From a virus: a DNA stretch of 54,088 bases. The position numbers and the translations under genes were made by a program. Of the stretch, positions 1 to 54,088 are shown piece after piece. Numbering within the stretch: position 1 is the first letter of the stretch; every line of letters starts with the position of its first letter. The notes beneath the pieces were generated by a model. It worked only from the letters and a program-made list of their open reading frames with translations. It did not search any database and was not told the origin of the DNA. The stretch lies in IMG/VR virus record IMGVR_UViG_3300023199_000101, positions 1 to 54,088 of that record. One strand, 5' to 3'.

Positions 1-114
1 GACGAAACAACCCTGAGCCGCCAAGTTTCGGGGCGTGTCGGATTGTCAGCCGCTTGGCAGTGTGCTTATCTGTTTTTCTTTTCATCTTATAGCACCTAAC
101 GGCTCTGTATGTGA
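1..114. repeat. Left-end copy of the internal 485-bp repeat (3' part)
   Basis: Bases 1-114 are identical to 31666-31779. The match stops abruptly at 114/115. Together with 53969-54088, which matches 31295-31412, it brackets the internal repeat and leaves 253 bases (31413-31665) missing at the window ends. This fits an assembly break inside a second repeat copy on a circular or terminally redundant molecule. Confidence 0.9.
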
Positions 115-271
115 CGTGCAAAGCATGGTCGTATAGATGCCCTCGTTAACTGAACGCGGAACATTTCCGCCCTCGTCTGGGTTGTAAGTGTGCAACCGTC
201 TGGACGCGGGTTCGACTCCCGCCGCCTCCACTAAGCTAGCAATGATTCGGGGGCGAATGGATATCGACAGG
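115..271 (+). ncRNA. Permuted tmRNA-like / tRNA-like acceptor domain
   Basis: A T-arm (stem GCGGG 206-210, loop TTCGACT, stem CCCGC 218-222) is followed by an acceptor 3' strand CGCCTCC (223-229) and an A discriminator; no CCA is encoded. Only 18 bases later GGGGGCG (249-255) can pair with that strand at all seven positions, one as G-U. It is followed by AATGGATATCGACAGG, which closely resembles the D-loop segment at the 5' end of bacterial tmRNA. The 3' half therefore lies upstream of the 5' half, as in circularly permuted ssrA genes. The segment 115-150 loosely resembles the AAGCATG region of tmRNA. I could not find a tag reading frame, a resume codon or a convincing P2 helix, so this may be a remnant, a mimic or an integration-site scar. 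Confidence 0.45.
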
Positions 272-326
272 CGGCCAAGTACCTGAACTGACGCATAGCA
301 CTACCCCCGGCTGAGTAGGTCGGGGC

Positions 327-356
327 AAAGCCCTGGGGCAATCCTCCGGGGCTTTC
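327..356 (+). terminator. Rho-independent terminator-like hairpin
   Basis: AAAGCCC (327-333) pairs with GGGCTTT (349-355), and further G/C pairs extend toward the loop. It lies downstream of the tmRNA-like element and upstream of the next gene, so it could end that RNA. Confidence 0.5.
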
Positions 357-374
357 TGGTATCTGAAAAAGACC

Positions 375-382
375 TATCTTTG
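375..382 (+). promoter_or_regulatory. Bacteroidota -7 promoter box (TATCTTTG)
   Basis: TATCTTTG fits the TAnnTTTG box. It lies 15 bases before the ATG at 398, with AGGAGG at 387-392 between them, so any leader would be very short. Confidence 0.5.
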
Positions 383-397
383 CTTCAGGAGGAAAAG

Positions 398-661
398 ATG
401 ATCGGATATTTTATTTCTATTATGGCCATCGCTGCCTTGGTGTTTCGAAACTTCCAGCTGGCTGCTGAGCTACAAAAAGAACGGCGCGACCATCGAAATG
501 CGATAGACAGCCTAAATGATATTCTGAGGCAGAAAGCTGAGCATCGCCCGGAGCGGAAGCCGAAAAAGGAAACGGAGGATCCGGATAGCCCTTCGAGAGT
601 TCTATTGAGCCGGCGCGGAAAGCGCATTCGAGAAGGAGTTATCGACTGGGGCGAAGCCTAA
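398..661 (+). CDS. Small membrane-anchored coiled-coil protein
   Basis: This 87-residue protein of unknown function starts with a hydrophobic segment (about residues 2-17), followed by a charged helical stretch (residues 20-50) and a basic tail. The arrangement suggests a single-pass inner-membrane protein with a cytoplasmic coiled coil. The ATG at 398 was chosen because AGGAGG lies 5 bases upstream; a TTG 18 bases earlier would sit on the promoter box. The gene stands alone between the tmRNA-like element and the attachment region. No family is recognised. Confidence 0.6.
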   Translation: MIGYFISIMAIAALVFRNFQLAAELQKERRDHRNAIDSLNDILRQKAEHRPERKPKKETEDPDSPSRVLLSRRGKRIREGVIDWGEA

Positions 662-663
662 GT

Positions 664-683
664 TTTTCTATACTATTTCTATA
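664..683. repeat. 20-bp direct repeat, candidate integrase arm site (left)
   Basis: TTTTCTATACTATTTCTATA occurs exactly here and at 869-888, 205 bp apart, flanking the tRNA-derived segment at 734-762 just upstream of the integrase. Paired direct repeats around a tRNA-identity core are the usual layout of arm-type sites in an attP. A 14-bp core of the same sequence recurs at 51013-51026. Confidence 0.5.
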
Positions 684-733
684 CTCAGGACCATGAATAA
701 TGTAAACTCCTGAAAGAAAGCAAGTTAAAACTT

Positions 734-762
734 GGTCTCGTAGTACAATGGATAGTACGTGC
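734..762 (+). other. tRNA 5'-half fragment, candidate attP core
   Basis: The segment reads as an acceptor 5' strand GGTCTCG, then TA, D-stem GTAC, D-loop AATGGATA, D-stem GTAC and G: a normal tRNA 5' half resembling tRNA-Arg. It then departs from any tRNA fold. No matching 3' half with CGAGACC follows within the next few hundred bases. With the integrase 150 bp downstream and direct repeats on both sides, it is probably the core used to integrate into a host tRNA gene. The host tRNA identity is inferred. Confidence 0.5.
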
Positions 763-868
763 CAAATATTCATTCTGCCGCATTCCTTCCCAAAACCCCT
801 GTTGTACCGACTTGTCAGATATTCGTTTTCAGAATCAGGGCGAATAGGCGAGAATAAGTACCACTCAG

Positions 869-888
869 TTTTCTATACTATTTCTATA
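869..888. repeat. 20-bp direct repeat, candidate integrase arm site (right)
   Basis: This is an exact copy of 664-683, 23 bases before the integrase start codon. It could also serve in int autoregulation, because it overlaps the expected int promoter region. Confidence 0.5.
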
Positions 889-910
889 TTGGCTGGACAA
901 ACGCCACGCC

Positions 911-2128
911 ATGAAGCTGAATTTTGTCTGCGGCCGCCAGACCTTTCGCAACGATCGGGGGGAAGGTCAGATCGAATTATACCTGTACCATGCCCGGAAA
1001 AAGCGGTACCTAGCTACCGGTTACTTCTGCAAGCCTGCTGACTTCCAGAGAGGAAAAGTTACGCGCCGCCCAGATGCCGTCAAAATCAACAACCGACTGA
1101 ATCGCCTTCGAAGGGAAGCTGAGGACTATTACGACCGCGCCCAGGTCGCAGGGAATCCCTTCCACATGGATAGCCTGCTGGATCACCTGCGGGAATACCT
1201 TCGAGGATCCGCAGACCGTCCGCCGGAGCAAGAAACATTCTGTTTGTTCGTGCGGGCTAATATTGAACTGATGCGCCGGAAGGGGTACGCCCGGGGGTAT
1301 CTGAAAAACCACCAAACATTGCTGAGCCGCTACCTGGAAAAGTACGATCCCGTGGCCGGGCTGGACGATTTGTCGTACCTGTGGCTTTCCGACCTAGTGG
1401 ACTGGCTATTTCAGCAGCCAAACCAGAAGTACCCGGATGGGAAGCTGTCTGCAAACTATGTCGGGCAGCAGGTAACGCTGCTAAAGGTTCACGTTTCTGA
1501 GGCTGTCCGACAGGGAAAGATCCCATACAACCCGTTCAGCGAGTTCTCCGTCCAGCGGGAAAAGACGCGCCCGTCCTTCCTGACAATCGAGGAAGTGGAT
1601 GCCGTTGCCGCCCTAGACCTGACCGGCCGGGGCCCGAAGTGGGAATTTTGGCGTAAGTGGTTTGTCGTCTTGGCGGATACTGGTCTGCGGTATATCGATA
1701 GCGTGCGCTTGGAGCGACGACATATTAGCGAAACTTCAGACGGTGCTTTCCTTCGCATGAGCCCTCAAAAGACTGGCCGACGGACCTTGGCCGATATTGC
1801 ACTGCCGCTCCGGGATCTATTTAATGGCCGACCGGAACGAATCCTGGTGGAGCTTTGCGATGGTCTGGACCCTGCGGATCGTGTTTTTCCTGGAACAGCG
1901 GATGGCGACCTGAATAGATACTTTCGGGAGATAGGCCGGGCGGCTGGTATTGACAGTCATTTCACGGTTCACTCGCTGAGGCACTCGTTCGGAGTAAATA
2001 TGCTGAATGAAGGATACCCTATTGAGGTCGTTTCGCGTTTGATGGCTCATTCTGATATAAAGACGACGCAGATGTACGCCCACCTGACAGACCAAGGCGT
2101 TGTTCGGATGCTGAGGCGGCGAAGTTGA
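911..2128 (+). CDS. int: Tyrosine recombinase / phage integrase
   Basis: This 405-residue site-specific recombinase is expected to integrate and excise the phage chromosome. An N-terminal arm-binding region (about 1-95) is followed by a SAM-like core-binding domain (about 105-215) and a catalytic domain (about 220-400). Catalytic residues are visible: R260 in TGLR, K287, H354 and R357 in HSLRHSF, H380 and the nucleophile Y389 in QMYAHL. Length and layout match Bacteroidota phage and ICE integrases. The gene lies just right of the putative attP. Nothing is missing from the active site, so the enzyme should be functional. Confidence 0.95.
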   Translation: MKLNFVCGRQTFRNDRGEGQIELYLYHARKKRYLATGYFCKPADFQRGKVTRRPDAVKINNRLNRLRREAEDYYDRAQVAGNPFHMDSLLDHLREYLRGSADRPPEQETFCLFVRANIELMRRKGYARGYLKNHQTLLSRYLEKYDPVAGLDDLSYLWLSDLVDWLFQQPNQKYPDGKLSANYVGQQVTLLKVHVSEAVRQGKIPYNPFSEFSVQREKTRPSFLTIEEVDAVAALDLTGRGPKWEFWRKWFVVLADTGLRYIDSVRLERRHISETSDGAFLRMSPQKTGRRTLADIALPLRDLFNGRPERILVELCDGLDPADRVFPGTADGDLNRYFREIGRAAGIDSHFTVHSLRHSFGVNMLNEGYPIEVVSRLMAHSDIKTTQMYAHLTDQGVVRMLRRRS

Positions 2129-2237
2129 ACCTGGGCCCATTGGTTTGTTTTCGATTTTTTCGATTTTTCAAAAAAGGAAAAGTTCCTTCCATTTCTTCCA
2201 TTCCTTCCATTTGGAAGTTTTGGAAGAACCGTATGAA

Positions 2238-2702
2238 ATGAATATCTTTGAAGCAATGAAGCTGCTATCCCTTTTCTTTTCCGGGTTTTTTTTATTCTTT
2301 GCCCTGCCGACCGTTAAGCAATATGAAATGCTGGACTACCGATCAACTTACCTTATTGTTTCCCTGCCCGGCTTCCTTGTGAAAATTGGAATTGCAGGCG
2401 ACCCTGCTGCCCGGACCAAGGCTATCGATCGATCAGTGAGGGGATCGAAGGAGTTCCGCGTTCTATCCCTGCCGGGCTTATTTGCTGAGCGGTTTGAGAA
2501 GGACGTGCTACACCTGCTTTTCGCTGGATCCCGGAGGACATTCAAAGGATCTGGTAAGACCGAGTATTTCCGGATGGGGCCAATCCGCTTTGTCGGGGCG
2601 GTAGTTCTTATCCTTTTCTGGTGGGCTGCATCCCTGGGAGTGATTATTTCGACTGGTTATTATTTCGCCTTTTTTTTGGTCCGATCCATTCAAGTTATTT
2701 GA
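2238..2702 (+). CDS. Membrane protein with GIY-YIG-like (T5orf172/MUG113) domain
   Basis: This protein of about 154 residues has a hydrophobic N-terminus (about residues 8-22), a soluble middle and a strongly hydrophobic C-terminus (about 120-150). The middle carries TYLIVSLPG, then VKIGIAG, a conserved-looking R, then FEKDVLHLLF and TEYFRM. This resembles the compact GIY-YIG-related T5orf172/MUG113 fold found in many phages. ATG 2238 was chosen over an upstream start at 2145, which would add a low-complexity stretch encoded by AT-rich repeats. Nuclease activity is not proven, and a membrane-tethered version is unusual. Confidence 0.55.
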   Translation: MNIFEAMKLLSLFFSGFFLFFALPTVKQYEMLDYRSTYLIVSLPGFLVKIGIAGDPAARTKAIDRSVRGSKEFRVLSLPGLFAERFEKDVLHLLFAGSRRTFKGSGKTEYFRMGPIRFVGAVVLILFWWAASLGVIISTGYYFAFFLVRSIQVI

Positions 2703-2718
2703 AAAGGCGAATATTTCG

Positions 2719-2726
2719 TATTTTTG
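2719..2726 (+). promoter_or_regulatory. Bacteroidota -7 promoter box (TATTTTTG)
   Basis: TATTTTTG lies 6 bases before the MazG-like start codon at 2732. Transcription would begin at or next to the ATG, giving a leaderless or nearly leaderless message for the operon that follows. Confidence 0.5.
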
Positions 2727-2731
2727 GGGGC

Positions 2732-3244
2732 ATGGAAAAAGATTTTCAAGGAAAAGCGCTCAAGGTTGTTCCCTACGAGGAGCGAGTAGCTGAATTTCAT
2801 CGAACATTCGGCGCGCCGATCGAGCAGTCGCCTGTCATCCCGCCGGAGCGATCCCTGCTAAGGCTCAAACTATTGCAGGAGGAACTAGACGAACTCAAAG
2901 ACGCTATCGTAGTAGGCGACCGTACTGCTGTCGCTGATGCCCTGGTGGATCTCCAGTACGTTCTTTCCGGTGCAGTCCTGGAGTTCGGTTTGACGAATGT
3001 TTTCGAGTTGCTTTTCCAAGAAGTTCATGAATCGAACATGAGCAAGAAAGTCAGCCCGGGCCCTACGCTGGATACTGTCCTGGAGGAAGCGGTGCAACGG
3101 TATGGCCCTCATTTTCAGCTGGCAAGCTGCCCGGATGGGAAAGGATACTACCTACGCCGGACGGATGGCAAGATATTGAAGCCATACACCTACCACAAGG
3201 CCCAGGTATCTTATATACTTGATTCACTATACCCTGAAAAATAA
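2732..3244 (+). CDS. MazG-like nucleotide pyrophosphohydrolase
   Basis: This 170-residue protein resembles the all-alpha NTP pyrophosphohydrolase (MazG/phosphoribosyl-ATP pyrophosphatase) superfamily. Acidic metal-binding helices are visible as LQEELDELKDA and VADALVDLQYVL, matching the ExxE...ExxD pattern. Such phage enzymes hydrolyse non-canonical or alarmone nucleotides, or adjust dNTP pools; the substrate here is unknown. It starts 6 bases after a promoter box and precedes two small membrane genes and a RuvC-like nuclease, which suggests an early operon. Part of the C-terminus (about 125-170) has no match I recognise. Confidence 0.75.
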   Translation: MEKDFQGKALKVVPYEERVAEFHRTFGAPIEQSPVIPPERSLLRLKLLQEELDELKDAIVVGDRTAVADALVDLQYVLSGAVLEFGLTNVFELLFQEVHESNMSKKVSPGPTLDTVLEEAVQRYGPHFQLASCPDGKGYYLRRTDGKILKPYTYHKAQVSYILDSLYPEK

Positions 3245-3248
3245 CTCT

Positions 3249-3566
3249 ATGAATAAGCTAGAATACAACTTAGAGGAACTGCGCCAGGAGTTCGATGAAG
3301 CGTTCCCTCCAAAACAGAGAAAACGTCAGCGGCTTAAAGTCTATTATTTGGCTGGGGAAAAATATGTTTTTGTTTCCGATGAGGCTTTCGAATATCGAAC
3401 AAGGCTGAGAAAACGATTTGCGGACAAGTTCAAGACGAAAAAGGGCGGGCTGAATATCTGGAAAATCATTGTCAACCTGTTCGAATTCCTGTCAATCGTG
3501 TGGGTATTGATCGAACCCTGGATCCTGGAAAAGTCAGAGCAGCGCGAAAAAGTGCTGTCAGAATGA
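3249..3566 (+). CDS. Hypothetical protein with C-terminal membrane segment
   Basis: This 105-residue protein is rich in Arg, Lys and Glu for its first 70 residues and has a hydrophobic stretch near residues 70-92, ending with a charged tail. It is a likely tail-anchored inner-membrane protein of unknown role. Its stop overlaps the ATG of the next tiny gene (ATGA), indicating translational coupling. The start 5 bases after the upstream stop was preferred to an upstream ATG inside that gene. Confidence 0.55.
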   Translation: MNKLEYNLEELRQEFDEAFPPKQRKRQRLKVYYLAGEKYVFVSDEAFEYRTRLRKRFADKFKTKKGGLNIWKIIVNLFEFLSIVWVLIEPWILEKSEQREKVLSE

Positions 3567-3664
3567 TCGCATCATGCCTACTATTTGCCCTGGTGGGCTT
3601 CGCCCTGGGTATCGTCTGGACCTGCTGGCGCATTTCCCGCCTGCTGAAAAACTGGCCTGAATGA
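3563..3664 (+). CDS. 33-residue membrane peptide
   Basis: This short gene starts by ATGA overlap with its upstream neighbour and ends by ATGA overlap with the RuvC-like gene. The product is one transmembrane helix (about residues 3-20) followed by a short basic tail. The tight coupling on both sides is the main argument that it is real. Function is unknown. Confidence 0.5.
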   Translation: MIASCLLFALVGFALGIVWTCWRISRLLKNWPE

Positions 3665-4332
3665 AAATGACCAGCCAGCAGCTGAAAGAGCTTCGAGCGC
3701 GGAAGCCTGGCATTGAAATAACGCAAACCGTTAAGAGAATCATCGTAGGCTTCGATGCGGATGTTTCGGCCTGCGGTGTGGCTATGTACGATGCTGCCGC
3801 CGGGGAAGTCCTGGAAAAGGAGTGCATCAAATACAGGCTTATGAACGAATGGCTCAATGATATGAGTCGAGACTACGACAGAGACCGGTTCTTGGTGCGT
3901 ATCGAGATCCCTACTGAAAAGACCGCGTTCGGTGTTGTATCTGTATCCAGGGGCAGTAAGGGGGCATTCAAGACGATCTATAATTCTGGCCGCTGCCGAC
4001 AGATCGCTGAGGAAATGTACGAGCTATGCCTGGCGAAGCGAATCCCTGTTCAGCGCGTCGATAGTGATACGAGGATTAACTTCAAGAGCCAAGGGAAAAG
4101 CCGTGCCTGGCTGAAAACGACAACGCCGGGCGACTTTGCCCTGCGAGTAGTGAACCTGGTGCGCCAGGGGCGCGTGAACGATATCTACCCTACAAAGGTG
4201 CCAGCCAAGTTCGTGAAAGACTGGTACGGGCTGCCGGTAGCCGGTAACGACGAAGAGAAGGATGCACTTTGCCTGAGTGTTCCCGAAATGGCCTGGAGGA
4301 AGTATTCCAACGCAATTCAGTATAGCCGCTGA
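3661..4332 (+). CDS. RuvC-like Holliday junction resolvase / RNase H-fold nuclease
   Basis: The 223-residue protein begins its fold with RIIVGFDADVSACGVAMYD, the first beta strand of RNase H/RuvC enzymes with catalytic D32. A second acidic residue, E82, lies in VRIEIP. A late acidic cluster, NDEEKDALCLS, supplies the remaining metal ligands. Phage RuvC homologues resolve branched DNA before packaging or act in recombination. It sits in the early operon upstream of the Rad52-like annealing protein, consistent with recombination. It overlaps the tiny membrane gene by 4 bases. Confidence 0.75.
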   Translation: MKMTSQQLKELRARKPGIEITQTVKRIIVGFDADVSACGVAMYDAAAGEVLEKECIKYRLMNEWLNDMSRDYDRDRFLVRIEIPTEKTAFGVVSVSRGSKGAFKTIYNSGRCRQIAEEMYELCLAKRIPVQRVDSDTRINFKSQGKSRAWLKTTTPGDFALRVVNLVRQGRVNDIYPTKVPAKFVKDWYGLPVAGNDEEKDALCLSVPEMAWRKYSNAIQYSR

Positions 4333-4384
4333 AAAAATCGGCTTTTTGTTTGGAACTGATCCCTGTCCGAATTGTTGTTTTAGT

Positions 4385-4642
4385 ATGAGTAAGGAATTAG
4401 CGTCGGGCATCGTTTTTTCTATCAGGCAGACCAAGCAGGCTTGCTTGGAAGCGGCAGAAAACGCAAAAGCGCTGGCCCTGTCAAAGCTAGATCCTTTCAA
4501 GTTTGACGACCAGTTCATGCGCCAGCAGATTGCTGCTATTGATCCGGAGGACTGCCTGCCGGACGCGCTGAAAGCCCCGGAAAAGAAGAGGCCGGTAAAG
4601 ACCAAGCCTTCCGGGTTCACTGCGAAAATACTTGGTTTGTAG
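4385..4642 (+). CDS. Hypothetical small protein
   Basis: This 85-residue soluble protein has a helical N-terminal half and a Pro/Lys-rich C-terminal half. No family is recognised. It is the last gene before a clear terminator at 4725-4758. The ATG at 4385 was chosen because the upstream in-frame extension overlaps the RuvC-like gene. Confidence 0.5.
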   Translation: MSKELASGIVFSIRQTKQACLEAAENAKALALSKLDPFKFDDQFMRQQIAAIDPEDCLPDALKAPEKKRPVKTKPSGFTAKILGL

Positions 4643-4724
4643 TTGAAAAAGCGTACATTTGTAAATATAACCCACCTACCTGGGGCATCCCTGCCCCGCT
4701 TTGTGGCGTTTGTTGTTTGATATA

Positions 4725-4758
4725 AAAACGGCAGGGCTAAAAACCTGTCGTTTTTTTT
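4725..4758 (+). terminator. Rho-independent terminator
   Basis: AACGGCAGG (4727-4735) pairs with CCTGTCGTT (4744-4752) with one G-U, followed directly by a run of T. It closes the operon beginning at 2732. Confidence 0.85.
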
Positions 4759-4774
4759 ATGCGCAAAAATGTAA

Positions 4775-4782
4775 TATATTTG
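4775..4782 (+). promoter_or_regulatory. Bacteroidota -7 promoter box (TATATTTG)
   Basis: TATATTTG lies between the terminator and the gene at 4815, 33 bases before its ATG. Confidence 0.6.
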
Positions 4783-4814
4783 CCTCGTCCCGGAGCGCTT
4801 ACAAAGCGCTTTCA

Positions 4815-6473
4815 ATGAGTACACAAGACAGGAAGGATTTTGCCATCAAGATGGCCCCAGTAGCGAGAGCATTCGCAAAGATTAAAAACCTGGGGCACGT
4901 CGGATCCGTCGTATTTTCTACCACTTCAATAACACTGGCCCTGTACGGCTTGGCCGAAAGCCGCCTGCAGGCGAGTACCTGGATTCTGTGGATCGGTGCA
5001 GCCCTGGCGCTTTTCTTTGCCGTGGCGATTGAGGCCGGTACAAAATACTTCCTCCCCCTGGTCGTCAGACAAGTCGTCGGTAAGTTCTACCGAAGCGGCC
5101 CGCAGCGGTTCATCCTGGCCATGCTGCTGGTCATGACTGCTGGCTTTTTGGTCGTCAACCCACTGACTACGATCAACGGAGGTAAGTTCATCGGGGCGAA
5201 CACGGTAGGCGACTTTCAGCAGACCAGCACTGAATCACTGGACAGCACACGCGCTTCGCAGCTGTCGATGATAGAATCCGGATACGACAGAAGCGCCGCG
5301 CTGATTAAGGAAAAGTACAGGGAGCAGGCGGCAGCCGTACAACAGGAGTATGCCAGCAGGATCTCGGCAAGCCAGCAAAAGGAAGCTCACTACCGGAGCC
5401 TGAACCGAGAAAAGCACCAGTGGGCTGTCGGTAGTGCCAGGGCTGAACGAGTTAAGCAGTCGAAGCTGACTGAGCGCCGCGATGCGAAAAAGGCCAAGCT
5501 GATTGCATCGATGAACAGTGAACTGGCCGACCTGCAGGAGAAGCACCAAGATCGGCTGACCGGGATCGATACTACACTAGCAGCGCAATATGCCCTAGTG
5601 AATAAGAAGGATCAAGTCCGCATCAAAACCCACGCTACCCTATCTGGAGCATCGTTCACCTTCTTTCATATCCTGGCCTGGGTATTTGTCGCTATCGTTG
5701 TGGTTGGGACAGTAGCGAGTGAATACTACCACGAGTATAGCGAACACCACGACGAGCAGGAGGAACTGATGCGCGAGAAGTCCCCGGCAAATCGCTTCAT
5801 GGATGTTCTTTCTAAGGCGTACCTGAACCGGGCGAATGCCTGGATCGATACCTTTGAGGCCTGGGTAGAAAATCCTGGGCCAACGGTAGGGAGTTCGCTG
5901 TTGTCTTTCCTGTTTCATGTGGCAACGCTTGGGATGTTCAAGCGTTGGCAGCCCGGCCCAACGGCTACGGTGGCTGGCTTCCAGTCGGGCCTGTTTGGGG
6001 ATAGTGGCCAAGGGCTAAGACCCAACGCCTCAACGCCTGAAACCCCAGTTGGCAACGGGGTTTCAGAGCGTCTACCAACTGATAGCGAGCCTGAAACAAC
6101 ATCTAGGACAACGGCTAAGCCAACGGAATCTGTAAGCGTTGGAAAAGAGAACGACGGTTCAGGGAAGGCGTTGGCGGTGGATGACAGAAGCGTTGTCATC
6201 GTCGAGTGGTCTGGAATGCCTGCCATAGAAATCGAGGACAAGCAGACCGGCGAGACGACCCTGAAAACGATGGCCGACATCTGTAAGCAAGTGAGCGCCT
6301 ACAAAAGCAAGATCGCGAAAACGAGAAAGCGCATCCTTGGCCTGGAGGCGGGAACAGTGGAAACGTATAACCTGGAGGCAGCCCTACGGAAGGCGAAGGG
6401 TGCGCTGCATAATCAGACGAAGCGATACCAAGAGTGGGTAAGGATTAAGAAAGCCCTGGAGGATATGCAATAG
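4815..6473 (+). CDS. Large membrane protein with central coiled coil
   Basis: This 552-residue protein has hydrophobic segments near residues 28-46, 56-74 and 99-114, a long charged coiled-coil stretch (about 150-270), a fourth hydrophobic segment near 280-300, and a hydrophilic C-terminal half with a Thr/Ser-rich linker and a final helical region. It has its own promoter box and is followed by a terminator, so it is probably a one-gene unit. Its place among early genes argues against a structural role. Host-membrane remodelling or exclusion functions are possible but unsupported. No family is recognised. Confidence 0.6.
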   Translation: MSTQDRKDFAIKMAPVARAFAKIKNLGHVGSVVFSTTSITLALYGLAESRLQASTWILWIGAALALFFAVAIEAGTKYFLPLVVRQVVGKFYRSGPQRFILAMLLVMTAGFLVVNPLTTINGGKFIGANTVGDFQQTSTESLDSTRASQLSMIESGYDRSAALIKEKYREQAAAVQQEYASRISASQQKEAHYRSLNREKHQWAVGSARAERVKQSKLTERRDAKKAKLIASMNSELADLQEKHQDRLTGIDTTLAAQYALVNKKDQVRIKTHATLSGASFTFFHILAWVFVAIVVVGTVASEYYHEYSEHHDEQEELMREKSPANRFMDVLSKAYLNRANAWIDTFEAWVENPGPTVGSSLLSFLFHVATLGMFKRWQPGPTATVAGFQSGLFGDSGQGLRPNASTPETPVGNGVSERLPTDSEPETTSRTTAKPTESVSVGKENDGSGKALAVDDRSVVIVEWSGMPAIEIEDKQTGETTLKTMADICKQVSAYKSKIAKTRKRILGLEAGTVETYNLEAALRKAKGALHNQTKRYQEWVRIKKALEDMQ

Positions 6474-6509
6474 CTGTATATGGGGTTATGACAGCGTTCC
6501 GTGTACTCG

Positions 6510-6543
6510 CCCCTGGCCGCACTGGCCGGGGGTTTTTGTTTTT
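6510..6543 (+). terminator. Rho-independent terminator
   Basis: CCCTGGCC pairs with GGCCGGGG around a short GCACT loop, followed by a T-rich tract, 37 bases after the preceding stop codon. Confidence 0.75.
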
Positions 6544-6627
6544 CTGGCTATTCAGTTTATTTTTTCTGCAAAGAAATTTGAATATCCCGGATATAATTGC
6601 TATTTTTAACACAACAAACAACACGCC

Positions 6628-6849
6628 ATGATGAAAAGCAAAACAACAGTAAACCGCCGCCCGGTCGTTGAAACCATTGAGGATGCCAGCTTTAGCTGGT
6701 TCTTCCCGGATGGATTCCTGGCTGAGCGCGACCAGCGCACCGCGATAAGTTCTGAAACTCTGATCGAAGAACCCACCGACGAGCAGAAAGCTCAGTGGGC
6801 CTGGGAAATCGAGCAGATTCTTGTTCACCCTTCAAACCGCAGAAAATGA
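6628..6849 (+). CDS. Hypothetical small acidic protein
   Basis: This 73-residue protein of unknown function immediately precedes the Rad52-like gene; the ATGA overlap at 6846-6849 implies translational coupling. Its acidic, Trp-containing C-terminal half may form a helix. A role alongside recombination is suggested only by the coupling. An alternative ATG lies one codon downstream. Confidence 0.6.
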   Translation: MMKSKTTVNRRPVVETIEDASFSWFFPDGFLAERDQRTAISSETLIEEPTDEQKAQWAWEIEQILVHPSNRRK

Positions 6850-7553
6850 GCAAGACAATGAAAATATGGGAGGCATTAACTCCCGTAGATCCTCAGTACA
6901 CTAAGAAAGTCCCGCTTGGCGGTCGTAGGTTGACAGCTATCAACGCGACCTACCGGTTCCAGCGAGCTACCGAATACTTTGGCCCTATGGGGCTGGGTTG
7001 GGGCGTAGAGGACGAGCAGTACGACTTTCAGCAGCTGGGAGCCGAAAAGCACGATACCCTATGCACCTACCGTGCCGTGCTGTGGTACATTGATCCTGAG
7101 AGTTCCGAGACTGGAAAAATCCAGATTAGTGCAGATATCTGGGTCTGGGAATACTCGCGCAAGTATCAGGAATGGCAGCGCCAAGAAGACCTTTTTAAGA
7201 AGGTTCAGACTGACGCGCTGACCAAAGGCCTGTCGAAAATAGGCATGGCCAGCGAGGTGTTTAAAGGAATGTGGGATGACCACAAGTATATGGCGAAAAT
7301 CCAGGCTCAATTCTCTGGCCAGAACGGGAATGAGTCAGCTAGACGCAAGCTGACCAAGAAGCTGCTGGAGCAGGCCGAGCCTGGAATGCAAATCGGTGTG
7401 AAAGAGCAAGGCATGACCTTGAAGCATGTGCTGGAAGCATTCGCCAACAAAGGCTTTACCCTGGATCCCGACATGGAAAAGCATGTTTCTGATAAGGTTC
7501 GCCGTTGGGCGAAAGAAGCTGAGGAAAAAAGGGGCGAAAAAGTCCGGCCGTAG
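6846..7553 (+). CDS. Rad52-like phage single-strand annealing protein
   Basis: This 235-residue protein resembles phage Rad52-superfamily annealing proteins. It opens with a short leader followed by RRLTAINATYRFQRATEYFGPMG, the lysine- and aromatic-rich motif that precedes the beta-sheet core. It continues with a central strand-rich region, then VQTDALTKGLSKIGMASEVF and a WDDHKY motif, as in lactococcal-phage Sak-type proteins. Such proteins anneal complementary strands during recombination-dependent replication. The C-terminal 70 residues are charged and probably interact with SSB or a nuclease. It is the last phage-like gene before the AT-rich island. Confidence 0.75.
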   Translation: MSKTMKIWEALTPVDPQYTKKVPLGGRRLTAINATYRFQRATEYFGPMGLGWGVEDEQYDFQQLGAEKHDTLCTYRAVLWYIDPESSETGKIQISADIWVWEYSRKYQEWQRQEDLFKKVQTDALTKGLSKIGMASEVFKGMWDDHKYMAKIQAQFSGQNGNESARRKLTKKLLEQAEPGMQIGVKEQGMTLKHVLEAFANKGFTLDPDMEKHVSDKVRRWAKEAEEKRGEKVRP

Positions 7554-7701
7554 CATCAGTAAGCCGGCCCCTGGGGAGAGCGAAGGCCTTAATGATCACT
7601 CCAGAGGGTCGGTATACCTGACTTGGTTTGTTTAGAGCATTGTCGTATATTGGTGTCCGGCACAACCTATGTTTTTTTTTTAAATCTTTTATTTTGTTTT
7701 A

Positions 7702-8400
7702 ATGACAAGTGTAGATTTCATTGCAAAACATCTCCCCCTCGAAAATTTAGGGATTCCTATTTTGCCTGTTAATGATGTTTGTTCATTTACTGGCAAAACA
7801 ATCAAAGAGGGAGTTTACAACAAAAAACTTATCAAAAAAACATTTACCGACCATGCTTACTTGAGATACCCTTCCGATTATTCAAGTGTTGAAGCTGCGC
7901 TATGTATAGAAGCTGTAATCCCAGCAAAAAAGGGTTTAAGTTCGCTTAGAAATTACTCATACTTTGTATCTGAAAGGAATTTGAAACTATTGAAGCGTGA
8001 GGAAATATTAGACTTGATGCTGAATATTAATGAAAGCCCGTTTGTGCTTGCTGTAACTTATTCAAATAAGAAACACACGTCTTACAAAACAACGCTTAAC
8101 TATAATATCGAAAAATTTGTCGTTACAACTGATGTTGGCGATGTGTTAATTGAGCGAAAAGGGTTACTTGAGATACTACCAATTTTGCAAAACTGGTATA
8201 CTGTTGTTGATGGCAAGCAATGTACAGCATCACAACCCACTTATTTCACAAAATCAGAAATATTGAGCGGGAGCGAAAATATTAAGCGTATCCGGCAATA
8301 CGGAATTGAAAAATATTGCCTTGAAAATGCGGAAATTGAAAAATACCGAAATACGGCATTTCTTAATCTTATTGTTCACATTCTTAACAAAAAAGTCTAA
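7702..8400 (+). CDS. csf1: Type IV-B CRISPR-Cas protein Csf1 (Cas8-like)
   Basis: This 232-residue protein is the proposed large subunit of a type IV effector. The N-terminal region carries NDVCSFTGKTIKEG and FTDHAYLRYP. The centre has PFVLAVTYSNKKHTSYKT followed by FVVTTDVGDV. The C-terminal part is helical. These match my recollection of the Csf1 pattern, but fewer Cys residues are clustered than in zinc-finger Csf1 proteins. It is the first gene of a tightly coupled AT-rich operon with csf2, a 58-codon ORF, a CysH-like gene and csf3. That context gives most of the confidence. The ATG is preceded by an AT-rich promoter-like stretch. Confidence 0.75.
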   Translation: MTSVDFIAKHLPLENLGIPILPVNDVCSFTGKTIKEGVYNKKLIKKTFTDHAYLRYPSDYSSVEAALCIEAVIPAKKGLSSLRNYSYFVSERNLKLLKREEILDLMLNINESPFVLAVTYSNKKHTSYKTTLNYNIEKFVVTTDVGDVLIERKGLLEILPILQNWYTVVDGKQCTASQPTYFTKSEILSGSENIKRIRQYGIEKYCLENAEIEKYRNTAFLNLIVHILNKKV

Positions 8401-9638
8401 TGCTTAGAGTTAATTACAAAGCGGAAGCCTTACAACAAATTCATACTGGCGCAGACGAAAATCATGGCACGGTAACATTGTTGCGACGTGAAAAACGTCG
8501 GCTGAAAACGCCAGTTAAATTCACATCGAAATTCAAGTCTGAACAGGAGCGAAGAGAAACGTTGCTTACTATTTTGTTGGCAGTTTACAAGTCTATTGAC
8601 AAAGATCTGAAAGCAAGCAACTATGGTTTTTACGATGCGTATGCCAGCAAAATACTTGCTGCAACAGGCGTCAAAACTCGCTACGAGTTTTTGACTGAAC
8701 TATGCAAATCTTGTGGTGTTCGCACCATTGTGGAAAAAGACAATAGTGCAGTAATAAAAGCAATTGATATTTTTTCAGACGAAGAGTTATTACAGACTAT
8801 CCGCAGCGAACATCAATACCTAATGTTGATGCTTCGTGACCATGTACAGACGAAAGGGAAGTCAGATTTTTTCAACCAGGACAATTCGGCTTCAAGCCTT
8901 ACTTTTGAGAAGCATTTTGAGTGGATCCCCTTCATTGCAGGAAACTCCGTCAGGGGTGTCATACGCCGCATCGTGATGCGTGACTTCCTTGAGCGCATTG
9001 GCGTAAACAAAGAATCGTGGGGCGTAGAAAAAGACATGTATCACCAGTTGATGACAGGGGGCAACATTACTAGCTCAACAGCTTTTGAAGATATTGAACT
9101 TAGGGAAAAATATATTTTCCTCTGTCCCATGATTGGACTTCTGGGAAGTGCAATTGGCAATATGACCATTCAGGGCAGCATGAAAACTGGGGCTTTGCGC
9201 CCAATGTGCAAGGAACATGGGAACGGGGATGTTTCATTTTGGGAAACCATTGGAAGGGCTTTTGGCACACGTTCGGACACATCAAAGACGGAGCGTGACA
9301 TTCGTATTGATCAAGCTGAAACAGATGACAAGTCAGCAAATCAGATGAAATATGAATTTGAAGTATTTAATACAGGCACCTTGTTCGATGGTGATTTTGT
9401 GCTGGTGTCAGATGACAAAACATTGGTAAGTGCCTTTTGGTATGCCTTGAAATTGTGGAAAGAATTTGGTTTTGTTGGTGGAAATTCTGCAAGAGGTTAT
9501 GGGAAAATGGACCTTCAAATAGATATTCCCGAAAGTGCAGAAAAAATGTACTTGGAGCATATTGAAAATGTGAAAAATGATGCACTTGATTTTTTTGCAA
9601 TACCAAGAAAACAGGCATTAAAAAACGTATTGGCATGA
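8400..9638 (+). CDS. csf2: Type IV-B CRISPR-Cas backbone protein Csf2 (Cas7-like RAMP)
   Basis: This 412-residue RAMP protein is expected to polymerise along a guide RNA as the Cas7-type backbone. The first strand and loop read EALQQIHTGADE with a following LRREKRRL. The conserved RAMP motif IPFIAGNSVRGVIRR lies at about 176-190. The glycine-rich loop GFVGGNSARGYGKMDL lies at about 357-372. Between the first strand and the GNS motif there is a helical stretch (about 45-150) that looks longer than in the Csf2 proteins I know. The start overlaps the csf1 stop (TAATG), and the stop overlaps the next ATG (ATGA). Confidence 0.85.
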   Translation: MLRVNYKAEALQQIHTGADENHGTVTLLRREKRRLKTPVKFTSKFKSEQERRETLLTILLAVYKSIDKDLKASNYGFYDAYASKILAATGVKTRYEFLTELCKSCGVRTIVEKDNSAVIKAIDIFSDEELLQTIRSEHQYLMLMLRDHVQTKGKSDFFNQDNSASSLTFEKHFEWIPFIAGNSVRGVIRRIVMRDFLERIGVNKESWGVEKDMYHQLMTGGNITSSTAFEDIELREKYIFLCPMIGLLGSAIGNMTIQGSMKTGALRPMCKEHGNGDVSFWETIGRAFGTRSDTSKTERDIRIDQAETDDKSANQMKYEFEVFNTGTLFDGDFVLVSDDKTLVSAFWYALKLWKEFGFVGGNSARGYGKMDLQIDIPESAEKMYLEHIENVKNDALDFFAIPRKQALKNVLA

Positions 9639-9811
9639 AAAAAATAACCAACAAAGATGTTTACACAAGCGCTGTTGAGCGCTTAGAATTCACATTTAAA
9701 GAATTTGATCTGGAATTGGAGATGCAACCAGACGAAGTGTTAAGACTAAAGCAAATAACAGGACTAGCGGAAATGTTTTCAGATGAGGAATTTTCAAAAA
9801 GCTGGGAATGA
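9635..9811 (+). CDS. 58-residue helical protein inside the type IV-B operon
   Basis: This short, acidic, apparently all-helical protein overlaps csf2 by ATGA and the CysH-like gene by ATGA, so it is translated as part of the operon. Type IV-B systems normally encode a small subunit (Cas11) in the operon. This ORF could be a reduced Cas11 or an unrelated coupling peptide. It is much shorter than the roughly 100-150 residues I would expect for Cas11. No motif is recognised. Confidence 0.6.
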   Translation: MKKITNKDVYTSAVERLEFTFKEFDLELEMQPDEVLRLKQITGLAEMFSDEEFSKSWE

Positions 9812-10560
9812 CAGATTACTGGAAGTCATATTATTTAGCGCATTCAAGAACAAGACTATTTAAGAAGAGAATAGATCTTGCCTTTAAAGTTATTGACAAT
9901 TTTGTGTCAGTTTGCGACAAACCATATATTGGATTCAGTGGTGGCAAGGATAGTTCAGCTATGTTGTTATTGTATCAAAAACTTGGCTTAACAAATATAC
10001 CTGTTTTTACTCAGTCAGATGATTTTGACTGGGATTTTAAAAAACCGACATGTTTAAAAATAATAGGCCAAACTGGATTTTTTGATTACACATACAATGT
10101 AGCAAATGAAAGCGTTTTAGAACAGGTGGGTAATATGGATTTCCTTTCAAATGATTACATTAATATAGACAATGTGTTTTACGGGGAAATTGAAAAGTTC
10201 TACAAAAGTAGAGATCTGAACGGATATTCAATAGGGATAAGAATACAGGAAAGCCGAAAAAGGAAATTTAGGGTATTAACCGCAGGGCAAGTTTCAAAAA
10301 CAAAATCAGGTTTGTGGTCATGCTATCCAGTTGCAAACCTAAGGGGCGAGGATGTTTTTGCTTTAATTATATCTAATGACTTACCATACATGGATGTTTA
10401 CGACAAACATGGCGATAAAGCGCCTCACGAAATTAGGTTCAGTTGGGTAACAAATCCTGAACTATTTCACAGGGGAGTATTAGTTTGGCTAAAACAAAAT
10501 TATCCTGATCGATACAATAAATTAATTGCCATTAATAAAAAAATAAAATGTTATGTCTAA
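9808..10560 (+). CDS. CysH-like PP-loop ATPase associated with type IV-B CRISPR
   Basis: This 250-residue member of the adenine nucleotide alpha-hydrolase / PAPS reductase-like family has the PP-loop SGGKDSS at residues 44-50 and a QSDDFDWDF segment. CysH-like genes are the established accessory marker of type IV-B CRISPR-Cas loci, and their role there is unknown. No sulfate-assimilation genes lie nearby, so a function with the Csf complex is more likely than cysteine synthesis. It overlaps csf3 by 8 bases. The usual C-terminal Cys motif of true PAPS reductases is not evident. Confidence 0.85.
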   Translation: MTDYWKSYYLAHSRTRLFKKRIDLAFKVIDNFVSVCDKPYIGFSGGKDSSAMLLLYQKLGLTNIPVFTQSDDFDWDFKKPTCLKIIGQTGFFDYTYNVANESVLEQVGNMDFLSNDYINIDNVFYGEIEKFYKSRDLNGYSIGIRIQESRKRKFRVLTAGQVSKTKSGLWSCYPVANLRGEDVFALIISNDLPYMDVYDKHGDKAPHEIRFSWVTNPELFHRGVLVWLKQNYPDRYNKLIAINKKIKCYV

Positions 10561-11197
10561 TTACAAAATCACATTCCAAATAAAAACCCCTGTATCATTT
10601 CAAGATACTATTATGTTTGACGGCATAGTTGCTTATGCCTACGCACAAGATCAGATGAAAGGAGTGCGTGGGCAGGCGCAAAAACTAAGCTATTCAAAAG
10701 ATGAATTGATAGATTTTTCTTCTATGCCAATCATAAAGCATGAAGATGGTTATTTTATGGCATCGTGGATGTTCTACGAAATGGATGAAATGGTAGAGTA
10801 TTTGGGCAGTTGGAAAAAACGCTGGGCAAATGAACATGATCACCTTTCCGACTTTGGAAAGCAAAAAAGAAAAGTTAGAGTTGATGCTGCCAACTTCAAG
10901 TCTTACGATGTGCCTATTCGATTAGTAGATATTTCTGAATGCTGGTTTTTTTTTCAATCTCAAAATGTGCAGGAGGTCGAAAGGCTTCTGAGTAAGCACG
11001 TTGTAGGTATTGGAAAAAAAATAGCACAGGGAAACGGATTGATTAAAAGCTTTGAGATTGAGGAATTACAACACAATCCCTTTGACGAACTCATACGCCC
11101 AATTCCTACTATTAAGCGAGGTGATAATGTTAGGTTTACGGGCTATTATCCACCATATTGGATGTCCGAAAATCAAGGTTTTTGTTTGGTCTATTAA
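10553..11197 (+). CDS. csf3: Type IV-B CRISPR-Cas protein Csf3 (Cas5-like RAMP)
   Basis: This 214-residue Cas5-like protein would cap the 5' end of the guide in the effector. It begins with YKITFQIKTPVSFQDTI, a RAMP first strand. The glycine-rich loop GIGKKIAQGNGLIKSFEIEE lies at about 149-168. It ends with PIPTIKRGDNVRFTGYYPPYW, a C-terminal pattern typical of Csf3. It is the last gene of the cassette and overlaps the CysH-like gene. Placing the CysH-like gene between csf2 and csf3 is unusual relative to the type IV-B layouts I know. Confidence 0.85.
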   Translation: MSNYKITFQIKTPVSFQDTIMFDGIVAYAYAQDQMKGVRGQAQKLSYSKDELIDFSSMPIIKHEDGYFMASWMFYEMDEMVEYLGSWKKRWANEHDHLSDFGKQKRKVRVDAANFKSYDVPIRLVDISECWFFFQSQNVQEVERLLSKHVVGIGKKIAQGNGLIKSFEIEELQHNPFDELIRPIPTIKRGDNVRFTGYYPPYWMSENQGFCLVY

Positions 11198-11274
11198 CAC
11201 TCAACGTTTGTTGCGACCAACAAATAAAGGGCACGACTAAAGGTTACAAGTGAATAATTGTTACCAACGGTTTG

Positions 11275-11362
11275 GCGGTATGGTTTTGTAAGCCTACCAC
11301 GCCGCTTAAATCCAACGATAAATCTTCAAAGGCTTATAAACTATACCGCTAACAAGCGGTAT
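11275..11362. repeat. Three-armed inverted repeat, attC-like or switch-like
   Basis: GCGGTAT (11275-11281), ATACCGC (11343-11349) and GCGGTAT (11356-11362) form two mutually exclusive stems. The right pair encloses TAACAA, giving TACCGCTAACAAGCGGTA, similar to the CTAACAA side of integron attC sites; a GTTACCAACGG segment lies at the left (11260-11270). A small cassette-like gene follows 15 bases later. It could be an integron-type recombination site or an attenuator between csf3 and that gene. Confidence 0.35.
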
Positions 11363-11376
11363 GTAAAAATTACGGT

Positions 11377-11583
11377 ATGAGTAGCGGAAAAATAAAAGTA
11401 AAAGTAGCTGGGAAAACACGAAGCGTTTGGGTATCTGACACAAAGAATTGTAAGAATTATAAATGCTTTCACCCACACGACTGCCCAATACAGGGAGCAA
11501 GGGGTGTAAGGAGTAGTGAGGAGCGTTGGATGTGTTTAACAAACGTAAACCACGGATGCCCTGATGAACCACAGAAAAAGTAA
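11377..11583 (+). CDS. Small Cys-rich hypothetical protein
   Basis: This 68-residue basic protein has a cluster of Cys and His residues (CKNYKCFHPHDCP and later CLTNVNHGCP) that could bind zinc. Its length, isolation and position behind an attC-like hairpin resemble integron gene-cassette products. It keeps the AT-rich composition of the CRISPR island and marks that island's right edge. No function is recognised. Confidence 0.6.
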   Translation: MSSGKIKVKVAGKTRSVWVSDTKNCKNYKCFHPHDCPIQGARGVRSSEERWMCLTNVNHGCPDEPQKK

Positions 11584-11785
11584 TTTTCACGTCGAAGTTC
11601 GCCGTTGGTTCCCCGGCCCCGGTCGGGGAATGCAACACGTCGAATGGAAGACTACCGGACTCCTGTTGGATTCTACGACGAGTCGGGAGCTACGGCATAC
11701 ATGGCTTCGGCAGGGCAGCGGATGGGCTGGTACTAGGACCAAGCGCCCACCCGACGCATTGGAGGCCATTAGAAACGGAGGTGAA
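11584..11785. other. Unassigned segment at the right edge of the AT-rich island
   Basis: Composition returns here to that of the phage. The stretch holds a GC hairpin (TTCCCCG near 11609-11615 pairing with CGGGGAA at 11624-11630). It is open in more than one frame, including an unproven 30-codon ORF at 11644-11736. It may be the remnant of a phage gene cut by arrival of the island. Confidence 0.35.
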
Positions 11786-11992
11786 ATGACAGCCTTTGAA
11801 ATCCAGTTCGAGAAAGCCGTAGCAGCGATTCAGAGTCATTTTCAGGCTGTCAATGACCTGTTGGCCAACCAGCCTGCAGTTAGCGACCTAACTGCGACGG
11901 ACAGCTGGCTACGGGATTTGAACGCCCTGGCTGCTGAGTGCAAGAGCCTCTACCTGGTTATTCTGTCTTCGATGGATAACACCCGGGCGTAG
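11786..11992 (+). CDS. Hypothetical small helical protein
   Basis: This 68-residue, mostly helical, slightly acidic protein starts at the ATG behind GGAGGTG (11778-11784). The same frame is open further upstream, but that part reads poorly as protein. It converges with the minus-strand lipoprotein gene, whose stop lies 5 bases away. Function is unknown; it may be the 3' neighbour of genes interrupted by the CRISPR island. Confidence 0.5.
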   Translation: MTAFEIQFEKAVAAIQSHFQAVNDLLANQPAVSDLTATDSWLRDLNALAAECKSLYLVILSSMDNTRA

Positions 11993-11997
11993 GATCC

Positions 11998-12738
11998 TCA
12001 AAGCAGTTCCCATAACTCCAAGATGTCGCGCATCGCTTGCTTTCCCTTCGGGGAAATAAGGTGATCAACCTGCCGGTAGTCCTGGCCCTGGAATCGGATA
12101 ATAGCGCTGTCGGCTTGCGATACCGCTTTCAGCATCGCAATCTGCCCGGAATCAGAGGTCAGGTCCGACCACTCCCAAACCCGGTCCCCCCTGTTGTTCT
12201 TAGACTTTTCCAGTCCGGGATCGATCACGAACCGGCGACCGTCCGCCCAGGCTACGAATCCCTGCACGAATAGCCAGTCCTTCCCGCAGTACTGGTACTT
12301 GACGTTAAGTGCCTTGGTACTTCCCGCTATCGCAATGTAGGGGAAAACATGAGTACCAGGAATGTTCACGAACTCTGGCGCTCCCTTCGGACGGTAGATC
12401 GTCACACCGTCCACGGCATCGTTATAGACATTGATCCGGCTCAGAACATCCCGCAGGCGGATTTCCCGCTCCAGCTTCATCTGAGCAGCCATCTTGTCCA
12501 GTTCCCTGCGGAAGCTATCCGGGTTCGCATAGCCCTGGTATCTGACACTATCCAGCCGTCGCAGCACCCCGCCGATCTTGGCGGTATCTCGTGTTCTGAT
12601 CAGGGAATCCACCATCTGTGAAAGCTGGTCAGCAATCAGAGAATCGACGTTCGCCCGCGGCGGCTTGCGGAACATAGGGTTGTCGCATGAAGCCAGCCAC
12701 AGGATCAGGACGAAAAAAAATACCTTTGCGCGTTTCAT
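11998..12738 (-). CDS. Putative lipoprotein
   Basis: This 246-residue protein starts with a basic N-terminus, a hydrophobic core and the lipobox LASC at about residues 15-18, so it should be exported and lipid-anchored. The mature part has a helical region (about 30-110) followed by a beta-rich region with several Trp and Tyr residues. No domain is recognised. A host-surface lipoprotein carried by a temperate phage could act in superinfection exclusion or host fitness (inference). Its start codon lies within a few bases of the expected transcription start of a TACCTTTG promoter. Confidence 0.7.
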   Translation of the reverse strand: MKRAKVFFFVLILWLASCDNPMFRKPPRANVDSLIADQLSQMVDSLIRTRDTAKIGGVLRRLDSVRYQGYANPDSFRRELDKMAAQMKLEREIRLRDVLSRINVYNDAVDGVTIYRPKGAPEFVNIPGTHVFPYIAIAGSTKALNVKYQYCGKDWLFVQGFVAWADGRRFVIDPGLEKSKNNRGDRVWEWSDLTSDSGQIAMLKAVSQADSAIIRFQGQDYRQVDHLISPKGKQAMRDILELWELL

Positions 12739-12750
12739 AGCACAAAGGTA
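12721..12750 (-). promoter_or_regulatory. Palindromic TACCTTTG promoter boxes over the lipoprotein start
   Basis: On the minus strand TACCTTTG (12750-12743) sits 4 bases before the lipoprotein ATG, so its message would be leaderless or nearly so. An inverted copy, TACCTTTG at 12721-12728, faces the other way on the plus strand. The pair could be two face-to-face promoters or a regulator-binding palindrome. Confidence 0.5.
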
Positions 12751-13043
12751 TTAATTTTTGGAAATCGCATACTAGCTTTGCTAAGCGTCTTCCCCGTTGC
12801 CCGTATGCCCCTAAAGGCTCCGGCGAGTTTGCACTCCTGACGCAAGTTGAGGGCTGCCCACTCCCTCCTTAGCCTAGCATTTTTTTGACTCGGTTATCCC
12901 CTGCATTGGGGGCCGTGCTAAGCTTCAACCATGACTACTGATCTGGTGCGATGCCAGACTTCTTTGTTCTACGAGGCCTCCCATGGTCGAGAAAGCACAT
13001 CCTAATTATTTGGGAATTATTTTCACCGAATACCGATTTTTTT
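12751..13043. other. Intergenic stretch without an assignable gene
   Basis: This stretch of about 290 bases separates the terminase and lipoprotein genes. A minus-strand frame at about 12736-12895 is open for some 50 codons but has no ATG or GTG near its start. CCGAT...ATCGG around an A-rich loop (13032-13049) could end terminase transcription but lacks a clear T tract. A CCCC/GGGG hairpin lies near 12897-12910. Nothing else is supported. Confidence 0.4.
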
Positions 13044-14519
13044 TCATCGGCTGGACCTATATCCCTTTGCCGCCGGGCGGGCGAGCGTGTTATTGATAGC
13101 CATGACCAGGCAATCGACCTCTTCGTCGTGCTTGGCGTTCGGGAACATCGTTACCTGACGGATAAAGTCCTCATTCCAGGGGCCAGCGACTAAAACTACC
13201 CTGCGAGCCTCCAGGAAGGCCGTGACGGCGTTCAAACGAGCGACCTTGTCTCCTTCTACCATTTTCCATTCGACGACGTTCAGCGGCGAATGAGCGCGTA
13301 AATGCTGGACAACAGAAACTCCCGATGCCTTCGGTTCAATGTGTAGTATACTCCTGGCCTGCCCCATCCGAAAAACATATTCCTCCAGGTTCGCCACCAG
13401 GTCCGGGAAGCCCCATCGGCCTTTCAGGAAGTCGAAAAGGAATAGGTAGCCCCGGAACTCAGAATAGCATAGGCAGCCGCTGGGGTCGTTCGCTGTCTTT
13501 TCCTTGTACGCTGTATCAGCTACAAAATGCCGGACAGCATCCCTTGCCCCCTGCGGGAGCTTGTAGTATTCCAGGACCGGCAGCCATTCCTGTTTCACAA
13601 TGTTACCCCCGATCGGCATAGGCTGCTGGCCGTACTGGCCGCCGTACTCGGTAGATCCCAGGGCCGCGCGCTGTTCCTCCAGCACCTTGGGACCCATACG
13701 CTCAGGATCCAGGTAGCCGCCGACATAGATGCCCCGGTACTCTTCAGGCGAAATAGGGTAGTCGTCGGTCGCCGGAAGGCAGATATGCCGAACATTCCCA
13801 CGCGCCAGCATCCGGGCCGTCGGGTCGTCCTCGTGTAGACGCTGCATGATCAGGATCGTCGGGGTAACGGCTTTGTCCGTTTTCCTGGATGCCAGGGTCT
13901 TTTCCAGGAAGTCGTTTACCGTTTTCATCTTTTGCTCGGAAGCAGCCCCTTTCGGGTCGATAGGGTCGTCGATAAGAATAAGATCTGCATGAGATCCGGT
14001 TACAGTTCCCCTCGTGCCAGCCACCATGCGTTCGCCCCCGGCATCGTTCTTGTAGTGCATCTTAGCGTCGAAGTTGCTTCGCATACTGAACAAGTGACAG
14101 TATAGCGCCTGGAAGCGATCAGTGTCCATTAAATCCCTACTTATCGCAGCATGGCGAATAGCCAAGGTAGCCTCATAGGAAACAGATATAATTCGAACAC
14201 TTGGATCGCGAACCCAAAGCCATACAGGGAAAAGAACAGTAGCCATGCTCGATTTCGAAGATCCCGGCGGGATGTTGATAATCAAATCATGTTCTTTCGG
14301 CTTGCCAGATAGCAACACTTCGCCAACGCGCTGCAGTTCGTCGCAGACAATTTTGATGTGCGGTCCTTCCACCAGGGGCGGGTTGCCTGGGATTTCAGGC
14401 CAGAAGTGTAAGAAAAAACGATAATACGATACAGCGATTCGCTTCCCGCGTAGACGGCGTACATCCACCAGGGCATCGGCAGTATCACGAATCAACCGCC
14501 CTGCTCCCTTTGCGCTCAT
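13044..14519 (-). CDS. terL: Terminase large subunit
   Basis: This protein of about 491 residues is the packaging motor ATPase and nuclease. The Walker A-like motif IPPGSSKSS follows a helical N-terminus. Walker B appears as LILIDDPID, and a coupling motif follows around LIMQRLHEDD. The C-terminal RNase H-like nuclease begins at RHFVADTAYKEK, with further acidic residues downstream. The N-terminal start is uncertain: ATG 14519 gives a 35-base overlap with the small subunit, and an ATG 14 codons upstream is also in frame. It is transcribed leftward with the lysis genes, away from the head and tail modules. Confidence 0.9.
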   Translation of the reverse strand: MSAKGAGRLIRDTADALVDVRRLRGKRIAVSYYRFFLHFWPEIPGNPPLVEGPHIKIVCDELQRVGEVLLSGKPKEHDLIINIPPGSSKSSMATVLFPVWLWVRDPSVRIISVSYEATLAIRHAAISRDLMDTDRFQALYCHLFSMRSNFDAKMHYKNDAGGERMVAGTRGTVTGSHADLILIDDPIDPKGAASEQKMKTVNDFLEKTLASRKTDKAVTPTILIMQRLHEDDPTARMLARGNVRHICLPATDDYPISPEEYRGIYVGGYLDPERMGPKVLEEQRAALGSTEYGGQYGQQPMPIGGNIVKQEWLPVLEYYKLPQGARDAVRHFVADTAYKEKTANDPSGCLCYSEFRGYLFLFDFLKGRWGFPDLVANLEEYVFRMGQARSILHIEPKASGVSVVQHLRAHSPLNVVEWKMVEGDKVARLNAVTAFLEARRVVLVAGPWNEDFIRQVTMFPNAKHDEEVDCLVMAINNTLARPAAKGYRSSR

Positions 14520-15030
14520 ACGCTTTCTCGAGTTGCGCTTCCAGTTTCTCCAGCTGCTCATCCGTCAGGTGCGAAAAGTCGTATTTACCCCCCGCCGGCG
14601 AGTGTTCGATGTGCTGCTTGTGCTTAAAGTTCTCAGGATCCTTATTCGTCAGGGAAAAGATAATAGCCGTGTCCGAGGGTTGCACAAATTTCTTTGTTAC
14701 CACCTGGCTTACCACTTTAAGTTTGCCGTCGACGTTTTTGTACTCAACTTTTTTTTCTTCAACCTCGTACCCGGAAACGCGCTTTTCAAGGCTTTTTCTA
14801 GACTTGATTTTTAGACGAGTAAAATAGGCGGATTCAGCTTTCGCTTGTGCTTTTTTATATCGTCCTCTGATTTCTCCGTATTGATCCACCCAATTATAGA
14901 AAGTCGCAGGAGAAATACCTTGATTGCGACAGCAATCTTCTAAGGTATAATCGTCGGTAGCGTACAAGTCACAAACTCCAGCCGCCTTCTTTAACTTTTC
15001 TTGGTAAGAAATTTTCCTCCCTCTCTTCAT
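14485..15030 (-). CDS. terS: Terminase small subunit
   Basis: This 181-residue protein lies immediately upstream of terL. Its N-terminus contains a helix-turn-helix (LEDCCRNQGISPATFYNWV, about 30-50), expected to recognise the packaging site. A basic central region and a helical C-terminal tail (DEQLEKLEAQLEKAYERKG) suit oligomerisation and TerL contact. The identification rests on position and architecture. Confidence 0.8.
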   Translation of the reverse strand: MKRGRKISYQEKLKKAAGVCDLYATDDYTLEDCCRNQGISPATFYNWVDQYGEIRGRYKKAQAKAESAYFTRLKIKSRKSLEKRVSGYEVEEKKVEYKNVDGKLKVVSQVVTKKFVQPSDTAIIFSLTNKDPENFKHKQHIEHSPAGGKYDFSHLTDEQLEKLEAQLEKAYERKGSRAVDS

Positions 15031-15059
15031 TATTTTGGTATTAATCAGTCTTCAATGGC

Positions 15060-15197
15060 TCACATACAATTTTCATCGCCAAAAATGCACATGACTGCCG
15101 CGTACACAATCAAACCGGCTAGGCCTATCGAGCAGGCAGCCCCGGCCACGAACGCCACAATAAGCCAGTACCATTTAACTGTCGCTACCAGCAGCAT
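15060..15197 (-). CDS. 45-residue membrane peptide next to the holin
   Basis: This short gene overlaps the 3' end of the holin gene by 23 bases. The product is a nearly continuous hydrophobic helix (about residues 8-37) with a short acidic tail ending GDENCM. Position in the lysis cassette suggests a second holin, antiholin or pinholin-like role, but the sequence alone cannot tell. The other minus-strand frame here also has a short ORF, but it reads poorly as protein. Confidence 0.5.
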   Translation of the reverse strand: MLLVATVKWYWLIVAFVAGAACSIGLAGLIVYAAVMCIFGDENCM

Positions 15198-15687
15198 CGT
15201 CGTCGTCAAGCTTCGATTTTTTCACGGCTGAGCTAAGCAACGGGATCCGCGAAACGATGATCATGCGGATGACTAGGCTCAGCCGGATGCCGGTTATTTT
15301 TTCAATGTTCTCCAGGTTGCTAAGGAACTCCGTAACTGCAATGAACATGGCCATCCAATACACTAGGGCTAAGTTCGGAAGAAAGATGGCCTGCATGACA
15401 AAGCCGCACAGGATCGCCAGCATGTACATGAGCAGCTTAACTATCGTCCTCCGGAATCCATAGCTACTTATTCGGCGGCCTTTCCTCACGGCAGCCCATA
15501 CGCCCGTAATGAAGTCGGCGATAACCAGGAACACCACAGCCGCGAAGAAATGCGATATAGGGAGGAGCCAGTGGGCTAAATACCCAAGCACCAAGGAAAC
15601 GATAGCCTTCGTTCCCCCGGCCGTCGTTAAGCCCTGGAGTAGTTCTTGAAAAGTCATTCGTAGCGGTTTTGACGCTCCTGCATCCAT
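15175..15687 (-). CDS. Phage holin (holin family 4-like)
   Basis: This 170-residue protein has three to four hydrophobic segments (about 32-50, 52-70, 90-112 and 118-135). The pattern DFITGVWAAVRKGRRISSYGFRRTIVK is characteristic of the phage_holin_4/toxin-secretion holin family. Holins set lysis timing by permeabilising the inner membrane so the endolysin reaches peptidoglycan. The C-terminus is hydrophilic and acidic. It belongs to the leftward lysis/terminase operon downstream of the amidase. A downstream ATG at 15657 is an alternative start. Confidence 0.8.
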   Translation of the reverse strand: MDAGASKPLRMTFQELLQGLTTAGGTKAIVSLVLGYLAHWLLPISHFFAAVVFLVIADFITGVWAAVRKGRRISSYGFRRTIVKLLMYMLAILCGFVMQAIFLPNLALVYWMAMFIAVTEFLSNLENIEKITGIRLSLVIRMIIVSRIPLLSSAVKKSKLDDDDAAGSDS

Positions 15688-15692
15688 CGCAC

Positions 15693-16076
15693 TTACTTTG
15701 CATTCTCACCAGCCTGCGCATTCGCAGCGGCTAGTGCTTCTCGTATCCGCTTTCGCTCGTCCTTGATCGCCTGGTCCAGTTCCTCCTTCGTGAAATGAGG
15801 AACACGGTCGGCAATGAAAGACAGAGCACTGGTCACGTCTGTGCGAAGCCCCTGGACGTTACCGTGGATGGTAACCGCAGCTTGGGCGTTCTGACGGAAC
15901 TTGTGCTCCAGGTTAAGGACTTGGATTTGTAGGCTGTCGTCCTTCTGGCGTAGATCCTGAAAGGATTCCTGCGCCGGGGGGGCGGCCCGGAAAAAAGTAT
16001 TTCGGATACTCATTCCGAAGCTGGTAACAACCATAACCAGCAAGGCCCATTGTACGATTTCTTTTATGATATTCAT
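15693..16076 (-). CDS. Membrane-anchored coiled-coil protein, possible spanin
   Basis: This 127-residue protein has one N-terminal transmembrane helix (about 7-24) followed by a long, charged helical region to the C-terminus. A type II membrane protein with a periplasmic coiled coil, encoded between endolysin and holin, fits the layout of inner-membrane spanins. No partner outer-membrane lipoprotein is nested or adjacent in the usual way, so the assignment is tentative. Confidence 0.55.
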   Translation of the reverse strand: MNIIKEIVQWALLVMVVTSFGMSIRNTFFRAAPPAQESFQDLRQKDDSLQIQVLNLEHKFRQNAQAAVTIHGNVQGLRTDVTSALSFIADRVPHFTKEELDQAIKDERKRIREALAAANAQAGENAK

Positions 16077-16169
16077 TTTAATTGGTTTTCATGTGTTTGA
16101 GGAGAACATCCGCCGGGCCCCTGACCTCTCGATTCTATCACTTCTTTGCCCGTCGGTGCCTCCATTGTT

Positions 16170-16496
16170 TCATCGTATCGCCATCGGAAACCACACCTGA
16201 CCACGATTGACTGCCTCCGCCCTGGCTTCGTCCAAGCTTCCTGCTATCCGGGCAGATTCGATGGCCCGGTCCAGAAAAACCTTTTTTAGGCTATCAATCA
16301 GCAGCGTATCGCCTTGGGTGAACTGAACCTCTACGGTAGCTCTCATATCCCCGGGCGTAGCCAGCTGGATCGACTGCATTCGGTTGTATTTGTAAGCCAA
16401 GGATTCATACCGGTAGTGAAGGTGTATTGCCGCGCCTACGGACGAGGCGAACAGGATGGCCAGTACGGCCAGCACGACGATGGTGTACTTTCTCAT
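16170..16496 (-). CDS. Small membrane protein of the lysis operon
   Basis: This 108-residue protein has an N-terminal basic cap and a transmembrane segment (about 5-24), followed by a hydrophilic region ending in helices. It could be a signal-anchor protein exposed to the periplasm, hence another candidate for a spanin-like role. The start at 16496 was preferred to an upstream ATG because hydrophobicity begins just after it. No family is recognised. Confidence 0.5.
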   Translation of the reverse strand: MRKYTIVVLAVLAILFASSVGAAIHLHYRYESLAYKYNRMQSIQLATPGDMRATVEVQFTQGDTLLIDSLKKVFLDRAIESARIAGSLDEARAEAVNRGQVWFPMAIR

Positions 16497-16570
16497 AGCG
16501 CCCACAATATACGAATTATACGACAAAAGAAATAAATTGAATATGACGGCAGAAAAAATTTCAATTAAGA

Positions 16571-16609
16571 AATACGCATCCCACGCTTAAATTAGGTGGG
16601 ATGCGTATT
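16571..16609. repeat. Perfect 14-bp inverted repeat
   Basis: AATACGCATCCCAC (16571-16584) and GTGGGATGCGTATT (16596-16609) are exact complements around an 11-base loop. There is no T tract on either side, so a classical terminator is unlikely. It could be an operator, an RNA-stability hairpin, or the tip of a small RNA between two lysis-operon genes. Confidence 0.7.
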
Positions 16610-16622
16610 CCAACGATATGCA

Positions 16623-16805
16623 TTAAGCTTGCGCATATTCTGGTCGGGGTATGTCGCCGTAAACATCCTGCCGTGCGACTTCACACAGGCATTGGTTCAC
16701 TTGGAATAGTTCTCGCAGCAGTTTGGCTTTGCGGCGTGTCAATTCAAGATACTTACTGAGTAGTTCTGCCTTTCGCTTTTCGTCAGAAAATACAATTTTT
16801 TCCAT
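16623..16805 (-). CDS. Small coiled-coil hypothetical protein
   Basis: This 60-residue protein has a Leu/Lys/Glu-rich helical middle (residues 8-40) and a short Cys-containing C-terminal half. It lies between the amidase and the membrane-protein genes of the lysis operon. The ATG is preceded by AAGGACG, a plausible ribosome binding site. Function is unknown. Confidence 0.5.
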   Translation of the reverse strand: MEKIVFSDEKRKAELLSKYLELTRRKAKLLRELFQVNQCLCEVARQDVYGDIPRPEYAQA

Positions 16806-16884
16806 CGGTCGTCCTTTTAACGAGGGTTAGGGAAAATTTTTTGGTCGCTTGCTTCTCCCGGACGACGATTTAATTCGATTACTT

Positions 16885-16915
16885 GTGAACTACCCATTTG
16901 CTAAAGACAAATGGG
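16885..16915. repeat. Hairpin with GTGAACTACCCAT prefix
   Basis: CCCATTTG (16893-16900) and CAAATGGG (16908-16915) form an 8-bp stem, preceded by GTGAACTA. The 13-mer GTGAACTACCCAT recurs at 52022-52034 at the base of another hairpin. Such hairpins resemble those at the ends of IS200/IS605-type elements, but no transposase is present. Confidence 0.5.
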
Positions 16916-16971
16916 CTTCGGGTTTCGTAGATAGTTGAGTATTACTACTTCTTACACCATCTCCACCCGTG

Positions 16972-17643
16972 TTATCGACCGTCCCAGCCGATATTATAAA
17001 ATTCTCGTGCGCTAACAATAGAGGCCTGCACAATGGCCTCTGCGAAGTTGTCCACGATGTCATCCTGCATGAGCAGGGCAGCATCGTCGGGCTGATCGAA
17101 GAACAATGCTTCGACCAGGATAGCTGGCATGGCTGTCTTGCGAAGAACAAAAAAATTGGCATCCTTATCCGGGTTGCCATCCAGTAAAGGATCTGGCCGG
17201 TATCGCAGGCGATCTCCCATCACATCGTTCAGTCGCTCCCAGTAGTTCGCAGCGTAATGGTCAGCCAGGGTTTCGCCCTTCGATGTCCACACTTCAGTTC
17301 CTCTCGCTGTATGCGTTGCTGATGCGTTAGCATGAACGGAAACGTACAGCGTTTTACTCTCAAAAGCTCTATGGTAGAAATTGGCAACGTCAACGCGCTG
17401 CCGAAGTGGTGTGTCACGGTAACGATGATTCACCGTTACCGTGGGAATGCCTATTGACCTGCATTTGTCCAGGATCCTGCTTACTAAGACCCGATTCCAA
17501 ACGCCCTCGCAGAAAGTAGTTCCCAGATGAAAACTTCCTTCCTCGTGAATATACTGCTTTGCAGGGGCGGTAGTGTACTTCCCCGTGTTGGGGTCAATAC
17601 CGCCGTGTCCGGCATCACAGATTAGCAAAAAGTCAAAGTTCAT
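16972..17643 (-). CDS. N-acetylmuramoyl-L-alanine amidase (Amidase_3), endolysin
   Basis: This 223-residue zinc amidase should cleave the amide bond between muramic acid and L-Ala in host peptidoglycan during lysis. Zinc ligands and catalytic residues are visible: H13 in DAGHGG, E46 in FCEGVWNR, H104 in SVHANA, and the catalytic E178 in ILVEALFF. It has no signal peptide, so it relies on the holin encoded further along the same leftward operon. Length is normal for a single-domain phage amidase; no cell-wall-binding domain is seen. Confidence 0.9.
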   Translation of the reverse strand: MNFDFLLICDAGHGGIDPNTGKYTTAPAKQYIHEEGSFHLGTTFCEGVWNRVLVSRILDKCRSIGIPTVTVNHRYRDTPLRQRVDVANFYHRAFESKTLYVSVHANASATHTARGTEVWTSKGETLADHYAANYWERLNDVMGDRLRYRPDPLLDGNPDKDANFFVLRKTAMPAILVEALFFDQPDDAALLMQDDIVDNFAEAIVQASIVSAREFYNIGWDGR

Positions 17644-17785
17644 CCCCTCTATTCAGTAGCCTCGGAAACGAATATACAAATAATTCTCTTTTACGATTGC
17701 TTGACGTGACTTTTTTCTTCGATCTGCCGCTCCAACCGGTAGCTAGATGCCTACGCCGCGCCGGCAGCCTTGGAAAGATAGGCGC

Positions 17786-18008
17786 TTAACTTGTGGACTG
17801 GTGCGGGGCGCCTGGTCGGGTACGAAGTAGGCCCAGGTATTTGGCTACGGCGGCTTCACCGAGCGCACCGAGTACGTGAATATCCCAAGATCTGGACCGA
17901 CCTGCGCCGTGCCCAGCGGCTCCGGCCCTGGAATATGTTATCGCAGTTCCTCATGTTAGCGACGATGACAGCCTGCATGTACTCTTCTTTCGTTAGCTTC
18001 ACCTCCAT
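17786..18008 (-). pseudogene. Frameshifted remnant of a small phage/mobile-element protein
   Basis: An ORF starting 1 base after the stop of the upstream gene encodes about 30 sensible residues (start MEVKLTKEEYMQAVIVANMR). It then runs into a stop at 17856. A second frame continues with DIHVLGALGEAAVAKYLGL, which resembles the central IHxxGALGExAVAKxLG motif of a small conserved protein of mobile elements, and stops at 17786. The family's C-terminal part is not recognisable. The gene is therefore probably inactivated by at least one frameshift. Confidence 0.55.
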
Positions 18009-18009
18009 T

Positions 18010-18336
18010 CTATTTTCCTTTTTTCTTATTCACCTGCGAATGTGCCCAGGCCATGTACCTGGCTCCGTCGAGCGTGGCCATGTGCTTAACGACTTTCCCC
18101 TGATCGGTGAACAACCGGAAGGTAAGCCGGCCTTCTTTCTGAGCGCTAGGTGGAACCACTGAGACGAAGTATTCGTCTTGGCCTATTCTGATCCGCCAGG
18201 AAGGACGATCGCCGTTAGCGAGAACGACAGCGTGGTATTCCTGGATGCCAAGCATGAAGGAACACCGCCAACAGGGGATGTGCCCGACCTGCGCGTATAA
18301 CTGTTTTTCGATCTGTATTCGGTTGCTGTTCATCAT
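18010..18336 (-). CDS. Hypothetical protein
   Basis: This 108-residue basic protein has a CWRC pair near residues 23-26 and a beta-rich middle with several Arg residues. It ends in a Lys tail. It lies just downstream of a strong leftward terminator, so it probably starts a new transcript, and it is followed after 1 base by the frameshifted remnant. Two adjacent Met codons at 18336 and 18333 are both possible starts. No family is recognised. Confidence 0.5.
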   Translation of the reverse strand: MMNSNRIQIEKQLYAQVGHIPCWRCSFMLGIQEYHAVVLANGDRPSWRIRIGQDEYFVSVVPPSAQKEGRLTFRLFTDQGKVVKHMATLDGARYMAWAHSQVNKKKGK

Positions 18337-18340
18337 GAAT

Positions 18341-18367
18341 GAAAAAACCCTGGCAAAGGCCAGGGTC
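18341..18367 (-). terminator. Leftward rho-independent terminator
   Basis: On the minus strand ACCCTGGC and GCCAGGGT form a stem with a 3-4 base loop, followed by a run of T. It lies immediately upstream of the gene ending at 18010, so it must stop a transcript that starts further right. Confidence 0.85.
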
Positions 18368-18703
18368 GTCCCGAAACACCTATGTTGAAATCCAAATCTC
18401 CGAAAGATGCTGCCGTTCGCGCACAGGCGTTCTGGCCTGCCGTCGGGCCACTCACACCTGGCAGCCACCCAGGGCAATTCGGCGACTTGGTGTGCCCCGG
18501 AAGCCCTGATCCGGAAACAAAAGAACCCATATTCTTAGCCTTGGATCCTGTCATCGCAGGACAAATCTAGTGTATATTCTTTAATATTCAAAATATTCTG
18601 CAATGAAATTTTTTTCGTGAAAACGTTAAATAATTTGCATGCTCTGAATATCCGCCTTTTTCCCCGAGGTCCGTTAATCCGGGAGCGGGGGGGGGTAAAC
18701 ATA
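18368..18703. other. Unassigned stretch upstream of the iteron cluster
   Basis: The leftward terminator at 18341-18367 implies a minus-strand transcript through 18370-18570. Short ORFs exist on both strands but none reads convincingly as protein, so this may be an untranslated RNA or a decayed gene. From 18571 the DNA is AT-rich, ending in a run of nine G at 18687-18695 just before the repeats. Confidence 0.35.
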
Positions 18704-18845
18704 GGATTAAGGGGGTATAAATGTACGATTAAGGGGGTATAAATGTACGATTAAGGGGGTATAAATGTACGATTAACCATAATAATACAAGAGTAATAAT
18801 ACAAGATAGAATAAGCGGACCTGTTTCAAAACAGGCCCGATCCTG
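18704..18845. repeat. Iteron cluster duplicated from the replisome-organizer gene
   Basis: Three exact tandem 22-bp units beginning GATTAAGGGGGTATAAATG lie at 18705-18726, 18727-18748 and 18749-18770, with a partial fourth unit. They are followed by AATAATACAAGAG repeats and a CCTGTTT...AAACAGG hairpin. The same series, with two units, lies inside the replisome-organizer gene at 48394-48511 at high identity. This copy is intergenic with no obvious reading frame, so it may be a second origin or a recombination relic. Confidence 0.8.
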
Positions 18846-18920
18846 CTGCATAAAGCGAATAGGGGTTGAATTTTTTGTATATTGTGGGCCGTAACCTATT
18901 AGTGAAAAAGAAAAACGAGA

Positions 18921-19589
18921 ATGAAGGATTTTGTCGAATCGCTAAAGTGGAAATCCGAACACGCCAAGCGCCAGGCGCTTCTGGCTGTTGGCAATGCTCG
19001 GACGCGCGCTATTGAGGCCAGAAAGCAAAGATCTTGGCGGCAGAACATTTCTAACCTGGCCCAGCTGTACCCGGAGGATGCGAACTCCTTCTTGGCTATC
19101 CTAGAGAGCGACACCGCTTCGCAAGATTCGGTAGCCCAGGCTGAACGGAAGGTAAAGTTTGTGGACGCTTTTGCTGCTCCGGCTGGGATCCGCCCGAAAA
19201 AGCCGTGCGCTGACTGCCCGGACGATATTGCCGACCAGGTAGAACGAGTTACCGCTGGCCTGCAGGCGACCAAAATAGATGCACACCCCTACGAACCCAA
19301 AACGGAAGCAGGCCGTACAGCGGCGACAGACAGCCCGGGGCAGGACGATACTCCTTTTTCTCTTCCGGAGGAACTGTACGAAGAGCCGAAGCTCAAAAAG
19401 GTACTCGATCTGAATGATTTTGACAGCGTGGACGACCTGAAAAAGTTTCTGGCTTTTGAGGATCGCCCGAAGCGCGAGATCCGCGACGAGGTTAAGGCTT
19501 GGCTGGACAGCAACGAGGTGGAATACAGCGGCCGGTCCAGTACCGAGAAGCTGATCAATGCAATGTACAGGAAGCTAACCGAGGCGTAA
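18921..19589 (+). CDS. Hypothetical protein with C-terminal HeH/LEM-like domain
   Basis: This 222-residue protein opens the rightward tail operon. The N-terminal 90 residues are helical and basic, a Cys pair (CADC) lies near residue 95, and an acidic linker follows. The last 40 residues (RDEVKAWLDSNEVEYSG then STEKLINAMYRKL) resemble the HeH/LEM or SAP-like helix-extended-helix fold seen in phage head-tail genes. Its stop overlaps the next ATG. A structural or assembly role is inferred from position. Confidence 0.55.
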   Translation: MKDFVESLKWKSEHAKRQALLAVGNARTRAIEARKQRSWRQNISNLAQLYPEDANSFLAILESDTASQDSVAQAERKVKFVDAFAAPAGIRPKKPCADCPDDIADQVERVTAGLQATKIDAHPYEPKTEAGRTAATDSPGQDDTPFSLPEELYEEPKLKKVLDLNDFDSVDDLKKFLAFEDRPKREIRDEVKAWLDSNEVEYSGRSSTEKLINAMYRKLTEA

Positions 19590-20586
19590 TGCTGGAAATC
19601 GTCGCAAGGAACGGCCAGAGCGAAAAGGCAGAATTCTTCCTCCCTGACGAGGTGGCGGAGGTCACTTACTCGGCCTTTCTGGACTTCGTGAAAGCTGAGG
19701 AAAAGTACCACAATGCCAACTCGACCGACGAAGGAGATCCTGCCGAAGCCATATCCCGAATATTGGATGCCGTACGGACGTTTGTCGATGGCCCGGTGGA
19801 AAGCCTGCCTTTCGAGGGCGAAAGCAAGGATGATCTTTCCTTGGTCTGGCTGTATCGATACTTTGCCGGACTGATCAAGGACTACGTTCCACGTTCTGGG
19901 GAGTCGAGCGAAGCCTACGAGGACCGAGTGCTGAAAAGGGGCGGCTTCGATACGGCCTTTTCCTGCCGGTATGCCGGAGAAACGTACTACATCGAACCAG
20001 ACCGGGTAAAGCGGTACCTAGGAGCGCAAAAGTCGTACACCGTCGGGGAAGTTGTCGAAATATCGGAGGTGGACCGGCTGCTGAGTAGGGAAGCTGAAAA
20101 GACAGGCGACCCGGATGGATCCCTGACCTTCGAGCGGGATCTTACAGCGATGGCTGTTCTACTGCGGAAGGAAGGGGAAGCCCTACCGGTGAACACCCCG
20201 GAGCGGATTGCTTTCCTTCGGTCTCGGGCCGAGCATTTTCAGAACCTGCCGATGCATATTGTCCTCGGTGTTCGTTTTTTTTTGGCAAGTATGTGCGGCG
20301 TTTACGGGCTGAGCCTCGCTACGCTCCCTTCTTTCATGGCAAGCCTAGAGCGGAATTCACCCGCGACCCTTCGCAGGCTCAGGCGGAAAGCAAAGCAAGA
20401 GCGCGTCAAGCAAGGGTATCTGAATACATTAATCAAAAAATCGGTAGTCAGTGGATTTATACGGCGCTTGCGGAAAACGGCTGGTTCAATCGTCCTGGCC
20501 TTACACCGTGGCAGTCTGCCTTTCAGGCTGATTATGCCGATGCTGCCTACCTGTTTTCTATCAACCTAATCGCGAAAACGCAATGA
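19589..20586 (+). CDS. Tail-module protein read through a frameshift at a T9 run
   Basis: The first 230 residues (19589 to about 20280) read well in one frame. At nine consecutive T (20275-20283) the good coding signal moves to the -1 frame, which runs to 20586 with a phage-like C-terminus ending SINLIAKTQ. The original frame stays open to 20569 but reads as an unlikely Arg-rich protein. One extra T, or a -1 slip at T-TTT-TTT, restores a continuous protein of about 330 residues. Expression may use ribosomal or transcriptional slippage, or the T count may be a sequencing error. The gene lies three genes upstream of the tape measure, and its stop overlaps the next ATG. Confidence 0.6.
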
Positions 20587-21275
20587 GCCTGACGATAAAA
20601 AACTGGAATGCCATATGCCGCGACATCGTGATTCGGTGGCCCGCTTCTGCTGGTCATGACCGGATTAACACCTTTGCCGTTTTCGACGACCTGGCAGAAG
20701 TAAATGCTGACAACCTGGGAAAGACCTACGAGGATTATTTGTACGGCTCGTTTTGGTCCAGGGCCTGGGTACATGCCGGAGCGAAGCGAACGAACCTGCG
20801 AAAGCAGTACGGGCTATTTCTGATGGAAAACAAGCAGGGTAAAATACGGGATAAGGACTTATACCTGGATTGCTTCATTAGCATCCTGCTGAAAGATGAC
20901 GGCGAGCGATCCGAGCAGGAAATAGACGAGCGGCTGACGATGAACGTGGCGCACGTTATGAGTGAACTACACAAGTATGAGCTTCGGCGCATAACGCCTA
21001 CGGACAGCCCTCCTTACGATGCCTGGCTGACCCTGGCGCAAGTCATGAAGTTGGAGAGCGATCCGAAAATAGATTCGACCAACGACCTGAACGTTCGCCT
21101 GAGTGCCCGGATAGGCAAGCGGGAGGCCGAAGTATTCAAGCTCAACCCGGATTTCATCGGGATCGATAACACGAGGGGGATGGCCATGCAGCTGCAGGTC
21201 AACATCTGCCCGGTCGAGGAACTGACGTTCAGCGATGAGGTGGACGACCTGAGCCTTCGAGACTTGAAAGCGTAG
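20583..21275 (+). CDS. Hypothetical tail-module protein
   Basis: This 230-residue soluble protein has a mixed composition with many charged residues. Its ATG overlaps the -1-frame stop of the preceding gene (ATGA), which supports that frame as the real one. It lies between the frameshifted gene and an HK97-gp10-like gene, in the zone where siphophages keep connectors and tail-completion proteins. No family is recognised. Confidence 0.55.
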   Translation: MSLTIKNWNAICRDIVIRWPASAGHDRINTFAVFDDLAEVNADNLGKTYEDYLYGSFWSRAWVHAGAKRTNLRKQYGLFLMENKQGKIRDKDLYLDCFISILLKDDGERSEQEIDERLTMNVAHVMSELHKYELRRITPTDSPPYDAWLTLAQVMKLESDPKIDSTNDLNVRLSARIGKREAEVFKLNPDFIGIDNTRGMAMQLQVNICPVEELTFSDEVDDLSLRDLKA

Positions 21276-21278
21276 GGC

Positions 21279-21767
21279 ATGAGCGAGCGCCTGGAGCGAG
21301 ATATGCGCCAAGCCCTAGACCTGCTGGTAAAGGCCAGCGTCCGGGAAATCAGAGAGCAGGGGCACGTTGCCAGCGGCCGGGGAGTGCGAAGCCTGGAGAC
21401 GAGAGTGCGACGACATGGCGGCCTGGTCATTGGCGAGGTGCTGGTGAACGACTACATGATGTTTGTCGATAGTGGAACCCGGCCGCACTTCCCGCCGGTA
21501 CGAGCCATCCTGAAATGGGTGAAAACGATCCGGCCGGGCTTATCTGAGGCGAGTGCGAAATCTATGGCCTGGGCAGTAGCGACGAATATGGCGAAGGAAG
21601 GAACACCCAGCAGGGGATCCTTCCAGTACAGTAAGAACGGCCGCCGCCGGGAGTGGACCCGGTTTGCGGCTGAGGCCAGCGCCAGGGGCATAGATGCTAT
21701 CTTGGAAGACAGCGACTGGTTGCAGTTTGTGATCGACGAAGTGATCCGGAAAGCACTGCGGGCATAG
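21279..21767 (+). CDS. HK97 gp10-like tail-completion protein
   Basis: This 162-residue protein resembles the HK97-gp10 family of head-tail joining or tail-completion proteins. It has an N-terminal helix, then a strand-rich segment with LVNDYMMFVDSGTRPHFPPV, where the VDSGTRPH pattern is typical. A helical C-terminus ends VIDEVIRKAL. Such proteins line the head-proximal end of the tail tube. It sits 42 bp before the tape-measure gene, as expected. Confidence 0.65.
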   Translation: MSERLERDMRQALDLLVKASVREIREQGHVASGRGVRSLETRVRRHGGLVIGEVLVNDYMMFVDSGTRPHFPPVRAILKWVKTIRPGLSEASAKSMAWAVATNMAKEGTPSRGSFQYSKNGRRREWTRFAAEASARGIDAILEDSDWLQFVIDEVIRKALRA

Positions 21768-21808
21768 GGCTGACCGACCGAGCGGAGAGTGTGCAAAGAG
21801 GATGACGG

Positions 21809-24800
21809 ATGAAGGTTATTGCCTATCGCATACGAATAGATGGTCAGGAACGAGTAGTTCGGACGGCTAAGGAATTGCGCGAAGCGATCCGGGATACGAA
21901 TCGTGCCCTGCAGGATACTGACATCGGAACGCTCCAGTATAAGAAACTGGAGCGCGAATTGGCTCGACTGCGCAATGTGCAGAAAGGGCTTCGAGACGAC
22001 ACTCGGAAGGTGCAGCGCTCCCTGAAAGAATCTGCCGAGGCCGGCACCGGATCTTACAGAGAACTGCAACTTACGCTTACGCGCCTAAAGAACGAGTACA
22101 AAGACTTGGGCCGGGCGGCGCGGGAAAGCACTAGGGGGCAGCAGCTGCGCGGGCAAATCGCCGGCCTTTCTTCTGAGCTAAAGACCCTAGACCGTGGCTT
22201 GGGAGACAACTTCCGCAACGTCGGTAATTACCAATCGGCCCTATCTGGTGTATTCCGGAATATCCGGAGCGGGCTTGCTGCTGCGGGTATTGTGGCAAGC
22301 GTTGATCAAATCGTTCAGGCTGTCGGCCGTGCCGTTCAGACCTTTGTGGAATTTAACGAGGAGGTGGCCCGGACACAGGCTATTTCCGGAGCCAGTAGCG
22401 AAGAGATAGACGCCCTGGAAGCCGATGCGCGCCGCCTGGGGGAAACGACAGAATTTACTGCTAGCCAAGTTGCTGAGCTTCAAACTCAGTTCGCCCGCGG
22501 CGGCTTTCGCCCCGATGAGATCATTGCCGTAACGGAGGCGGCCCTGGATCTTTCTACCGCTACTGGTGAGGATCTTTCGAGGGCTGCCCAAATCGTTAGT
22601 GCGAATGTTCGTGCCTTTGGGCTGGAATCTCAGGAGGCGGCACGGTTCGCTGACGTGCTTACGGATTCATTGAACTCGTCGAATCAGGAACTAGAGGACT
22701 ACGCCGAGGCAGTGAAATTTGTCGCTCCGGTAGCCAAGTTGCTTGGCGTTTCGGTGGAGGAAACGAGTGCGGCTATTGGGATTCTGGCCGACAATGGCCT
22801 GAAAGGATCTATCGCTACCCGGACCCTTGGGACCAGCTTGCAAAACCTATCTGACGACACCAAGAAGTACCAGAAGCGCGCCCAAGAGCTTGGCGTGGAA
22901 GTTTTCGATCAGCAGGGCGACTTTGTGGGTCTGGCACAGCTTCTTTCTAACCTGGAGGCCGCCTTCGAGGGCTTCAATGACCAGCAACGCCTGGCTGCCC
23001 TGTCGCAAATATTCGGTGCGGAAGCCACCCGTACCTGGGCCACCCTGCTGGATGCTCAGAAAACTGTGTTGATTGACAACAATGAAATTACGGCCCAGGG
23101 GGGCGAAGCCTTGGCGAATTTCACGCGACAACTTGAAAATGCCGGGGGTGCGGCAAAAGAAACGGCAGAGATTATTCGAGACACCCTGGCTGGCGACATT
23201 AAAGAGTTTCGGTCGGCCCTGGAGGGGTTGCAGATATTCATCGTTTCGCAATTCGAGGGGCCGCTGCGGTCTGCTGTCCAGGGGGCTACATCGATCATTC
23301 GCCGCCTGGGAAGTGCCTTTGAGGTGCTGCGCCAGATTTTTGAGCCACTGATCGATGCCTTTGGGCGGCTGGGGCAAGCGGTATTCGAGAGCCAGGGCGG
23401 TGCGGATGCTTTTCGCCTTACTGCTGAAGCTCTTGGGCGGAGTATCGTATTCGTAGTGAATGTAGTCACACGGATCGTTAACGAGCTTGGTGCGTTGATT
23501 GACAGCTTTAACCAAGCGCGTACTTCTGGGAATGCCTTTGCGGTGTTGTTCGACACGATCGTCATTAAGCCTATACAGCTTTTCATTGCTTCGCTTATTG
23601 AGGTTCCTGCCCTGTTGAACGGCCTGCTTCGCGCTATTGAGAATTTCGGTGATTCGATAGTGAAACTTCGGTTTGACCGGATTGACCCGGCCGCACAGTT
23701 CCGCCGTGGTGTTCTGGAAATCAGGAATTTCGATACGGTTGTCAAAGATTCTGCCGAGCAGGCCGTAGGCGTATGGAAGGAAGCCGGGAAACAAATCGAT
23801 GCGTTGGATCCCCTCAGCCCCGGCAACCTGACCTTTTTCAGCCAAGATGCTAAGAACCAAGCTAAGGAGGAGGCGAAAGAACTTGGCGACAACCTTGGCA
23901 ATGAACTCGCTGATGACCTGCGCGCCGACTTGGAAAGCGAACTTGCTTTCCTTAGAAAGCAGATTCAGGATCTAAAGCAGGCTGTTGAGGAAACTCCAGA
24001 AGGCCGGGGGCTGGAAACGCTTATCTCCGACCTGGTGGAAAAGGAACGAGAGCTGGAAGCCTTGGAAGCCAGGGTGCGGACGATCCGCCGGGCCGTGGAA
24101 GGCGAAACCACCGTGGAGGGGCTGAAAGCCGAAATATCGGATATTCAGGCCCTGATTAACTCCAGCCCTGCCGATGACAACCTGATCGACCTTGTTCAGC
24201 TGCTGGTGGAAAAGGAGGGAGAACTCGAACAAGTAGAGGGCATGATTCAAGCGATCCGCCGGGCGCTGGAAGGGGGCGAATTCAACGTTACCGAACCCCT
24301 GGCCGGTCCTGAACTGCCTACCACTGTGAATTCTCAGGACGACAATGCCGACCTGCGCGCCGACTTGGAAAGCGAACTTGCTTTCATTGAGCAGCGTCGC
24401 CTTCAAGCCCTGGATCGACTGAATGGCCTGCGGCTAGAAAACGAGGAAGAGTACGCTAACCGACGCGAGCAGATCAACCGGGAGGCTGTTATCCGGGCAA
24501 CGAAAGCCGAACTAGCTGCTGCTGAGCAGGGCAGCCTGCAATACCTGGCGCTCAAAGATCGCTTATATCAGCAGGAGCTGGAACTGAATCGCAATAAGAA
24601 TCAACTGCTTACCGAGCAAGAGAAGCAGTTTCTTACCCAGGCGCTTGCCCAGGCCAATCAGCTGGCTGGGATTATTTCAGATTCTATCCTGGGGGCCGAG
24701 CGGCAGCGTATCGAGCAGGAAAAGGATGCCAGGCTTTCAGCGGTCGAAGAAGAGTTCGACCGGCGGCTGGAGCTTGCCGAGGAAGGAAGCTTGGAAGAAC

Positions 24801-25456
24801 AGCGGTTGCAGAAGGAGCTTGCCGAGGCCCGCCTTCAGATTGAACGTCAAGCGGCAAATGAGCAGCGTGAGATAGCGCTAAAACAAAACACGATCAATAC
24901 AGCCTTGGCGGTTACGAATGCGTTGGCTACGGTCCGGCCGTTCCTCCCTGCTGGACTAATTGCTGCGGGTATTGCTTTGGCTCGCGGTTTGGCTGAAGGC
25001 CAGCGCATACGATCCCAAAGCTTTGCCGGGGGTGGATTTACGGGATGGGGAAAAAAGGGGGCGGACCGAACCGGAGAGCGCCCTGTCGATGCTACCGTTC
25101 ACGAGAAGGAGTACGTCGTTCCAAGGAAGGTTGCTATGAGCAAGCGCGGGCGTAGCCTTATTGCTCAGCTGGAAGCTATGCGCCGGTCAATGGGATTCAC
25201 TACTAACCCGTGGCCTTTCAAGTCCTTCGCCGAAGGCGGCGTTGTTGGGGCTGCCATTGTTCCGAGTGAGCTACAAGGCGGCACGACGGTAGTGAATGCC
25301 AGGGTAGAACTTTCGGATGAAGACATCGATCGTATTGGATTAGCTGTTGCCGAGGGATCTGCAATAGGAAGCAAGCAGGGAACTGAGGCAGGGGCCAAAG
25401 AGGCTGCAAAAGAAGAAACCCGCCGGAAAGCCTTGCGGGAAAAAACCTTAATATAA
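21809..25456 (+). CDS. Tape measure protein
   Basis: This 1215-residue protein is the longest tail protein. It carries an N-terminal coiled coil (1-110), a PhageMin_Tail-like region with EEVARTQAISGASSEEIDALEADA and DLSTATGEDLSRAAQIVSANVRAFG, hydrophobic helices (about 540-640), then a long coiled coil and a C-terminal region with a hydrophobic helix near 1040-1070. It fixes tail length and may be ejected with DNA. A roughly 78-residue coiled-coil unit is duplicated, and a 36-bp segment is repeated exactly (23915-23950 and 24350-24385). No tail-lysozyme domain is evident. Confidence 0.9.
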   Translation: MKVIAYRIRIDGQERVVRTAKELREAIRDTNRALQDTDIGTLQYKKLERELARLRNVQKGLRDDTRKVQRSLKESAEAGTGSYRELQLTLTRLKNEYKDLGRAARESTRGQQLRGQIAGLSSELKTLDRGLGDNFRNVGNYQSALSGVFRNIRSGLAAAGIVASVDQIVQAVGRAVQTFVEFNEEVARTQAISGASSEEIDALEADARRLGETTEFTASQVAELQTQFARGGFRPDEIIAVTEAALDLSTATGEDLSRAAQIVSANVRAFGLESQEAARFADVLTDSLNSSNQELEDYAEAVKFVAPVAKLLGVSVEETSAAIGILADNGLKGSIATRTLGTSLQNLSDDTKKYQKRAQELGVEVFDQQGDFVGLAQLLSNLEAAFEGFNDQQRLAALSQIFGAEATRTWATLLDAQKTVLIDNNEITAQGGEALANFTRQLENAGGAAKETAEIIRDTLAGDIKEFRSALEGLQIFIVSQFEGPLRSAVQGATSIIRRLGSAFEVLRQIFEPLIDAFGRLGQAVFESQGGADAFRLTAEALGRSIVFVVNVVTRIVNELGALIDSFNQARTSGNAFAVLFDTIVIKPIQLFIASLIEVPALLNGLLRAIENFGDSIVKLRFDRIDPAAQFRRGVLEIRNFDTVVKDSAEQAVGVWKEAGKQIDALDPLSPGNLTFFSQDAKNQAKEEAKELGDNLGNELADDLRADLESELAFLRKQIQDLKQAVEETPEGRGLETLISDLVEKERELEALEARVRTIRRAVEGETTVEGLKAEISDIQALINSSPADDNLIDLVQLLVEKEGELEQVEGMIQAIRRALEGGEFNVTEPLAGPELPTTVNSQDDNADLRADLESELAFIEQRRLQALDRLNGLRLENEEEYANRREQINREAVIRATKAELAAAEQGSLQYLALKDRLYQQELELNRNKNQLLTEQEKQFLTQALAQANQLAGIISDSILGAERQRIEQEKDARLSAVEEEFDRRLELAEEGSLEEQRLQKELAEARLQIERQAANEQREIALKQNTINTALAVTNALATVRPFLPAGLIAAGIALARGLAEGQRIRSQSFAGGGFTGWGKKGADRTGERPVDATVHEKEYVVPRKVAMSKRGRSLIAQLEAMRRSMGFTTNPWPFKSFAEGGVVGAAIVPSELQGGTTVVNARVELSDEDIDRIGLAVAEGSAIGSKQGTEAGAKEAAKEETRRKALREKTLI

Positions 25457-26658
25457 TGGCTGTATTAGTTACAAAATCGCCAGGCAATTATTCGACCCTG
25501 AAGCCTTCCGTGGTATGGTCGTTTCAGATGGATACGGAAGGGATATACCCTATTGAATATCGAATGTTCTATCAGCTGTTTCTATCCGGTGTGGGTGCTA
25601 TTACGGAGCGCCGGGTAGTAAACTATTCGGCTAATCCGTTGCGGGTAGATTTTTCGGAAGTCATGGCTGGTCAGGTTCATACTCCTTTGCTTTCTCCGCT
25701 GAGCGATCGAGCGATCACGGATGTTAACGATGAACAAACTGCCGATTTTTTCGTGAGCTATGGCGAGTTGGTCCTTAATCGAGAAACCGGTGTGCAAGTA
25801 GAGCAGGGCGCAGCGAATACTGGTCAGTGTACAGTTATGAACGGCGTTGTTCCGTATGACGAATTAGACCTGATAAGCAATACCGAAAACGATGTGTTTC
25901 TTACGCGCCGCGAAAAGTATTTCAAGACCTGCAAGTCGCAGTACGATTGGATCTATGTGCGCGTTGGCCGCGAGCCTATCTGGCTAAAGACTAGCTTCAA
26001 TACTGGCTTAATTCCTTTCATCATTACGCCGCTTCCGGTAGAATTGGCGGCTTATACGATCTGGGCTATACCTGTTGGTGGGGCTAATCTTGCAGACGCT
26101 TGGAGTGCAGATGCTACATACGCGGAGGTCGTAGGTGCTACCGAAACGGTCAGGTTTGAGTTTTATCGTGCCGATCCAGATGCAGACCCTGACCAGACAC
26201 CATTTGAAGTCTATACTGCTGAGATGAACTCGTGCTGCGAGGACGGTAATCAGACTGAGTTGTACTTCCTGGAAGGCCCAGGCGGCTATGCATCTTTTCG
26301 ATTCGATGAGGTTGACTATGGCGCAAACAGGCAGTATAGCAGGGTCGAATCGGCCTGGGATGTTCGCGGAAACCTAGAATACCGGCTGAAGTTTGGCGGG
26401 GCTTCTGTGGCTAGCACTACGACTTTTCAGACCCTTCGGCTGTCTACTCGCTTGCCAGCAGTGTCGGAGCAGCAGGAAAAGTTTTTGCGGCAAATCTATT
26501 CCAGCGAGTATGTGTACCTGAAACATCGGGGGCCGGATGGTGTGTTCTATCCGCTTAGAGTACTGGTAGATGGTGGCCAGTTTACGACCCGTCGCCTCGA
26601 AGAGTTCACCGAGCTAGTTGTCAATATCCGAGCAAACAAAGACCTTCTGAGCCTATGA
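25456..26658 (+). CDS. Distal tail structural protein
   Basis: This 400-residue beta-rich, acidic protein starts in TAATG overlap with the tape measure and ends in ATGA overlap with the next large gene. The gene after a tape measure usually encodes a distal tail protein or baseplate component, and strand-rich composition fits. A Cys pair near residues 259-260 lies in a probable domain linker. Its weak sequence signature means only the module role is supported. Confidence 0.6.
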   Translation: MAVLVTKSPGNYSTLKPSVVWSFQMDTEGIYPIEYRMFYQLFLSGVGAITERRVVNYSANPLRVDFSEVMAGQVHTPLLSPLSDRAITDVNDEQTADFFVSYGELVLNRETGVQVEQGAANTGQCTVMNGVVPYDELDLISNTENDVFLTRREKYFKTCKSQYDWIYVRVGREPIWLKTSFNTGLIPFIITPLPVELAAYTIWAIPVGGANLADAWSADATYAEVVGATETVRFEFYRADPDADPDQTPFEVYTAEMNSCCEDGNQTELYFLEGPGGYASFRFDEVDYGANRQYSRVESAWDVRGNLEYRLKFGGASVASTTTFQTLRLSTRLPAVSEQQEKFLRQIYSSEYVYLKHRGPDGVFYPLRVLVDGGQFTTRRLEEFTELVVNIRANKDLLSL

Positions 26659-28949
26659 CAAAAGACAGGATATATCTGGAAGAAGCACCTGCTGGCACGC
26701 CTGCTGAATTTCTCGAAGATGGTGTTTTTGCCCTTGACTTGCAGGACAACTTTTCCTTTCTGGAGACAAGGCAGGTCGAAGAACTGAATGACATCAATCA
26801 GATCAAGGGTTCTGGTGTGCTTGGGTTTTCTATGCCCTACACTACACGAAATAGATTTGCATTTCAGCGCTTCTTTTCGCCTAATATCGAGGACAATGCG
26901 TACGAGCCGATACGAGTGCGGGCAGTATCTGGAACTGGCAAGGTGCTTCCACAAGAGTTGCTTTTCGTCCGAGGCCTGGACGACTCTAGCAAGGAAATCG
27001 AAGTAGAGCTTATTGATGAAAATGTATTCTGGGTGAAAGCGGCCGAGGAGCTCAAGCTAAGTGAAATACCGATGCCTACCAGACCTTTCACGCTCGCTGA
27101 AATATCGAACCGGTGGGGGGACCACCAATACCGCCCGGACGACGACGAAGATGCCCAGGTTGTCAACTACCCGTTATGCCATTACGGGGGCTGGCTGGCT
27201 GACAAGTTAGAAGGCATTAACTCGGTCCTGGTTGAGGATTTTAAGCCGTGGCATTCGATTCCGTGGCTACTCGTCCGGGGGTTTCGTCATTTGGGCTGGA
27301 CCTTTGAAAGCGAATTACTCGAAACGGATTGGTTCTGTCAGCTGTACGCTTATCTGTTAAATAAGGATCTGATTTATCCAGGAAAAGGTCAGGAGTGGCG
27401 CGTGTATGCACTGTGGGGGGTGGATGAGAATGTTCAGCTTATTCCTTCTGCGCCGAACTGGCTAATCGGTGGCATAAGCAATTACTTGGCCCTGCCCTTT
27501 CGAGGGTTGGTAACAGACCCCAAAGGGCAGCACCAGTTAAGAGACCTGGTTTCAGGGGGTGTAGTAGCTGGTCAAATCAGTGATTTTGCGAACTTGACGA
27601 ATGGAACATCTGATTTTTTGATCGAGTTCGTACTTGTAATTGAAAACAATACGGGAGGGGAGATTAAGCTAGATGTAGGAGCGTGGGTTTCTGGTACAGA
27701 GCTTGACGTAGCTCCGGATTTGATTTTTCCGAACGGGGAAACAACTCAGCATTATATTGAATTGAAAGTCAACATGGATTTTGGGCAAGTCTGCAATATC
27801 ATTCTTCAGGGCGCTAGCATCGACGGTGTGCCTGCGAACCAGCCCTACGAATTTACAATTAAGGGCGGCACTCAGGTTACGTTTCGACCGAACGATCCGA
27901 GCCGGTTATACCGTGACGAACAAGTTGACACCGGTGCGATCGTCAATCCCAACTTAACTTTCTTAGACTTTTTCAAGGGCATTGTACACCTTATTGCCGG
28001 CAAGGTTGAAACCGATTTTTCGGAATATACTGTGCGATTGTTTCCCCCGGACCGGACGAAGGTTTCCGGTCAGGTATTAGAGGGCTTCATGCTGCCCTAC
28101 TCTGAGGCAATAGATGTGACGAATGCGATACAACTTGAAAGCCGCAGGGTGAGCTTTGAGGCCGGAGATGCGAGGTATATCGAGTTGAAGTTTTCAAATT
28201 CATCGGATGCTTATATTCGGGATGTTCTGCAGCGAGAAAATGATGATCTATTGTATTCTCGTACTATCGACTTGGGGCCAACGCTGCCGGACCGCAAGAA
28301 AAGACTGGAGAACCCGTTTTTTGAACCGACGGCGAACACGAGCCTAAATAGGGTAATGATGCCTGCGCTGTGGGATAACAGTGATGGGAGTATAAGCCGG
28401 AGCATAAGCCCTCGAATTATACAGTTTCTAGGCATGAGACAGCAGGATGGCGGCGATGGTCAAGCTGCTGTATTGGTTTTTGAAAACTCTTCGATACGAA
28501 ACATACCCTACGCTTTTCAGTTTTTTGAGCGCAAAGCTAGAATTGAATCCCCAATAGGATCTGGTAGTCCCTTTTTTCTACCGGTTGGCGGAGTGCTGTA
28601 TGGGGTGCAAGTTCAAGACTTATACGAAATGTTCTGGCGCTTTCAGGAGTACGAATCGGCATACTCGCCTGTCTATTCCTTCGATTGCTACATGGACCCC
28701 GCGCTGTATGAGCAGCTATCGTTCCGGCGGCGATTATTCATCACTTACGGAGGGGAATCATTCTCGGCAAAGCTAATTGCTATTCGAGACTGGCAGACCG
28801 GAATTAACGATATTTTCACGATCGATGTAAAGCCTGAAGTCCAGCTGTATGCTCGATACCTGAATCAGATCAAAGACCCTATCCCAGAGGGGTACACGCC
28901 GCAGCAGCCTGATCCTGAAGCCGGGCCTTCGGACCCTCAAATTGAATAA
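26655..28949 (+). CDS. Large tail protein, probable baseplate hub / tail-associated protein
   Basis: This 764-residue protein is second after the tape measure, where siphophages encode the tail-hub (gp27-like, Tal-like) protein. It is rich in beta segments with many Tyr, Phe and Trp residues and a flexible Pro-rich C-terminus (QQPDPEAGPSDPQ). No peptidase motif is visible. Position and size support a baseplate hub or host-contact role; no family is assigned. Confidence 0.55.
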   Translation: MTKDRIYLEEAPAGTPAEFLEDGVFALDLQDNFSFLETRQVEELNDINQIKGSGVLGFSMPYTTRNRFAFQRFFSPNIEDNAYEPIRVRAVSGTGKVLPQELLFVRGLDDSSKEIEVELIDENVFWVKAAEELKLSEIPMPTRPFTLAEISNRWGDHQYRPDDDEDAQVVNYPLCHYGGWLADKLEGINSVLVEDFKPWHSIPWLLVRGFRHLGWTFESELLETDWFCQLYAYLLNKDLIYPGKGQEWRVYALWGVDENVQLIPSAPNWLIGGISNYLALPFRGLVTDPKGQHQLRDLVSGGVVAGQISDFANLTNGTSDFLIEFVLVIENNTGGEIKLDVGAWVSGTELDVAPDLIFPNGETTQHYIELKVNMDFGQVCNIILQGASIDGVPANQPYEFTIKGGTQVTFRPNDPSRLYRDEQVDTGAIVNPNLTFLDFFKGIVHLIAGKVETDFSEYTVRLFPPDRTKVSGQVLEGFMLPYSEAIDVTNAIQLESRRVSFEAGDARYIELKFSNSSDAYIRDVLQRENDDLLYSRTIDLGPTLPDRKKRLENPFFEPTANTSLNRVMMPALWDNSDGSISRSISPRIIQFLGMRQQDGGDGQAAVLVFENSSIRNIPYAFQFFERKARIESPIGSGSPFFLPVGGVLYGVQVQDLYEMFWRFQEYESAYSPVYSFDCYMDPALYEQLSFRRRLFITYGGESFSAKLIAIRDWQTGINDIFTIDVKPEVQLYARYLNQIKDPIPEGYTPQQPDPEAGPSDPQIE

Positions 28950-28950
28950 T

Positions 28951-29157
28951 ATGTGGAGATTTGACCACCTGAACGAAGAGCAGCGCGAAGAGACGCGCCG
29001 CCTGTATAGTGAAAAGAACTGGCCGGTTTTGCAGGAGAGATTCCGGGAATGGGGGGTTATGCCATCGACCCTGTGCGATGCTTGCAAGGCCTGGAAGCTA
29101 TGCAAAACATGGGCCCGATGGGCTATCGAGGTGCAATGGAAAGGAAGACAACAATGA
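28951..29157 (+). CDS. Small Trp- and Cys-containing tail-module protein
   Basis: This 68-residue protein has a CDACKAWKLC cluster and many Trp residues. The ATG lies just after the preceding stop codon, and its stop overlaps the next ATG (ATGA). Another frame across its 3' half is also open, so the choice rests on the start position and the overlap. Function is unknown; it could be a small baseplate or assembly factor. Confidence 0.45.
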   Translation: MWRFDHLNEEQREETRRLYSEKNWPVLQERFREWGVMPSTLCDACKAWKLCKTWARWAIEVQWKGRQQ

Positions 29158-29432
29158 CAGTAACAAAAGTGCATCCCAAGCGGAAGAAAATGATTGTCGA
29201 GTGCGCTAAGTATTTCGGCCTGGAATCAGTGGGAGAATACGATCAGCTGAGTTCTGGTACAAAGGATCTTTTTTCTCATTTTGGCTACAAAACTATTGTT
29301 AGACCCCTGGTGGAACGCGATCGCGGGCGGGGGCTTTCCTGGAGTCAACTGTCAATCAAGTACGGAATAACCGTGGACGAGGCCAGGTGGATGATTTGCT
29401 GCAGGCCTACCTATGAACTTGAACAAGAATAG
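29154..29432 (+). CDS. Hypothetical protein, end of the tail operon
   Basis: This 92-residue basic protein shows a possible helix-turn-helix near its end (LSWSQLSIKYGITVDEARWMI). It might bind DNA and regulate late genes, or be a small structural factor. It is translationally coupled to the preceding gene, and a terminator follows 47 bases after its stop. Confidence 0.55.
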   Translation: MTVTKVHPKRKKMIVECAKYFGLESVGEYDQLSSGTKDLFSHFGYKTIVRPLVERDRGRGLSWSQLSIKYGITVDEARWMICCRPTYELEQE

Positions 29433-29478
29433 TAATTTGCATAATTTTAGAGCGCATAACTATTCGTGGGATTCAATT

Positions 29479-29511
29479 AGGCTCGTTCTGTTATTCAGGG
29501 CGGGCCTTTTT
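29479..29511 (+). terminator. Terminator of the tail operon
   Basis: AGGCTCG (29479-29485) pairs with CGGGCCT (29501-29507), one pair being G-U, followed by TTTTT. The loop of 15 bases is rather large. Confidence 0.6.
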
Positions 29512-29523
29512 GAATATTTTTTG

Positions 29524-29531
29524 TATTTTTG
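29524..29531 (+). promoter_or_regulatory. Bacteroidota -7 promoter box (TATTTTTG)
   Basis: TATTTTTG lies 22 bases before the ATG at 29553 and just downstream of the tail-operon terminator. Confidence 0.6.
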
Positions 29532-29552
29532 CGAGTAAATAGAATAAAATAA

Positions 29553-29906
29553 ATGAAGAAAAACCAAGAAAGGGGGCTGCTGCTCACAGTATCCGATAAA
29601 GAGGCGAGAGAAGCGTTTGAGTGGCTGCGTGAATATCATTGGATTGTTGTGAACGCTGCAATCTGCCGAATTATCACGGAGGTAGTGCATACCGGAACGA
29701 TTGAAGTGAGCCTTAACCCAAGCAAGGAAGCTTGGCAGGCGTTCGTAGATGGCCTTCCGCAAGGCGATAAGCAGGTTCACCCGTCGGCCATTACGCAGGC
29801 GCTGAAGAGAAACGGACATACTTCTTTCAAGTATGCCAAGGGAGTAGCCCTGGCGAGACGAATCATTGTATATGGGGATCCTTTTACGATCCCTAAGCAG
29901 GCATAA
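29553..29906 (+). CDS. Hypothetical protein, single-gene unit
   Basis: This 117-residue protein of unknown function has a helical N-terminal half (KEAREAFEWLREYHWIVVNAAI) and a basic C-terminal half. It has its own promoter box and terminator, so it is an independent unit. Such small units between tail and head modules are often lysogenic-conversion or anti-host genes (inference). Confidence 0.55.
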   Translation: MKKNQERGLLLTVSDKEAREAFEWLREYHWIVVNAAICRIITEVVHTGTIEVSLNPSKEAWQAFVDGLPQGDKQVHPSAITQALKRNGHTSFKYAKGVALARRIIVYGDPFTIPKQA

Positions 29907-29935
29907 TAGTCACAAGGTGTTTTAGGACTGTTTTA

Positions 29936-29972
29936 AATCCTGGGCAGCAAATCTGCTTGGGATTTTTTTTTG
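29936..29972 (+). terminator. Rho-independent terminator
   Basis: AATCCTGGGCAG pairs with CTGCTTGGGATT around a CAAAT loop, followed by a long T run. Confidence 0.8.
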
Positions 29973-30015
29973 CTGCTGTTATTCAGGATATTCATTTTTT
30001 AGGGTTGAAAACTTG

Positions 30016-30023
30016 TATTTTTG
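30016..30023 (+). promoter_or_regulatory. Bacteroidota -7 promoter box (TATTTTTG)
   Basis: TATTTTTG lies 42 bases before the ATG at 30066. The surrounding TTGTATTTTTG context is the same as at 29521-29531. Confidence 0.55.
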
Positions 30024-30065
30024 GAATGAAATGAATATTTTTACATCGCAATCAACAACAACGCC

Positions 30066-30455
30066 ATGCACGAAAAAATCTGGATCAGCACTTACGAAGC
30101 GATCGAATTTCTCTTGTACACCTGCTCGCAGATTGGCGTGGAGCTTAAAGAAGGGGGGAGCCCTGATGTTTCCCTTGCCGCTATGTGGAGATATATAACG
30201 CAAAAAGCTCCGCGAGCAAAGAAAATTCAACTGGAGCGAATCGTAGTGTGGGGAATACACTGCGGTTTAAACAGCGGGAAAGAAGTAACGGAAGGCACGT
30301 TAAGGATACGAGTGCCTTGGTTCGTGGATCACCTGAGAACAGATGCTACGGATCGCGAAAAACACTTTCATCAGGTGAAGAAGGATTTTTTGAAATCTAA
30401 ACACAGTGAAATGGATGATCTCTTAACACAAATTCTTGGATATGAACCGAAATAG
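30066..30455 (+). CDS. Hypothetical protein
   Basis: This 129-residue protein is mixed helical with a basic C-terminal region. The N-terminal part contains several aromatic residues and two Cys. It overlaps the next small gene by 14 bases, so the two form a small operon behind the promoter box at 30016. No family is recognised. Confidence 0.55.
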   Translation: MHEKIWISTYEAIEFLLYTCSQIGVELKEGGSPDVSLAAMWRYITQKAPRAKKIQLERIVVWGIHCGLNSGKEVTEGTLRIRVPWFVDHLRTDATDREKHFHQVKKDFLKSKHSEMDDLLTQILGYEPK

Positions 30456-30642
30456 AGCAAACGCGGCAATCATATTTATGAAAGCCGCTACTGAACTGGT
30501 TCGCGCCGGAATGATCCGGCGGGAGGACCGCACCAGCGCCCAAGACGCTGCATTCAACTCTTGGGTGCGAAGGAACGGGTTTGACCCGAAAACACCCGCG
30601 AGAGTGCCGACCCTGGAGGAGGCCCGGCGCTGTTTTTCTTAA
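30442..30642 (+). CDS. Hypothetical small basic protein
   Basis: This 66-residue protein consists of an N-terminal helix and a basic C-terminal half with an RRNGF element. It starts inside the preceding gene. A GC-rich hairpin (30649-30667) follows 6 bases after its stop and probably ends the unit. Function is unknown. Confidence 0.5.
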   Translation: MNRNRANAAIIFMKAATELVRAGMIRREDRTSAQDAAFNSWVRRNGFDPKTPARVPTLEEARRCFS

Positions 30643-30648
30643 CTCATT

Positions 30649-30667
30649 CCGGGGGCAAAGCCCCCGG
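30649..30667 (+). terminator. Strong hairpin after a small operon
   Basis: CCGGGGGC and GCCCCCGG form a perfect 8-bp stem with an AAA loop. No T tract follows, so it may stabilise the upstream mRNA end rather than terminate. Confidence 0.5.
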
Positions 30668-30722
30668 TAAAACCCTTTGTCATGATTATTATCACTGAAG
30701 ATGTAATAATTCAATTCAAACC

Positions 30723-31022
30723 ATGAAATTAAAAACAACCACAACTATTAAGTTAGTCGATCAGGCAGGATTCTATGTTTTCTGCTTATACAAGCATCAT
30801 CTGCGCCGCAACGGGTCTAAGGATAGATACTTCGCCGGTGCGGCTGATGCTGAAAAAGGAATCCTGTATCAATTTCACATGCAGGACTCGGAGCAGCTGT
30901 TCTCTGAGTTAGAGAGGCTTGCCGAAAAACTCGTAAAGGAACAGCCCGACGGGCTTACGATGCCTGTTGCAAAACAGTATGCCGCGAATCTGCTTTCTAA
31001 GTACCTAGACGACGAAAAATAA
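30723..31022 (+). CDS. Hypothetical protein
   Basis: This 99-residue protein has an N-terminal strand-rich part (KTTTTIKLVDQAGFYVF) and a helical acidic C-terminal half. It is isolated, with about 50 bases of non-coding DNA on each side. No family or function is recognised. Confidence 0.5.
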   Translation: MKLKTTTTIKLVDQAGFYVFCLYKHHLRRNGSKDRYFAGAADAEKGILYQFHMQDSEQLFSELERLAEKLVKEQPDGLTMPVAKQYAANLLSKYLDDEK

Positions 31023-31076
31023 CCTGTTTTCTTTCAACTTGATGCCCTAGGGCAGCCTTTCAACGATGACAAATGA

Positions 31077-31328
31077 AAGCCACAGTACAAAGCCAAGTGG
31101 GCGAGTAAAAATCAATCCTTCATCGGATCCCGTCAGGAGAATTGTTGGATACTTAATCTTTGGAAGCGGGAGTTTGAGGAAGTCCGCCCGGCCGTAAATC
31201 CTGATCAAGCCGCCCGGATCCTGACCAGGGCCAAAAAGTTCTTTTACGACCGTACTATCGAGCCGCTATGTGTCGGCTACGACGACAAAAGGGGCCAGAA
31301 AAAAAACTTGACATTTTCTGAAAAATAA
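31077..31328 (+). pseudogene. Start-less ORF running into the 485-bp repeat
   Basis: This frame reads as plausible protein (KREFEEVRPAVNPDQAARIL, then KKFFYDRTIEPLCVGYDDKRG) but has no ATG or GTG at its 5' end. It begins right after an in-frame TGA at 31074. Its last residues come from the repeat, which begins at 31295. An ATG in a different frame (31068) overlaps its start. It looks like a gene that lost its 5' end and was cut or altered at its 3' end by the repeat. Confidence 0.45.
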
Positions 31329-31362
31329 TTGTGCAAAACTTGACAATGTGTAAAGATTGGCT

Positions 31363-31370
31363 TATATTTG
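31363..31370 (+). promoter_or_regulatory. Promoter in the repeat (TTGACA...TATATTTG)
   Basis: TATATTTG is preceded 20 bases upstream by TTGAC (31340). The 11-mer AAAACTTGACA occurs twice (about 31303 and 31337), which may be an operator. The same promoter lies at the right end of the window, 54037-54044. Confidence 0.65.
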
Positions 31371-31398
31371 TATCATCAGTTAATCAAAAAAAAACACA

Positions 31399-31536
31399 AT
31401 GAAAAATTGGAATGAATTTCTAGCGGCTTGTAAGATTGCGTGGCAAACAGAAGGGCGCCAAGAACCGGAAATAGGTAGATATTTGCGGAGGTGCGAAAAA
31501 ACCACATCGATTGGGGTTAATCCAGGTAGCCGCTAG
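31399..31536 (+). CDS. 45-residue protein encoded in the repeat
   Basis: This short basic protein starts MKNWNEFLAACKIAWQTEGR and has two Cys residues. It follows a well-formed promoter, with the ATG 28 bases after the -7 box. The right end of the window starts the same gene at 54075. No family is recognised; it could be a small regulator, toxin or phage-encoded inhibitor. Confidence 0.45.
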   Translation: MKNWNEFLAACKIAWQTEGRQEPEIGRYLRRCEKTTSIGVNPGSR

Positions 31537-31597
31537 TGCGTACAAATTGTACAAACAAGAAAACGCATGCACAAAGAACAGCTAAAAAAGGAAATCG

Positions 31598-31634
31598 AAG
31601 CCCGCTTCCAATCGAGGCGGGCTTTTGTTTTTTC
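31598..31634 (+). terminator. Rho-independent terminator inside the repeat
   Basis: AAGCCCGC (31598-31605) pairs with GCGGGCTT (31617-31624), followed by TTGTTTTTT. It closes the promoter/45-codon-ORF unit. Confidence 0.8.
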
Positions 31635-31699
31635 GTTCAACGAGAAAGCAGGATTTGCGGCACTGGACGAAACAACCCTGAGCCGCCAAGTTTCGGGGC

Positions 31700-32062
31700 G
31701 TGTCGGATTGTCAGCCGCTTGGCAGTGTGCTTATCTGTTTTTCTTTTCATCTTATAGCACCTAACGGCTCTGTATGTGAGTGGCTTATTCTGGACCTTCC
31801 GGAGAAGCCTACGCGCCACAAAACGGGCTACGGCAGCTACTGGCATCGGGCAATCCGTTTTGATCCAGAGGAACTGGATTTCAAAATCCCGGAGTGCCTG
31901 GATCCTGCCCGCGACCAAGAACGCTTTGCTTGGAAGCAATGGCGAGACGGCAGCAGGCTGAGAGGCTGGATGAAGCTAAATTACGTAAACCAGATTAAGC
32001 CCGATTGCTGGCTGGCCTGGGGGGTATGGGATGAGCGCATGAGCGTTCTAAACTTAACTTAA
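31700..32062 (+). CDS. Hypothetical protein whose N-terminus lies in the repeat
   Basis: From 31780 onward the frame reads as a normal soluble protein of about 94 residues (EWLILDLPEKPTRHKTGYGS onward, several Trp residues). The frame is open leftward into the repeat to a GTG at 31700, so 26 residues would come from repeat DNA. Either the repeat supplied a new start or it replaced the original one. At the left window end the same frame leads to a stop after 13 more residues. It ends just before the terminator ahead of the head module. Confidence 0.4.
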   Translation: MSDCQPLGSVLICFSFHLIAPNGSVCEWLILDLPEKPTRHKTGYGSYWHRAIRFDPEELDFKIPECLDPARDQERFAWKQWRDGSRLRGWMKLNYVNQIKPDCWLAWGVWDERMSVLNLT

Positions 32063-32095
32063 AAGTTAATACCCCCCCCCTTCTCGCCTTGATCT

Positions 32096-32130
32096 AAAAA
32101 GCCCCGGTGCATTTGCGACGGGGCTTTTTT
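32096..32130 (+). terminator. Rho-independent terminator
   Basis: AAAAAGCCCC (32096-32105) pairs with GGGGCTTTTTT (32120-32130). A second hairpin, GTGCTG/CAGCAC, follows at 32136-32152. It isolates the head operon starting at 32226. Confidence 0.85.
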
Positions 32131-32225
32131 CTTTGGTGCTGAACGCCAGCACTTGCGTCAAATTCCTTTTTCTGCCAGCATATATTCAGTTTATTCGCAT
32201 TGACGAATAAAACGAATTATTCTGC

Positions 32226-33359
32226 ATGGCATCGAGTACTCTTCAAATTAAGCCTATCCGTAACGTAGGCTGGGGCTACAATGACGAGGATCTCCTGGAG
32301 CAGCTAAATGGCTTCCGGGGACGCCGCATTGTCGTTCCTATCAATTCCTTTGGAGGCTCAGTGATGGAGGGTACGGCCATTTACAATATTCTACTGGGAA
32401 GAACTGAGGACGTGGAAGCCCGAATTATTGGCTATGCCATGAGCATGGGCAGCGCGATTTCCCAGGCGGCCGACACAGTGCGGATGCCGGAGAATGGATA
32501 CTTCATGATCCATAACCCGTGGACGGTTGCCATCGGCGACAGCCGGGATATGGACCAGGCCGGGCAGTTGCTGGAAATGATGGCCGGCGACCTGGCTAAG
32601 ATGTACGTCCGCAAGACGAACCTCCCCTTGGATGACGTGCGGGATATGATGAACGAGGAAACCTGGCTGAATGGCGAACGGGCTTTAGCACTAGGATTTA
32701 TCGACGAACTGACCGAAGGCGTGAAGCTGGAAGCCAGTTTTACGAAGGACCAGTATGACAAGCTCAAGAACATTCCCGACGCGCTGGTTCGGCCTTCAAA
32801 AATCTATGTAATGAGCTTGAAAGATAGCCTTATCGAGGCGATCAACGGCGTGTTCAACAGCGCTCGTGATAAAACTGAAACGGCCGATGACAATACCGAA
32901 GTGGTGGAAACGCAGGAAGGCGATACTGGACTGGAAACTGACCAGCCGCTCGAGGATGAAGTGCAGGAAACCATCGAGGAAACGGAAGCGGACGAATCGG
33001 AAAACGCCTGGGAAGAAGGCGAGCAAATAGAGGAAGAAGCGGAAGCAAGCCAGGGAAACGAAAGCGATCTGGTTGCTGGTGTTCGCAGTGCCGTTGCGGA
33101 AGGCCTGGTTGACCTGCAAAAGCACATTGATCAGCGCCTTACTGCTCAGATGCTGAAAATGAACGACTTGGAGGACACATGCGCTGCCCTGCAGAATCGT
33201 GTCGATACCCTGGCTGAAAAAAATGCCGGATCCAAAGGACTGAAAGGAGACGGCACTACCGGGAAGACCCCGCGAATGAGCGAGACGGAAGCTGCATTCG
33301 CTAAAAAGTACCATGCCACCCGGCCCGGTAACGAAACGAAAGTGAAAGCGAAAGGCTGA
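32226..33359 (+). CDS. ClpP-type prohead protease fused to a scaffold-like tail
   Basis: This 377-residue protein starts with a ClpP/SppA-like serine protease (about 1-185). The serine lies in GYAMSMGSAIS (S73) and the histidine in YFMIHNP (H96), as in ClpP-class phage maturation proteases. The C-terminal half (about 205-320) is highly acidic and low-complexity, followed by a coiled coil and a basic end, typical of a fused scaffold. It should guide capsid assembly and then degrade itself and the scaffold. It is the first gene of the head operon, directly before the capsid gene. Confidence 0.85.
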   Translation: MASSTLQIKPIRNVGWGYNDEDLLEQLNGFRGRRIVVPINSFGGSVMEGTAIYNILLGRTEDVEARIIGYAMSMGSAISQAADTVRMPENGYFMIHNPWTVAIGDSRDMDQAGQLLEMMAGDLAKMYVRKTNLPLDDVRDMMNEETWLNGERALALGFIDELTEGVKLEASFTKDQYDKLKNIPDALVRPSKIYVMSLKDSLIEAINGVFNSARDKTETADDNTEVVETQEGDTGLETDQPLEDEVQETIEETEADESENAWEEGEQIEEEAEASQGNESDLVAGVRSAVAEGLVDLQKHIDQRLTAQMLKMNDLEDTCAALQNRVDTLAEKNAGSKGLKGDGTTGKTPRMSETEAAFAKKYHATRPGNETKVKAKG

Positions 33360-33421
33360 ATACAGCCGAATGAGGATGAATGACAGGGCCACCCAAGCCC
33401 GCCAAAAAACCAAATGAAACA

Positions 33422-34633
33422 ATGATTCTTACAATAGCTCCGAATTTTGATCCGGCCCGCAGCCGGTTCTATTTCACCTCCCAAGAGTTGAACGAACTGC
33501 AGCGTGCTGAGTATGCGGACACATTCGGGTTCTGGCAGTCGAATTACAATCTGTATTCGTACATGCGAATGAACCAGTTTCGCAAGTACATTCTTCACGT
33601 TCCGAAGGCTCACCCTTTTGCGTGGCAGCCGTACAAGTCCTGTTCTGTATCTGAGACGGGAAGTTTGACGATGGGCCAGCGTGAACTGGAACCTGAGCGT
33701 ATCGCCATGCACGAGAAGTTCTGCCACGATGAGCTTTTCGATTCGGCTTACGAGCAGATGATCCAGTATAGCGAGGGCGGCAACGTCGAACTCAACGGCG
33801 AGGGCGTTACCATGTTCAACGCCTTGGTGGACGAGATCCTGGCTAACGCAGCCCTGGGCTTCCGTCTTACCGGCGCGGTAGGCGGCCTGTACGACCTTTC
33901 TTCTGTGGCCTTTGATGCCGACACCCCGGCGACGCTGCGCGACCTGTTTACGAGGACGCATGACAGTTTCCAGGGCTGGGTGAAACTGGCCTTTGATTTG
34001 GCAAGCACAGGCGAAGCCCCCTGGCTGAATACGCCGACCTTCGACGATACGCAGTTTGATTCGACGAACACCTACACCGGTAACGTGGTGGATTTGTTCG
34101 AGGATCTGAAAGCGAACGCGCCCCGCCCGCTTCGCCAGCTGATCAATCGCGGCGGGATGCTGAGCCGGAACGGCCAGAACTTCATGCCGTTAATCGTCGT
34201 ATCGGATGCGTTCTATAACGCTGTTGTCCGGTACTACAACGATGAAAGCGAGAAGGTTGCTACGAACCGGATGCGGATCGTGAAGCAGGTCGTTGACAAC
34301 CCGAATCCGGGAACGCCGCGCTTTGTGTACTGGCTGGATGACCAGTTGCCGATCATTCCGCTCAGCGACCTGAATGGCTTTGATCTGTACTTGGCTGGCG
34401 ACACCCACTTTGCCGGAATCGTTGCTAGCGGAAACATCCAAATCGGTGCGAGTTTCGCACAACTTCCGCAGGACATTGAGAACCGCGATATCGGTGTACT
34501 GATTGCCCGTAACGATGACCCGACCCGGAGTGACTATGGCAAGTATTCGGTTCGCTCCTTCGGCCTGGCCAAGACGGCTATTGCTGACGTGGACTACATG
34601 GTAAGCTCGATCCGCTACACGGAACCCGCGTAA
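33422..34633 (+). CDS. Major capsid protein
   Basis: This 403-residue protein follows the protease/scaffold gene directly, the standard place for the major head protein, and has a suitable size and acidic mixed alpha/beta composition. The ATG at 33422 was chosen over an upstream ATG because the extension is a Pro/Lys-rich stretch overlapping the spacer. The sequence does not clearly show the HK97 motif set, so the call rests on position, size and a strong hairpin after the gene (34651-34676), as often follows highly expressed capsid genes. Confidence 0.75.
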   Translation: MILTIAPNFDPARSRFYFTSQELNELQRAEYADTFGFWQSNYNLYSYMRMNQFRKYILHVPKAHPFAWQPYKSCSVSETGSLTMGQRELEPERIAMHEKFCHDELFDSAYEQMIQYSEGGNVELNGEGVTMFNALVDEILANAALGFRLTGAVGGLYDLSSVAFDADTPATLRDLFTRTHDSFQGWVKLAFDLASTGEAPWLNTPTFDDTQFDSTNTYTGNVVDLFEDLKANAPRPLRQLINRGGMLSRNGQNFMPLIVVSDAFYNAVVRYYNDESEKVATNRMRIVKQVVDNPNPGTPRFVYWLDDQLPIIPLSDLNGFDLYLAGDTHFAGIVASGNIQIGASFAQLPQDIENRDIGVLIARNDDPTRSDYGKYSVRSFGLAKTAIADVDYMVSSIRYTEPA

Positions 34634-34650
34634 CATATTTAAAACTACGA

Positions 34651-34676
34651 GGCAGCCGGGTGCTAGCCCGGCTGCC
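34651..34676 (+). terminator. Perfect 10-bp hairpin after the capsid gene
   Basis: GGCAGCCGGG and CCCGGCTGCC pair perfectly around TGCTAG. With no T tract it is probably an mRNA-stabilising or partly terminating hairpin that keeps capsid expression above the downstream genes. Confidence 0.6.
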
Positions 34677-34700
34677 CTACACATAAAAACCAAATAAGCT

Positions 34701-35285
34701 ATGCCTACTTTTTCCTGTCAGATGACCAATATCGTAAACAGCGAGCTTTGTACCGATCAAGCTGGCCTGGTCACTGTATTCGTTACCGACGCAAGCAATA
34801 TCGACTGGGAAGCGATGGCGCTGGCTACGAACTACACTGATGCGATCTATACGATCGATCAGTGGGTTATGGAGGCTGGTGGACTGTGGGGCGAACTCAC
34901 CTTCAATGCTGAGCAGGGCCGACTGGATGCGCTGTACACAGTTGAGAATGGGTACTACGAAATCAACCTGCAGAACCTGATTTTCGCAGGCCGTCAGGCT
35001 GCCAAGTCGATTGCCCTGGATAACCTGATTGCCTGCTGCGGCCTGGTTGCTCAGATTCACTCGAACGATGGCAAGGCTAGAATGGTCGGCCGAGAATTTG
35101 TATCCGGAGCTTGGGTGCCGAGCCTCCGTCAAATCCGTGTTTCGCGTAACCTGGACACCACCGGAGCCTTCGGCGACGAAGAAGACAAAGGGCGCAACGA
35201 AGTCGATATGGCTGGTCGTCACCGCTACGCCCCGGCGTACTCTGATGTGACGATTGCTGAAATGCGCACAATGCTCGTAACCTGA
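34701..35285 (+). CDS. Head-module structural protein
   Basis: This 194-residue protein lies between the capsid and portal genes. It has four Cys residues, two adjacent (LIACCGLVAQ), and alternating helical and strand segments. It might be a head-decoration, stopper or minor head protein. Its stop codon overlaps the next start (TGATG). No family is recognised. Confidence 0.55.
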   Translation: MPTFSCQMTNIVNSELCTDQAGLVTVFVTDASNIDWEAMALATNYTDAIYTIDQWVMEAGGLWGELTFNAEQGRLDALYTVENGYYEINLQNLIFAGRQAAKSIALDNLIACCGLVAQIHSNDGKARMVGREFVSGAWVPSLRQIRVSRNLDTTGAFGDEEDKGRNEVDMAGRHRYAPAYSDVTIAEMRTMLVT

Positions 35286-35593
35286 TGAGCAAGCGGAAGC
35301 GCATATACCGACCGAACCAGAAAGCGCTGGATAAACCCCGGTATCTGATCCTGAACGGAAAGCTGGTAGGCATTGGAGGCGAGATAACTCTTCCTGCCGT
35401 GCCGCCTGCTGTTCCGAAAATGATCCCGGAGGCAACCCAGCAGGAATACAACGAACTGGGTGAAAAAGGAACAGTAGCCCACCTGCTTACTGAGCAGGGC
35501 GAAACTGAAAACGAGGACGACAAACCTAAGCGGGATGCTGAGACTGAAAAACCCTTTACCGGCATTTTTAACCGACGAAGCAAGCCTTCTTAA
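35285..35593 (+). CDS. Hypothetical head-module protein
   Basis: This 102-residue protein has a very basic N-terminus, a Pro-rich middle and an acidic Glu/Asp-rich C-terminal part. Its 3' end overlaps the portal gene by 59 bases. The composition suggests a mostly disordered protein. A scaffold- or portal-accessory role is inferred only from position. Confidence 0.5.
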   Translation: MSKRKRIYRPNQKALDKPRYLILNGKLVGIGGEITLPAVPPAVPKMIPEATQQEYNELGEKGTVAHLLTEQGETENEDDKPKRDAETEKPFTGIFNRRSKPS

Positions 35594-36872
35594 TTTCTAC
35601 CGGGAACACAATCTAGTTCCCTATGCCGGCACAACAACTGGTTCCGCTCATTCTTTCCTGCGACTGCTCTTTGACCTGTTTGATCTTTCACCTTCGCATG
35701 GATCTTGCATAAGCGACAAAGCCAAATGGGCCTTCGATGGCGATATTGATTTTGTCGAATCCTGGGTTGCCGGATTGAAGCGGCCGGAGGAACAGGCGGA
35801 AATACCGGACGACACAAAGATCATGGTCGCCGAATCGCTGGCTAAATCGGGGTTAAGTCTTCCGCAACTTGGCGCGCTGACGGCTGACCTACACCGGAAT
35901 TACGAGGTATGCGGTGATGCGTACCTGCGATACCGGGAAATTGAAATAGCCGGCGCAAAGAAGGTAAGCCTGGAGTCTCTACACCCGATGAAGGCGATGT
36001 ACCTGAAAACGATGCGCGATGAACCCCGCACCCTGGTTATCAGCCCCGACTTTTTTCTGGGATCCTGGAAGACTGGAAACGAGGTAGAGCTTGTTCGCGT
36101 ATTCCCAAATTACAGCGAGGGCGATGAATACCGGGAGACTGTGTTTCACGTTCGCAATAAGCGAGACTATGGCGACTGGTACGGGAAGCCACCGACCTTG
36201 CAAGTGCTTAACTGGATGTTTTCCGAATGGCAAACGGCTAATCTGAATGCCAAAATTTCGGGTTCGGAAGTGGGTGCGAAAGCGATAATTACGATGGAAG
36301 CTGAGGATCCCAGCATCCGCCTGAATGATGAGCAGGACGACCTTCGAAAAGTGGCTGCCGATCTGCGAATGCTGACTACGAACCGAGGACAGAACCACGA
36401 AATGGAAAGCATGGTCGTTCTGGAGTACCCGCACGGAGGCAAGCAGCCGGAACTGCTGGACCTGGAAATCAACCGAGACTATCGGTATTTCGAGACGACG
36501 GTACGGGTAGCATCGGATTATATATTCAATGCTCACGGCTGGAGCAAAATACTAAGCGGGTTTTCCAATCCGTCCGGGGGCATCGGATCTAACATTCTGA
36601 TCGACGAGTTCAAAGTAAAAAACACCGGCGTTATCAAGCCCCTTCAAGAAAAGTTTGCGGCCTTCTGGAAGCCTGTGCTAAACGAGATAGCAGAGTTCAT
36701 AGACCTGCCGGAATTGGCCGGCATGGGCATACGGTTTGAGGACCGGATAAGTTCAATGATTGAAAGTTTCAATAATGCAGAAAACGCTGATCCAGGAGAA
36801 GGAAGTGATCCTGCACTCCCGGCTGAACCGGGAAATAGCACCTTTCAATATCAACGATATACCACAAGTTGA
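35535..36872 (+). CDS. Portal protein
   Basis: This 445-residue protein has the order expected of phage_portal family proteins. An N-terminal region is followed by LDLFDLSPSHGSCISDKAKWAF (early helix), LTADLHRNYEVCGDAYLRY, a strand-rich wing, LHPMKAMYLK and a helical stem/crown region (VIKPLQEKFAAFWKPVLNEIAEFIDL), then an acidic disordered tail. It forms the dodecameric vertex through which DNA is packaged. The order capsid before portal, apart from the terminase, is unusual. The start lies inside the preceding gene; no later Met fits. Confidence 0.8.
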   Translation: MLRLKNPLPAFLTDEASLLNFYREHNLVPYAGTTTGSAHSFLRLLFDLFDLSPSHGSCISDKAKWAFDGDIDFVESWVAGLKRPEEQAEIPDDTKIMVAESLAKSGLSLPQLGALTADLHRNYEVCGDAYLRYREIEIAGAKKVSLESLHPMKAMYLKTMRDEPRTLVISPDFFLGSWKTGNEVELVRVFPNYSEGDEYRETVFHVRNKRDYGDWYGKPPTLQVLNWMFSEWQTANLNAKISGSEVGAKAIITMEAEDPSIRLNDEQDDLRKVAADLRMLTTNRGQNHEMESMVVLEYPHGGKQPELLDLEINRDYRYFETTVRVASDYIFNAHGWSKILSGFSNPSGGIGSNILIDEFKVKNTGVIKPLQEKFAAFWKPVLNEIAEFIDLPELAGMGIRFEDRISSMIESFNNAENADPGEGSDPALPAEPGNSTFQYQRYTTS

Positions 36873-37461
36873 ATTGCAGGAGCGCCGGATGGTGCTGGGA
36901 AAGGATTTTTACGACGCGCTGCGCGCTGACGTGATTGACTATTCTGCAGTGCCCTATTGGCTGGAGGGCCAGGCATACGATACTGGTGACGTGGTGAATT
37001 ACGAGGACCAGGTATTCGCCAGTAAGATTGACAGCAATACGAGCGAACCTACCGTAACGTCGGACTGGGAGCTTGCGTCAAAATTCACGACGGCGGCGAA
37101 TCAAGAGCTATGGGATACTGTGCTATGCAGATACTTGGCGGTTGCGGTGCTAAAAAACTCAATTCCCGGGATCGCTACGCCGGCGAGTGCAAACGGAGTG
37201 GTAAAAGTGGATGGATCCACCTTTGAGCCTGCCCCGGAAACGAGCGTGAAGCGATTGCAGGAATGGCTGGAAGGGCAGTATCGGATTGCCAGAAAGAACC
37301 TGGACGACTTCCTTCAGGAAAATAGCGACGAAGTGGCTTATGCTGGATACCAAGGGTTCCAGGACGATAACGTCTGCGATGATGTGTTTTCCAGCGATGG
37401 CCAGGAAAAAAAGAGTTCTGGGCGCGCCGGCAACAGCACAAACCGGATTCGGGTAGCATGA
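36775..37461 (+). CDS. Head-tail connector-like protein
   Basis: This 228-residue protein overlaps the 3' end of the portal gene by 98 bases. It has an N-terminal part with GKDFYDALRADVIDYS, a middle with EGQAYDTGDVVNYEDQVFASKID (a carbohydrate-binding-like fold), and a helical stretch AANQELWDTVLCRYLAVAVL. The helical core and position suggest an adaptor protein, like those found after portal genes in Bacteroidota phages. The C-terminus is acidic and disordered. Confidence 0.6.
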   Translation: MQKTLIQEKEVILHSRLNREIAPFNINDIPQVELQERRMVLGKDFYDALRADVIDYSAVPYWLEGQAYDTGDVVNYEDQVFASKIDSNTSEPTVTSDWELASKFTTAANQELWDTVLCRYLAVAVLKNSIPGIATPASANGVVKVDGSTFEPAPETSVKRLQEWLEGQYRIARKNLDDFLQENSDEVAYAGYQGFQDDNVCDDVFSSDGQEKKSSGRAGNSTNRIRVA

Positions 37462-37763
37462 GGAAAGAAATATTTGCCAGCCTGGTGAAAGCCGCCGGAA
37501 CGGTAGTGAGTGATGAACACGGAGAAGCGAGGATCGAACGGTGCAAAACCCTGAACGGTGGTCGCCCATGTCAGTACGCTGGAATAGTGGAGCCGCTGCC
37601 GGCAATGAAAATGGAAGGTTGTACGCTTTGCGGATGCCCGTTTGCGACCAAGCCAAAGATGAAAACAATAGCCGGGAAAACGATAACCTGCCCGCACCCG
37701 GCTGGAAACCAATGGGCAGAGATAGATGAAAAATTCTTAAACAATAAAAGAACGGAACAATGA
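37458..37763 (+). CDS. Small zinc-finger-like head-tail protein
   Basis: This 101-residue protein contains a Cys-rich segment (EGCTLCGCPFATK then ITCPHP) that could bind zinc. It overlaps both neighbours by ATGA, so expression is coupled within the connector block. Small Cys-rich proteins at this place are common in Bacteroidota phages, but their role is unknown. Confidence 0.6.
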   Translation: MRKEIFASLVKAAGTVVSDEHGEARIERCKTLNGGRPCQYAGIVEPLPAMKMEGCTLCGCPFATKPKMKTIAGKTITCPHPAGNQWAEIDEKFLNNKRTEQ

Positions 37764-38488
37764 GTGAAATAACCGTTTTCGGCCCTGGATTGTACCGGGC
37801 CAACCCGGATGCTGAGGACTATAACCTGGCCCGCATCCGAAGTAAAGACACTACTACCGTGATCGGTCAGGATTCTGGCGAATCCGGATCCAGCACTGGC
37901 AACCTGGTGGCTATTGAACATGACGGTGTGAAGTACGACACTGCAGCTACCGTTGCGACCGATACCGACGCTGTGGTTGCTGAGGTGTACCGAGTGCTTA
38001 CTGATGTTGTCGCTAACCCGGAGATCAACCCAATTATCGAGGCAAGCTACGGCGGCGGTAAGCTGACGATTACCCACGTTGGCCAGGGTACGCTGGGCGG
38101 GTTCTACCTCTCTGACATCGGATCTGGTGCTACCAAGCAAGCTACCACCCGCCTGACGGCCAAGAAAGCTGTGTTTACCTATGCCGGAACGGTGGAAGGT
38201 GCTGCCAGCATGACCTACGACGGATCGACTAATGCGCTGGACAATACGCCTTATGCGTACACAGATGGCGGTGCTACGGATGCCGCTACGGCTTCTGACT
38301 TGGAAACCGACTTCGCTGCTGAGCTTACGGCCCTGAGCGTACCTGGCGCCGGAGACGTTACCGTGACTATCGACAACGATGCTGAGGTGTACCGAGTGAC
38401 GTTCACGGCTGACAGTCTGTTGAGCCTGGTAAGCGTAAGCGGCATTGTGTTCAAGCCGACGGGGTGGACGGTTGCCTATACGAGTTAA
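37760..38488 (+). CDS. Structural protein, candidate major tail protein
   Basis: This 242-residue protein is rich in Thr, Val, Ala, Gly and Asp, with strand-forming repeats typical of beta-sandwich structural proteins, and has few Lys residues. It ends the connector block and is followed by a strong terminator. Either a tail-tube or a head-decoration function is possible. It has internal similarity, with two segments containing the phrase AEVYRV. Confidence 0.5.
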   Translation: MSEITVFGPGLYRANPDAEDYNLARIRSKDTTTVIGQDSGESGSSTGNLVAIEHDGVKYDTAATVATDTDAVVAEVYRVLTDVVANPEINPIIEASYGGGKLTITHVGQGTLGGFYLSDIGSGATKQATTRLTAKKAVFTYAGTVEGAASMTYDGSTNALDNTPYAYTDGGATDAATASDLETDFAAELTALSVPGAGDVTVTIDNDAEVYRVTFTADSLLSLVSVSGIVFKPTGWTVAYTS

Positions 38489-38507
38489 GGTCAGATTTTC
38501 CCATATA

Positions 38508-38550
38508 GGAAGGGGGTGCTATCGAGCAATGCCTCCTTCCGCCTTTTTTT
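38508..38550 (+). terminator. Rho-independent terminator of the head operon
   Basis: GGAAGGGGG pairs with CCTCCTTCC, with a further TGCT/AGCA inner stem, followed by GCC and TTTTTTT. Confidence 0.85.
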
Positions 38551-38568
38551 GCCTGAAAAACCAAGCGA

Positions 38569-39756
38569 ATGCACTTGCAAAGGAGCATTATTATTGTGGC
38601 GCTTTGTCTTATTGCCCCCGTCTCGGCCTTGCTAGGGCAGGGGGTTTTTTCGTTTGAATGTATCGAAGGCGACACCCTGCTGAATGATCCGTACTGCGAC
38701 TTTTGCACGCCCGGCGTGCCGTATGAAATGTGGGGGCTGAAAGTTACTAGCCCTAGTGGTCGGGTAGCATACATTCTGCATCCGTATTCGGTTGAAGGAT
38801 TCGGAACGTTGTATGTGACTATCCGATACGATGTTAATTCGACGCTATTCTATAACTGGCAGACGCAGACGAGCTTTTCAAGCCAGCAGGAAATGATTGA
38901 TTCAATATCTGGATGCCCAGTGCGTCCTCCCGATGCGGGCGGGGCGCGTATTGACACCTTTCAACTACGTCAGGATAGCCTGTTCATTTCGCTAGAGGAC
39001 GATAACGAGCCAGCATGGCATGTGGTGTTCAGCGACTTTCGGGATTCGAGCGTGTATTCCGGCGCGATCCTATACCGGGAATACTGGAGGGATCTGCAGG
39101 GCGATTCGATTCGTGTTACACTGAATGACGGCCGCCTGCCAGACAGTACGGCTATCGTTGGCGTGTATGTGGAAGGATGGCGCAACCAAGAAGGACCGGG
39201 TAAGGACTATACCGTCACCCCGGATAGTGGCCTGATCGTTTTCGACTACAACCTCCAGTATGAGGATGTCGAAGTGCGCTGGCTGGTGGGATCCGGCCTT
39301 CGATTCTATCGTGAAATCGTGGATTCCGTAAGCGGCGATTCGGTGAACCTTCCGGACTGGCCCCTGGATTGCCCGACCCTGCGCGTTCGAGTGGAGGGCT
39401 GGCAACAGCAGGAAGGGCCGGATCGCGACTACCTGCACCTGCGGGATAGCATCTTTTTCAACTACACCTTGGATAACGAGGACGTGCTGCTGTCCTGGAT
39501 CCTGGACGGAACGATCGTTCACCAAGAGCTTTTCGAGGATGTTTTTGGGGATGTGCTGAGGATCGACAGCCAGGGGCTGCCGGTGCAATGCCCTCACATA
39601 TGGGTGTACGTCGAGGGCTGGCCGCAAAGCAAAAACGACTACTGGATCGACCGAGCGTCGGGTGTGGTACGATTCAACTATGCTCTGGAGAACGAGGACG
39701 TAGAGCTACTATACCAGAACACAGAGGGCGCATCGACATATTCAAAAAGCAATTAA
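38569..39756 (+). CDS. Secreted appendage protein with three VEGW repeats
   Basis: This 395-residue protein starts with a Sec-type signal peptide (hydrophobic core about 7-20, likely cleavage after ALLGQ). The C-terminal half holds three copies of a module of about 75-90 residues: VYVEGWRNQEGPGKDY, VRVEGWQQQEGPDRDY and VYVEGWPQSKNDYW. Each is followed by a strand pair ending in xNYxLxxEDVxL. It heads a run of three exported fibre-like proteins. It may be a phage appendage or a protein displayed by the lysogen; the sequence does not decide. Confidence 0.6.
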   Translation: MHLQRSIIIVALCLIAPVSALLGQGVFSFECIEGDTLLNDPYCDFCTPGVPYEMWGLKVTSPSGRVAYILHPYSVEGFGTLYVTIRYDVNSTLFYNWQTQTSFSSQQEMIDSISGCPVRPPDAGGARIDTFQLRQDSLFISLEDDNEPAWHVVFSDFRDSSVYSGAILYREYWRDLQGDSIRVTLNDGRLPDSTAIVGVYVEGWRNQEGPGKDYTVTPDSGLIVFDYNLQYEDVEVRWLVGSGLRFYREIVDSVSGDSVNLPDWPLDCPTLRVRVEGWQQQEGPDRDYLHLRDSIFFNYTLDNEDVLLSWILDGTIVHQELFEDVFGDVLRIDSQGLPVQCPHIWVYVEGWPQSKNDYWIDRASGVVRFNYALENEDVELLYQNTEGASTYSKSN

Positions 39757-39766
39757 ACGTTAAGAA

Positions 39767-42700
39767 ATGAAAGCGTTGTGGAGGATTGCAGTTTTTCTTT
39801 TGATCGCCGACTGCCTTTTTGGGCAAACCGGCCCGGCAACCCGACCCTTGGTGCGCAGACTGGAGCAAGCGCCCAAAGAGGGATCGATTATCGTATCTGA
39901 TTCAAACCGAGACGGGCAATGGGATTCGACGCTGATCTGGACCGGCGTGTACCTGATCGCTAACGGTGATACCCTGGGTATAGGATCCGGTGGGGGCGTT
40001 CCGCAAAGCCTGACATTCACCAGTCCGACTCTTTCTATTTCGGGCGGCAATAGCGTGGATCTTTCTGCATTGCTCGATAATACCGATGACCAAGTGCTAA
40101 GCCTAACGGGCGACGTGCTGAGCCTGGAGGACGGCGGCTCCGTAAACCTTTCTTCCTACTTAGATAATACCGATACGCAAGACCTTAGTTTAGCCGGGAA
40201 TACACTTTCCCTTACAGACGGAGGGAGTGTAGACTTGTCGGCATTCTTGGATAACACAGATTCGCAAACGCTGAGCCTGGCCGGTACGGTGCTTTCTATT
40301 TCGGGCGGCAATAATGTGGATTTTGCTTCCTTGGTAGCTCCTCAAAATCTGACATTCGATATATCTACTGGCAATCTTTCGATATCAGGAGGTAATACTG
40401 TAACTATTCCCGAAATGGTTGGTGCTAGTTCGGTAGCTGCAGGCGAGCAGGGCCTAGTTCCTGTTCCACTGGCCGGGGACGAGGAAAAGTTTTTGCGCGG
40501 CGATGGTTCATGGTCAGACGTAGCTGGCAATCAGACTATAAGCATAACCGGAACGGATTTATCGATCAGTCAGGGCAACTCGGTGGCCTTAGCCGAGGTG
40601 CTGGCTCTGAATGACCTATCGAACGTAAATGCCAGTCCGGCAAACGGGCAGGTTTTGAGCTGGAATGGAAGCCAGTGGGTAGCTGCTGACGATGCTACCG
40701 GTGCGCCCGGAACCTCTGATGGGGTGGTCGATGGGGTAAGCATTAGCAATGATTCCTTGGTGCTAACTAGGACGGAAAGCCTGGGGGATTTGCGGGTTGA
40801 CTTGGACCCGTTCCTGGACAATACCGACGAACAGACACTGAGCCTGGCTGGTACTGATCTTTCTGTTTCGGGAGGGAATACCGTAGACCTGTCCGGCCTG
40901 CAGGATGGCACCGGTACAGACGACCAGCAGCTGACATTAACCGGGAATACTCTTTCCCTGGAGGACGGCGGCCCCGATATTGATTTAAGCGGCTATATCG
41001 ATAATACCGACAACCAAGGTTTTGACATTGCGAGCCTAAATGGTACGGACTTGGAATTGAGCCTCGACAACGACGCGGCTACAACGATCATTGACCTTTC
41101 CAGCTTGCAGGATGGCACCGGTACGGACGATCAACAGCTTTCGCTGGCTGGAAACAGTTTGTCGCTGGAAGACGGCGGGAGCGTTAGTTTGGCTTCGTAC
41201 CTGGACAATACGGACGAGCAGACGCTGAGCTTCACCAGCCCAAATCTATCTGTTTCAGGTGGCAACACGGTAGATCTATCTGCCTTGCAGGACGGCACCG
41301 GCACGGACGATCAAGCGCTGAGCTTGGCAGGTACGACGGTATCCTTGGAGGATGGCGGAAGTGTGGATCTGACCGAGGTGTTGGCTCTGAATGACCTATC
41401 GAACGTTAATTCCAGCCCTACGAATGGACAGGTGCTTTCGTGGAACGGTTCAGCCTGGGTAGCGGCTGACGATGCTACCGGTGCGCCTGGAACGTCGGAT
41501 GGGGTGGTCGATGGGGTAAGCATTAGCAATGATTCCTTGGTGCTAACTAGGACGGAAAGCCTGGGGGATTTGCGGGTTGACTTGGACCCGTTCCTGGACA
41601 ATACCGACGAACAGCAGCTTTCCTTGACTGGCAACAGCTTAACTCTGGAGGACGGAGGGAGCGCTATTGACCTGTCCGGCTACCTGGATAATACCGATGC
41701 GCAGACGCTGAGCCTGGTAAGTACGAATCTGACTATATCGAATGGCAACACGGTGGACCTGTCTGCCTTGCAGGATGGAATCGGTACGGATGACCAGACG
41801 CTGAGTTTCACATCACCGAACCTGTCGATATCAGGGGGTAACTCGGTTAACCTGTCTGCCTTGCTGGATAATACAGACGACCAGACTATTGATGTTTTTT
41901 TGCTGTCTGGTGACGACTTGCAACTTTCCCTGGAGGGCGATGGAGAAGCTACGAAAACGGTGGACCTGAGCGGCTACCTGGATAATACCGATACCCAGGA
42001 TCTTTCGCTGGCCGGCAACACACTGAGCCTGACCGATGGCGGAAGTGTGGACCTGTCGCTGTACCTGGATGACACCGACGACCAGACGCTGAGTTTCACT
42101 AGCCCGAACCTGTCTATTTCGGGGGGTAATAGCGTGAATCTGTCCGCCCTGAACACGGAGCGCACCGATGAGGAAATCGAGGATGTGGCCGGCGCCATGT
42201 TTTCGGGCAATGCGGAAACGCTCATAACGGCAACATACCAAGATGTTGACGGAACTATTGACCTAGAGGTGAACGACGACCTGAGCTTGTACGATAACTC
42301 AACTTCGGGATTCGTAGATGGCACAGAACTTGCCGACACGGCAGCCGCTATTCGAGCAGACTTTCCTACAACCGCAGACGGCGTTGCGTCTTCCGGGTCG
42401 CTTGATACATTGAGTGAGGAAATTGACATTGTGGTCACCGATGCCCCAGATTTTTCGATTGACCTTTCGAAAATTGACGTTTTGCCTTCGTTTTTAAGCT
42501 GGGATAAGGATGTTGCAAATGAGGGTAGACTTTCCACAGCTAATCTTTTCGGCGATGGTGCGATTACCAGCAACACTCAGGGAGCACTCGCAATCAAATT
42601 TCCTGCCGGCTTCGGGCTGAACACTATGGTTACGAGCGCGTCAAATGGCGGCGAAATTGAGTTTGAGGTCGATACTTCAGAGGTAGCTACGCTGAGTGCT

Positions 42701-44215
42701 TTGACAGATAGTCTTTCTAATATTGGCTCCACCACTGTCAGCGAGGGCGACCTGATCGACATCGTGAACGTGGGCGATGATTATCAGGTGGATGTGGATT
42801 TGAGTGAGTTGACAAATTCCGCGGCAGATATAATAGACGATGATGAGTTCATTTTTCTCGACAACGGCAATCAGCAGAAGATGCGATCGGATTCGTTCGC
42901 ATGGAACTATCTCACGGAGGTGATAAGTACATCAGAATCGGGAAGCTTTTTTAAAGAATTCAATAATTCTGTTTTTGCAACTAATATTGTGTCCTTGACT
43001 GGGAGCGCTACAACTCACGACGCATTAGTTTCAATGGGTCGAGGCCAACATGCTATCGGCATTCGCTTCATCATCACAAATGACGGGAGCGCCGACAAGA
43101 CGGTAGATTTCGGTACGCTATACCATTGGGCAGGCACGACCAACGACGTGGAACTCGAAGTAGATGTCGGCGATACGGAGGTAATTGAGTGCTACCGGCT
43201 GACACCTACTGGAAGTGTATTCGAGTGCGTCTACCTGAACGACACGATACCCACAGGCGGAGGTGGCTCCGACGATTGGGGTACGCAAGTCGTTCAATCG
43301 GATGCAACCCTGATAGGCGATGGCACGAGCGGCAATGAGTTGAAGGTCGATACTTCAGAGGTAGCTACGCTGAGTGCGCTAAATGACAGCATTGCGGGCT
43401 TATCAACTACGGATACCCATCTTTTCAGCGAGAACAAGACCCTTTCGGCTAATCGCTCGCATTCCCTTGGCGCCAATCGTCTAGGCTTCACGCTTGCGAA
43501 CGGCGAGTTCGATGTTACAATGCAGACAGGAGCCTCCTCAATCGCTCTTGGCGGTGAGGGAGTATCGGAAACAAGGATTGGCTCCACATCTATCTGGGGT
43601 GACAGCATTATGATTTCGGCCAATGAGCTTCACTTGCAGGGTTTCGACTCTATCGTGGTTTCGGAGAGTAAAATGAAGTATGATGCGTCTGCTCCAACTA
43701 GTTTCTCAGGCACCGATATTCCGAGCGTAGACTGGATAGAAGCGAATATACCAGGTACGGATGCAGTGGGAATCAACGAGTTAGACATTAGTCTTACTGA
43801 CCTTGATCTCGAACAAGATGAATTTTTCTTACTTCGCGATGGCAGTAATCTTGAAGAAGTGAGCTTCGACAATCTTGTAGACAAGGAAATACAGGCGCTC
43901 CCCTTCACGACCACGACTTCTGGGAACTTCAGCATTATTATCACCGAGTCTGTTTTTGGGGTAGTGAGGGTCAATCTTACCGGCGGGGCGACCACCCATA
44001 CGGTCACTATGTCTACCAGTTTTGTGCGGACAGGCGCGCAGTGGACAATACATATTAGAAACACGGGAACTGGAACGCACACGGTAGATTTCCCCAGCAC
44101 TGTGCTGAAGGGTGATGCTACTACACAAGTCGGTAATATCGGCATTGACGCTGGTGATTTCATATTTATTCCGATGTATTATGACGGAACGAACTTCATC
44201 ACTAATCTGAACTAA
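39767..44215 (+). CDS. Repetitive tail-fibre-like protein with signal peptide
   Basis: This 1482-residue protein begins with a Sec-type signal peptide (hydrophobic core about 6-17, likely cut after CLFG). About 800 residues follow of short repeats built on LSLAGNTLSL, SGGNSVNLSAL and YLDNTDxQ phrases, the kind of beta-helical or fibrous repeats found in Bacteroidota tail-fibre proteins. The C-terminal 600 residues are less repetitive and include Gly/Thr-rich strand regions. A 117-bp segment is exactly repeated 780 bp apart. It probably mediates host attachment, which makes export by the host machinery unexpected. Confidence 0.65.
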   Translation: MKALWRIAVFLLIADCLFGQTGPATRPLVRRLEQAPKEGSIIVSDSNRDGQWDSTLIWTGVYLIANGDTLGIGSGGGVPQSLTFTSPTLSISGGNSVDLSALLDNTDDQVLSLTGDVLSLEDGGSVNLSSYLDNTDTQDLSLAGNTLSLTDGGSVDLSAFLDNTDSQTLSLAGTVLSISGGNNVDFASLVAPQNLTFDISTGNLSISGGNTVTIPEMVGASSVAAGEQGLVPVPLAGDEEKFLRGDGSWSDVAGNQTISITGTDLSISQGNSVALAEVLALNDLSNVNASPANGQVLSWNGSQWVAADDATGAPGTSDGVVDGVSISNDSLVLTRTESLGDLRVDLDPFLDNTDEQTLSLAGTDLSVSGGNTVDLSGLQDGTGTDDQQLTLTGNTLSLEDGGPDIDLSGYIDNTDNQGFDIASLNGTDLELSLDNDAATTIIDLSSLQDGTGTDDQQLSLAGNSLSLEDGGSVSLASYLDNTDEQTLSFTSPNLSVSGGNTVDLSALQDGTGTDDQALSLAGTTVSLEDGGSVDLTEVLALNDLSNVNSSPTNGQVLSWNGSAWVAADDATGAPGTSDGVVDGVSISNDSLVLTRTESLGDLRVDLDPFLDNTDEQQLSLTGNSLTLEDGGSAIDLSGYLDNTDAQTLSLVSTNLTISNGNTVDLSALQDGIGTDDQTLSFTSPNLSISGGNSVNLSALLDNTDDQTIDVFLLSGDDLQLSLEGDGEATKTVDLSGYLDNTDTQDLSLAGNTLSLTDGGSVDLSLYLDDTDDQTLSFTSPNLSISGGNSVNLSALNTERTDEEIEDVAGAMFSGNAETLITATYQDVDGTIDLEVNDDLSLYDNSTSGFVDGTELADTAAAIRADFPTTADGVASSGSLDTLSEEIDIVVTDAPDFSIDLSKIDVLPSFLSWDKDVANEGRLSTANLFGDGAITSNTQGALAIKFPAGFGLNTMVTSASNGGEIEFEVDTSEVATLSALTDSLSNIGSTTVSEGDLIDIVNVGDDYQVDVDLSELTNSAADIIDDDEFIFLDNGNQQKMRSDSFAWNYLTEVISTSESGSFFKEFNNSVFATNIVSLTGSATTHDALVSMGRGQHAIGIRFIITNDGSADKTVDFGTLYHWAGTTNDVELEVDVGDTEVIECYRLTPTGSVFECVYLNDTIPTGGGGSDDWGTQVVQSDATLIGDGTSGNELKVDTSEVATLSALNDSIAGLSTTDTHLFSENKTLSANRSHSLGANRLGFTLANGEFDVTMQTGASSIALGGEGVSETRIGSTSIWGDSIMISANELHLQGFDSIVVSESKMKYDASAPTSFSGTDIPSVDWIEANIPGTDAVGINELDISLTDLDLEQDEFFLLRDGSNLEEVSFDNLVDKEIQALPFTTTTSGNFSIIITESVFGVVRVNLTGGATTHTVTMSTSFVRTGAQWTIHIRNTGTGTHTVDFPSTVLKGDATTQVGNIGIDAGDFIFIPMYYDGTNFITNLN
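40718..41614. repeat. Exact 117-bp direct repeats within the fibre gene
   Basis: 40718-40834 and 41498-41614 are identical, within longer near-identical flanks (from about 40588 and 41368). The spacing of 780 bp is a multiple of three, so recombination between them would delete or add 260 residues without shifting the frame. Confidence 0.85.
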
Positions 44216-45078
44216 TGCGCACACTTGTCGTCATATTGCTTTTTCCGATGTTTCTGGCCGCACAGCCGGGGGCATTCTATTTTGGACAGGCTGAGGAAGA
44301 CACTACGACGTACCACCCTACGCTCGAAGCTGTATTAGATCGTGCAGACTTAGAAGGGTATGCAACGCCGACAAGCTCGCAGTTGCTTGTTCTTGACAGC
44401 ATGTGTCGAAACCCAGCTTTTGCAGCGGTTCTTGACAGCGCAGATTTTGTCTTTGTCTTCTGGCATGGCTTGGACAGCCTGGCGAAAATCAACTGGGCGC
44501 AACCCGACAGTGCACTGGCTGTGAATCAGGATATTGAATACACTACGAGTCGAGGCGCTAAGGCAGTCCAATTCGCTTTATCTCCTGCCTTCCTGACGAA
44601 CTGGAAAATGACAGCCAACATGGAGTTGGCTGACGCAAACAACATAGGAATGTTCGCATATGTGGACACAGTTTCGGATGTGACGGCCAGCTCGTACGGC
44701 CTAATGGGGGTTGACGATTCCAGCGCTTCAGAGGACTTCTGGATGCGCAACGAGCCTTCCGGTTCTTATTTTCGATTTCGCATCGGCCGTAACTCTTTCA
44801 CCTCTTACACTAATGACGAGGGGCTGATTGCAATGGCCAGAACACCCACCACAGGCACCCAGGTGGATACATACTATAAGGGTACTACCGGAGCTAACTC
44901 TAACAACACGCGCACCATGTCCAACACGGCGGAAGAGTTTTACGTCCTGGCTGTCAATGGCTCGGCGGGAACTTGGTTCGACGGCTATGTTCTGTTCGCA
45001 GGTCTGGGCGCAGGGAAAACCGTGTACGATAATTTTGCAGGCTTGGATGCGCTTGGTGACTGGATGTTGACGCAATGA
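44215..45078 (+). CDS. Secreted LamG-like appendage protein
   Basis: This 287-residue protein starts with a Sec-type signal peptide (hydrophobic core about 4-15, likely cut after LAAQ). The C-terminal 180 residues are rich in Thr, Ser, Asn, Tyr and Trp with a strand-rich pattern (QFALSPAFLTNWKMTANMEL, then EEFYVLAVNGSAGTWFDGYV), resembling a concanavalin-like/LamG sugar-binding domain. It overlaps both neighbours by one or four bases, so it belongs to the fibre operon. Confidence 0.6.
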   Translation: MRTLVVILLFPMFLAAQPGAFYFGQAEEDTTTYHPTLEAVLDRADLEGYATPTSSQLLVLDSMCRNPAFAAVLDSADFVFVFWHGLDSLAKINWAQPDSALAVNQDIEYTTSRGAKAVQFALSPAFLTNWKMTANMELADANNIGMFAYVDTVSDVTASSYGLMGVDDSSASEDFWMRNEPSGSYFRFRIGRNSFTSYTNDEGLIAMARTPTTGTQVDTYYKGTTGANSNNTRTMSNTAEEFYVLAVNGSAGTWFDGYVLFAGLGAGKTVYDNFAGLDALGDWMLTQ

Positions 45079-45182
45079 AATTCGAATTGATACGCCCTGA
45101 GATGGACTCGACCAGTGTACTCCGAAATGCCGTCTTGGTTTTCCTGAGCTTCTGTACTAGACAAGGGTATCGATTATGTTAA
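45075..45182 (+). CDS. 35-residue peptide between fibre and phosphoesterase genes
   Basis: This short ORF starts by ATGA overlap with the LamG-like gene and ends inside the first codons of the phosphoesterase gene. The product has a hydrophobic centre (LRNAVLVFLSF). Its main role may be translational coupling across the gap. A separate function is uncertain. Confidence 0.4.
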   Translation: MKFELIRPEMDSTSVLRNAVLVFLSFCTRQGYRLC

Positions 45183-46429
45183 AAGAAAAGGGAAAGTATT
45201 TTCGGCCTAAAATTCCTAAAAGGAATAAAAGGAGTGCTATTCAGGCACTTAACATGATCAGAAAAATGGGATGGGATGAGGCCCTTGCTCGGCTAAGCGA
45301 TTACCAGGATCCTGCTATCGAGAAGCGCCACGGCGACGATGGTGGCCTGACCTATACCGCCATCGGAGACCGGCCCATATCAACGGAAGCGGAGGCCGTG
45401 GAGTTCTTTCAAGTAGATACGGAACGCTGGGAGGTCAAAGCTATTCGGCACAATTCATGGGATGTTTCCATGAAAATGGGTAACGCTAAGGACGGGTTTT
45501 GTACTGAGAAGCGGACCAACTATCAGACGCGGCTGGACCTAGCGCCGAGGACAGAATCGATTATCGAACAACTGGATGGACTGAAGGCTGAAATACCAAG
45601 GCTGCCGGCAGTGAAAAAGCGCGGCCCGGATGTCAATAATGGCGTTTTACTTGAGCTAATGATAACGGACCTACACATCGGGAAGGTAGGCTTCGACCCG
45701 CATACCCTCGAATTCAACTGGTCGCCAGAGGAAGCCCTGCGGATATACGCGGATTGCGTTTCCTACCTGCTGGAGCAGGTGGATGAACCGATCGAAAAGA
45801 TCGTCATCCCTACTGGCAACGACTTACTGCATATCAACAGTGACCAGAACACGACCAAGAAGGGAACGCAAATGCACACTGGTGATATGTTCGGCAGGCT
45901 GTTTGTGCGAACCAGGGAGACAATCTGCGCTATTGTGGATGAAATGCAGGAGAAAGCGCCGGTCGAGATTGTCATGGTGCCTGGAAATCACGATGCGGAT
46001 GCTGTATTTTCATTGGGCGATAGTCTGAGTGTTCGTTACGAGAACAGTACCCGCGTGAGTGTAAATAACGACCCGATCCGAAGGAAGTATGTGCGCTTCG
46101 GTAAAAGCCTGATCGGATATGACCACGGCGACAAGGCAAAGGTATCTGACCTATTCCATGCCCCTGGGCAGGATCGGCCCCTGGACTTTGGCGAGACGGA
46201 GTACCGGTACATGCACATCGGACACCTGCATAAGAACGCCGTGTACCCGAAGTTTTGGAAGGAAGAAAAGTTCGGCGTTGAGGTTGAGATTTGCCCTAGC
46301 CTTAGCCCAATAGATCAATGGCACTATGAGAAGCTTTTTGTAGGCAACGTGCGTCGAACCAAAGCCTTCGTGTACGACCGCGATAAAGGAAAGATTTCCG
46401 AGCATTATTTTAACCTGGAGGAACGATGA
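45176..46429 (+). CDS. Calcineurin-like metallophosphoesterase
   Basis: This 417-residue protein is a dinuclear metallophosphoesterase. Motifs are D165/H167 in DLHIGK, G214-N215-D216 in TGNDLLH, G270-N271-H272-D273 in VPGNHD, and a final GHLH near residue 340. The N-terminal 150 residues resemble a DNA-binding or adaptor region. Such phage proteins may act as nucleases like SbcD/Mre11 or as phosphodiesterases; the substrate is unknown. It is transcribed with the fibre genes. Confidence 0.85.
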   Translation: MLKEKGKYFRPKIPKRNKRSAIQALNMIRKMGWDEALARLSDYQDPAIEKRHGDDGGLTYTAIGDRPISTEAEAVEFFQVDTERWEVKAIRHNSWDVSMKMGNAKDGFCTEKRTNYQTRLDLAPRTESIIEQLDGLKAEIPRLPAVKKRGPDVNNGVLLELMITDLHIGKVGFDPHTLEFNWSPEEALRIYADCVSYLLEQVDEPIEKIVIPTGNDLLHINSDQNTTKKGTQMHTGDMFGRLFVRTRETICAIVDEMQEKAPVEIVMVPGNHDADAVFSLGDSLSVRYENSTRVSVNNDPIRRKYVRFGKSLIGYDHGDKAKVSDLFHAPGQDRPLDFGETEYRYMHIGHLHKNAVYPKFWKEEKFGVEVEICPSLSPIDQWHYEKLFVGNVRRTKAFVYDRDKGKISEHYFNLEER

Positions 46430-46740
46430 GCGAAGGGAAAAAGGGCATGGATTTCATCACTGGACCTAGGGCGAAGGTAGCCCCGCGAGTGCTCGAAATC
46501 ATAGAGGAAAGCGAACATTCAGCCCTGGTTATTTCAGATCGCCGGCTAATCAAACTCGCTGTCATGTCTGAATATATGCTATTTACGCTGGACGATATAT
46601 ACGAGGCTATTCGATGGCGATGGAAGTGGCCGAAGGACGATTGGCCCCCTGAGGTTCAGGAAAAGTGGGAAGCCATATACGAGCAGTTCCACGAACTGTT
46701 GCGGGATGGCGGGATAAGCGTGGACGACCTGAAAGAGTAA
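46426..46740 (+). CDS. Hypothetical protein
   Basis: This 104-residue protein overlaps the phosphoesterase by ATGA. The C-terminal half is rich in Trp, Lys and Glu helices (WRWKWPKDDWPPEVQEKWEA). The N-terminal half is basic. Coupling to the phosphoesterase suggests a shared function, but no family is recognised. Confidence 0.6.
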   Translation: MSEGKKGMDFITGPRAKVAPRVLEIIEESEHSALVISDRRLIKLAVMSEYMLFTLDDIYEAIRWRWKWPKDDWPPEVQEKWEAIYEQFHELLRDGGISVDDLKE

Positions 46741-46772
46741 TTTTTTTTTTCAAACCTCAAATTGGACCAGTT

Positions 46773-47180
46773 ATGAGTATTTTCAAATCTTTTGTGGAAA
46801 ACGATCCGAATGCGGCGGAGAAATTCGCTTCGGCCGTGGGCCGAGTGCTGTCTGCTGCTGTGGATATTGACTCCAACGATGACGGCAAAATAGATGGTGG
46901 CGAGTGGGCCAGCTTCGGTGTGCTGTTGCTGATGCAGGCCAGCCAGAACTTCAACGGATGGAAGGCCTTCCTGAATGCTTGGACCGTGAAGGAACAGCGC
47001 ATCATGATTGTGGAAGCCCTCGCCGTTGAGTTCGACATCGAAAACGATGAAGTGGAAGCCCTGATTGAGCGCACCATTTTCGTCGCGAACGACAACGTAG
47101 ATCTCGCCGAGGACTGGGTGAAGTTCTTCAACAAAGCCAAAAAGGTGAAAGTTGAGGAAGCCCGCGAACTGATGCCGTAG
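46773..47180 (+). CDS. EF-hand-containing phage protein
   Basis: This 135-residue mostly helical protein contains a textbook EF-hand loop near its N-terminus: D33, N35, D37, G38, K39, I40, D41 and E44 in DSNDDGKIDGGEW. Calcium binding is therefore likely. The remaining helices are acidic. The ATG at 46773 was chosen because the upstream extension overlaps the preceding gene. It closes the late operon and is followed by a terminator. It may be a calcium-dependent structural or regulatory protein. Confidence 0.65.
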   Translation: MSIFKSFVENDPNAAEKFASAVGRVLSAAVDIDSNDDGKIDGGEWASFGVLLLMQASQNFNGWKAFLNAWTVKEQRIMIVEALAVEFDIENDEVEALIERTIFVANDNVDLAEDWVKFFNKAKKVKVEEARELMP

Positions 47181-47205
47181 GCACGATACACTCCTGTCTT
47201 GGTTT

Positions 47206-47240
47206 GCCCCCTGCGATCCTGGTGGTCCGGGGGGCTTTTT
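47206..47240 (+). terminator. Rho-independent terminator between late genes and repressor
   Basis: GCCCCC (47206-47211) pairs with GGGGGGC (47229-47235), followed by TTTTT. It lies between the rightward late genes and the convergent repressor gene ending at 47239. Confidence 0.8.
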
Positions 47241-47772
47241 ATTTGTTGAGGCTGTCGTCTTCCGGATCTCGACCCTGCTGCTGATTCAGGAGGAGTTTCG
47301 AGTATTTAGCGATTTCTTTGTAAGCCTGGATAATTTCGGCCTGCATCTGGTGAATTTTTTCCTGGAGTTCTCGACGCTCTTCGTCGAACTTGTCGCGCAG
47401 CCTTTCTATGTCGGCTTCTCGCTGCTGTTTGAGGCGGATAATATCCATCTGCAGGTCAGATGATGTTGGGCTGTCGTCAACCATGTCTCGAATGTACTTG
47501 GGTTGCGCGGGGTCGTTGAGCCAGTCTGGATTTATTCCGCGCTCGATCAGGTAGCCGGAGAGGGCAAACATGATCGTCTTGCTAAATTTATCCTGGCGGT
47601 TCACCCACCGAGAGACGGTGGGCTGCGAAATCGGCTCGTACAGCTTTTCGGCGAAGTCGCCTTGGTTGGTGAATCCGAGTTCGCTAATAACCGACATTAA
47701 CCTGTCACCAGGCGTTCCCGGCGTAAAGGATAGTTTTTTCATTTTCGTGGTGCTTTCCCGTATTGTGATCAT
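47239..47772 (-). CDS. CI-like repressor with XRE helix-turn-helix and coiled coil
   Basis: This 177-residue protein has an XRE-type HTH near residues 25-65 (LGFTNQGDFAEKLYEPISQPTVSRWVN) and a long coiled coil near 105-165, in place of the usual peptidase-like domain of CI. It is transcribed leftward and divergently from the replication operon, the layout of a lysogeny repressor. ATG 47772 was chosen for the GGAGGTG 6 bases upstream; a Met 10 codons later is possible. Without a LexA-like protease domain, induction probably does not use RecA-stimulated cleavage. Confidence 0.75.
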   Translation of the reverse strand: MITIRESTTKMKKLSFTPGTPGDRLMSVISELGFTNQGDFAEKLYEPISQPTVSRWVNRQDKFSKTIMFALSGYLIERGINPDWLNDPAQPKYIRDMVDDSPTSSDLQMDIIRLKQQREADIERLRDKFDEERRELQEKIHQMQAEIIQAYKEIAKYSKLLLNQQQGRDPEDDSLNK

Positions 47773-47815
47773 TCAATCACCTCCGTTTACCACGAAGTTA
47801 AGGCAAAAAAAATTC

Positions 47816-47832
47816 ATTCGTAAATACGGAAT
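47816..47832. promoter_or_regulatory. Inverted repeat, candidate repressor operator O1
   Basis: ATTCGTA and TACGGAAT face each other within 17 bases, 44 bases upstream of the repressor ATG. The half-site ATTCNGTA is shared with the larger palindrome at 47906-47937. Confidence 0.45.
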
Positions 47833-47905
47833 CAAATTTTAAACATATAGGCAAACATACAATTATTTAAAATGCTGACTGTAAACAATTTTCAGGGTTT
47901 GGCAC

Positions 47906-47937
47906 TGAAATCATATTCGGTACTGAATATTATTTCA
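47906..47937. promoter_or_regulatory. 32-bp palindrome, candidate repressor operator O2
   Basis: TGAAATCATATTCGGT and ACTGAATATTATTTCA are inverted copies matching at 14 of 16 positions. It is centred between the divergent repressor and replication genes, about 130 bp upstream of the replisome-organizer ATG, where a lytic promoter operator would lie. Confidence 0.6.
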
Positions 47938-48064
47938 ATCTCGATTGGATAATTTGGATATTTTGCATACCTTAGTAACGCTTTCCCTATTTGCTGCCAG
48001 GGCAATACCCCCCGCCCGGCGGCTTTAGCGGAGTGCATTTTTTGTTCACAACAAACGCTATTGT

Positions 48065-49045
48065 ATGCACAAGCCTTCATACTACACGGTCACCCCTGCT
48101 CACATCAGGTATGACAAATCCCTTCCTCCTTTTGCACGTCTACTGTATGGTGAAATTACTGCGCTTGCGAACAAGCGAGGCTATTGTGATGCTAGCAACG
48201 GATGGCTGGCTAAGCAGTACGAAGTTACGCCTCAGGCAGTCAGTGGTTGGATTCGGCAGTTGGCTGAAAAGGGGCACTTGGTCTTAATCTATGAGGATGG
48301 CGAGTACGGGATGAAGTGCAGGAAAATATACCTTTCTGAAGCCTATCGGCAGGAGTTCGAACTATTAACAGACGTTTACCCCCCTAAACAACAGATTAAG
48401 GGGGGTATAAATAACGGATTAAGGGGGTATAAATGTACGATTAACCAGAATAATACAAGAGAGAATAATACAAGAGAGAATAAAGCGGACCTGTTTGAAA
48501 ACAGGCCCGACCCTGGACCGAAGCCAGTAAAAAAGAAGGTCGCTGACATGAGCGACAATGAGAAAATGAGCTACCGGCTGGAGAAAGCGAAAGCGAAATC
48601 CTACGAGCCTGACATTCGACGGGTAGTGGATTATTTCCGGAAAGCCTCAGGTAAGAATGTAGCCTACTCGACGAAGGACGCGCTGGACTACATGGTCAAG
48701 CGCATGAAAAAGGACGGCTACACTGCCGACGACTTGACTCTGGTGATTGACTACAAGGTTAAGCAGCTTGTGGATCGGCCTGAATACATCAACCTATCCA
48801 CCTTTTTCCGCGATAGCCTATTTGAGGGCAATCTGGAAAAGGCCCGAATGAATAACAGGAAAGCCGGACCATCGAAAGCATCTCCGGTACGAGACCCTAT
48901 TGAGGATGAACAAGTAAGGGCGTACAAGTCCATGATGGAGCGTGCCCGGCTGAAAGGATACGACCTGCAGGAAGCCGCCGCCTTTGCGCGAAAGCACCTC
49001 GGGCTGAATGATGATTTTTTCAACCAACAAACAACAAACGCATGA
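48065..49045 (+). CDS. Replisome organizer / replication initiator with wHTH
   Basis: This 326-residue protein resembles phage replication initiators. A winged helix lies at about 30-85 (GYCDASNGWLAKQYEVTPQAV onward). A linker region (110-135) is encoded by iteron DNA. A C-terminal phage-conserved/DnaD-like domain lies at about 185-260 (VVDYFRKASGKNVAYST onward to FRDSLFEGNLEKA). As in lambda O, the origin repeats lie inside the gene. It begins the rightward replication operon behind the immunity region and overlaps the next gene by ATGA. Confidence 0.8.
   Translation: MHKPSYYTVTPAHIRYDKSLPPFARLLYGEITALANKRGYCDASNGWLAKQYEVTPQAVSGWIRQLAEKGHLVLIYEDGEYGMKCRKIYLSEAYRQEFELLTDVYPPKQQIKGGINNGLRGYKCTINQNNTRENNTRENKADLFENRPDPGPKPVKKKVADMSDNEKMSYRLEKAKAKSYEPDIRRVVDYFRKASGKNVAYSTKDALDYMVKRMKKDGYTADDLTLVIDYKVKQLVDRPEYINLSTFFRDSLFEGNLEKARMNNRKAGPSKASPVRDPIEDEQVRAYKSMMERARLKGYDLQEAAAFARKHLGLNDDFFNQQTTNA
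48394..48511. repeat. Iterons / putative origin inside the replisome-organizer gene
   Basis: Two units, 48394-48416 and 48417-48438, begin GATTAAGGGGG and are followed by a partial unit, two AGAATAATACAAGAG repeats and a hairpin (CCTGTTT...AAACAGG, 48490-48506). TACCCCCCT just upstream is complementary to AGGGGGGTA in the first unit. This is the putative lambda-type ori; the same block recurs at 18704-18845. Confidence 0.75.
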
Positions 49046-49431
49046 GTGCTACACAAGCTGCGCAATCACTGGAATCTATTCCTACTGACACCTGGCTGGA
49101 AATTCGAATAAACTTTTTGCCTGCCCGGCATGGGGTTATTGCTCGCAAGATCCGGAACGGCGATGCTCCGGAAGAGGTACTGGAGTACATGAGTAAGGTT
49201 GAAGCCGCGCAGGGCCGCGCCCTAGAGGCTGCTATTGCCGAGAGCGATAAGTCCCTTGGGCTGCTATTGAACCGCCGGTCGTTCTGGATCCGCGTCATAC
49301 GCAATTACCTGAAAGATCAGGGAGCAACACGAAAGGAAGCAATTCGGCAGCTACGTTCTTTCTCTTCGCTGGTGGGGCTGTACGGAGCTGAGAAAGTCGT
49401 TAACGAAGCTTTCAAAATCGTGTACCCATGA
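49042..49431 (+). CDS. Hypothetical replication-operon protein
   Basis: This 129-residue, largely helical basic protein lies between the replisome organizer and the replicative helicase, overlapping both by ATGA. Helicase loaders and inhibitors often occupy this slot, but no AAA+ motif is present, so a small adaptor protein is more likely. No family is recognised. Confidence 0.55.
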   Translation: MSATQAAQSLESIPTDTWLEIRINFLPARHGVIARKIRNGDAPEEVLEYMSKVEAAQGRALEAAIAESDKSLGLLLNRRSFWIRVIRNYLKDQGATRKEAIRQLRSFSSLVGLYGAEKVVNEAFKIVYP

Positions 49432-50822
49432 GCCAACGAAAAGACAGGAATATAATATGCCGGGGTATCCTGGGAACATTACTTATTCACCCGAAATGGT
49501 TTGCATCGGCCGCCGGGATGACCCCTGAAATGTTTCCGGAGGGAAACCTACAAGATGTAGCGAACCTGGTCTGGAAGAACGGCTTCGGCGCTACACTGGC
49601 TCTGGTGGCTGCTGAGGCTAACGAGGATCCGAGCTACCTGATGGAATACGCAGTGGAATCCTTAGACGACTTCGAGAAGCTGATTGAAGAAGGTAAGAAT
49701 CTGTACCTAGACGAATCCACGATAACGATAATGCAGCAGGCTACCCAGGCCGCCCTGTCGGGCGACGATGTGGAAATGTGCATTAATTACTTGACAGAAT
49801 CCAGGCGAGATTTAGTCGAGCGGGCGCGTATTGTTAAGCCGAGGGAAAAGCTAGTTGAGAACGTTAGCAATCGGATCGATCAATCCCGGTCCGGGGGGAT
49901 TCCAGGTATAAGCACCGGATACACTGATCTGGACAAAAAGGCCGGCGGCTGGTATGCTCCAGACCTGACAATAATCGGAGCGCGTCCGGCGATGGGGAAA
50001 ACTACGAACATGATCGAGTTGGCTGTCCGGGGCGCTAAGCAGGGCAAGGGCGTGGCGATTTTCTCCTATGAAATGTCGTCCGAGCAGATAGCTACCGTGG
50101 CTATTTGCCAGTTGGCCGGTGTTACGACGGAGAGCCTATACAAAGGCCTTCTTTTCCCTGATGAACTCGATGAGGTGGAAGCTTGGAAGGAGATATTCTT
50201 CAAATTACCTATAACGATCCGCGACCTAACCGAGGTGCGCAATACCCCTGCGAGTATGTGGACTGAGATTCAGCGCATCCGGATGGACCAGCGCGTGGAT
50301 CTCGTTTTCGTGGACTACCTGCAACTGATGAATGCGGACGGCGAACACGGCAATCGATCCGAGGAAGTTAGCCAGATAAGTCGTGCATTGAAACGCTACG
50401 CTGTGCAAGGTGATTTTCCGGTGATTGCCTTGGCTCAACTGAGCCGCGCAGTTGAAAATCGAGGCGGCGATCGGAAGCCTATCCTAGCCGACCTTCGGGA
50501 ATCCGGGTCTATTGAGCAAGATGCTGATAACGTCTATTTCCTATATCGCCCGGAAGTGTACGGCATTGAGGAAGACCTGGAAGGAAATAGCGTGAAGGGT
50601 GTAACGTACTGGGTTGGAGCCAAGCACCGGATGTTTGGCGGAAGTGTGGTTGGAGCTGAGTTTAAGCGCTTTTTCCGGCATGGACGCTTACTGGAAGAAT
50701 CTGAACTGACTTTCGATGACAAAGTAGACAAAATGAAGCGTGAAAAAAAGCACGAAAATATCATTAATCCAGCCGTGGTGAACGGCTACAAAGCAACAAG
50801 CGATGAGGACTTGCCATTCTAA
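49428..50822 (+). CDS. dnaB: DnaB-like replicative helicase with SSB-like C-terminal tip
   Basis: This 464-residue hexameric 5'-3' helicase has an N-terminal helical domain (about 1-135), a linker and a RecA-like motor. Walker A is GARPAMGKT (184-192). Walker B is VDLVFVDYLQLM. The DnaB motif GDFPVIALAQLSRAVE and arginine-finger region NRGGDRKPILADLRESG follow. Unusually, the protein ends DEDLPF, the same acidic-hydrophobic tip as the SSB encoded just downstream. That tip normally recruits SSB partners, so this helicase may compete for or recruit the same proteins. Confidence 0.9.
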   Translation: MSQRKDRNIICRGILGTLLIHPKWFASAAGMTPEMFPEGNLQDVANLVWKNGFGATLALVAAEANEDPSYLMEYAVESLDDFEKLIEEGKNLYLDESTITIMQQATQAALSGDDVEMCINYLTESRRDLVERARIVKPREKLVENVSNRIDQSRSGGIPGISTGYTDLDKKAGGWYAPDLTIIGARPAMGKTTNMIELAVRGAKQGKGVAIFSYEMSSEQIATVAICQLAGVTTESLYKGLLFPDELDEVEAWKEIFFKLPITIRDLTEVRNTPASMWTEIQRIRMDQRVDLVFVDYLQLMNADGEHGNRSEEVSQISRALKRYAVQGDFPVIALAQLSRAVENRGGDRKPILADLRESGSIEQDADNVYFLYRPEVYGIEEDLEGNSVKGVTYWVGAKHRMFGGSVVGAEFKRFFRHGRLLEESELTFDDKVDKMKREKKHENIINPAVVNGYKATSDEDLPF

Positions 50823-51048
50823 GCAAAAGAGCATTGCTAAGATAATCCTAGAAAATGCTGATGCTATTATTCATGAAGCTAACCGTACCGGCCTGAGCAG
50901 GGAAGAAGCGAATGAAGTGGATAAGGTGGATACTGCCCGTATCGTAATGGAGAACGCCCAGCCAAAGCGGGAAAAGGGAAGAAGCGGTAAAAATTATGCG
51001 AAAAATTATTCATTCTATACTATTTCCCGTATTTTTGAGTCGGAATGA
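50803..51048 (+). CDS. Hypothetical protein between dnaB and ssb
   Basis: This 81-residue charged protein starts inside the last codons of dnaB in another frame. It has a helical N-terminal half and a basic C-terminal half (KREKGRSGKNYAKNY). An ssb promoter box lies within its 3' end. The start is not certain because no strong ribosome binding site is seen. Function is unknown. Confidence 0.45.
   Translation: MRTCHSKQKSIAKIILENADAIIHEANRTGLSREEANEVDKVDTARIVMENAQPKREKGRSGKNYAKNYSFYTISRIFESE
51030..51037 (+). promoter_or_regulatory. Bacteroidota -7 promoter box for ssb (TATTTTTG)
   Basis: TATTTTTG lies 46 bases before the ssb ATG. TTCTATACTATTTC just upstream (51013-51026) matches the core of the 20-bp repeats near the attachment site, so the two loci might share a regulator or bind the integrase. 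Confidence 0.5.
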
Positions 51049-51082
51049 ATAAGGTTCATAATTTTCACTAAAACAAAGAGTC

Positions 51083-51514
51083 ATGAACAAAGTCATTTTA
51101 ATCGGTCGCCTCGGTAAAGACCCTGAACTGCGCACTCTAGAATCCGGAGCATCGGTGGCCAACTTTTCTCTGGCTACCAATGAAAAGTACAAAGACCGAA
51201 ACGGTGAATACCAGGAGCGCACCGAATGGCATAATTGCACCGCATGGGGCAAGCGTGCTGAGGTGATTGAGAAGTACGTGCAAAAAGGCCAGCATCTGAT
51301 AGTCGAAGGAAAAATCAACACCGATAAATGGACAGACAGCGACGGGAATGAGCGTCGTTCAACCAAGATTGTGGTTACTAATTTTGAGTTTATCGGCGGG
51401 GCTTCTGCAAATGGATCTACCGTAAGCAGCGAGAAGAACTCGTACGTGGATGACACTGAAAAAAACCCTTTGGCGGGGGCGCGTCCAAAAGTGGATGAGG
51501 ATCTGCCATTCTAA
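51083..51514 (+). CDS. ssb: Single-stranded DNA-binding protein
   Basis: This 143-residue OB-fold protein matches bacterial SSB. It starts MNKVILIGRLGKDPELR, contains VANFSLATNEKYKDR, then WHNCTAWGKRAEV and LIVEGKINTDKW, and has a disordered linker. It ends DEDLPF, the conserved tip that recruits SSB-interacting proteins. It has its own promoter box and a terminator after the gene, and it follows the replication operon. Confidence 0.95.
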   Translation: MNKVILIGRLGKDPELRTLESGASVANFSLATNEKYKDRNGEYQERTEWHNCTAWGKRAEVIEKYVQKGQHLIVEGKINTDKWTDSDGNERRSTKIVVTNFEFIGGASANGSTVSSEKNSYVDDTEKNPLAGARPKVDEDLPF

Positions 51515-51550
51515 AGGGAATATGGTGAATGATGCATACAATTTTGAACG

Positions 51551-51581
51551 CCGGGGCTGGGGGAATTGCCCCGGTGTTTTT
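51551..51581 (+). terminator. Rho-independent terminator after ssb
   Basis: CCGGGGC (51551-51557) pairs with GCCCCGG (51568-51574), followed by TGTTTTT, 36 bases after the ssb stop. Confidence 0.8.
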
Positions 51582-51599
51582 CACCACCAACAAAGAGCC

Positions 51600-51890
51600 A
51601 TGAAAGATACTGAAGGAATATACGTCGCCATCGATCCCGGTGCTGTTGCTAAGCAAATCGCCCTGGAGGTCGGCAAAGGTCTTGATCAGATTGTTTCTAC
51701 CCTAGCGCAAAGCCAAGGTGCTGAGCTACCAATTACCGCCGAAGTGCTGGCTGAGCGTACCGGCCTGAAAGTAGCGCACATTCACGATCTGCGCCGCAAA
51801 GGCAAAATCAGGAGTTATAAGCTGGGCGGCAAAGTGCTTTTCTATTTTTCCGAATTCAATTCTGACGTTCGTAAAAACCCTTGCCAATGA
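51600..51890 (+). CDS. HTH protein, excisionase/MerR-like
   Basis: This 96-residue protein contains a C-terminal winged helix-turn-helix (LAERTGLKVAHIHDLRRKGK, then SYKLGGKVLFYFSEFNSDV), typical of excisionase-like small DNA-binding proteins. It could be the recombination directionality factor for the integrase or an early regulator. It lies behind the ssb terminator, and its stop overlaps a tiny membrane gene. Confidence 0.65.
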   Translation: MKDTEGIYVAIDPGAVAKQIALEVGKGLDQIVSTLAQSQGAELPITAEVLAERTGLKVAHIHDLRRKGKIRSYKLGGKVLFYFSEFNSDVRKNPCQ

Positions 51891-52003
51891 CGACTATGTT
51901 AGCAACAATAGGAATTTGGGCAATCCTTTCTGTTTTGTGTTTGTTTGCTGCCTGGACTGTCTATCGGATACAGCGTGGGGATGAAAAGTGTGATGAGCAG
52001 TAG
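51887..52003 (+). CDS. 38-residue single-pass membrane peptide
   Basis: This tiny ORF starts by ATGA overlap with the HTH gene. The product is one hydrophobic helix (about residues 5-25) with a short charged tail ending KCDEQ. Coupling and clean membrane topology support expression. The role is unknown. Confidence 0.45.
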   Translation: MTTMLATIGIWAILSVLCLFAAWTVYRIQRGDEKCDEQ

Positions 52004-52021
52004 TAACTGACGAGGGTATGA

Positions 52022-52065
52022 GTGAACTACCCATCCACGCCAGAGGCGATGGGTGGGTAGTTCAC
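52022..52065. repeat. Large hairpin with GTGAACTACCCA arms
   Basis: GTGAACTACCCA (52022-52033) pairs with TGGGTAGTTCAC (52054-52065), with an inner CGCC/GGCG stem. It shares the 13-mer GTGAACTACCCAT with 16885-16897. With no T tract it may be an operator or a mobile-element end. Confidence 0.6.
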
Positions 52066-52086
52066 CGAACCAAAAAATAAAGATCA

Positions 52087-52374
52087 ATGCAAAATCCATT
52101 TGTGGCAATTGATAGCCGCCTCCGCATTATTGAGGACATGCTCATTGAGATGAAGCAGAGCGCACAGAGCCAACCGCAACCCGAACCTACCCCACCGGAT
52201 GACCCAGAGCGATTGGTGAGCAAAAAGGAAGCCGCCAGGCTGCTGAACTGTTCCCCCTCAACTATTGATAATGCAGCCAGAGCCGGGAAGCTCCAAAGGC
52301 ACTACCTGGGGAAAACTGTTCGCTTCCTTCGGAAAGAAGTTCTAGCCCTGGCCGAACCCGAAGCCGCCAAATAA
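52087..52374 (+). CDS. HTH_17-type excisionase-like protein
   Basis: This 95-residue protein has an N-terminal helix, a Gln/Pro-rich linker and a C-terminal HTH (VSKKEAARLLNCSPSTIDNAARAGKL then YLGKTVRFLRKEVLAL), the classic excisionase-family DNA-binding motif common in Bacteroidota mobile elements. It begins a module (HTH, primase-like, primase) resembling the accessory block of Bacteroidota ICEs and may be the integrase's Xis. Confidence 0.7.
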   Translation: MQNPFVAIDSRLRIIEDMLIEMKQSAQSQPQPEPTPPDDPERLVSKKEAARLLNCSPSTIDNAARAGKLQRHYLGKTVRFLRKEVLALAEPEAAK

Positions 52375-52406
52375 CCAAATTTTTCAAGGCAAAAACTTGC
52401 GAAGCT

Positions 52407-52889
52407 ATGAACATTCAATCTATACCGAAGCCAGACGAAACTATTGAAGTACGAATTCCCGAAGGGGCCAGTTTGAATGGCCACCAGAACAACCTGGCCC
52501 ACCCGGTGCTGGAAAAACTGCTGGGCCTTATCGAGCCGGTGGACTTCAGGGAAAAGATGGGGCTGGAAGAAGACGAAAAGCCAAAGCAGAAGCACTACGT
52601 TGTCATGATAATTGACGAAGTGCTGGAAGTGGCCCGGAACAACCGCTTCGGGCTGGCTGTCCAGAACGACTTCATCTACATCTACGATGGTGTGTACTGG
52701 GCCAGCCTTGACCGCAACGAATTCAAATCCTTCCTGGGCCTGGCAGCGCAGGAAATGGGGCTTTCGGTTCTCGAAGCTAAGCACTACACCTTCCGGCATG
52801 AACTGTTCCAACAATTCCTTTCCGCAGGCAACCTGCCGGCCCTGTTCCAGCAAGAAATTCGGGAAGCGACTGAAGGCCTTGGGGTATGA
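52407..52889 (+). CDS. N-terminal fragment of a primase/helicase-like protein
   Basis: This 160-residue protein resembles only the N-terminal part of D5-like phage/plasmid primase-helicases. It contains VVMIIDEVLEVARNNRF and FIYIYDGVYWASLDRNEFKSFLGLAAQEMG, ending with LFQQFLSAGNLPAL. The ATPase part that usually follows is missing, and the next 80 bases are non-coding. It is either truncated or a stand-alone module. It is followed by a primase-like gene. Confidence 0.5.
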   Translation: MNIQSIPKPDETIEVRIPEGASLNGHQNNLAHPVLEKLLGLIEPVDFREKMGLEEDEKPKQKHYVVMIIDEVLEVARNNRFGLAVQNDFIYIYDGVYWASLDRNEFKSFLGLAAQEMGLSVLEAKHYTFRHELFQQFLSAGNLPALFQQEIREATEGLGV

Positions 52890-52976
52890 CCAGACAAAGC
52901 GAAATGTAGGGCAGGTAGTTTTCATCGAAAAGGTGACGTAAGTGACGGCTAAAAAACTTTTTCTGAATCCCAGGCA

Positions 52977-53957
52977 ATGAAAAACAGCGTTCTAAATACC
53001 GAAGTTTCCTGCTTCCCCGACTATTACAGTCCGAACGACTGCGAGCCGGTGAATTTGCTGACCTTCCTACATTCGACCAAGTACCGCAAGCAGGTGGAAG
53101 CTATCCGGCAGCTGGAAGACAAGGCCGAACGCGACAGGCTGAAGGCCGGGCTACCTTGCATAACACCCAGCGGGCTGTTCACCCGCAGGGAAGCACCTGG
53201 ACTTGTGAAACATTCGGGGCTTATTCAGATTGATATTGATGGGAAGGAGAACCAGCACATAGGCAATTTTGCCCAGTTGAAGCAGGAAGTTGTGAAGCTC
53301 CCCGAAATTGCCTACTTCGGCCTTTCTGTATCCGGCAAGGGTTACTGGGGCCTGGTGCCGATAGCATACCCCCACCGGCACAAAGAACACTTCCGCGCCC
53401 TTCGGCAGGACTTCCTGCGATGGGGTATCCGCATCGACAGCAAGCCGGGCAACGTTGCCAGCCTGCGGGGCTATTCCTTCGACCCGGAAGCAACCTTTAA
53501 CCACCAGGCCCGAACCTACCGCAAGCTTTGGAAGCCAAAGCCCGGCCGTTACCGTGGCCAGTATAGCACCAATGGAGCCGGAAGGGAAGCCGAAAAGGTG
53601 GAAGCCTGCCTTCAGCTTATCGAAGCCGCCCGGCTGGATGTTACCGTCAGCTATGAAGACTGGTTTGGGATTGCCTGCGCCCTGGCCAACGAATTCGGGG
53701 AAGCAGGCCGGGCCTACTTCCACCGGGCAAGCCAGTTTCACCCGGCCTACAATGCCCAGGAAGCTGACCGGCAGTTTTCGGCCAGCCTGCGGGGCAATTA
53801 CACCTTCACCCTGGCCACCTTTTACCAGGTGTGCAGTCTTCACGGCATCACCTACCGGGAAGCCCTGCCAGCTGGCCAGGCCCAGGCCCAAACCAAGCCC
53901 CAGGAAGCCCCAGCGGGGCAAATACCGGACTTCTTTAGCTTCTACCTGAAACAGTGA
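52977..53957 (+). CDS. BT4734-like / VirE-N primase-type protein
   Basis: This 326-residue protein resembles the BT4734/BF3469-like family of Bacteroidota mobile elements. It has an archaeo-eukaryotic-primase-like core with LIQIDIDGKENQH and FGLSVSGKGYWGLVPIAYP. A C-terminal PriCT-like helical domain contains DWFGIACALANEFGEAGRAYFH and HPAYNAQEADRQF. It probably primes replication of the element. A Pro/Gln-rich tail ends just 11 bases before the right-end repeat. Confidence 0.75.
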   Translation: MKNSVLNTEVSCFPDYYSPNDCEPVNLLTFLHSTKYRKQVEAIRQLEDKAERDRLKAGLPCITPSGLFTRREAPGLVKHSGLIQIDIDGKENQHIGNFAQLKQEVVKLPEIAYFGLSVSGKGYWGLVPIAYPHRHKEHFRALRQDFLRWGIRIDSKPGNVASLRGYSFDPEATFNHQARTYRKLWKPKPGRYRGQYSTNGAGREAEKVEACLQLIEAARLDVTVSYEDWFGIACALANEFGEAGRAYFHRASQFHPAYNAQEADRQFSASLRGNYTFTLATFYQVCSLHGITYREALPAGQAQAQTKPQEAPAGQIPDFFSFYLKQ

Positions 53958-53968
53958 ACGAACTTCCA

Positions 53969-54088
53969 CCAGAAAAAAAACTTGACATTTTCTGAAAAAT
54001 AATTGTGCAAAACTTGACAATGTGTAAAGATTGGCTTATATTTGTATCATCAGTTAATCAAAAAAAAAAACACAATGAAAAATTGGAA
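53969..54088. repeat. Right-end copy of the internal 485-bp repeat (5' part)
   Basis: 53969-54088 matches 31295-31412; the only difference is a poly-A run of 11 instead of 9. It includes the TTGACA...TATATTTG promoter (-7 box at 54037-54044) and the first codons of the 45-residue ORF (ATG at 54075), cut by the window end. Confidence 0.9.

Follow-up and report, generated by a model that had tools for sequence, protein, structure and literature searches.

A phage-borne type IV-B CRISPR-Cas operon with Cas11 nested in Csf2 and an exchangeable enzyme gene between csf2 and csf3

The window analysed here is the whole of a 54,088-nucleotide viral stretch (IMG/VR record IMGVR_UViG_3300023199_000101, positions 1 to 54,088). 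At 7702-11197 it carries a type IV-B CRISPR-Cas operon in which the gene for the enzyme, located between csf2 and csf3, is exchangeable, a property that is apparently new. Relatives swap this enzyme and keep the rest of the complex, which suggests that it is an interchangeable payload. The best explanation would be a phage type IV-B RNA filament serving an interchangeable nucleotide-chemistry enzyme, a reading to which we give an even chance. The features of the window are as follows.

911..2128, + strand: integrase (phrog_1, 4.9e-34; context only)
6795..7553, + strand: upstream phage recombination gene, PHROG name "exonuclease" (phrog_7838, 3e-35; context only)
7702..8400, + strand: csf1, type IV Cas8-like large subunit (PDLC01721, 3.9e-24; TIGR03114, 2.6e-13, below its cut-off)
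8400..9638, + strand: csf2, type IV Cas7, 412 aa, with Cas11 nested (PDLC01572, 5.4e-41)
8541..8861, + strand: nested Cas11 domain, residues 48-154 of the csf2 product (PDLC01695, 2.3e-9; PDLC01694, 3e-7)
9635..9811, + strand: 58-aa ORF, like the C-terminal tail of a ParB-like protein (tblastn)
9808..10560, + strand: CysH-like PP-loop protein (SGGKDSS; GIRIQES), the exchangeable slot (PF01507, 8.2e-8)
10553..11197, + strand: csf3, type IV Cas5-like (PDLC01727, 2.3e-32; TIGR03116, 1.4e-13, below its cut-off)
13044..14561, - strand: terminase large subunit (phrog_38, 2.2e-87; context only)

The csf1, csf2, cysH-like and csf3 reading frames are all open at these coordinates, and their identification by profile HMMs, as judged from sequence matches, is far beyond chance. 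The G+C content of the operon is 37.2%, against 50.5% for the contig, which is that of a tailed phage with an integrase. The operon lies between the recombination gene and a minus-strand terminase/holin/endolysin block, a location given in an earlier, sequence-only reading and seen here through PHROG matches. The motifs quoted in that reading (GNSVRG, GFVGGNSARGYGKM, SGGKDSS and PPYW) are all present, and its placing of type IV-B on a phage is supported by the HMMs, the gene content and the phage hallmark genes. It also put forward inter-phage competition or the reprogramming of host crRNAs as a possible job. The phage may be temperate, as the integrase suggests. An origin in Bacteroidota is plausible but unproven, the closer of two named genome-derived relatives (48% Csf2 identity) being on the contig of a Bacteroidales MAG. 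The novelty of viral carriage had been overstated, as the accessible text of PMC10848311 already reports virus-borne type IV-B.

For the subtype, several candidates were considered. The segment 7702-8400 matched Csf1 models, as had been proposed, and its five PADLOC matches were every one to type IV Cas8, not to a Cas10-like HD large subunit; by eye, the CxxC..CxxC zinc finger is mostly lost in the alignment. Csf2 was scored best by type IV Cas7 models, so a type III or non-CRISPR RAMP was rejected, with further matches to PDLC01724 (1.1e-38), Pfam RAMPs (1.6e-5) and TIGR03115 (4.3e-7, below its cut-off). The subtype cannot be fixed by Csf2 alone: its profile A11 matched "Cas7c" 11fs (1.9e-11), IV-B 7jhy (2.6e-10) and IV-A3 8rc2 (7.8e-6). 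The AF2 model of Csf2 (pLDDT 79.2, pTM 0.74) gave a VIA Z of 16.9 to the IV-B Csf2 7jhy_a and of 18.8 to a IV-A3 chain. Type IV-A was set aside as DinG (PF13307) was detected in none of 12 records, the window included (control matches in 10 of 14 genomes), and type IV-C as Csf1 matches type IV Cas8 models only. The gene content (Csf1, Csf2, Csf3, Cas11 and a CysH-like protein, with array, adaptation genes and Cas6 undetected) is that of type IV-B. As far as its available description goes, the type IV-B system of Mycobacterium sp. JS623 (7jhy, PMC7937560) has the same Csf1, Csf2, Csf3 and Cas11 parts and the same Csf2 fold, with no array or Cas6; however, its Cas11 is a separate gene and it is located on a megaplasmid, whereas in the window Cas11 is nested in Csf2 and the operon is phage-borne.

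The earlier inventory was right for the four genes, but overlooked both the nested Cas11 and a fifth coupled ORF of 58 aa. The csf2 start overlaps the csf1 stop (TAATG), and in the AF2 model the helices at 48-150 are placed between strands. When aligned with nine standalone Cas11 proteins by hhalign, the insert matched with a probability of 98.5 (E 1.9e-15). The loci with the fusion number 16 (the window, L002, L005, L006, L009, L020, L021, L024, L025, L026, L027, L029, L030, L031, L032 and L064), of which 13 are viral contigs, and the insertion site was identical in all 13 fusions aligned; L027, L064 and the 5'-truncated L021 were outside this alignment, and L027 and L064 were excluded from trees. 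Residue 61 of the 7jhy Csf2 aligns with position 180 of profile A11, and Asp42 of Csf2 is assigned to a "catalytic loop" in the accessible part of PMC7937560; by alignment, Cas11 is nested in the Csf2 stretch with the catalytic-loop Asp. As Cas11 occupies the stretch that holds the cleaving Asp of Csm3, Csf2 is unlikely to cut target RNA itself. Neither the Csf2 of the window nor that of L006 matched any INPHARED phage.

Cas11 is usually a separate gene, and its nesting in Csf2 seems to be new; no prior description was found in the parts of the open-access literature that could be consulted, and surveys or supplements may report one. In III-E Cas7-11 the domains run end to end. The Cas7-11 proteins of types III-E and III-I also hold Cas7 and Cas11 in one polypeptide, but as described in the available text (PMC12669027) several Cas7 domains are fused with one Cas11, whereas here one Cas11 lies inside a single Cas7 fold.

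The exchange of the slot gene was seen most directly among L005, L006 and L020, in which Csf1, Csf2 and Csf3 are 83-93% identical and the CysH-like slot proteins just 26-29%. Their DNA similarity ends at the end of csf2 and restarts at the 3' end of cysH or 16 bases before csf3. The Csf2 tree groups the three loci (SH-aLRT 99.5, by a quick method), whereas on the CysH side such a grouping is rejected (AU p 5.4e-5). L020's own genome was one of the three Bacteroidota genomes analysed. No report of CysH exchange, or of a TGT in type IV-B, was found in the open-access literature, although surveys or supplements may hold one.

Another replacement was found in two phages, L002 and L024, in which a DpdA/TGT-like protein is in the slot in place of the CysH-like protein. 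Among the 24 viral records that have operons of this kind, these two alone lack the PF01507 PAPS-reductase domain, which was found in the other 22. The 24 are the window, L002, L003, L005, L006, L008-L013, L015-L019, L024-L027 and L029-L032, and two pairs of near-duplicates count in it as two records each: L011/L012, with 100% identity across the locus, and L026/L027, with 99.96%. Other rows were merged (L004, L007 and L034 with L002; L014 with L003; L022 with L006; L023 with L005; L028 with L009; L033 with L024).

Compared by hhalign with eight DpdAs, the slot protein of L002 and L024 scored 38.7 (probability 60.7, E 8.3e-5), against controls that reached at most 19.5 (100 column shuffles) and 21.7 (25 other ORFs of phage 9g); taken singly, the DpdAs gave 14.6-29.8, six of the eight being within the control-ORF range or barely above it. 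The similarity spans 121 profile columns, beginning at a DSGA(F/Y) motif. At 219-235 aa, the slot protein falls short of every one of the eight DpdAs, which measure 240-430 aa. Against two TGTs it scored 17.8, the DpdA set itself reaching just 24.5, and PF01702 (canonical TGT) matched neither L002 nor L024, nor does the 9g DpdA have a Pfam TGT match. Its AF2 model was poor (pLDDT 46.2), with top Foldseek rows that were mostly barrel enzymes (best E 0.029), and searches of Pfam, PADLOC, PHROGs and the PDB gave nothing at a meaningful level. We hold with moderate confidence, from profile similarity, that this protein is kin to DpdA/TGT. It resembles the phage DpdA (7-deazaguanine DNA transglycosylase; phages 9g and phiSM), but differs in its length, in its type IV-B operon and in its company: the phage 9g FolE, QueD, QueC and QueE had no match at 1e-2 by phmmer in the window or in 40 stretches covering the L002 and L024 contigs. 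Canonical TGT works without 7-deazaguanine synthesis genes as neighbours.

Beyond these phages, the two-sequence slot profile gave three weak matches (E 0.005-0.009) in 395 Bacteroidota genomes. NF041059 gave seven weak matches in 198 Bacteroidota genomes, all below the cut-off, which are probably ordinary TGT; phmmer with the 9g DpdA was negative after them. A tblastn search of phages with the L024 protein gave one weak match, to Erythrobacter phage ZS04 (E 0.08). Adding the ZS04 protein to the pair lifts the DpdA match to 48.5 (probability 88), an observation kept outside the argument as the kinship of ZS04 is unproven.

As for the usual occupant of the slot, the PP-loop was kept and the C[GP]xH motif absent in all 24 CysH-like proteins surveyed (one per locus, two from L030; the duplicates L012 and L027, as well as L065 and L066, were outside the survey), and the GxR..E pattern was unmatched in one, from L008. 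The window CysH had no relative in the viral contigs searched. The best PDB relative of the CysH-like profile is CysD (1zun, 1.2e-17), and the profile reaches Cap9 (9nto_B) at 7e-4. The latter match would fit protein conjugation: here the slot enzymes would link a partner protein to a nucleobase or nucleotide, in the manner of Cap9 (QueC-like) and Cap10 (TGT-family) of type IV CBASS, with the filament as the partner that is modified or that senses. PP-loop and TGT-family enzymes share one CBASS pathway there, according to the accessible text of PMC11996544, but CBASS needs both enzymes jointly and each locus here has one or the other, and we see in conjugation an outside chance.

The 58-aa ORF has a four-base overlap at either end, with the csf2 stop and with the cysH start respectively. 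It had no PADLOC or Pfam match; by tblastn it resembles the end of the L030 ParB-like ORF (58% over 36 aa, E 1.9e-9) and positions 3735-3827 of L011/L012 (58% over 31 aa, E 1.6e-8). It is a fifth gene of the operon, and apparently a new one. IbrA/IbrB pairs are PAPS-reductase-like and ParB-like proteins. The window, with its CysH-like protein and ParB-like C-terminal piece, is similar to them, as is L030, with PAPS-reductase-like and ParB-like ORFs between csf2 and csf3; unlike such pairs, the window keeps only the ParB-like tail. To our knowledge, IbrA/IbrB have no link to a Cas7 complex.

How these parts could work together can be envisaged by analogy with the solved IV-B complex, described in the available text as a filament on RNA (PMC7937560), from which we infer an RNA filament here. 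Csf2 with its built-in Cas11 would polymerise on short RNA, and Csf3 (Cas5-like) and Csf1 (Cas8-like) would cap it; as each Csf2 carries its own Cas11, filament and "belly" would be fixed at 1:1. The work would be done by the slot enzyme: in the window the PP-loop protein, of the ATP alpha-hydrolase type, with the 58-aa ParB-tail partner, and in L002 and L024 the DpdA/TGT-like enzyme. Such a payload could modify a nucleotide-containing target, whether nucleic acid to which the complex is bound or, as with Cap9/Cap10 in CBASS, a protein partner. The phage could benefit from this in its conflicts with rival elements or with the defences of the host. A wider proposal, which we make tentatively as possible rather than probable, is that type IV-B serves as a delivery platform, programmable or scaffolded, for nucleobase- or nucleotide-modifying payloads (CysH and DpdA/TGT-like being payload classes). 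Phages would swap the payload by recombination near gene ends and keep the Csf1-Csf2(Cas11)-Csf3 carrier unchanged, because the chemical mark is what host counter-measures or restriction recognise. This would be RNA-directed chemical marking of nucleic acid, not cutting or silencing.

The same filament could instead act as an RNA sponge, coating host small or guide RNAs without sequence choice and so blunting RNA-guided defence, with the enzyme in a helper role, as a modifier of the coated RNA or a regulator of assembly. The RNA in the solved complex was heterogeneous, of 55-60 nt and not crRNA-like, as far as the accessible text of PMC7937560 describes it, which favours a sponge, and phages could profit from one. 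The lack of detected array, cas6 and Cas1 in the window also fits: no chain of three or more repeats was found there, Cas1 was found in none of 21 records, the window included, and Cas6 was not found in it by the Cas6_C profile (which also missed the L032 Cas6) or by phmmer with seven Cas6 proteins. However, non-specific coating leaves the exchange of PP-loop and DpdA/TGT-like enzymes unexplained, and cas6 lies in or beside the operon in three of the 16 fused loci (inside it in L064, beside it in L029 and L032; L020, L021 and L027 were searched with a single Cas6 query). We consider a sponge unlikely.

These cas6 genes, together with those of the unfused relatives L003, L013, L015 and L019, would fit crRNA-guided interference, in which crRNAs from host or co-resident CRISPR loci would block rival phages or plasmids without cleavage, like type IV-A. 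One fused locus of the 16, within the sequence covered, has an array (L031; 11 32-bp repeats, 0.95 kb past cysH), and with cas6 in three fused relatives this makes crRNAs in trans possible. The L031 repeat, however, is one we take to resemble a type I-C repeat, and as the contig ends there the array may be the host's. None of its spacers was matched convincingly, whether in phages, plasmids or the collected loci (15-base matches only, E 0.025, in the collected loci; repeat-driven or short ones in phages and plasmids). With array, cas6 and DinG undetected in the window, guided interference appears rather improbable. A mini-array in L009 was rejected as a IV-B guide source; it lies immediately upstream of a Cas12f/TnpB-like gene, to which it most likely belongs, ~34 kb from the IV-B operon.

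A close published setting is that of the archaeal Fuxiviridae, viruses of Bathyarchaeia, which share virus-borne type IV-B with a CysH-like gene next to Csf3; the available text of PMC10848311 also notes earlier sightings of type IV in several lytic phages as well as in plasmids and prophages. The Fuxiviridae system differs in its archaeal virus, its two-repeat mini-array and in Cas11 and Cas7 being treated as separate proteins, and no mention of CysH exchange was found in that text.

To summarise, what type IV-B does has been an open question from its first description onwards, and CysH has been pointed to as the key to it in the accessible parts of PMC8175902 and PMC7937560. The nested Cas11-Csf2, with the small subunit tied 1:1 to Cas7, should give structural studies a more homogeneous particle. 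The natural CysH swaps in a near-constant background, together with the DpdA/TGT-like replacement, indicate which chemistry to assay and provide ready-made chimeras; the slot swaps offer a route to test what type IV-B complexes do.

The sequence-only reading had placed genes for Csf1, Csf2, a CysH-like protein and Csf3 at 7702-11197, and all four were identified there. There is hardly any doubt that the operon is of type IV-B. Its features are:

7702-11197, + strand: csf1, csf2, cysH-like and csf3 (ORFs and profile HMMs)
9635-9811, + strand: a fifth ORF of 58 aa, sharing four bases with csf2 at its stop and four with cysH at its start

The fifth ORF was absent from the ORF list, which had a 60-aa minimum. 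PHROG searches showed that the contig, which is a virus record, encodes an integrase, terminase subunits, holin, endolysin, tape measure and DnaB, with no PHROG match for 3 of the 10 window proteins tested. The G+C content of the operon is 37.2%, compared with 50.5% for the contig, which is compatible with recent acquisition.

Several other parts of the contig were noted. Upstream of the integrase, positions 196-279 matched the Rfam permuted tmRNA (57.3 bits, gathering 47), and ARAGORN found no tmRNA there; this stretch may be an attachment site, or else a tmRNA of the phage, and such a match is compatible with more than one host phylum. The contig ends recur internally (1-114 is identical to 31666-31779 at 114/114 positions, and 53969-54088 is similar to 31295-31414 at 106/120, within a repeat region at 31295-31779), which fits a circular or permuted genome whose assembly was broken by the repeat. 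A 1482-aa ORF at 39767-44215 may encode a tail fibre; its stretch 40002-42151 is rich in degenerate repeats, 36-176 nt long. Tandem 22-bp units (GGGGGTATAAATGTACGATTAA), which are like iterons or operators, occur at two distant places, 18689-18793 and 48401-48461, the latter inside the ORF at 48065-49045.

Csf2 and Csf3 queries were used to scan viral contigs, genome contigs and 395 Bacteroidota genomes. Such operons were found in 24 viral records, counting the window and including two pairs of near-duplicates, and in four MAGs or genomes (loci L020, L021, and L064, L065 and L066). Three of the 395 Bacteroidota genomes matched, one being the genome of L020 itself, and there was no match among INPHARED phage records. 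Virus-borne type IV-B is already known (PMC10848311).

In 16 loci, 13 of them viral, Cas11 is fused to Csf2, and we are highly confident that it is nested inside it. In the window, residues 48-154 of the 412-aa csf2 product match Cas11 profile HMMs. The 13 fused proteins that were aligned all carry the insert at one position, after the N-terminal strand and before the GNSxRG motif, and it is missing from the four aligned relatives with a separate cas11 gene. The insert profile matched nine standalone Cas11 proteins over 107 columns (hhalign probability 98.5, E 1.9e-15). An AF2 model of fused Csf2 from 13 sequences (pLDDT 79.2, pTM 0.74) has helices at 48-150; outside them it matches Csm3 as well as the Csf2 proteins of types IV-A and IV-B. 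Asp42 of Csf2 belongs to a 'catalytic loop' in the solved IV-B structure (PMC7937560). Position 180 of our Csf2 alignment profile, just before GNSxRG, corresponds to residue 61 of that published Csf2, and therefore the Cas11 insert falls in the stretch holding Asp42. Fused Csf2 may thus be without cleavage activity. A nested Cas11 would put one copy per Csf2 into the belly of the particle.

The position between csf2 and csf3 is a slot whose enzyme has almost certainly been exchanged. In two viral contigs (L005, L006) and a Bacteroidales MAG (L020), Csf1, Csf2 and Csf3 are 83-93% identical (82-88% for the DNA), whereas the slot proteins are merely 26-29% identical. DNA similarity stops at the csf2 3' end and restarts within the last codons of cysH in L005/L006, or 16 bases before csf3 in L005/L020 and L006/L020. 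The Csf2 tree groups the three loci together (SH-aLRT 99.5). The CysH tree separates them: L006 falls with L009/L031/L021, L005 falls with L025/L029, and L020 falls with L026. It rejects the union of the three loci (AU p 5.4e-5). Both trees were built by a quick method, and L030 forms a long branch in the CysH tree. Chimeric assembly is unlikely, because the loci come from three separate assemblies, each with an 8-17-base csf2/cysH overlap.

All 24 CysH-like proteins surveyed carry S-x-GKDS (as SGG, SWG, SAG or STG variants), and none of the 24 has the C[GP]xH motif, a type that belongs to PAPS reductases. Among solved structures, the closest to a profile built on 14 of these proteins is CysD (1zun, 1.2e-17); PAPS reductases, LarE and QueC come next, and there is a weak match to Cap9 of CBASS. 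The 58-aa window ORF is similar to the end of a ParB-like ORF in L030 (ParB_N 4.8e-5, just below the cut-off), which adjoins a 405-aa protein (PF01507 1.6e-13), both between csf2 and csf3. L005 and L006 have instead a common ORF of 94-109 aa that looks helix-turn-helix-like by eye.

PF01507 was found in 22 of the 24 viral records and was absent from L002 and L024, where CysH is replaced by proteins of 235 and 219 aa that are 38% identical. Judged from sequence profiles, these are probably related to DpdA/TGT enzymes. Their profile matched that of eight phage DpdAs over 121 columns (score 38.7, probability 60.7, E 8.3e-5), compared with at most 19.5 for column shuffles (n=100), 15.1 for six unrelated alignments and 21.7 for 25 other phage 9g ORFs. 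Scores against individual DpdAs were 14.6-29.8, so the signal derives from the family profile and our confidence is slightly reduced. The score against canonical TGT was 17.8; known DpdA itself scores just 24.5 against TGT, showing that profile comparison is weak at such depth. Also weighing against the kinship, Pfam gave no match for the slot proteins, although it gave none for 9g DpdA either, and the AF2 model was poor. L024 and L002 are not grouped on the Csf2 tree, so by a parsimony count made by hand the slot class has changed at least twice. A precedent for a defence system that combines PP-loop and TGT-family enzymes is Cap9/Cap10 (PMC11996544). In the phages phiSM, Finch and Quesadilla, the gene for DpdA is lined up with ParB-like and QueC-like genes, families resembling those around the type IV-B slot.

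With regard to guides, the window contains no array of at least three repeats, and searches for Cas1, Cas6 and DinG detected none. The csf1-csf3 unit common to L005, L006 and L020 contains no array and no cas6, as its similarity borders lie 13-34 bases before csf1 and 14 bases after csf3 (L005/L020) or inside the csf3 3' end (the other two comparisons), with no further DNA similarity within the compared stretches. Cas6 was found in 3 of 16 fused loci (inside the L064 operon, and adjacent to the L029 and L032 operons), a single Cas6 query being used for L020, L021 and L027, and in the unfused loci L003, L013, L015 and L019. In L031, a CRISPR array with 11 copies of a 32-bp repeat (GTTTCAATCCACGC...) lies at the contig end (10416-11106), 0.95 kb downstream of cysH of a fused type IV-B operon. 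Given the array and these Cas6 genes, a guide supplied in trans is possible.

The contig of L009 (L097) carries a mini-array at 3348-3579 (four 30-nt repeats, the last degenerate, with 36-38-nt spacers), directly followed by a gene for a 434-aa Cas12f/TnpB-like protein (3591-4895, PF07282 4.8e-18), both ~34 kb from type IV-B. This is reminiscent of a plasmid carrying IV-B and Cas12b3 (PMC12669027).

No report of the Cas11 nesting, the slot exchange or the DpdA/TGT-like replacement turned up in the open-access literature searched, and surveys or supplements may hold one. As a mechanism, an RNA-bound Csf filament could serve an interchangeable nucleotide-chemistry enzyme held in the slot, a model for and against which we find the balance even.

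Follow-up and report, generated by a model that had tools for sequence, protein, structure and literature searches.

What is a copy of part of a replication initiator gene doing in an intergenic gap about half a genome away from that gene? The question is raised by a single IMG/VR viral contig of 54,088 bp (hereafter the window), in which a non-coding block resembles part of the gene for a replication initiator (Table 1). The initial annotation located this copy in a gap near 18.7 kb and offered three roles for it: a second origin, a control site that titrates the initiator, or a regulatory target. The host of the phage is probably a member of Bacteroidota, because the terminase is nearest to those of Flavobacteriia phages, Croceibacter phage P2559Y among them, and because Bacteroidota-type promoter matches (consensus match only) occur on the contig.

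Sequence and anatomy of the second block

The duplication is real. Local alignment of 18727-18845 with 48394-48515 gave a score of 176 over 122 columns, and the best score among 500 pairs of dinucleotide-preserving shuffles was 29. The block coordinates given in the initial annotation and its three exact 22-bp units were right, and the homology begins slightly further to the left, at about 18689. The exact iteron, GGGGGTATAAATGTACGATTAA, occurs in the block at 18711, 18733 and 18755, and a degenerate unit with five mismatches stands at 18689. Beyond the units of the block and the gene, no further site within six mismatches was found on either strand of the 54 kb.

The copied content goes beyond the iterons that had first been noticed. 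On their 3′ side, both copies have an AT-rich stretch consisting of two imperfect repeats of AATAATACAAGA, followed by a hairpin, CGGACCTGTTT(C/G)AAAACAGGCCCG. As an isolated single strand, each copy of the hairpin folds with a z of about -4, and any other match to the hairpin core on the contig has at least two mismatches. A role as a terminator was rejected; the hairpin has a weak T-tail and does not stand out from shuffles. By nearest-neighbour energies over all 40-bp windows of the contig, the AT-rich stretch of the block is the second least stable (0.02 percentile), and that of the gene lies at the 0.39 percentile.

The block points the same way as the in-gene copy, and it is non-coding, because two 1-bp deletions relative to the gene lie 3′ of the iterons and stops are present in the frames. 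Counted by element, the two copies differ at none of 22 positions in the last iteron, at 1 of 25 in the hairpin (in the loop, the stem being identical), at 5 of 41 in the AT-rich stretch and at 4 of 24 in the other iteron pair. The order of iterons, AT-rich stretch and hairpin is kept, and the alignment stops a few bases past the hairpin. The two blocks cannot be a single sequence that was assembled twice, since they disagree at about 12 of the 122 columns and their flanks are not alike. The record being one single contig, the block may be present in this assembly alone. It lies in a divergent gap, between minus-strand lysis/terminase genes and a plus-strand tail operon whose tape measure gene is at 21809.

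Table 1. Coordinates of the two origin-like sites, their surroundings and the replication and recombination genes in the window.
Feature	Position	Strand	Evidence or remark
Second origin-like block, non-coding	18689..18845	+	Alignment score 176 vs ≤29 in shuffles; frame broken
Iteron array, one degenerate and three exact 22-bp units	18689..18776	+	Unit scan
AT-rich stretch, probable DNA unwinding element	18777..18815	+	Low stability; feature conserved in the class
Hairpin 3′ of the AT-rich stretch	18816..18839	+	ssDNA fold, z about -4; stem as in the gene
AT-rich island	18560..18665	.	Bacteroidota-type promoter match at 18562-18591, minus strand, towards lysis/terminase; consensus match only
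First tail-operon gene, function unassigned	18921..19589	+	75 bp past the block
Replication initiator gene	48065..49045	+	HTH_36 winged helix, Phg_2220_C (Pfam); phrog_428, E 1.6e-26
In-gene iterons	48401..48444	+	Degenerate at 48401 (4 mismatches), exact GGGGGTATAAATGTACGATTAA at 48423
In-gene AT-rich stretch	48445..48485	+	Encodes NQNNTRENNTREN
In-gene hairpin	48486..48509	+	ssDNA fold, class comparison
129-aa protein between initiator and helicase	49042..49431	+	
DnaB-type replicative helicase	49428..50822	+	
Single-strand binding protein	51083..51514	+	
Possible Holliday junction resolvase	3661..4332	+	phrog_1770, E 0.0013, weak
Recombination protein, PHROG label exonuclease	6795..7553	+	phrog_7838, E 3e-35

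The initiator gene and its in-gene origin

In the structure of the initiator predicted from 30 homologues, the winged helix is confident (about residues 12-100), residues 101-156 have very low confidence, and the C-terminal parts are helical. The segment that matches the block corresponds to codons 108-151, inside the linker 101-156. Because this linker is predicted to be disordered, the constraint on the segment that encodes it is likely to act on the DNA, and by the same model the in-gene origin is placed where the initiator protein is least constrained. Fold comparison of the initiator gave weak matches (best E 0.012), mostly to winged-helix regulators, with titles of initiator/Rep-DNA complexes (4pt7, 5kbj) and DnaD (2v79) among them. 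The contig carries the pattern of a replisome organizer with an in-gene origin, namely a winged-helix initiator with repeats and an AT-rich stretch in the linker-coding part. ORF20 of the staphylococcal phage 80alpha resembles G38P, the replisome organizer of Bacillus subtilis phage SPP1 (PMC5499656), and the initiator of the window matches it over 23 C-terminal columns only. The 129-aa protein encoded next to the initiator found no match in family searches, and its structure model is poor (mean pLDDT 48); its position suggests that it is a candidate helicase loader.

Origins in related initiator genes

Viral contigs were scanned once with a profile built from eight sequences, which yielded 80 related loci. 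Of 78 distinct initiator genes, 68 have an AT-rich stretch coding for NNT motifs, and in 21 of these 68 an inverted repeat follows it directly (p ≤ 0.05 when compared with random windows from the genome concerned), where about 3.4 would be expected. Second iteron clusters were sought in 37 distant relatives, comprising 29 near-complete contigs (8 covered to 40 kb) and eight isolate phages, with 80alpha left out. In 31 of the 37, direct repeats that recur every 20-30 bp lie 3′ of the part encoding the winged helix; in a few genomes these are repeats of the AT-rich stretch itself. The annotated putative origin of 80alpha has the same form, with the hairpin end GTCGGGcaaCCCGAC after the AT-rich stretch. 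Given these counts and the origin of 80alpha, iterons with an AT-rich stretch, joined by a hairpin in about a third of cases, are on sequence grounds a recurring in-gene origin. Because the relatives carry this series of parts at the corresponding position in their initiator genes, where a linker predicted to be disordered is encoded, the second block is, to judge from its parts, a whole origin copied out of its coding context.

Whether relatives keep both blocks was examined in the 37 distant ones. Staphylococcal and lactobacillal phages (80alpha ORF20, EW, CL1) share with the window the mid-gene repeats, the AT-rich NNT-coding stretch and often the hairpin, but an acceptable second tandem iteron cluster at a distance was found in none of the 37 relatives (80alpha being outside this test). 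One near and very recent copy was found, in Lactobacillus phage iLp1308. A 176-bp, 98% identical, non-coding copy of its own in-gene origin parts (26281-26456 of the record) lies in an intergenic gap and adjoins an apparent transposase end; it is the sole strong non-coding match among the 37. This case resembles the window in that in-gene origin parts were copied, non-coding, into an intergenic gap, and differs in that the copy lies only about 1.2 kb upstream of the initiator gene, is nearly identical to it, and stands near a possible transposase remnant. Origin duplication out of the gene does happen, and a distant copy is rare in this sample.

Other candidates were rejected. A second cluster in one relative (G024) was an AT-rich false positive, and a second match in another (G029) was the coding initiator gene of another prophage. 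In phage EW, a 17-bp match to the in-gene repeats in an intergenic gap was not significant. No close relative of the window was found by a scan of viral contigs for the exact iteron pattern, by single-protein scans or by blastn against phage records, and two iteron-pattern matches in genome contigs were due to chance.

Large-scale structure of the contig

The ends of the contig share repeats with its middle: 1-114 equals 31666-31779 (114 bp), and 53969-54088 is closely similar to 31295-31412 (118-120 bp). Both sides of a segment of about 485 bp (31295-31779), which contains a Bacteroidota-type promoter, a short ORF and a terminator-like repeat, recur in this way at the contig start and end. 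The simplest arrangement that this suggests is a circular genome of about 54.3 kb in which a direct repeat of about 485 bp occurs twice. If the circle closes via the repeat, 29.7 kb would separate the two origin-like sites in one direction and 24.7 kb in the other, 2.5 kb off exactly opposite. Cut at the repeat, the circle falls into arcs of about 31.4 and 22.7 kb with one origin block each, and the initiator gene is on one of them only. The arcs are complementary in gene content, with terminase, lysis and tail genes on one and head and replication genes on the other. A single circle carrying the repeat twice would give the same assembly as two circles that each carry it once, so that the joining is ambiguous at large scale.

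Several other elements of the contig were recorded. A tyrosine integrase gene is encoded, and just upstream of it, at 196-279, is a match to permuted tmRNA (Rfam RF04321, 57 bits), arranged as a tmRNA 3′ end, a short spacer and a tmRNA-like 5′ start; this may be an attP in ssrA or a phage-borne permuted tmRNA. An exact 20-bp repeat, TTTTCTATACTATTTCTATA, at 664-683 and 869-888 before the integrase gene, possibly represents arm-type sites of the integrase. A low-GC island at 7702-11197 carries a gene set like that of type IV CRISPR-Cas systems, with genes for a Csf1/Cas8-like protein (7702), a Cas7 with an N-terminal Cas11-like part (8400), a PAPS reductase/CysH-like protein (9808) and a Csf3/Cas5-like protein (10553). 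cysH is an accessory gene of type IV-B. The Cas7 of the contig found no match by tblastn against 50,697 phage records. A probable tail fibre gene for 1482 aa (39767-44215) has many repeats of 71-128 bp, including two 176-bp blocks of 93% identity that are 780 bp apart.

Possible functions of the second block

A similar layout is known from Bacillus subtilis phage SPP1. Its oriL lies inside gene 38 and its oriR in an intergenic gap of the late region, each has direct repeats plus an AT-rich stretch, and the initiator binds both (PMC6316719). The theta phase begins at oriL, and it has been proposed that gp38 bound to oriR stalls the fork and thereby leads to recombination-dependent sigma replication (PMC6316719, PMC3485210, PMC5615212). 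The window likewise has a direct-repeat origin within the initiator gene and a distant intergenic block with similar repeats and an AT-rich stretch in the late region, and the order of initiator gene, small gene and DnaB-type helicase gene is the same. It differs in that the phage comes from another host group, has an integrase and carries the hairpin in both blocks, and in that the sites are 24.7 or 29.7 kb apart, against about 13 kb in SPP1.

Judged from its sequence, the block is very probably an initiator-binding, origin-derived site in the general sense. By analogy with SPP1 it may more specifically be an oriR-like second initiator site, acting as a late origin and/or a bound fork barrier for a theta-to-sigma switch, a reading that has about an even chance of being right. 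It is favoured because iterons, AT-rich stretch and hairpin follow one another in the copy as they do in the gene, and the copy ends just past the hairpin; because the iterons of the block are more regular and its AT-rich stretch less stable, with the last iteron and the hairpin stem unchanged; because the same anatomy recurs in related initiator genes; because the layout is that of SPP1, where fork stalling at oriR has been proposed; and because the phage encodes the helicase, SSB and recombination proteins that such a switch would require. Against it stand the result in the distant relatives, the failure to find a close relative that shows the block, the short reach (23 columns) of the initiator's match to ORF20 of 80alpha, and the negative family searches with the candidate helicase loader. 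GC skew was discarded as a marker of an active origin, as it follows gene strand.

The course of events would then be as follows. The second block would derive from the in-gene origin, and the initiator would bind the iterons of both. Early theta replication would start at one block, probably the in-gene site, and the distal array, whose iterons are cleaner and more numerous and whose AT-rich stretch is more weakly paired, would serve as a late or secondary origin and/or a protein-bound barrier. A rightward fork from the in-gene site would meet the second array, iteron side first, after about 24.7 kb. Once the fork had stalled there, phage recombination proteins could switch replication to the concatemer-forming (sigma) mode.

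Among the roles first offered, that of an origin-like initiator site is upheld by the full series of parts, whereas sequence alone does not tell a late origin or fork barrier apart from a site for titration or for control of late genes. Copy-number control, in which initiation is kept down through titration of the initiator by the distal iterons or through their handcuffing with the in-gene origin, is unlikely but deserves the most serious attention after the oriR-like reading. There is precedent in iteron plasmids, for example P1, where clusters that lie outside the origin (incA) limit initiation, and incA of P1 and crr of P4 are second clusters of initiator-binding repeats away from the origin. 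The three exact tandem iterons of the block, more than at the in-gene site, would suit such a role. Iterons would suffice for it, however, and P1 incA is not known to hold anything but iterons, whereas in the window a whole origin unit was copied, including the hairpin stem and an AT-rich unwinding stretch that is even weaker than the original. Phages in the lytic phase, moreover, have little need of copy control.

The block could also be a functionless relic, left behind by an illegitimate duplication or by an earlier initiator gene. The copy in iLp1308 demonstrates that such duplications happen, but here no initiator coding sequence flanks the block, its ends coincide with the borders of the origin anatomy, the iterons are regular, and the differences spare the last iteron and the hairpin stem; a relic is rather improbable. 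Late-gene control is distinctly doubtful. In that case the bound initiator would repress or activate the divergent lysis/terminase and tail promoters and so couple late expression to replication. The position of the block speaks for this, since late operons diverge from its two sides, the first tail gene starts 75 bp further on, and a minus-strand Bacteroidota-type promoter match lies about 100 bp away. Shuffled sequences, though, contain promoter and terminator matches at least as often as the gap does, and regulation would not need the copied AT-rich stretch and hairpin.

It is very improbable that the block or its position is an assembly artefact, or that the contig joins two molecules. The repeats common to contig ends and middle do leave the large-scale joining ambiguous, but the origin blocks differ in sequence and flanks, which argues against a mis-join at an identical repeat, and the two arcs complement each other in gene content. 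That the genome is, or resolves into, two circular replicons with one initiator for both and the virion genes divided between them is hardly credible, because the arcs jointly, not singly, make up one complete siphophage.

Implications for phage replication

The block is real, functional-looking, rare in its class and of a known kind. The two-origin layout of SPP1 is a well-studied case of how a phage may change from circle-to-circle to concatemer replication, in which the role of the second site is still a proposal (PMC6316719, PMC3485210), and the phage of the window is a second, independent instance of this layout from another host group. With the origin copy being non-coding, the second site could be removed without touching a protein, and the switch proposed for SPP1 would become testable in another group of phages. 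The anatomical rule of iterons, an NNT-coding AT-rich stretch and often a hairpin, all within the part of the gene for a disordered initiator linker, could help to spot origins in many uncharacterized phages.
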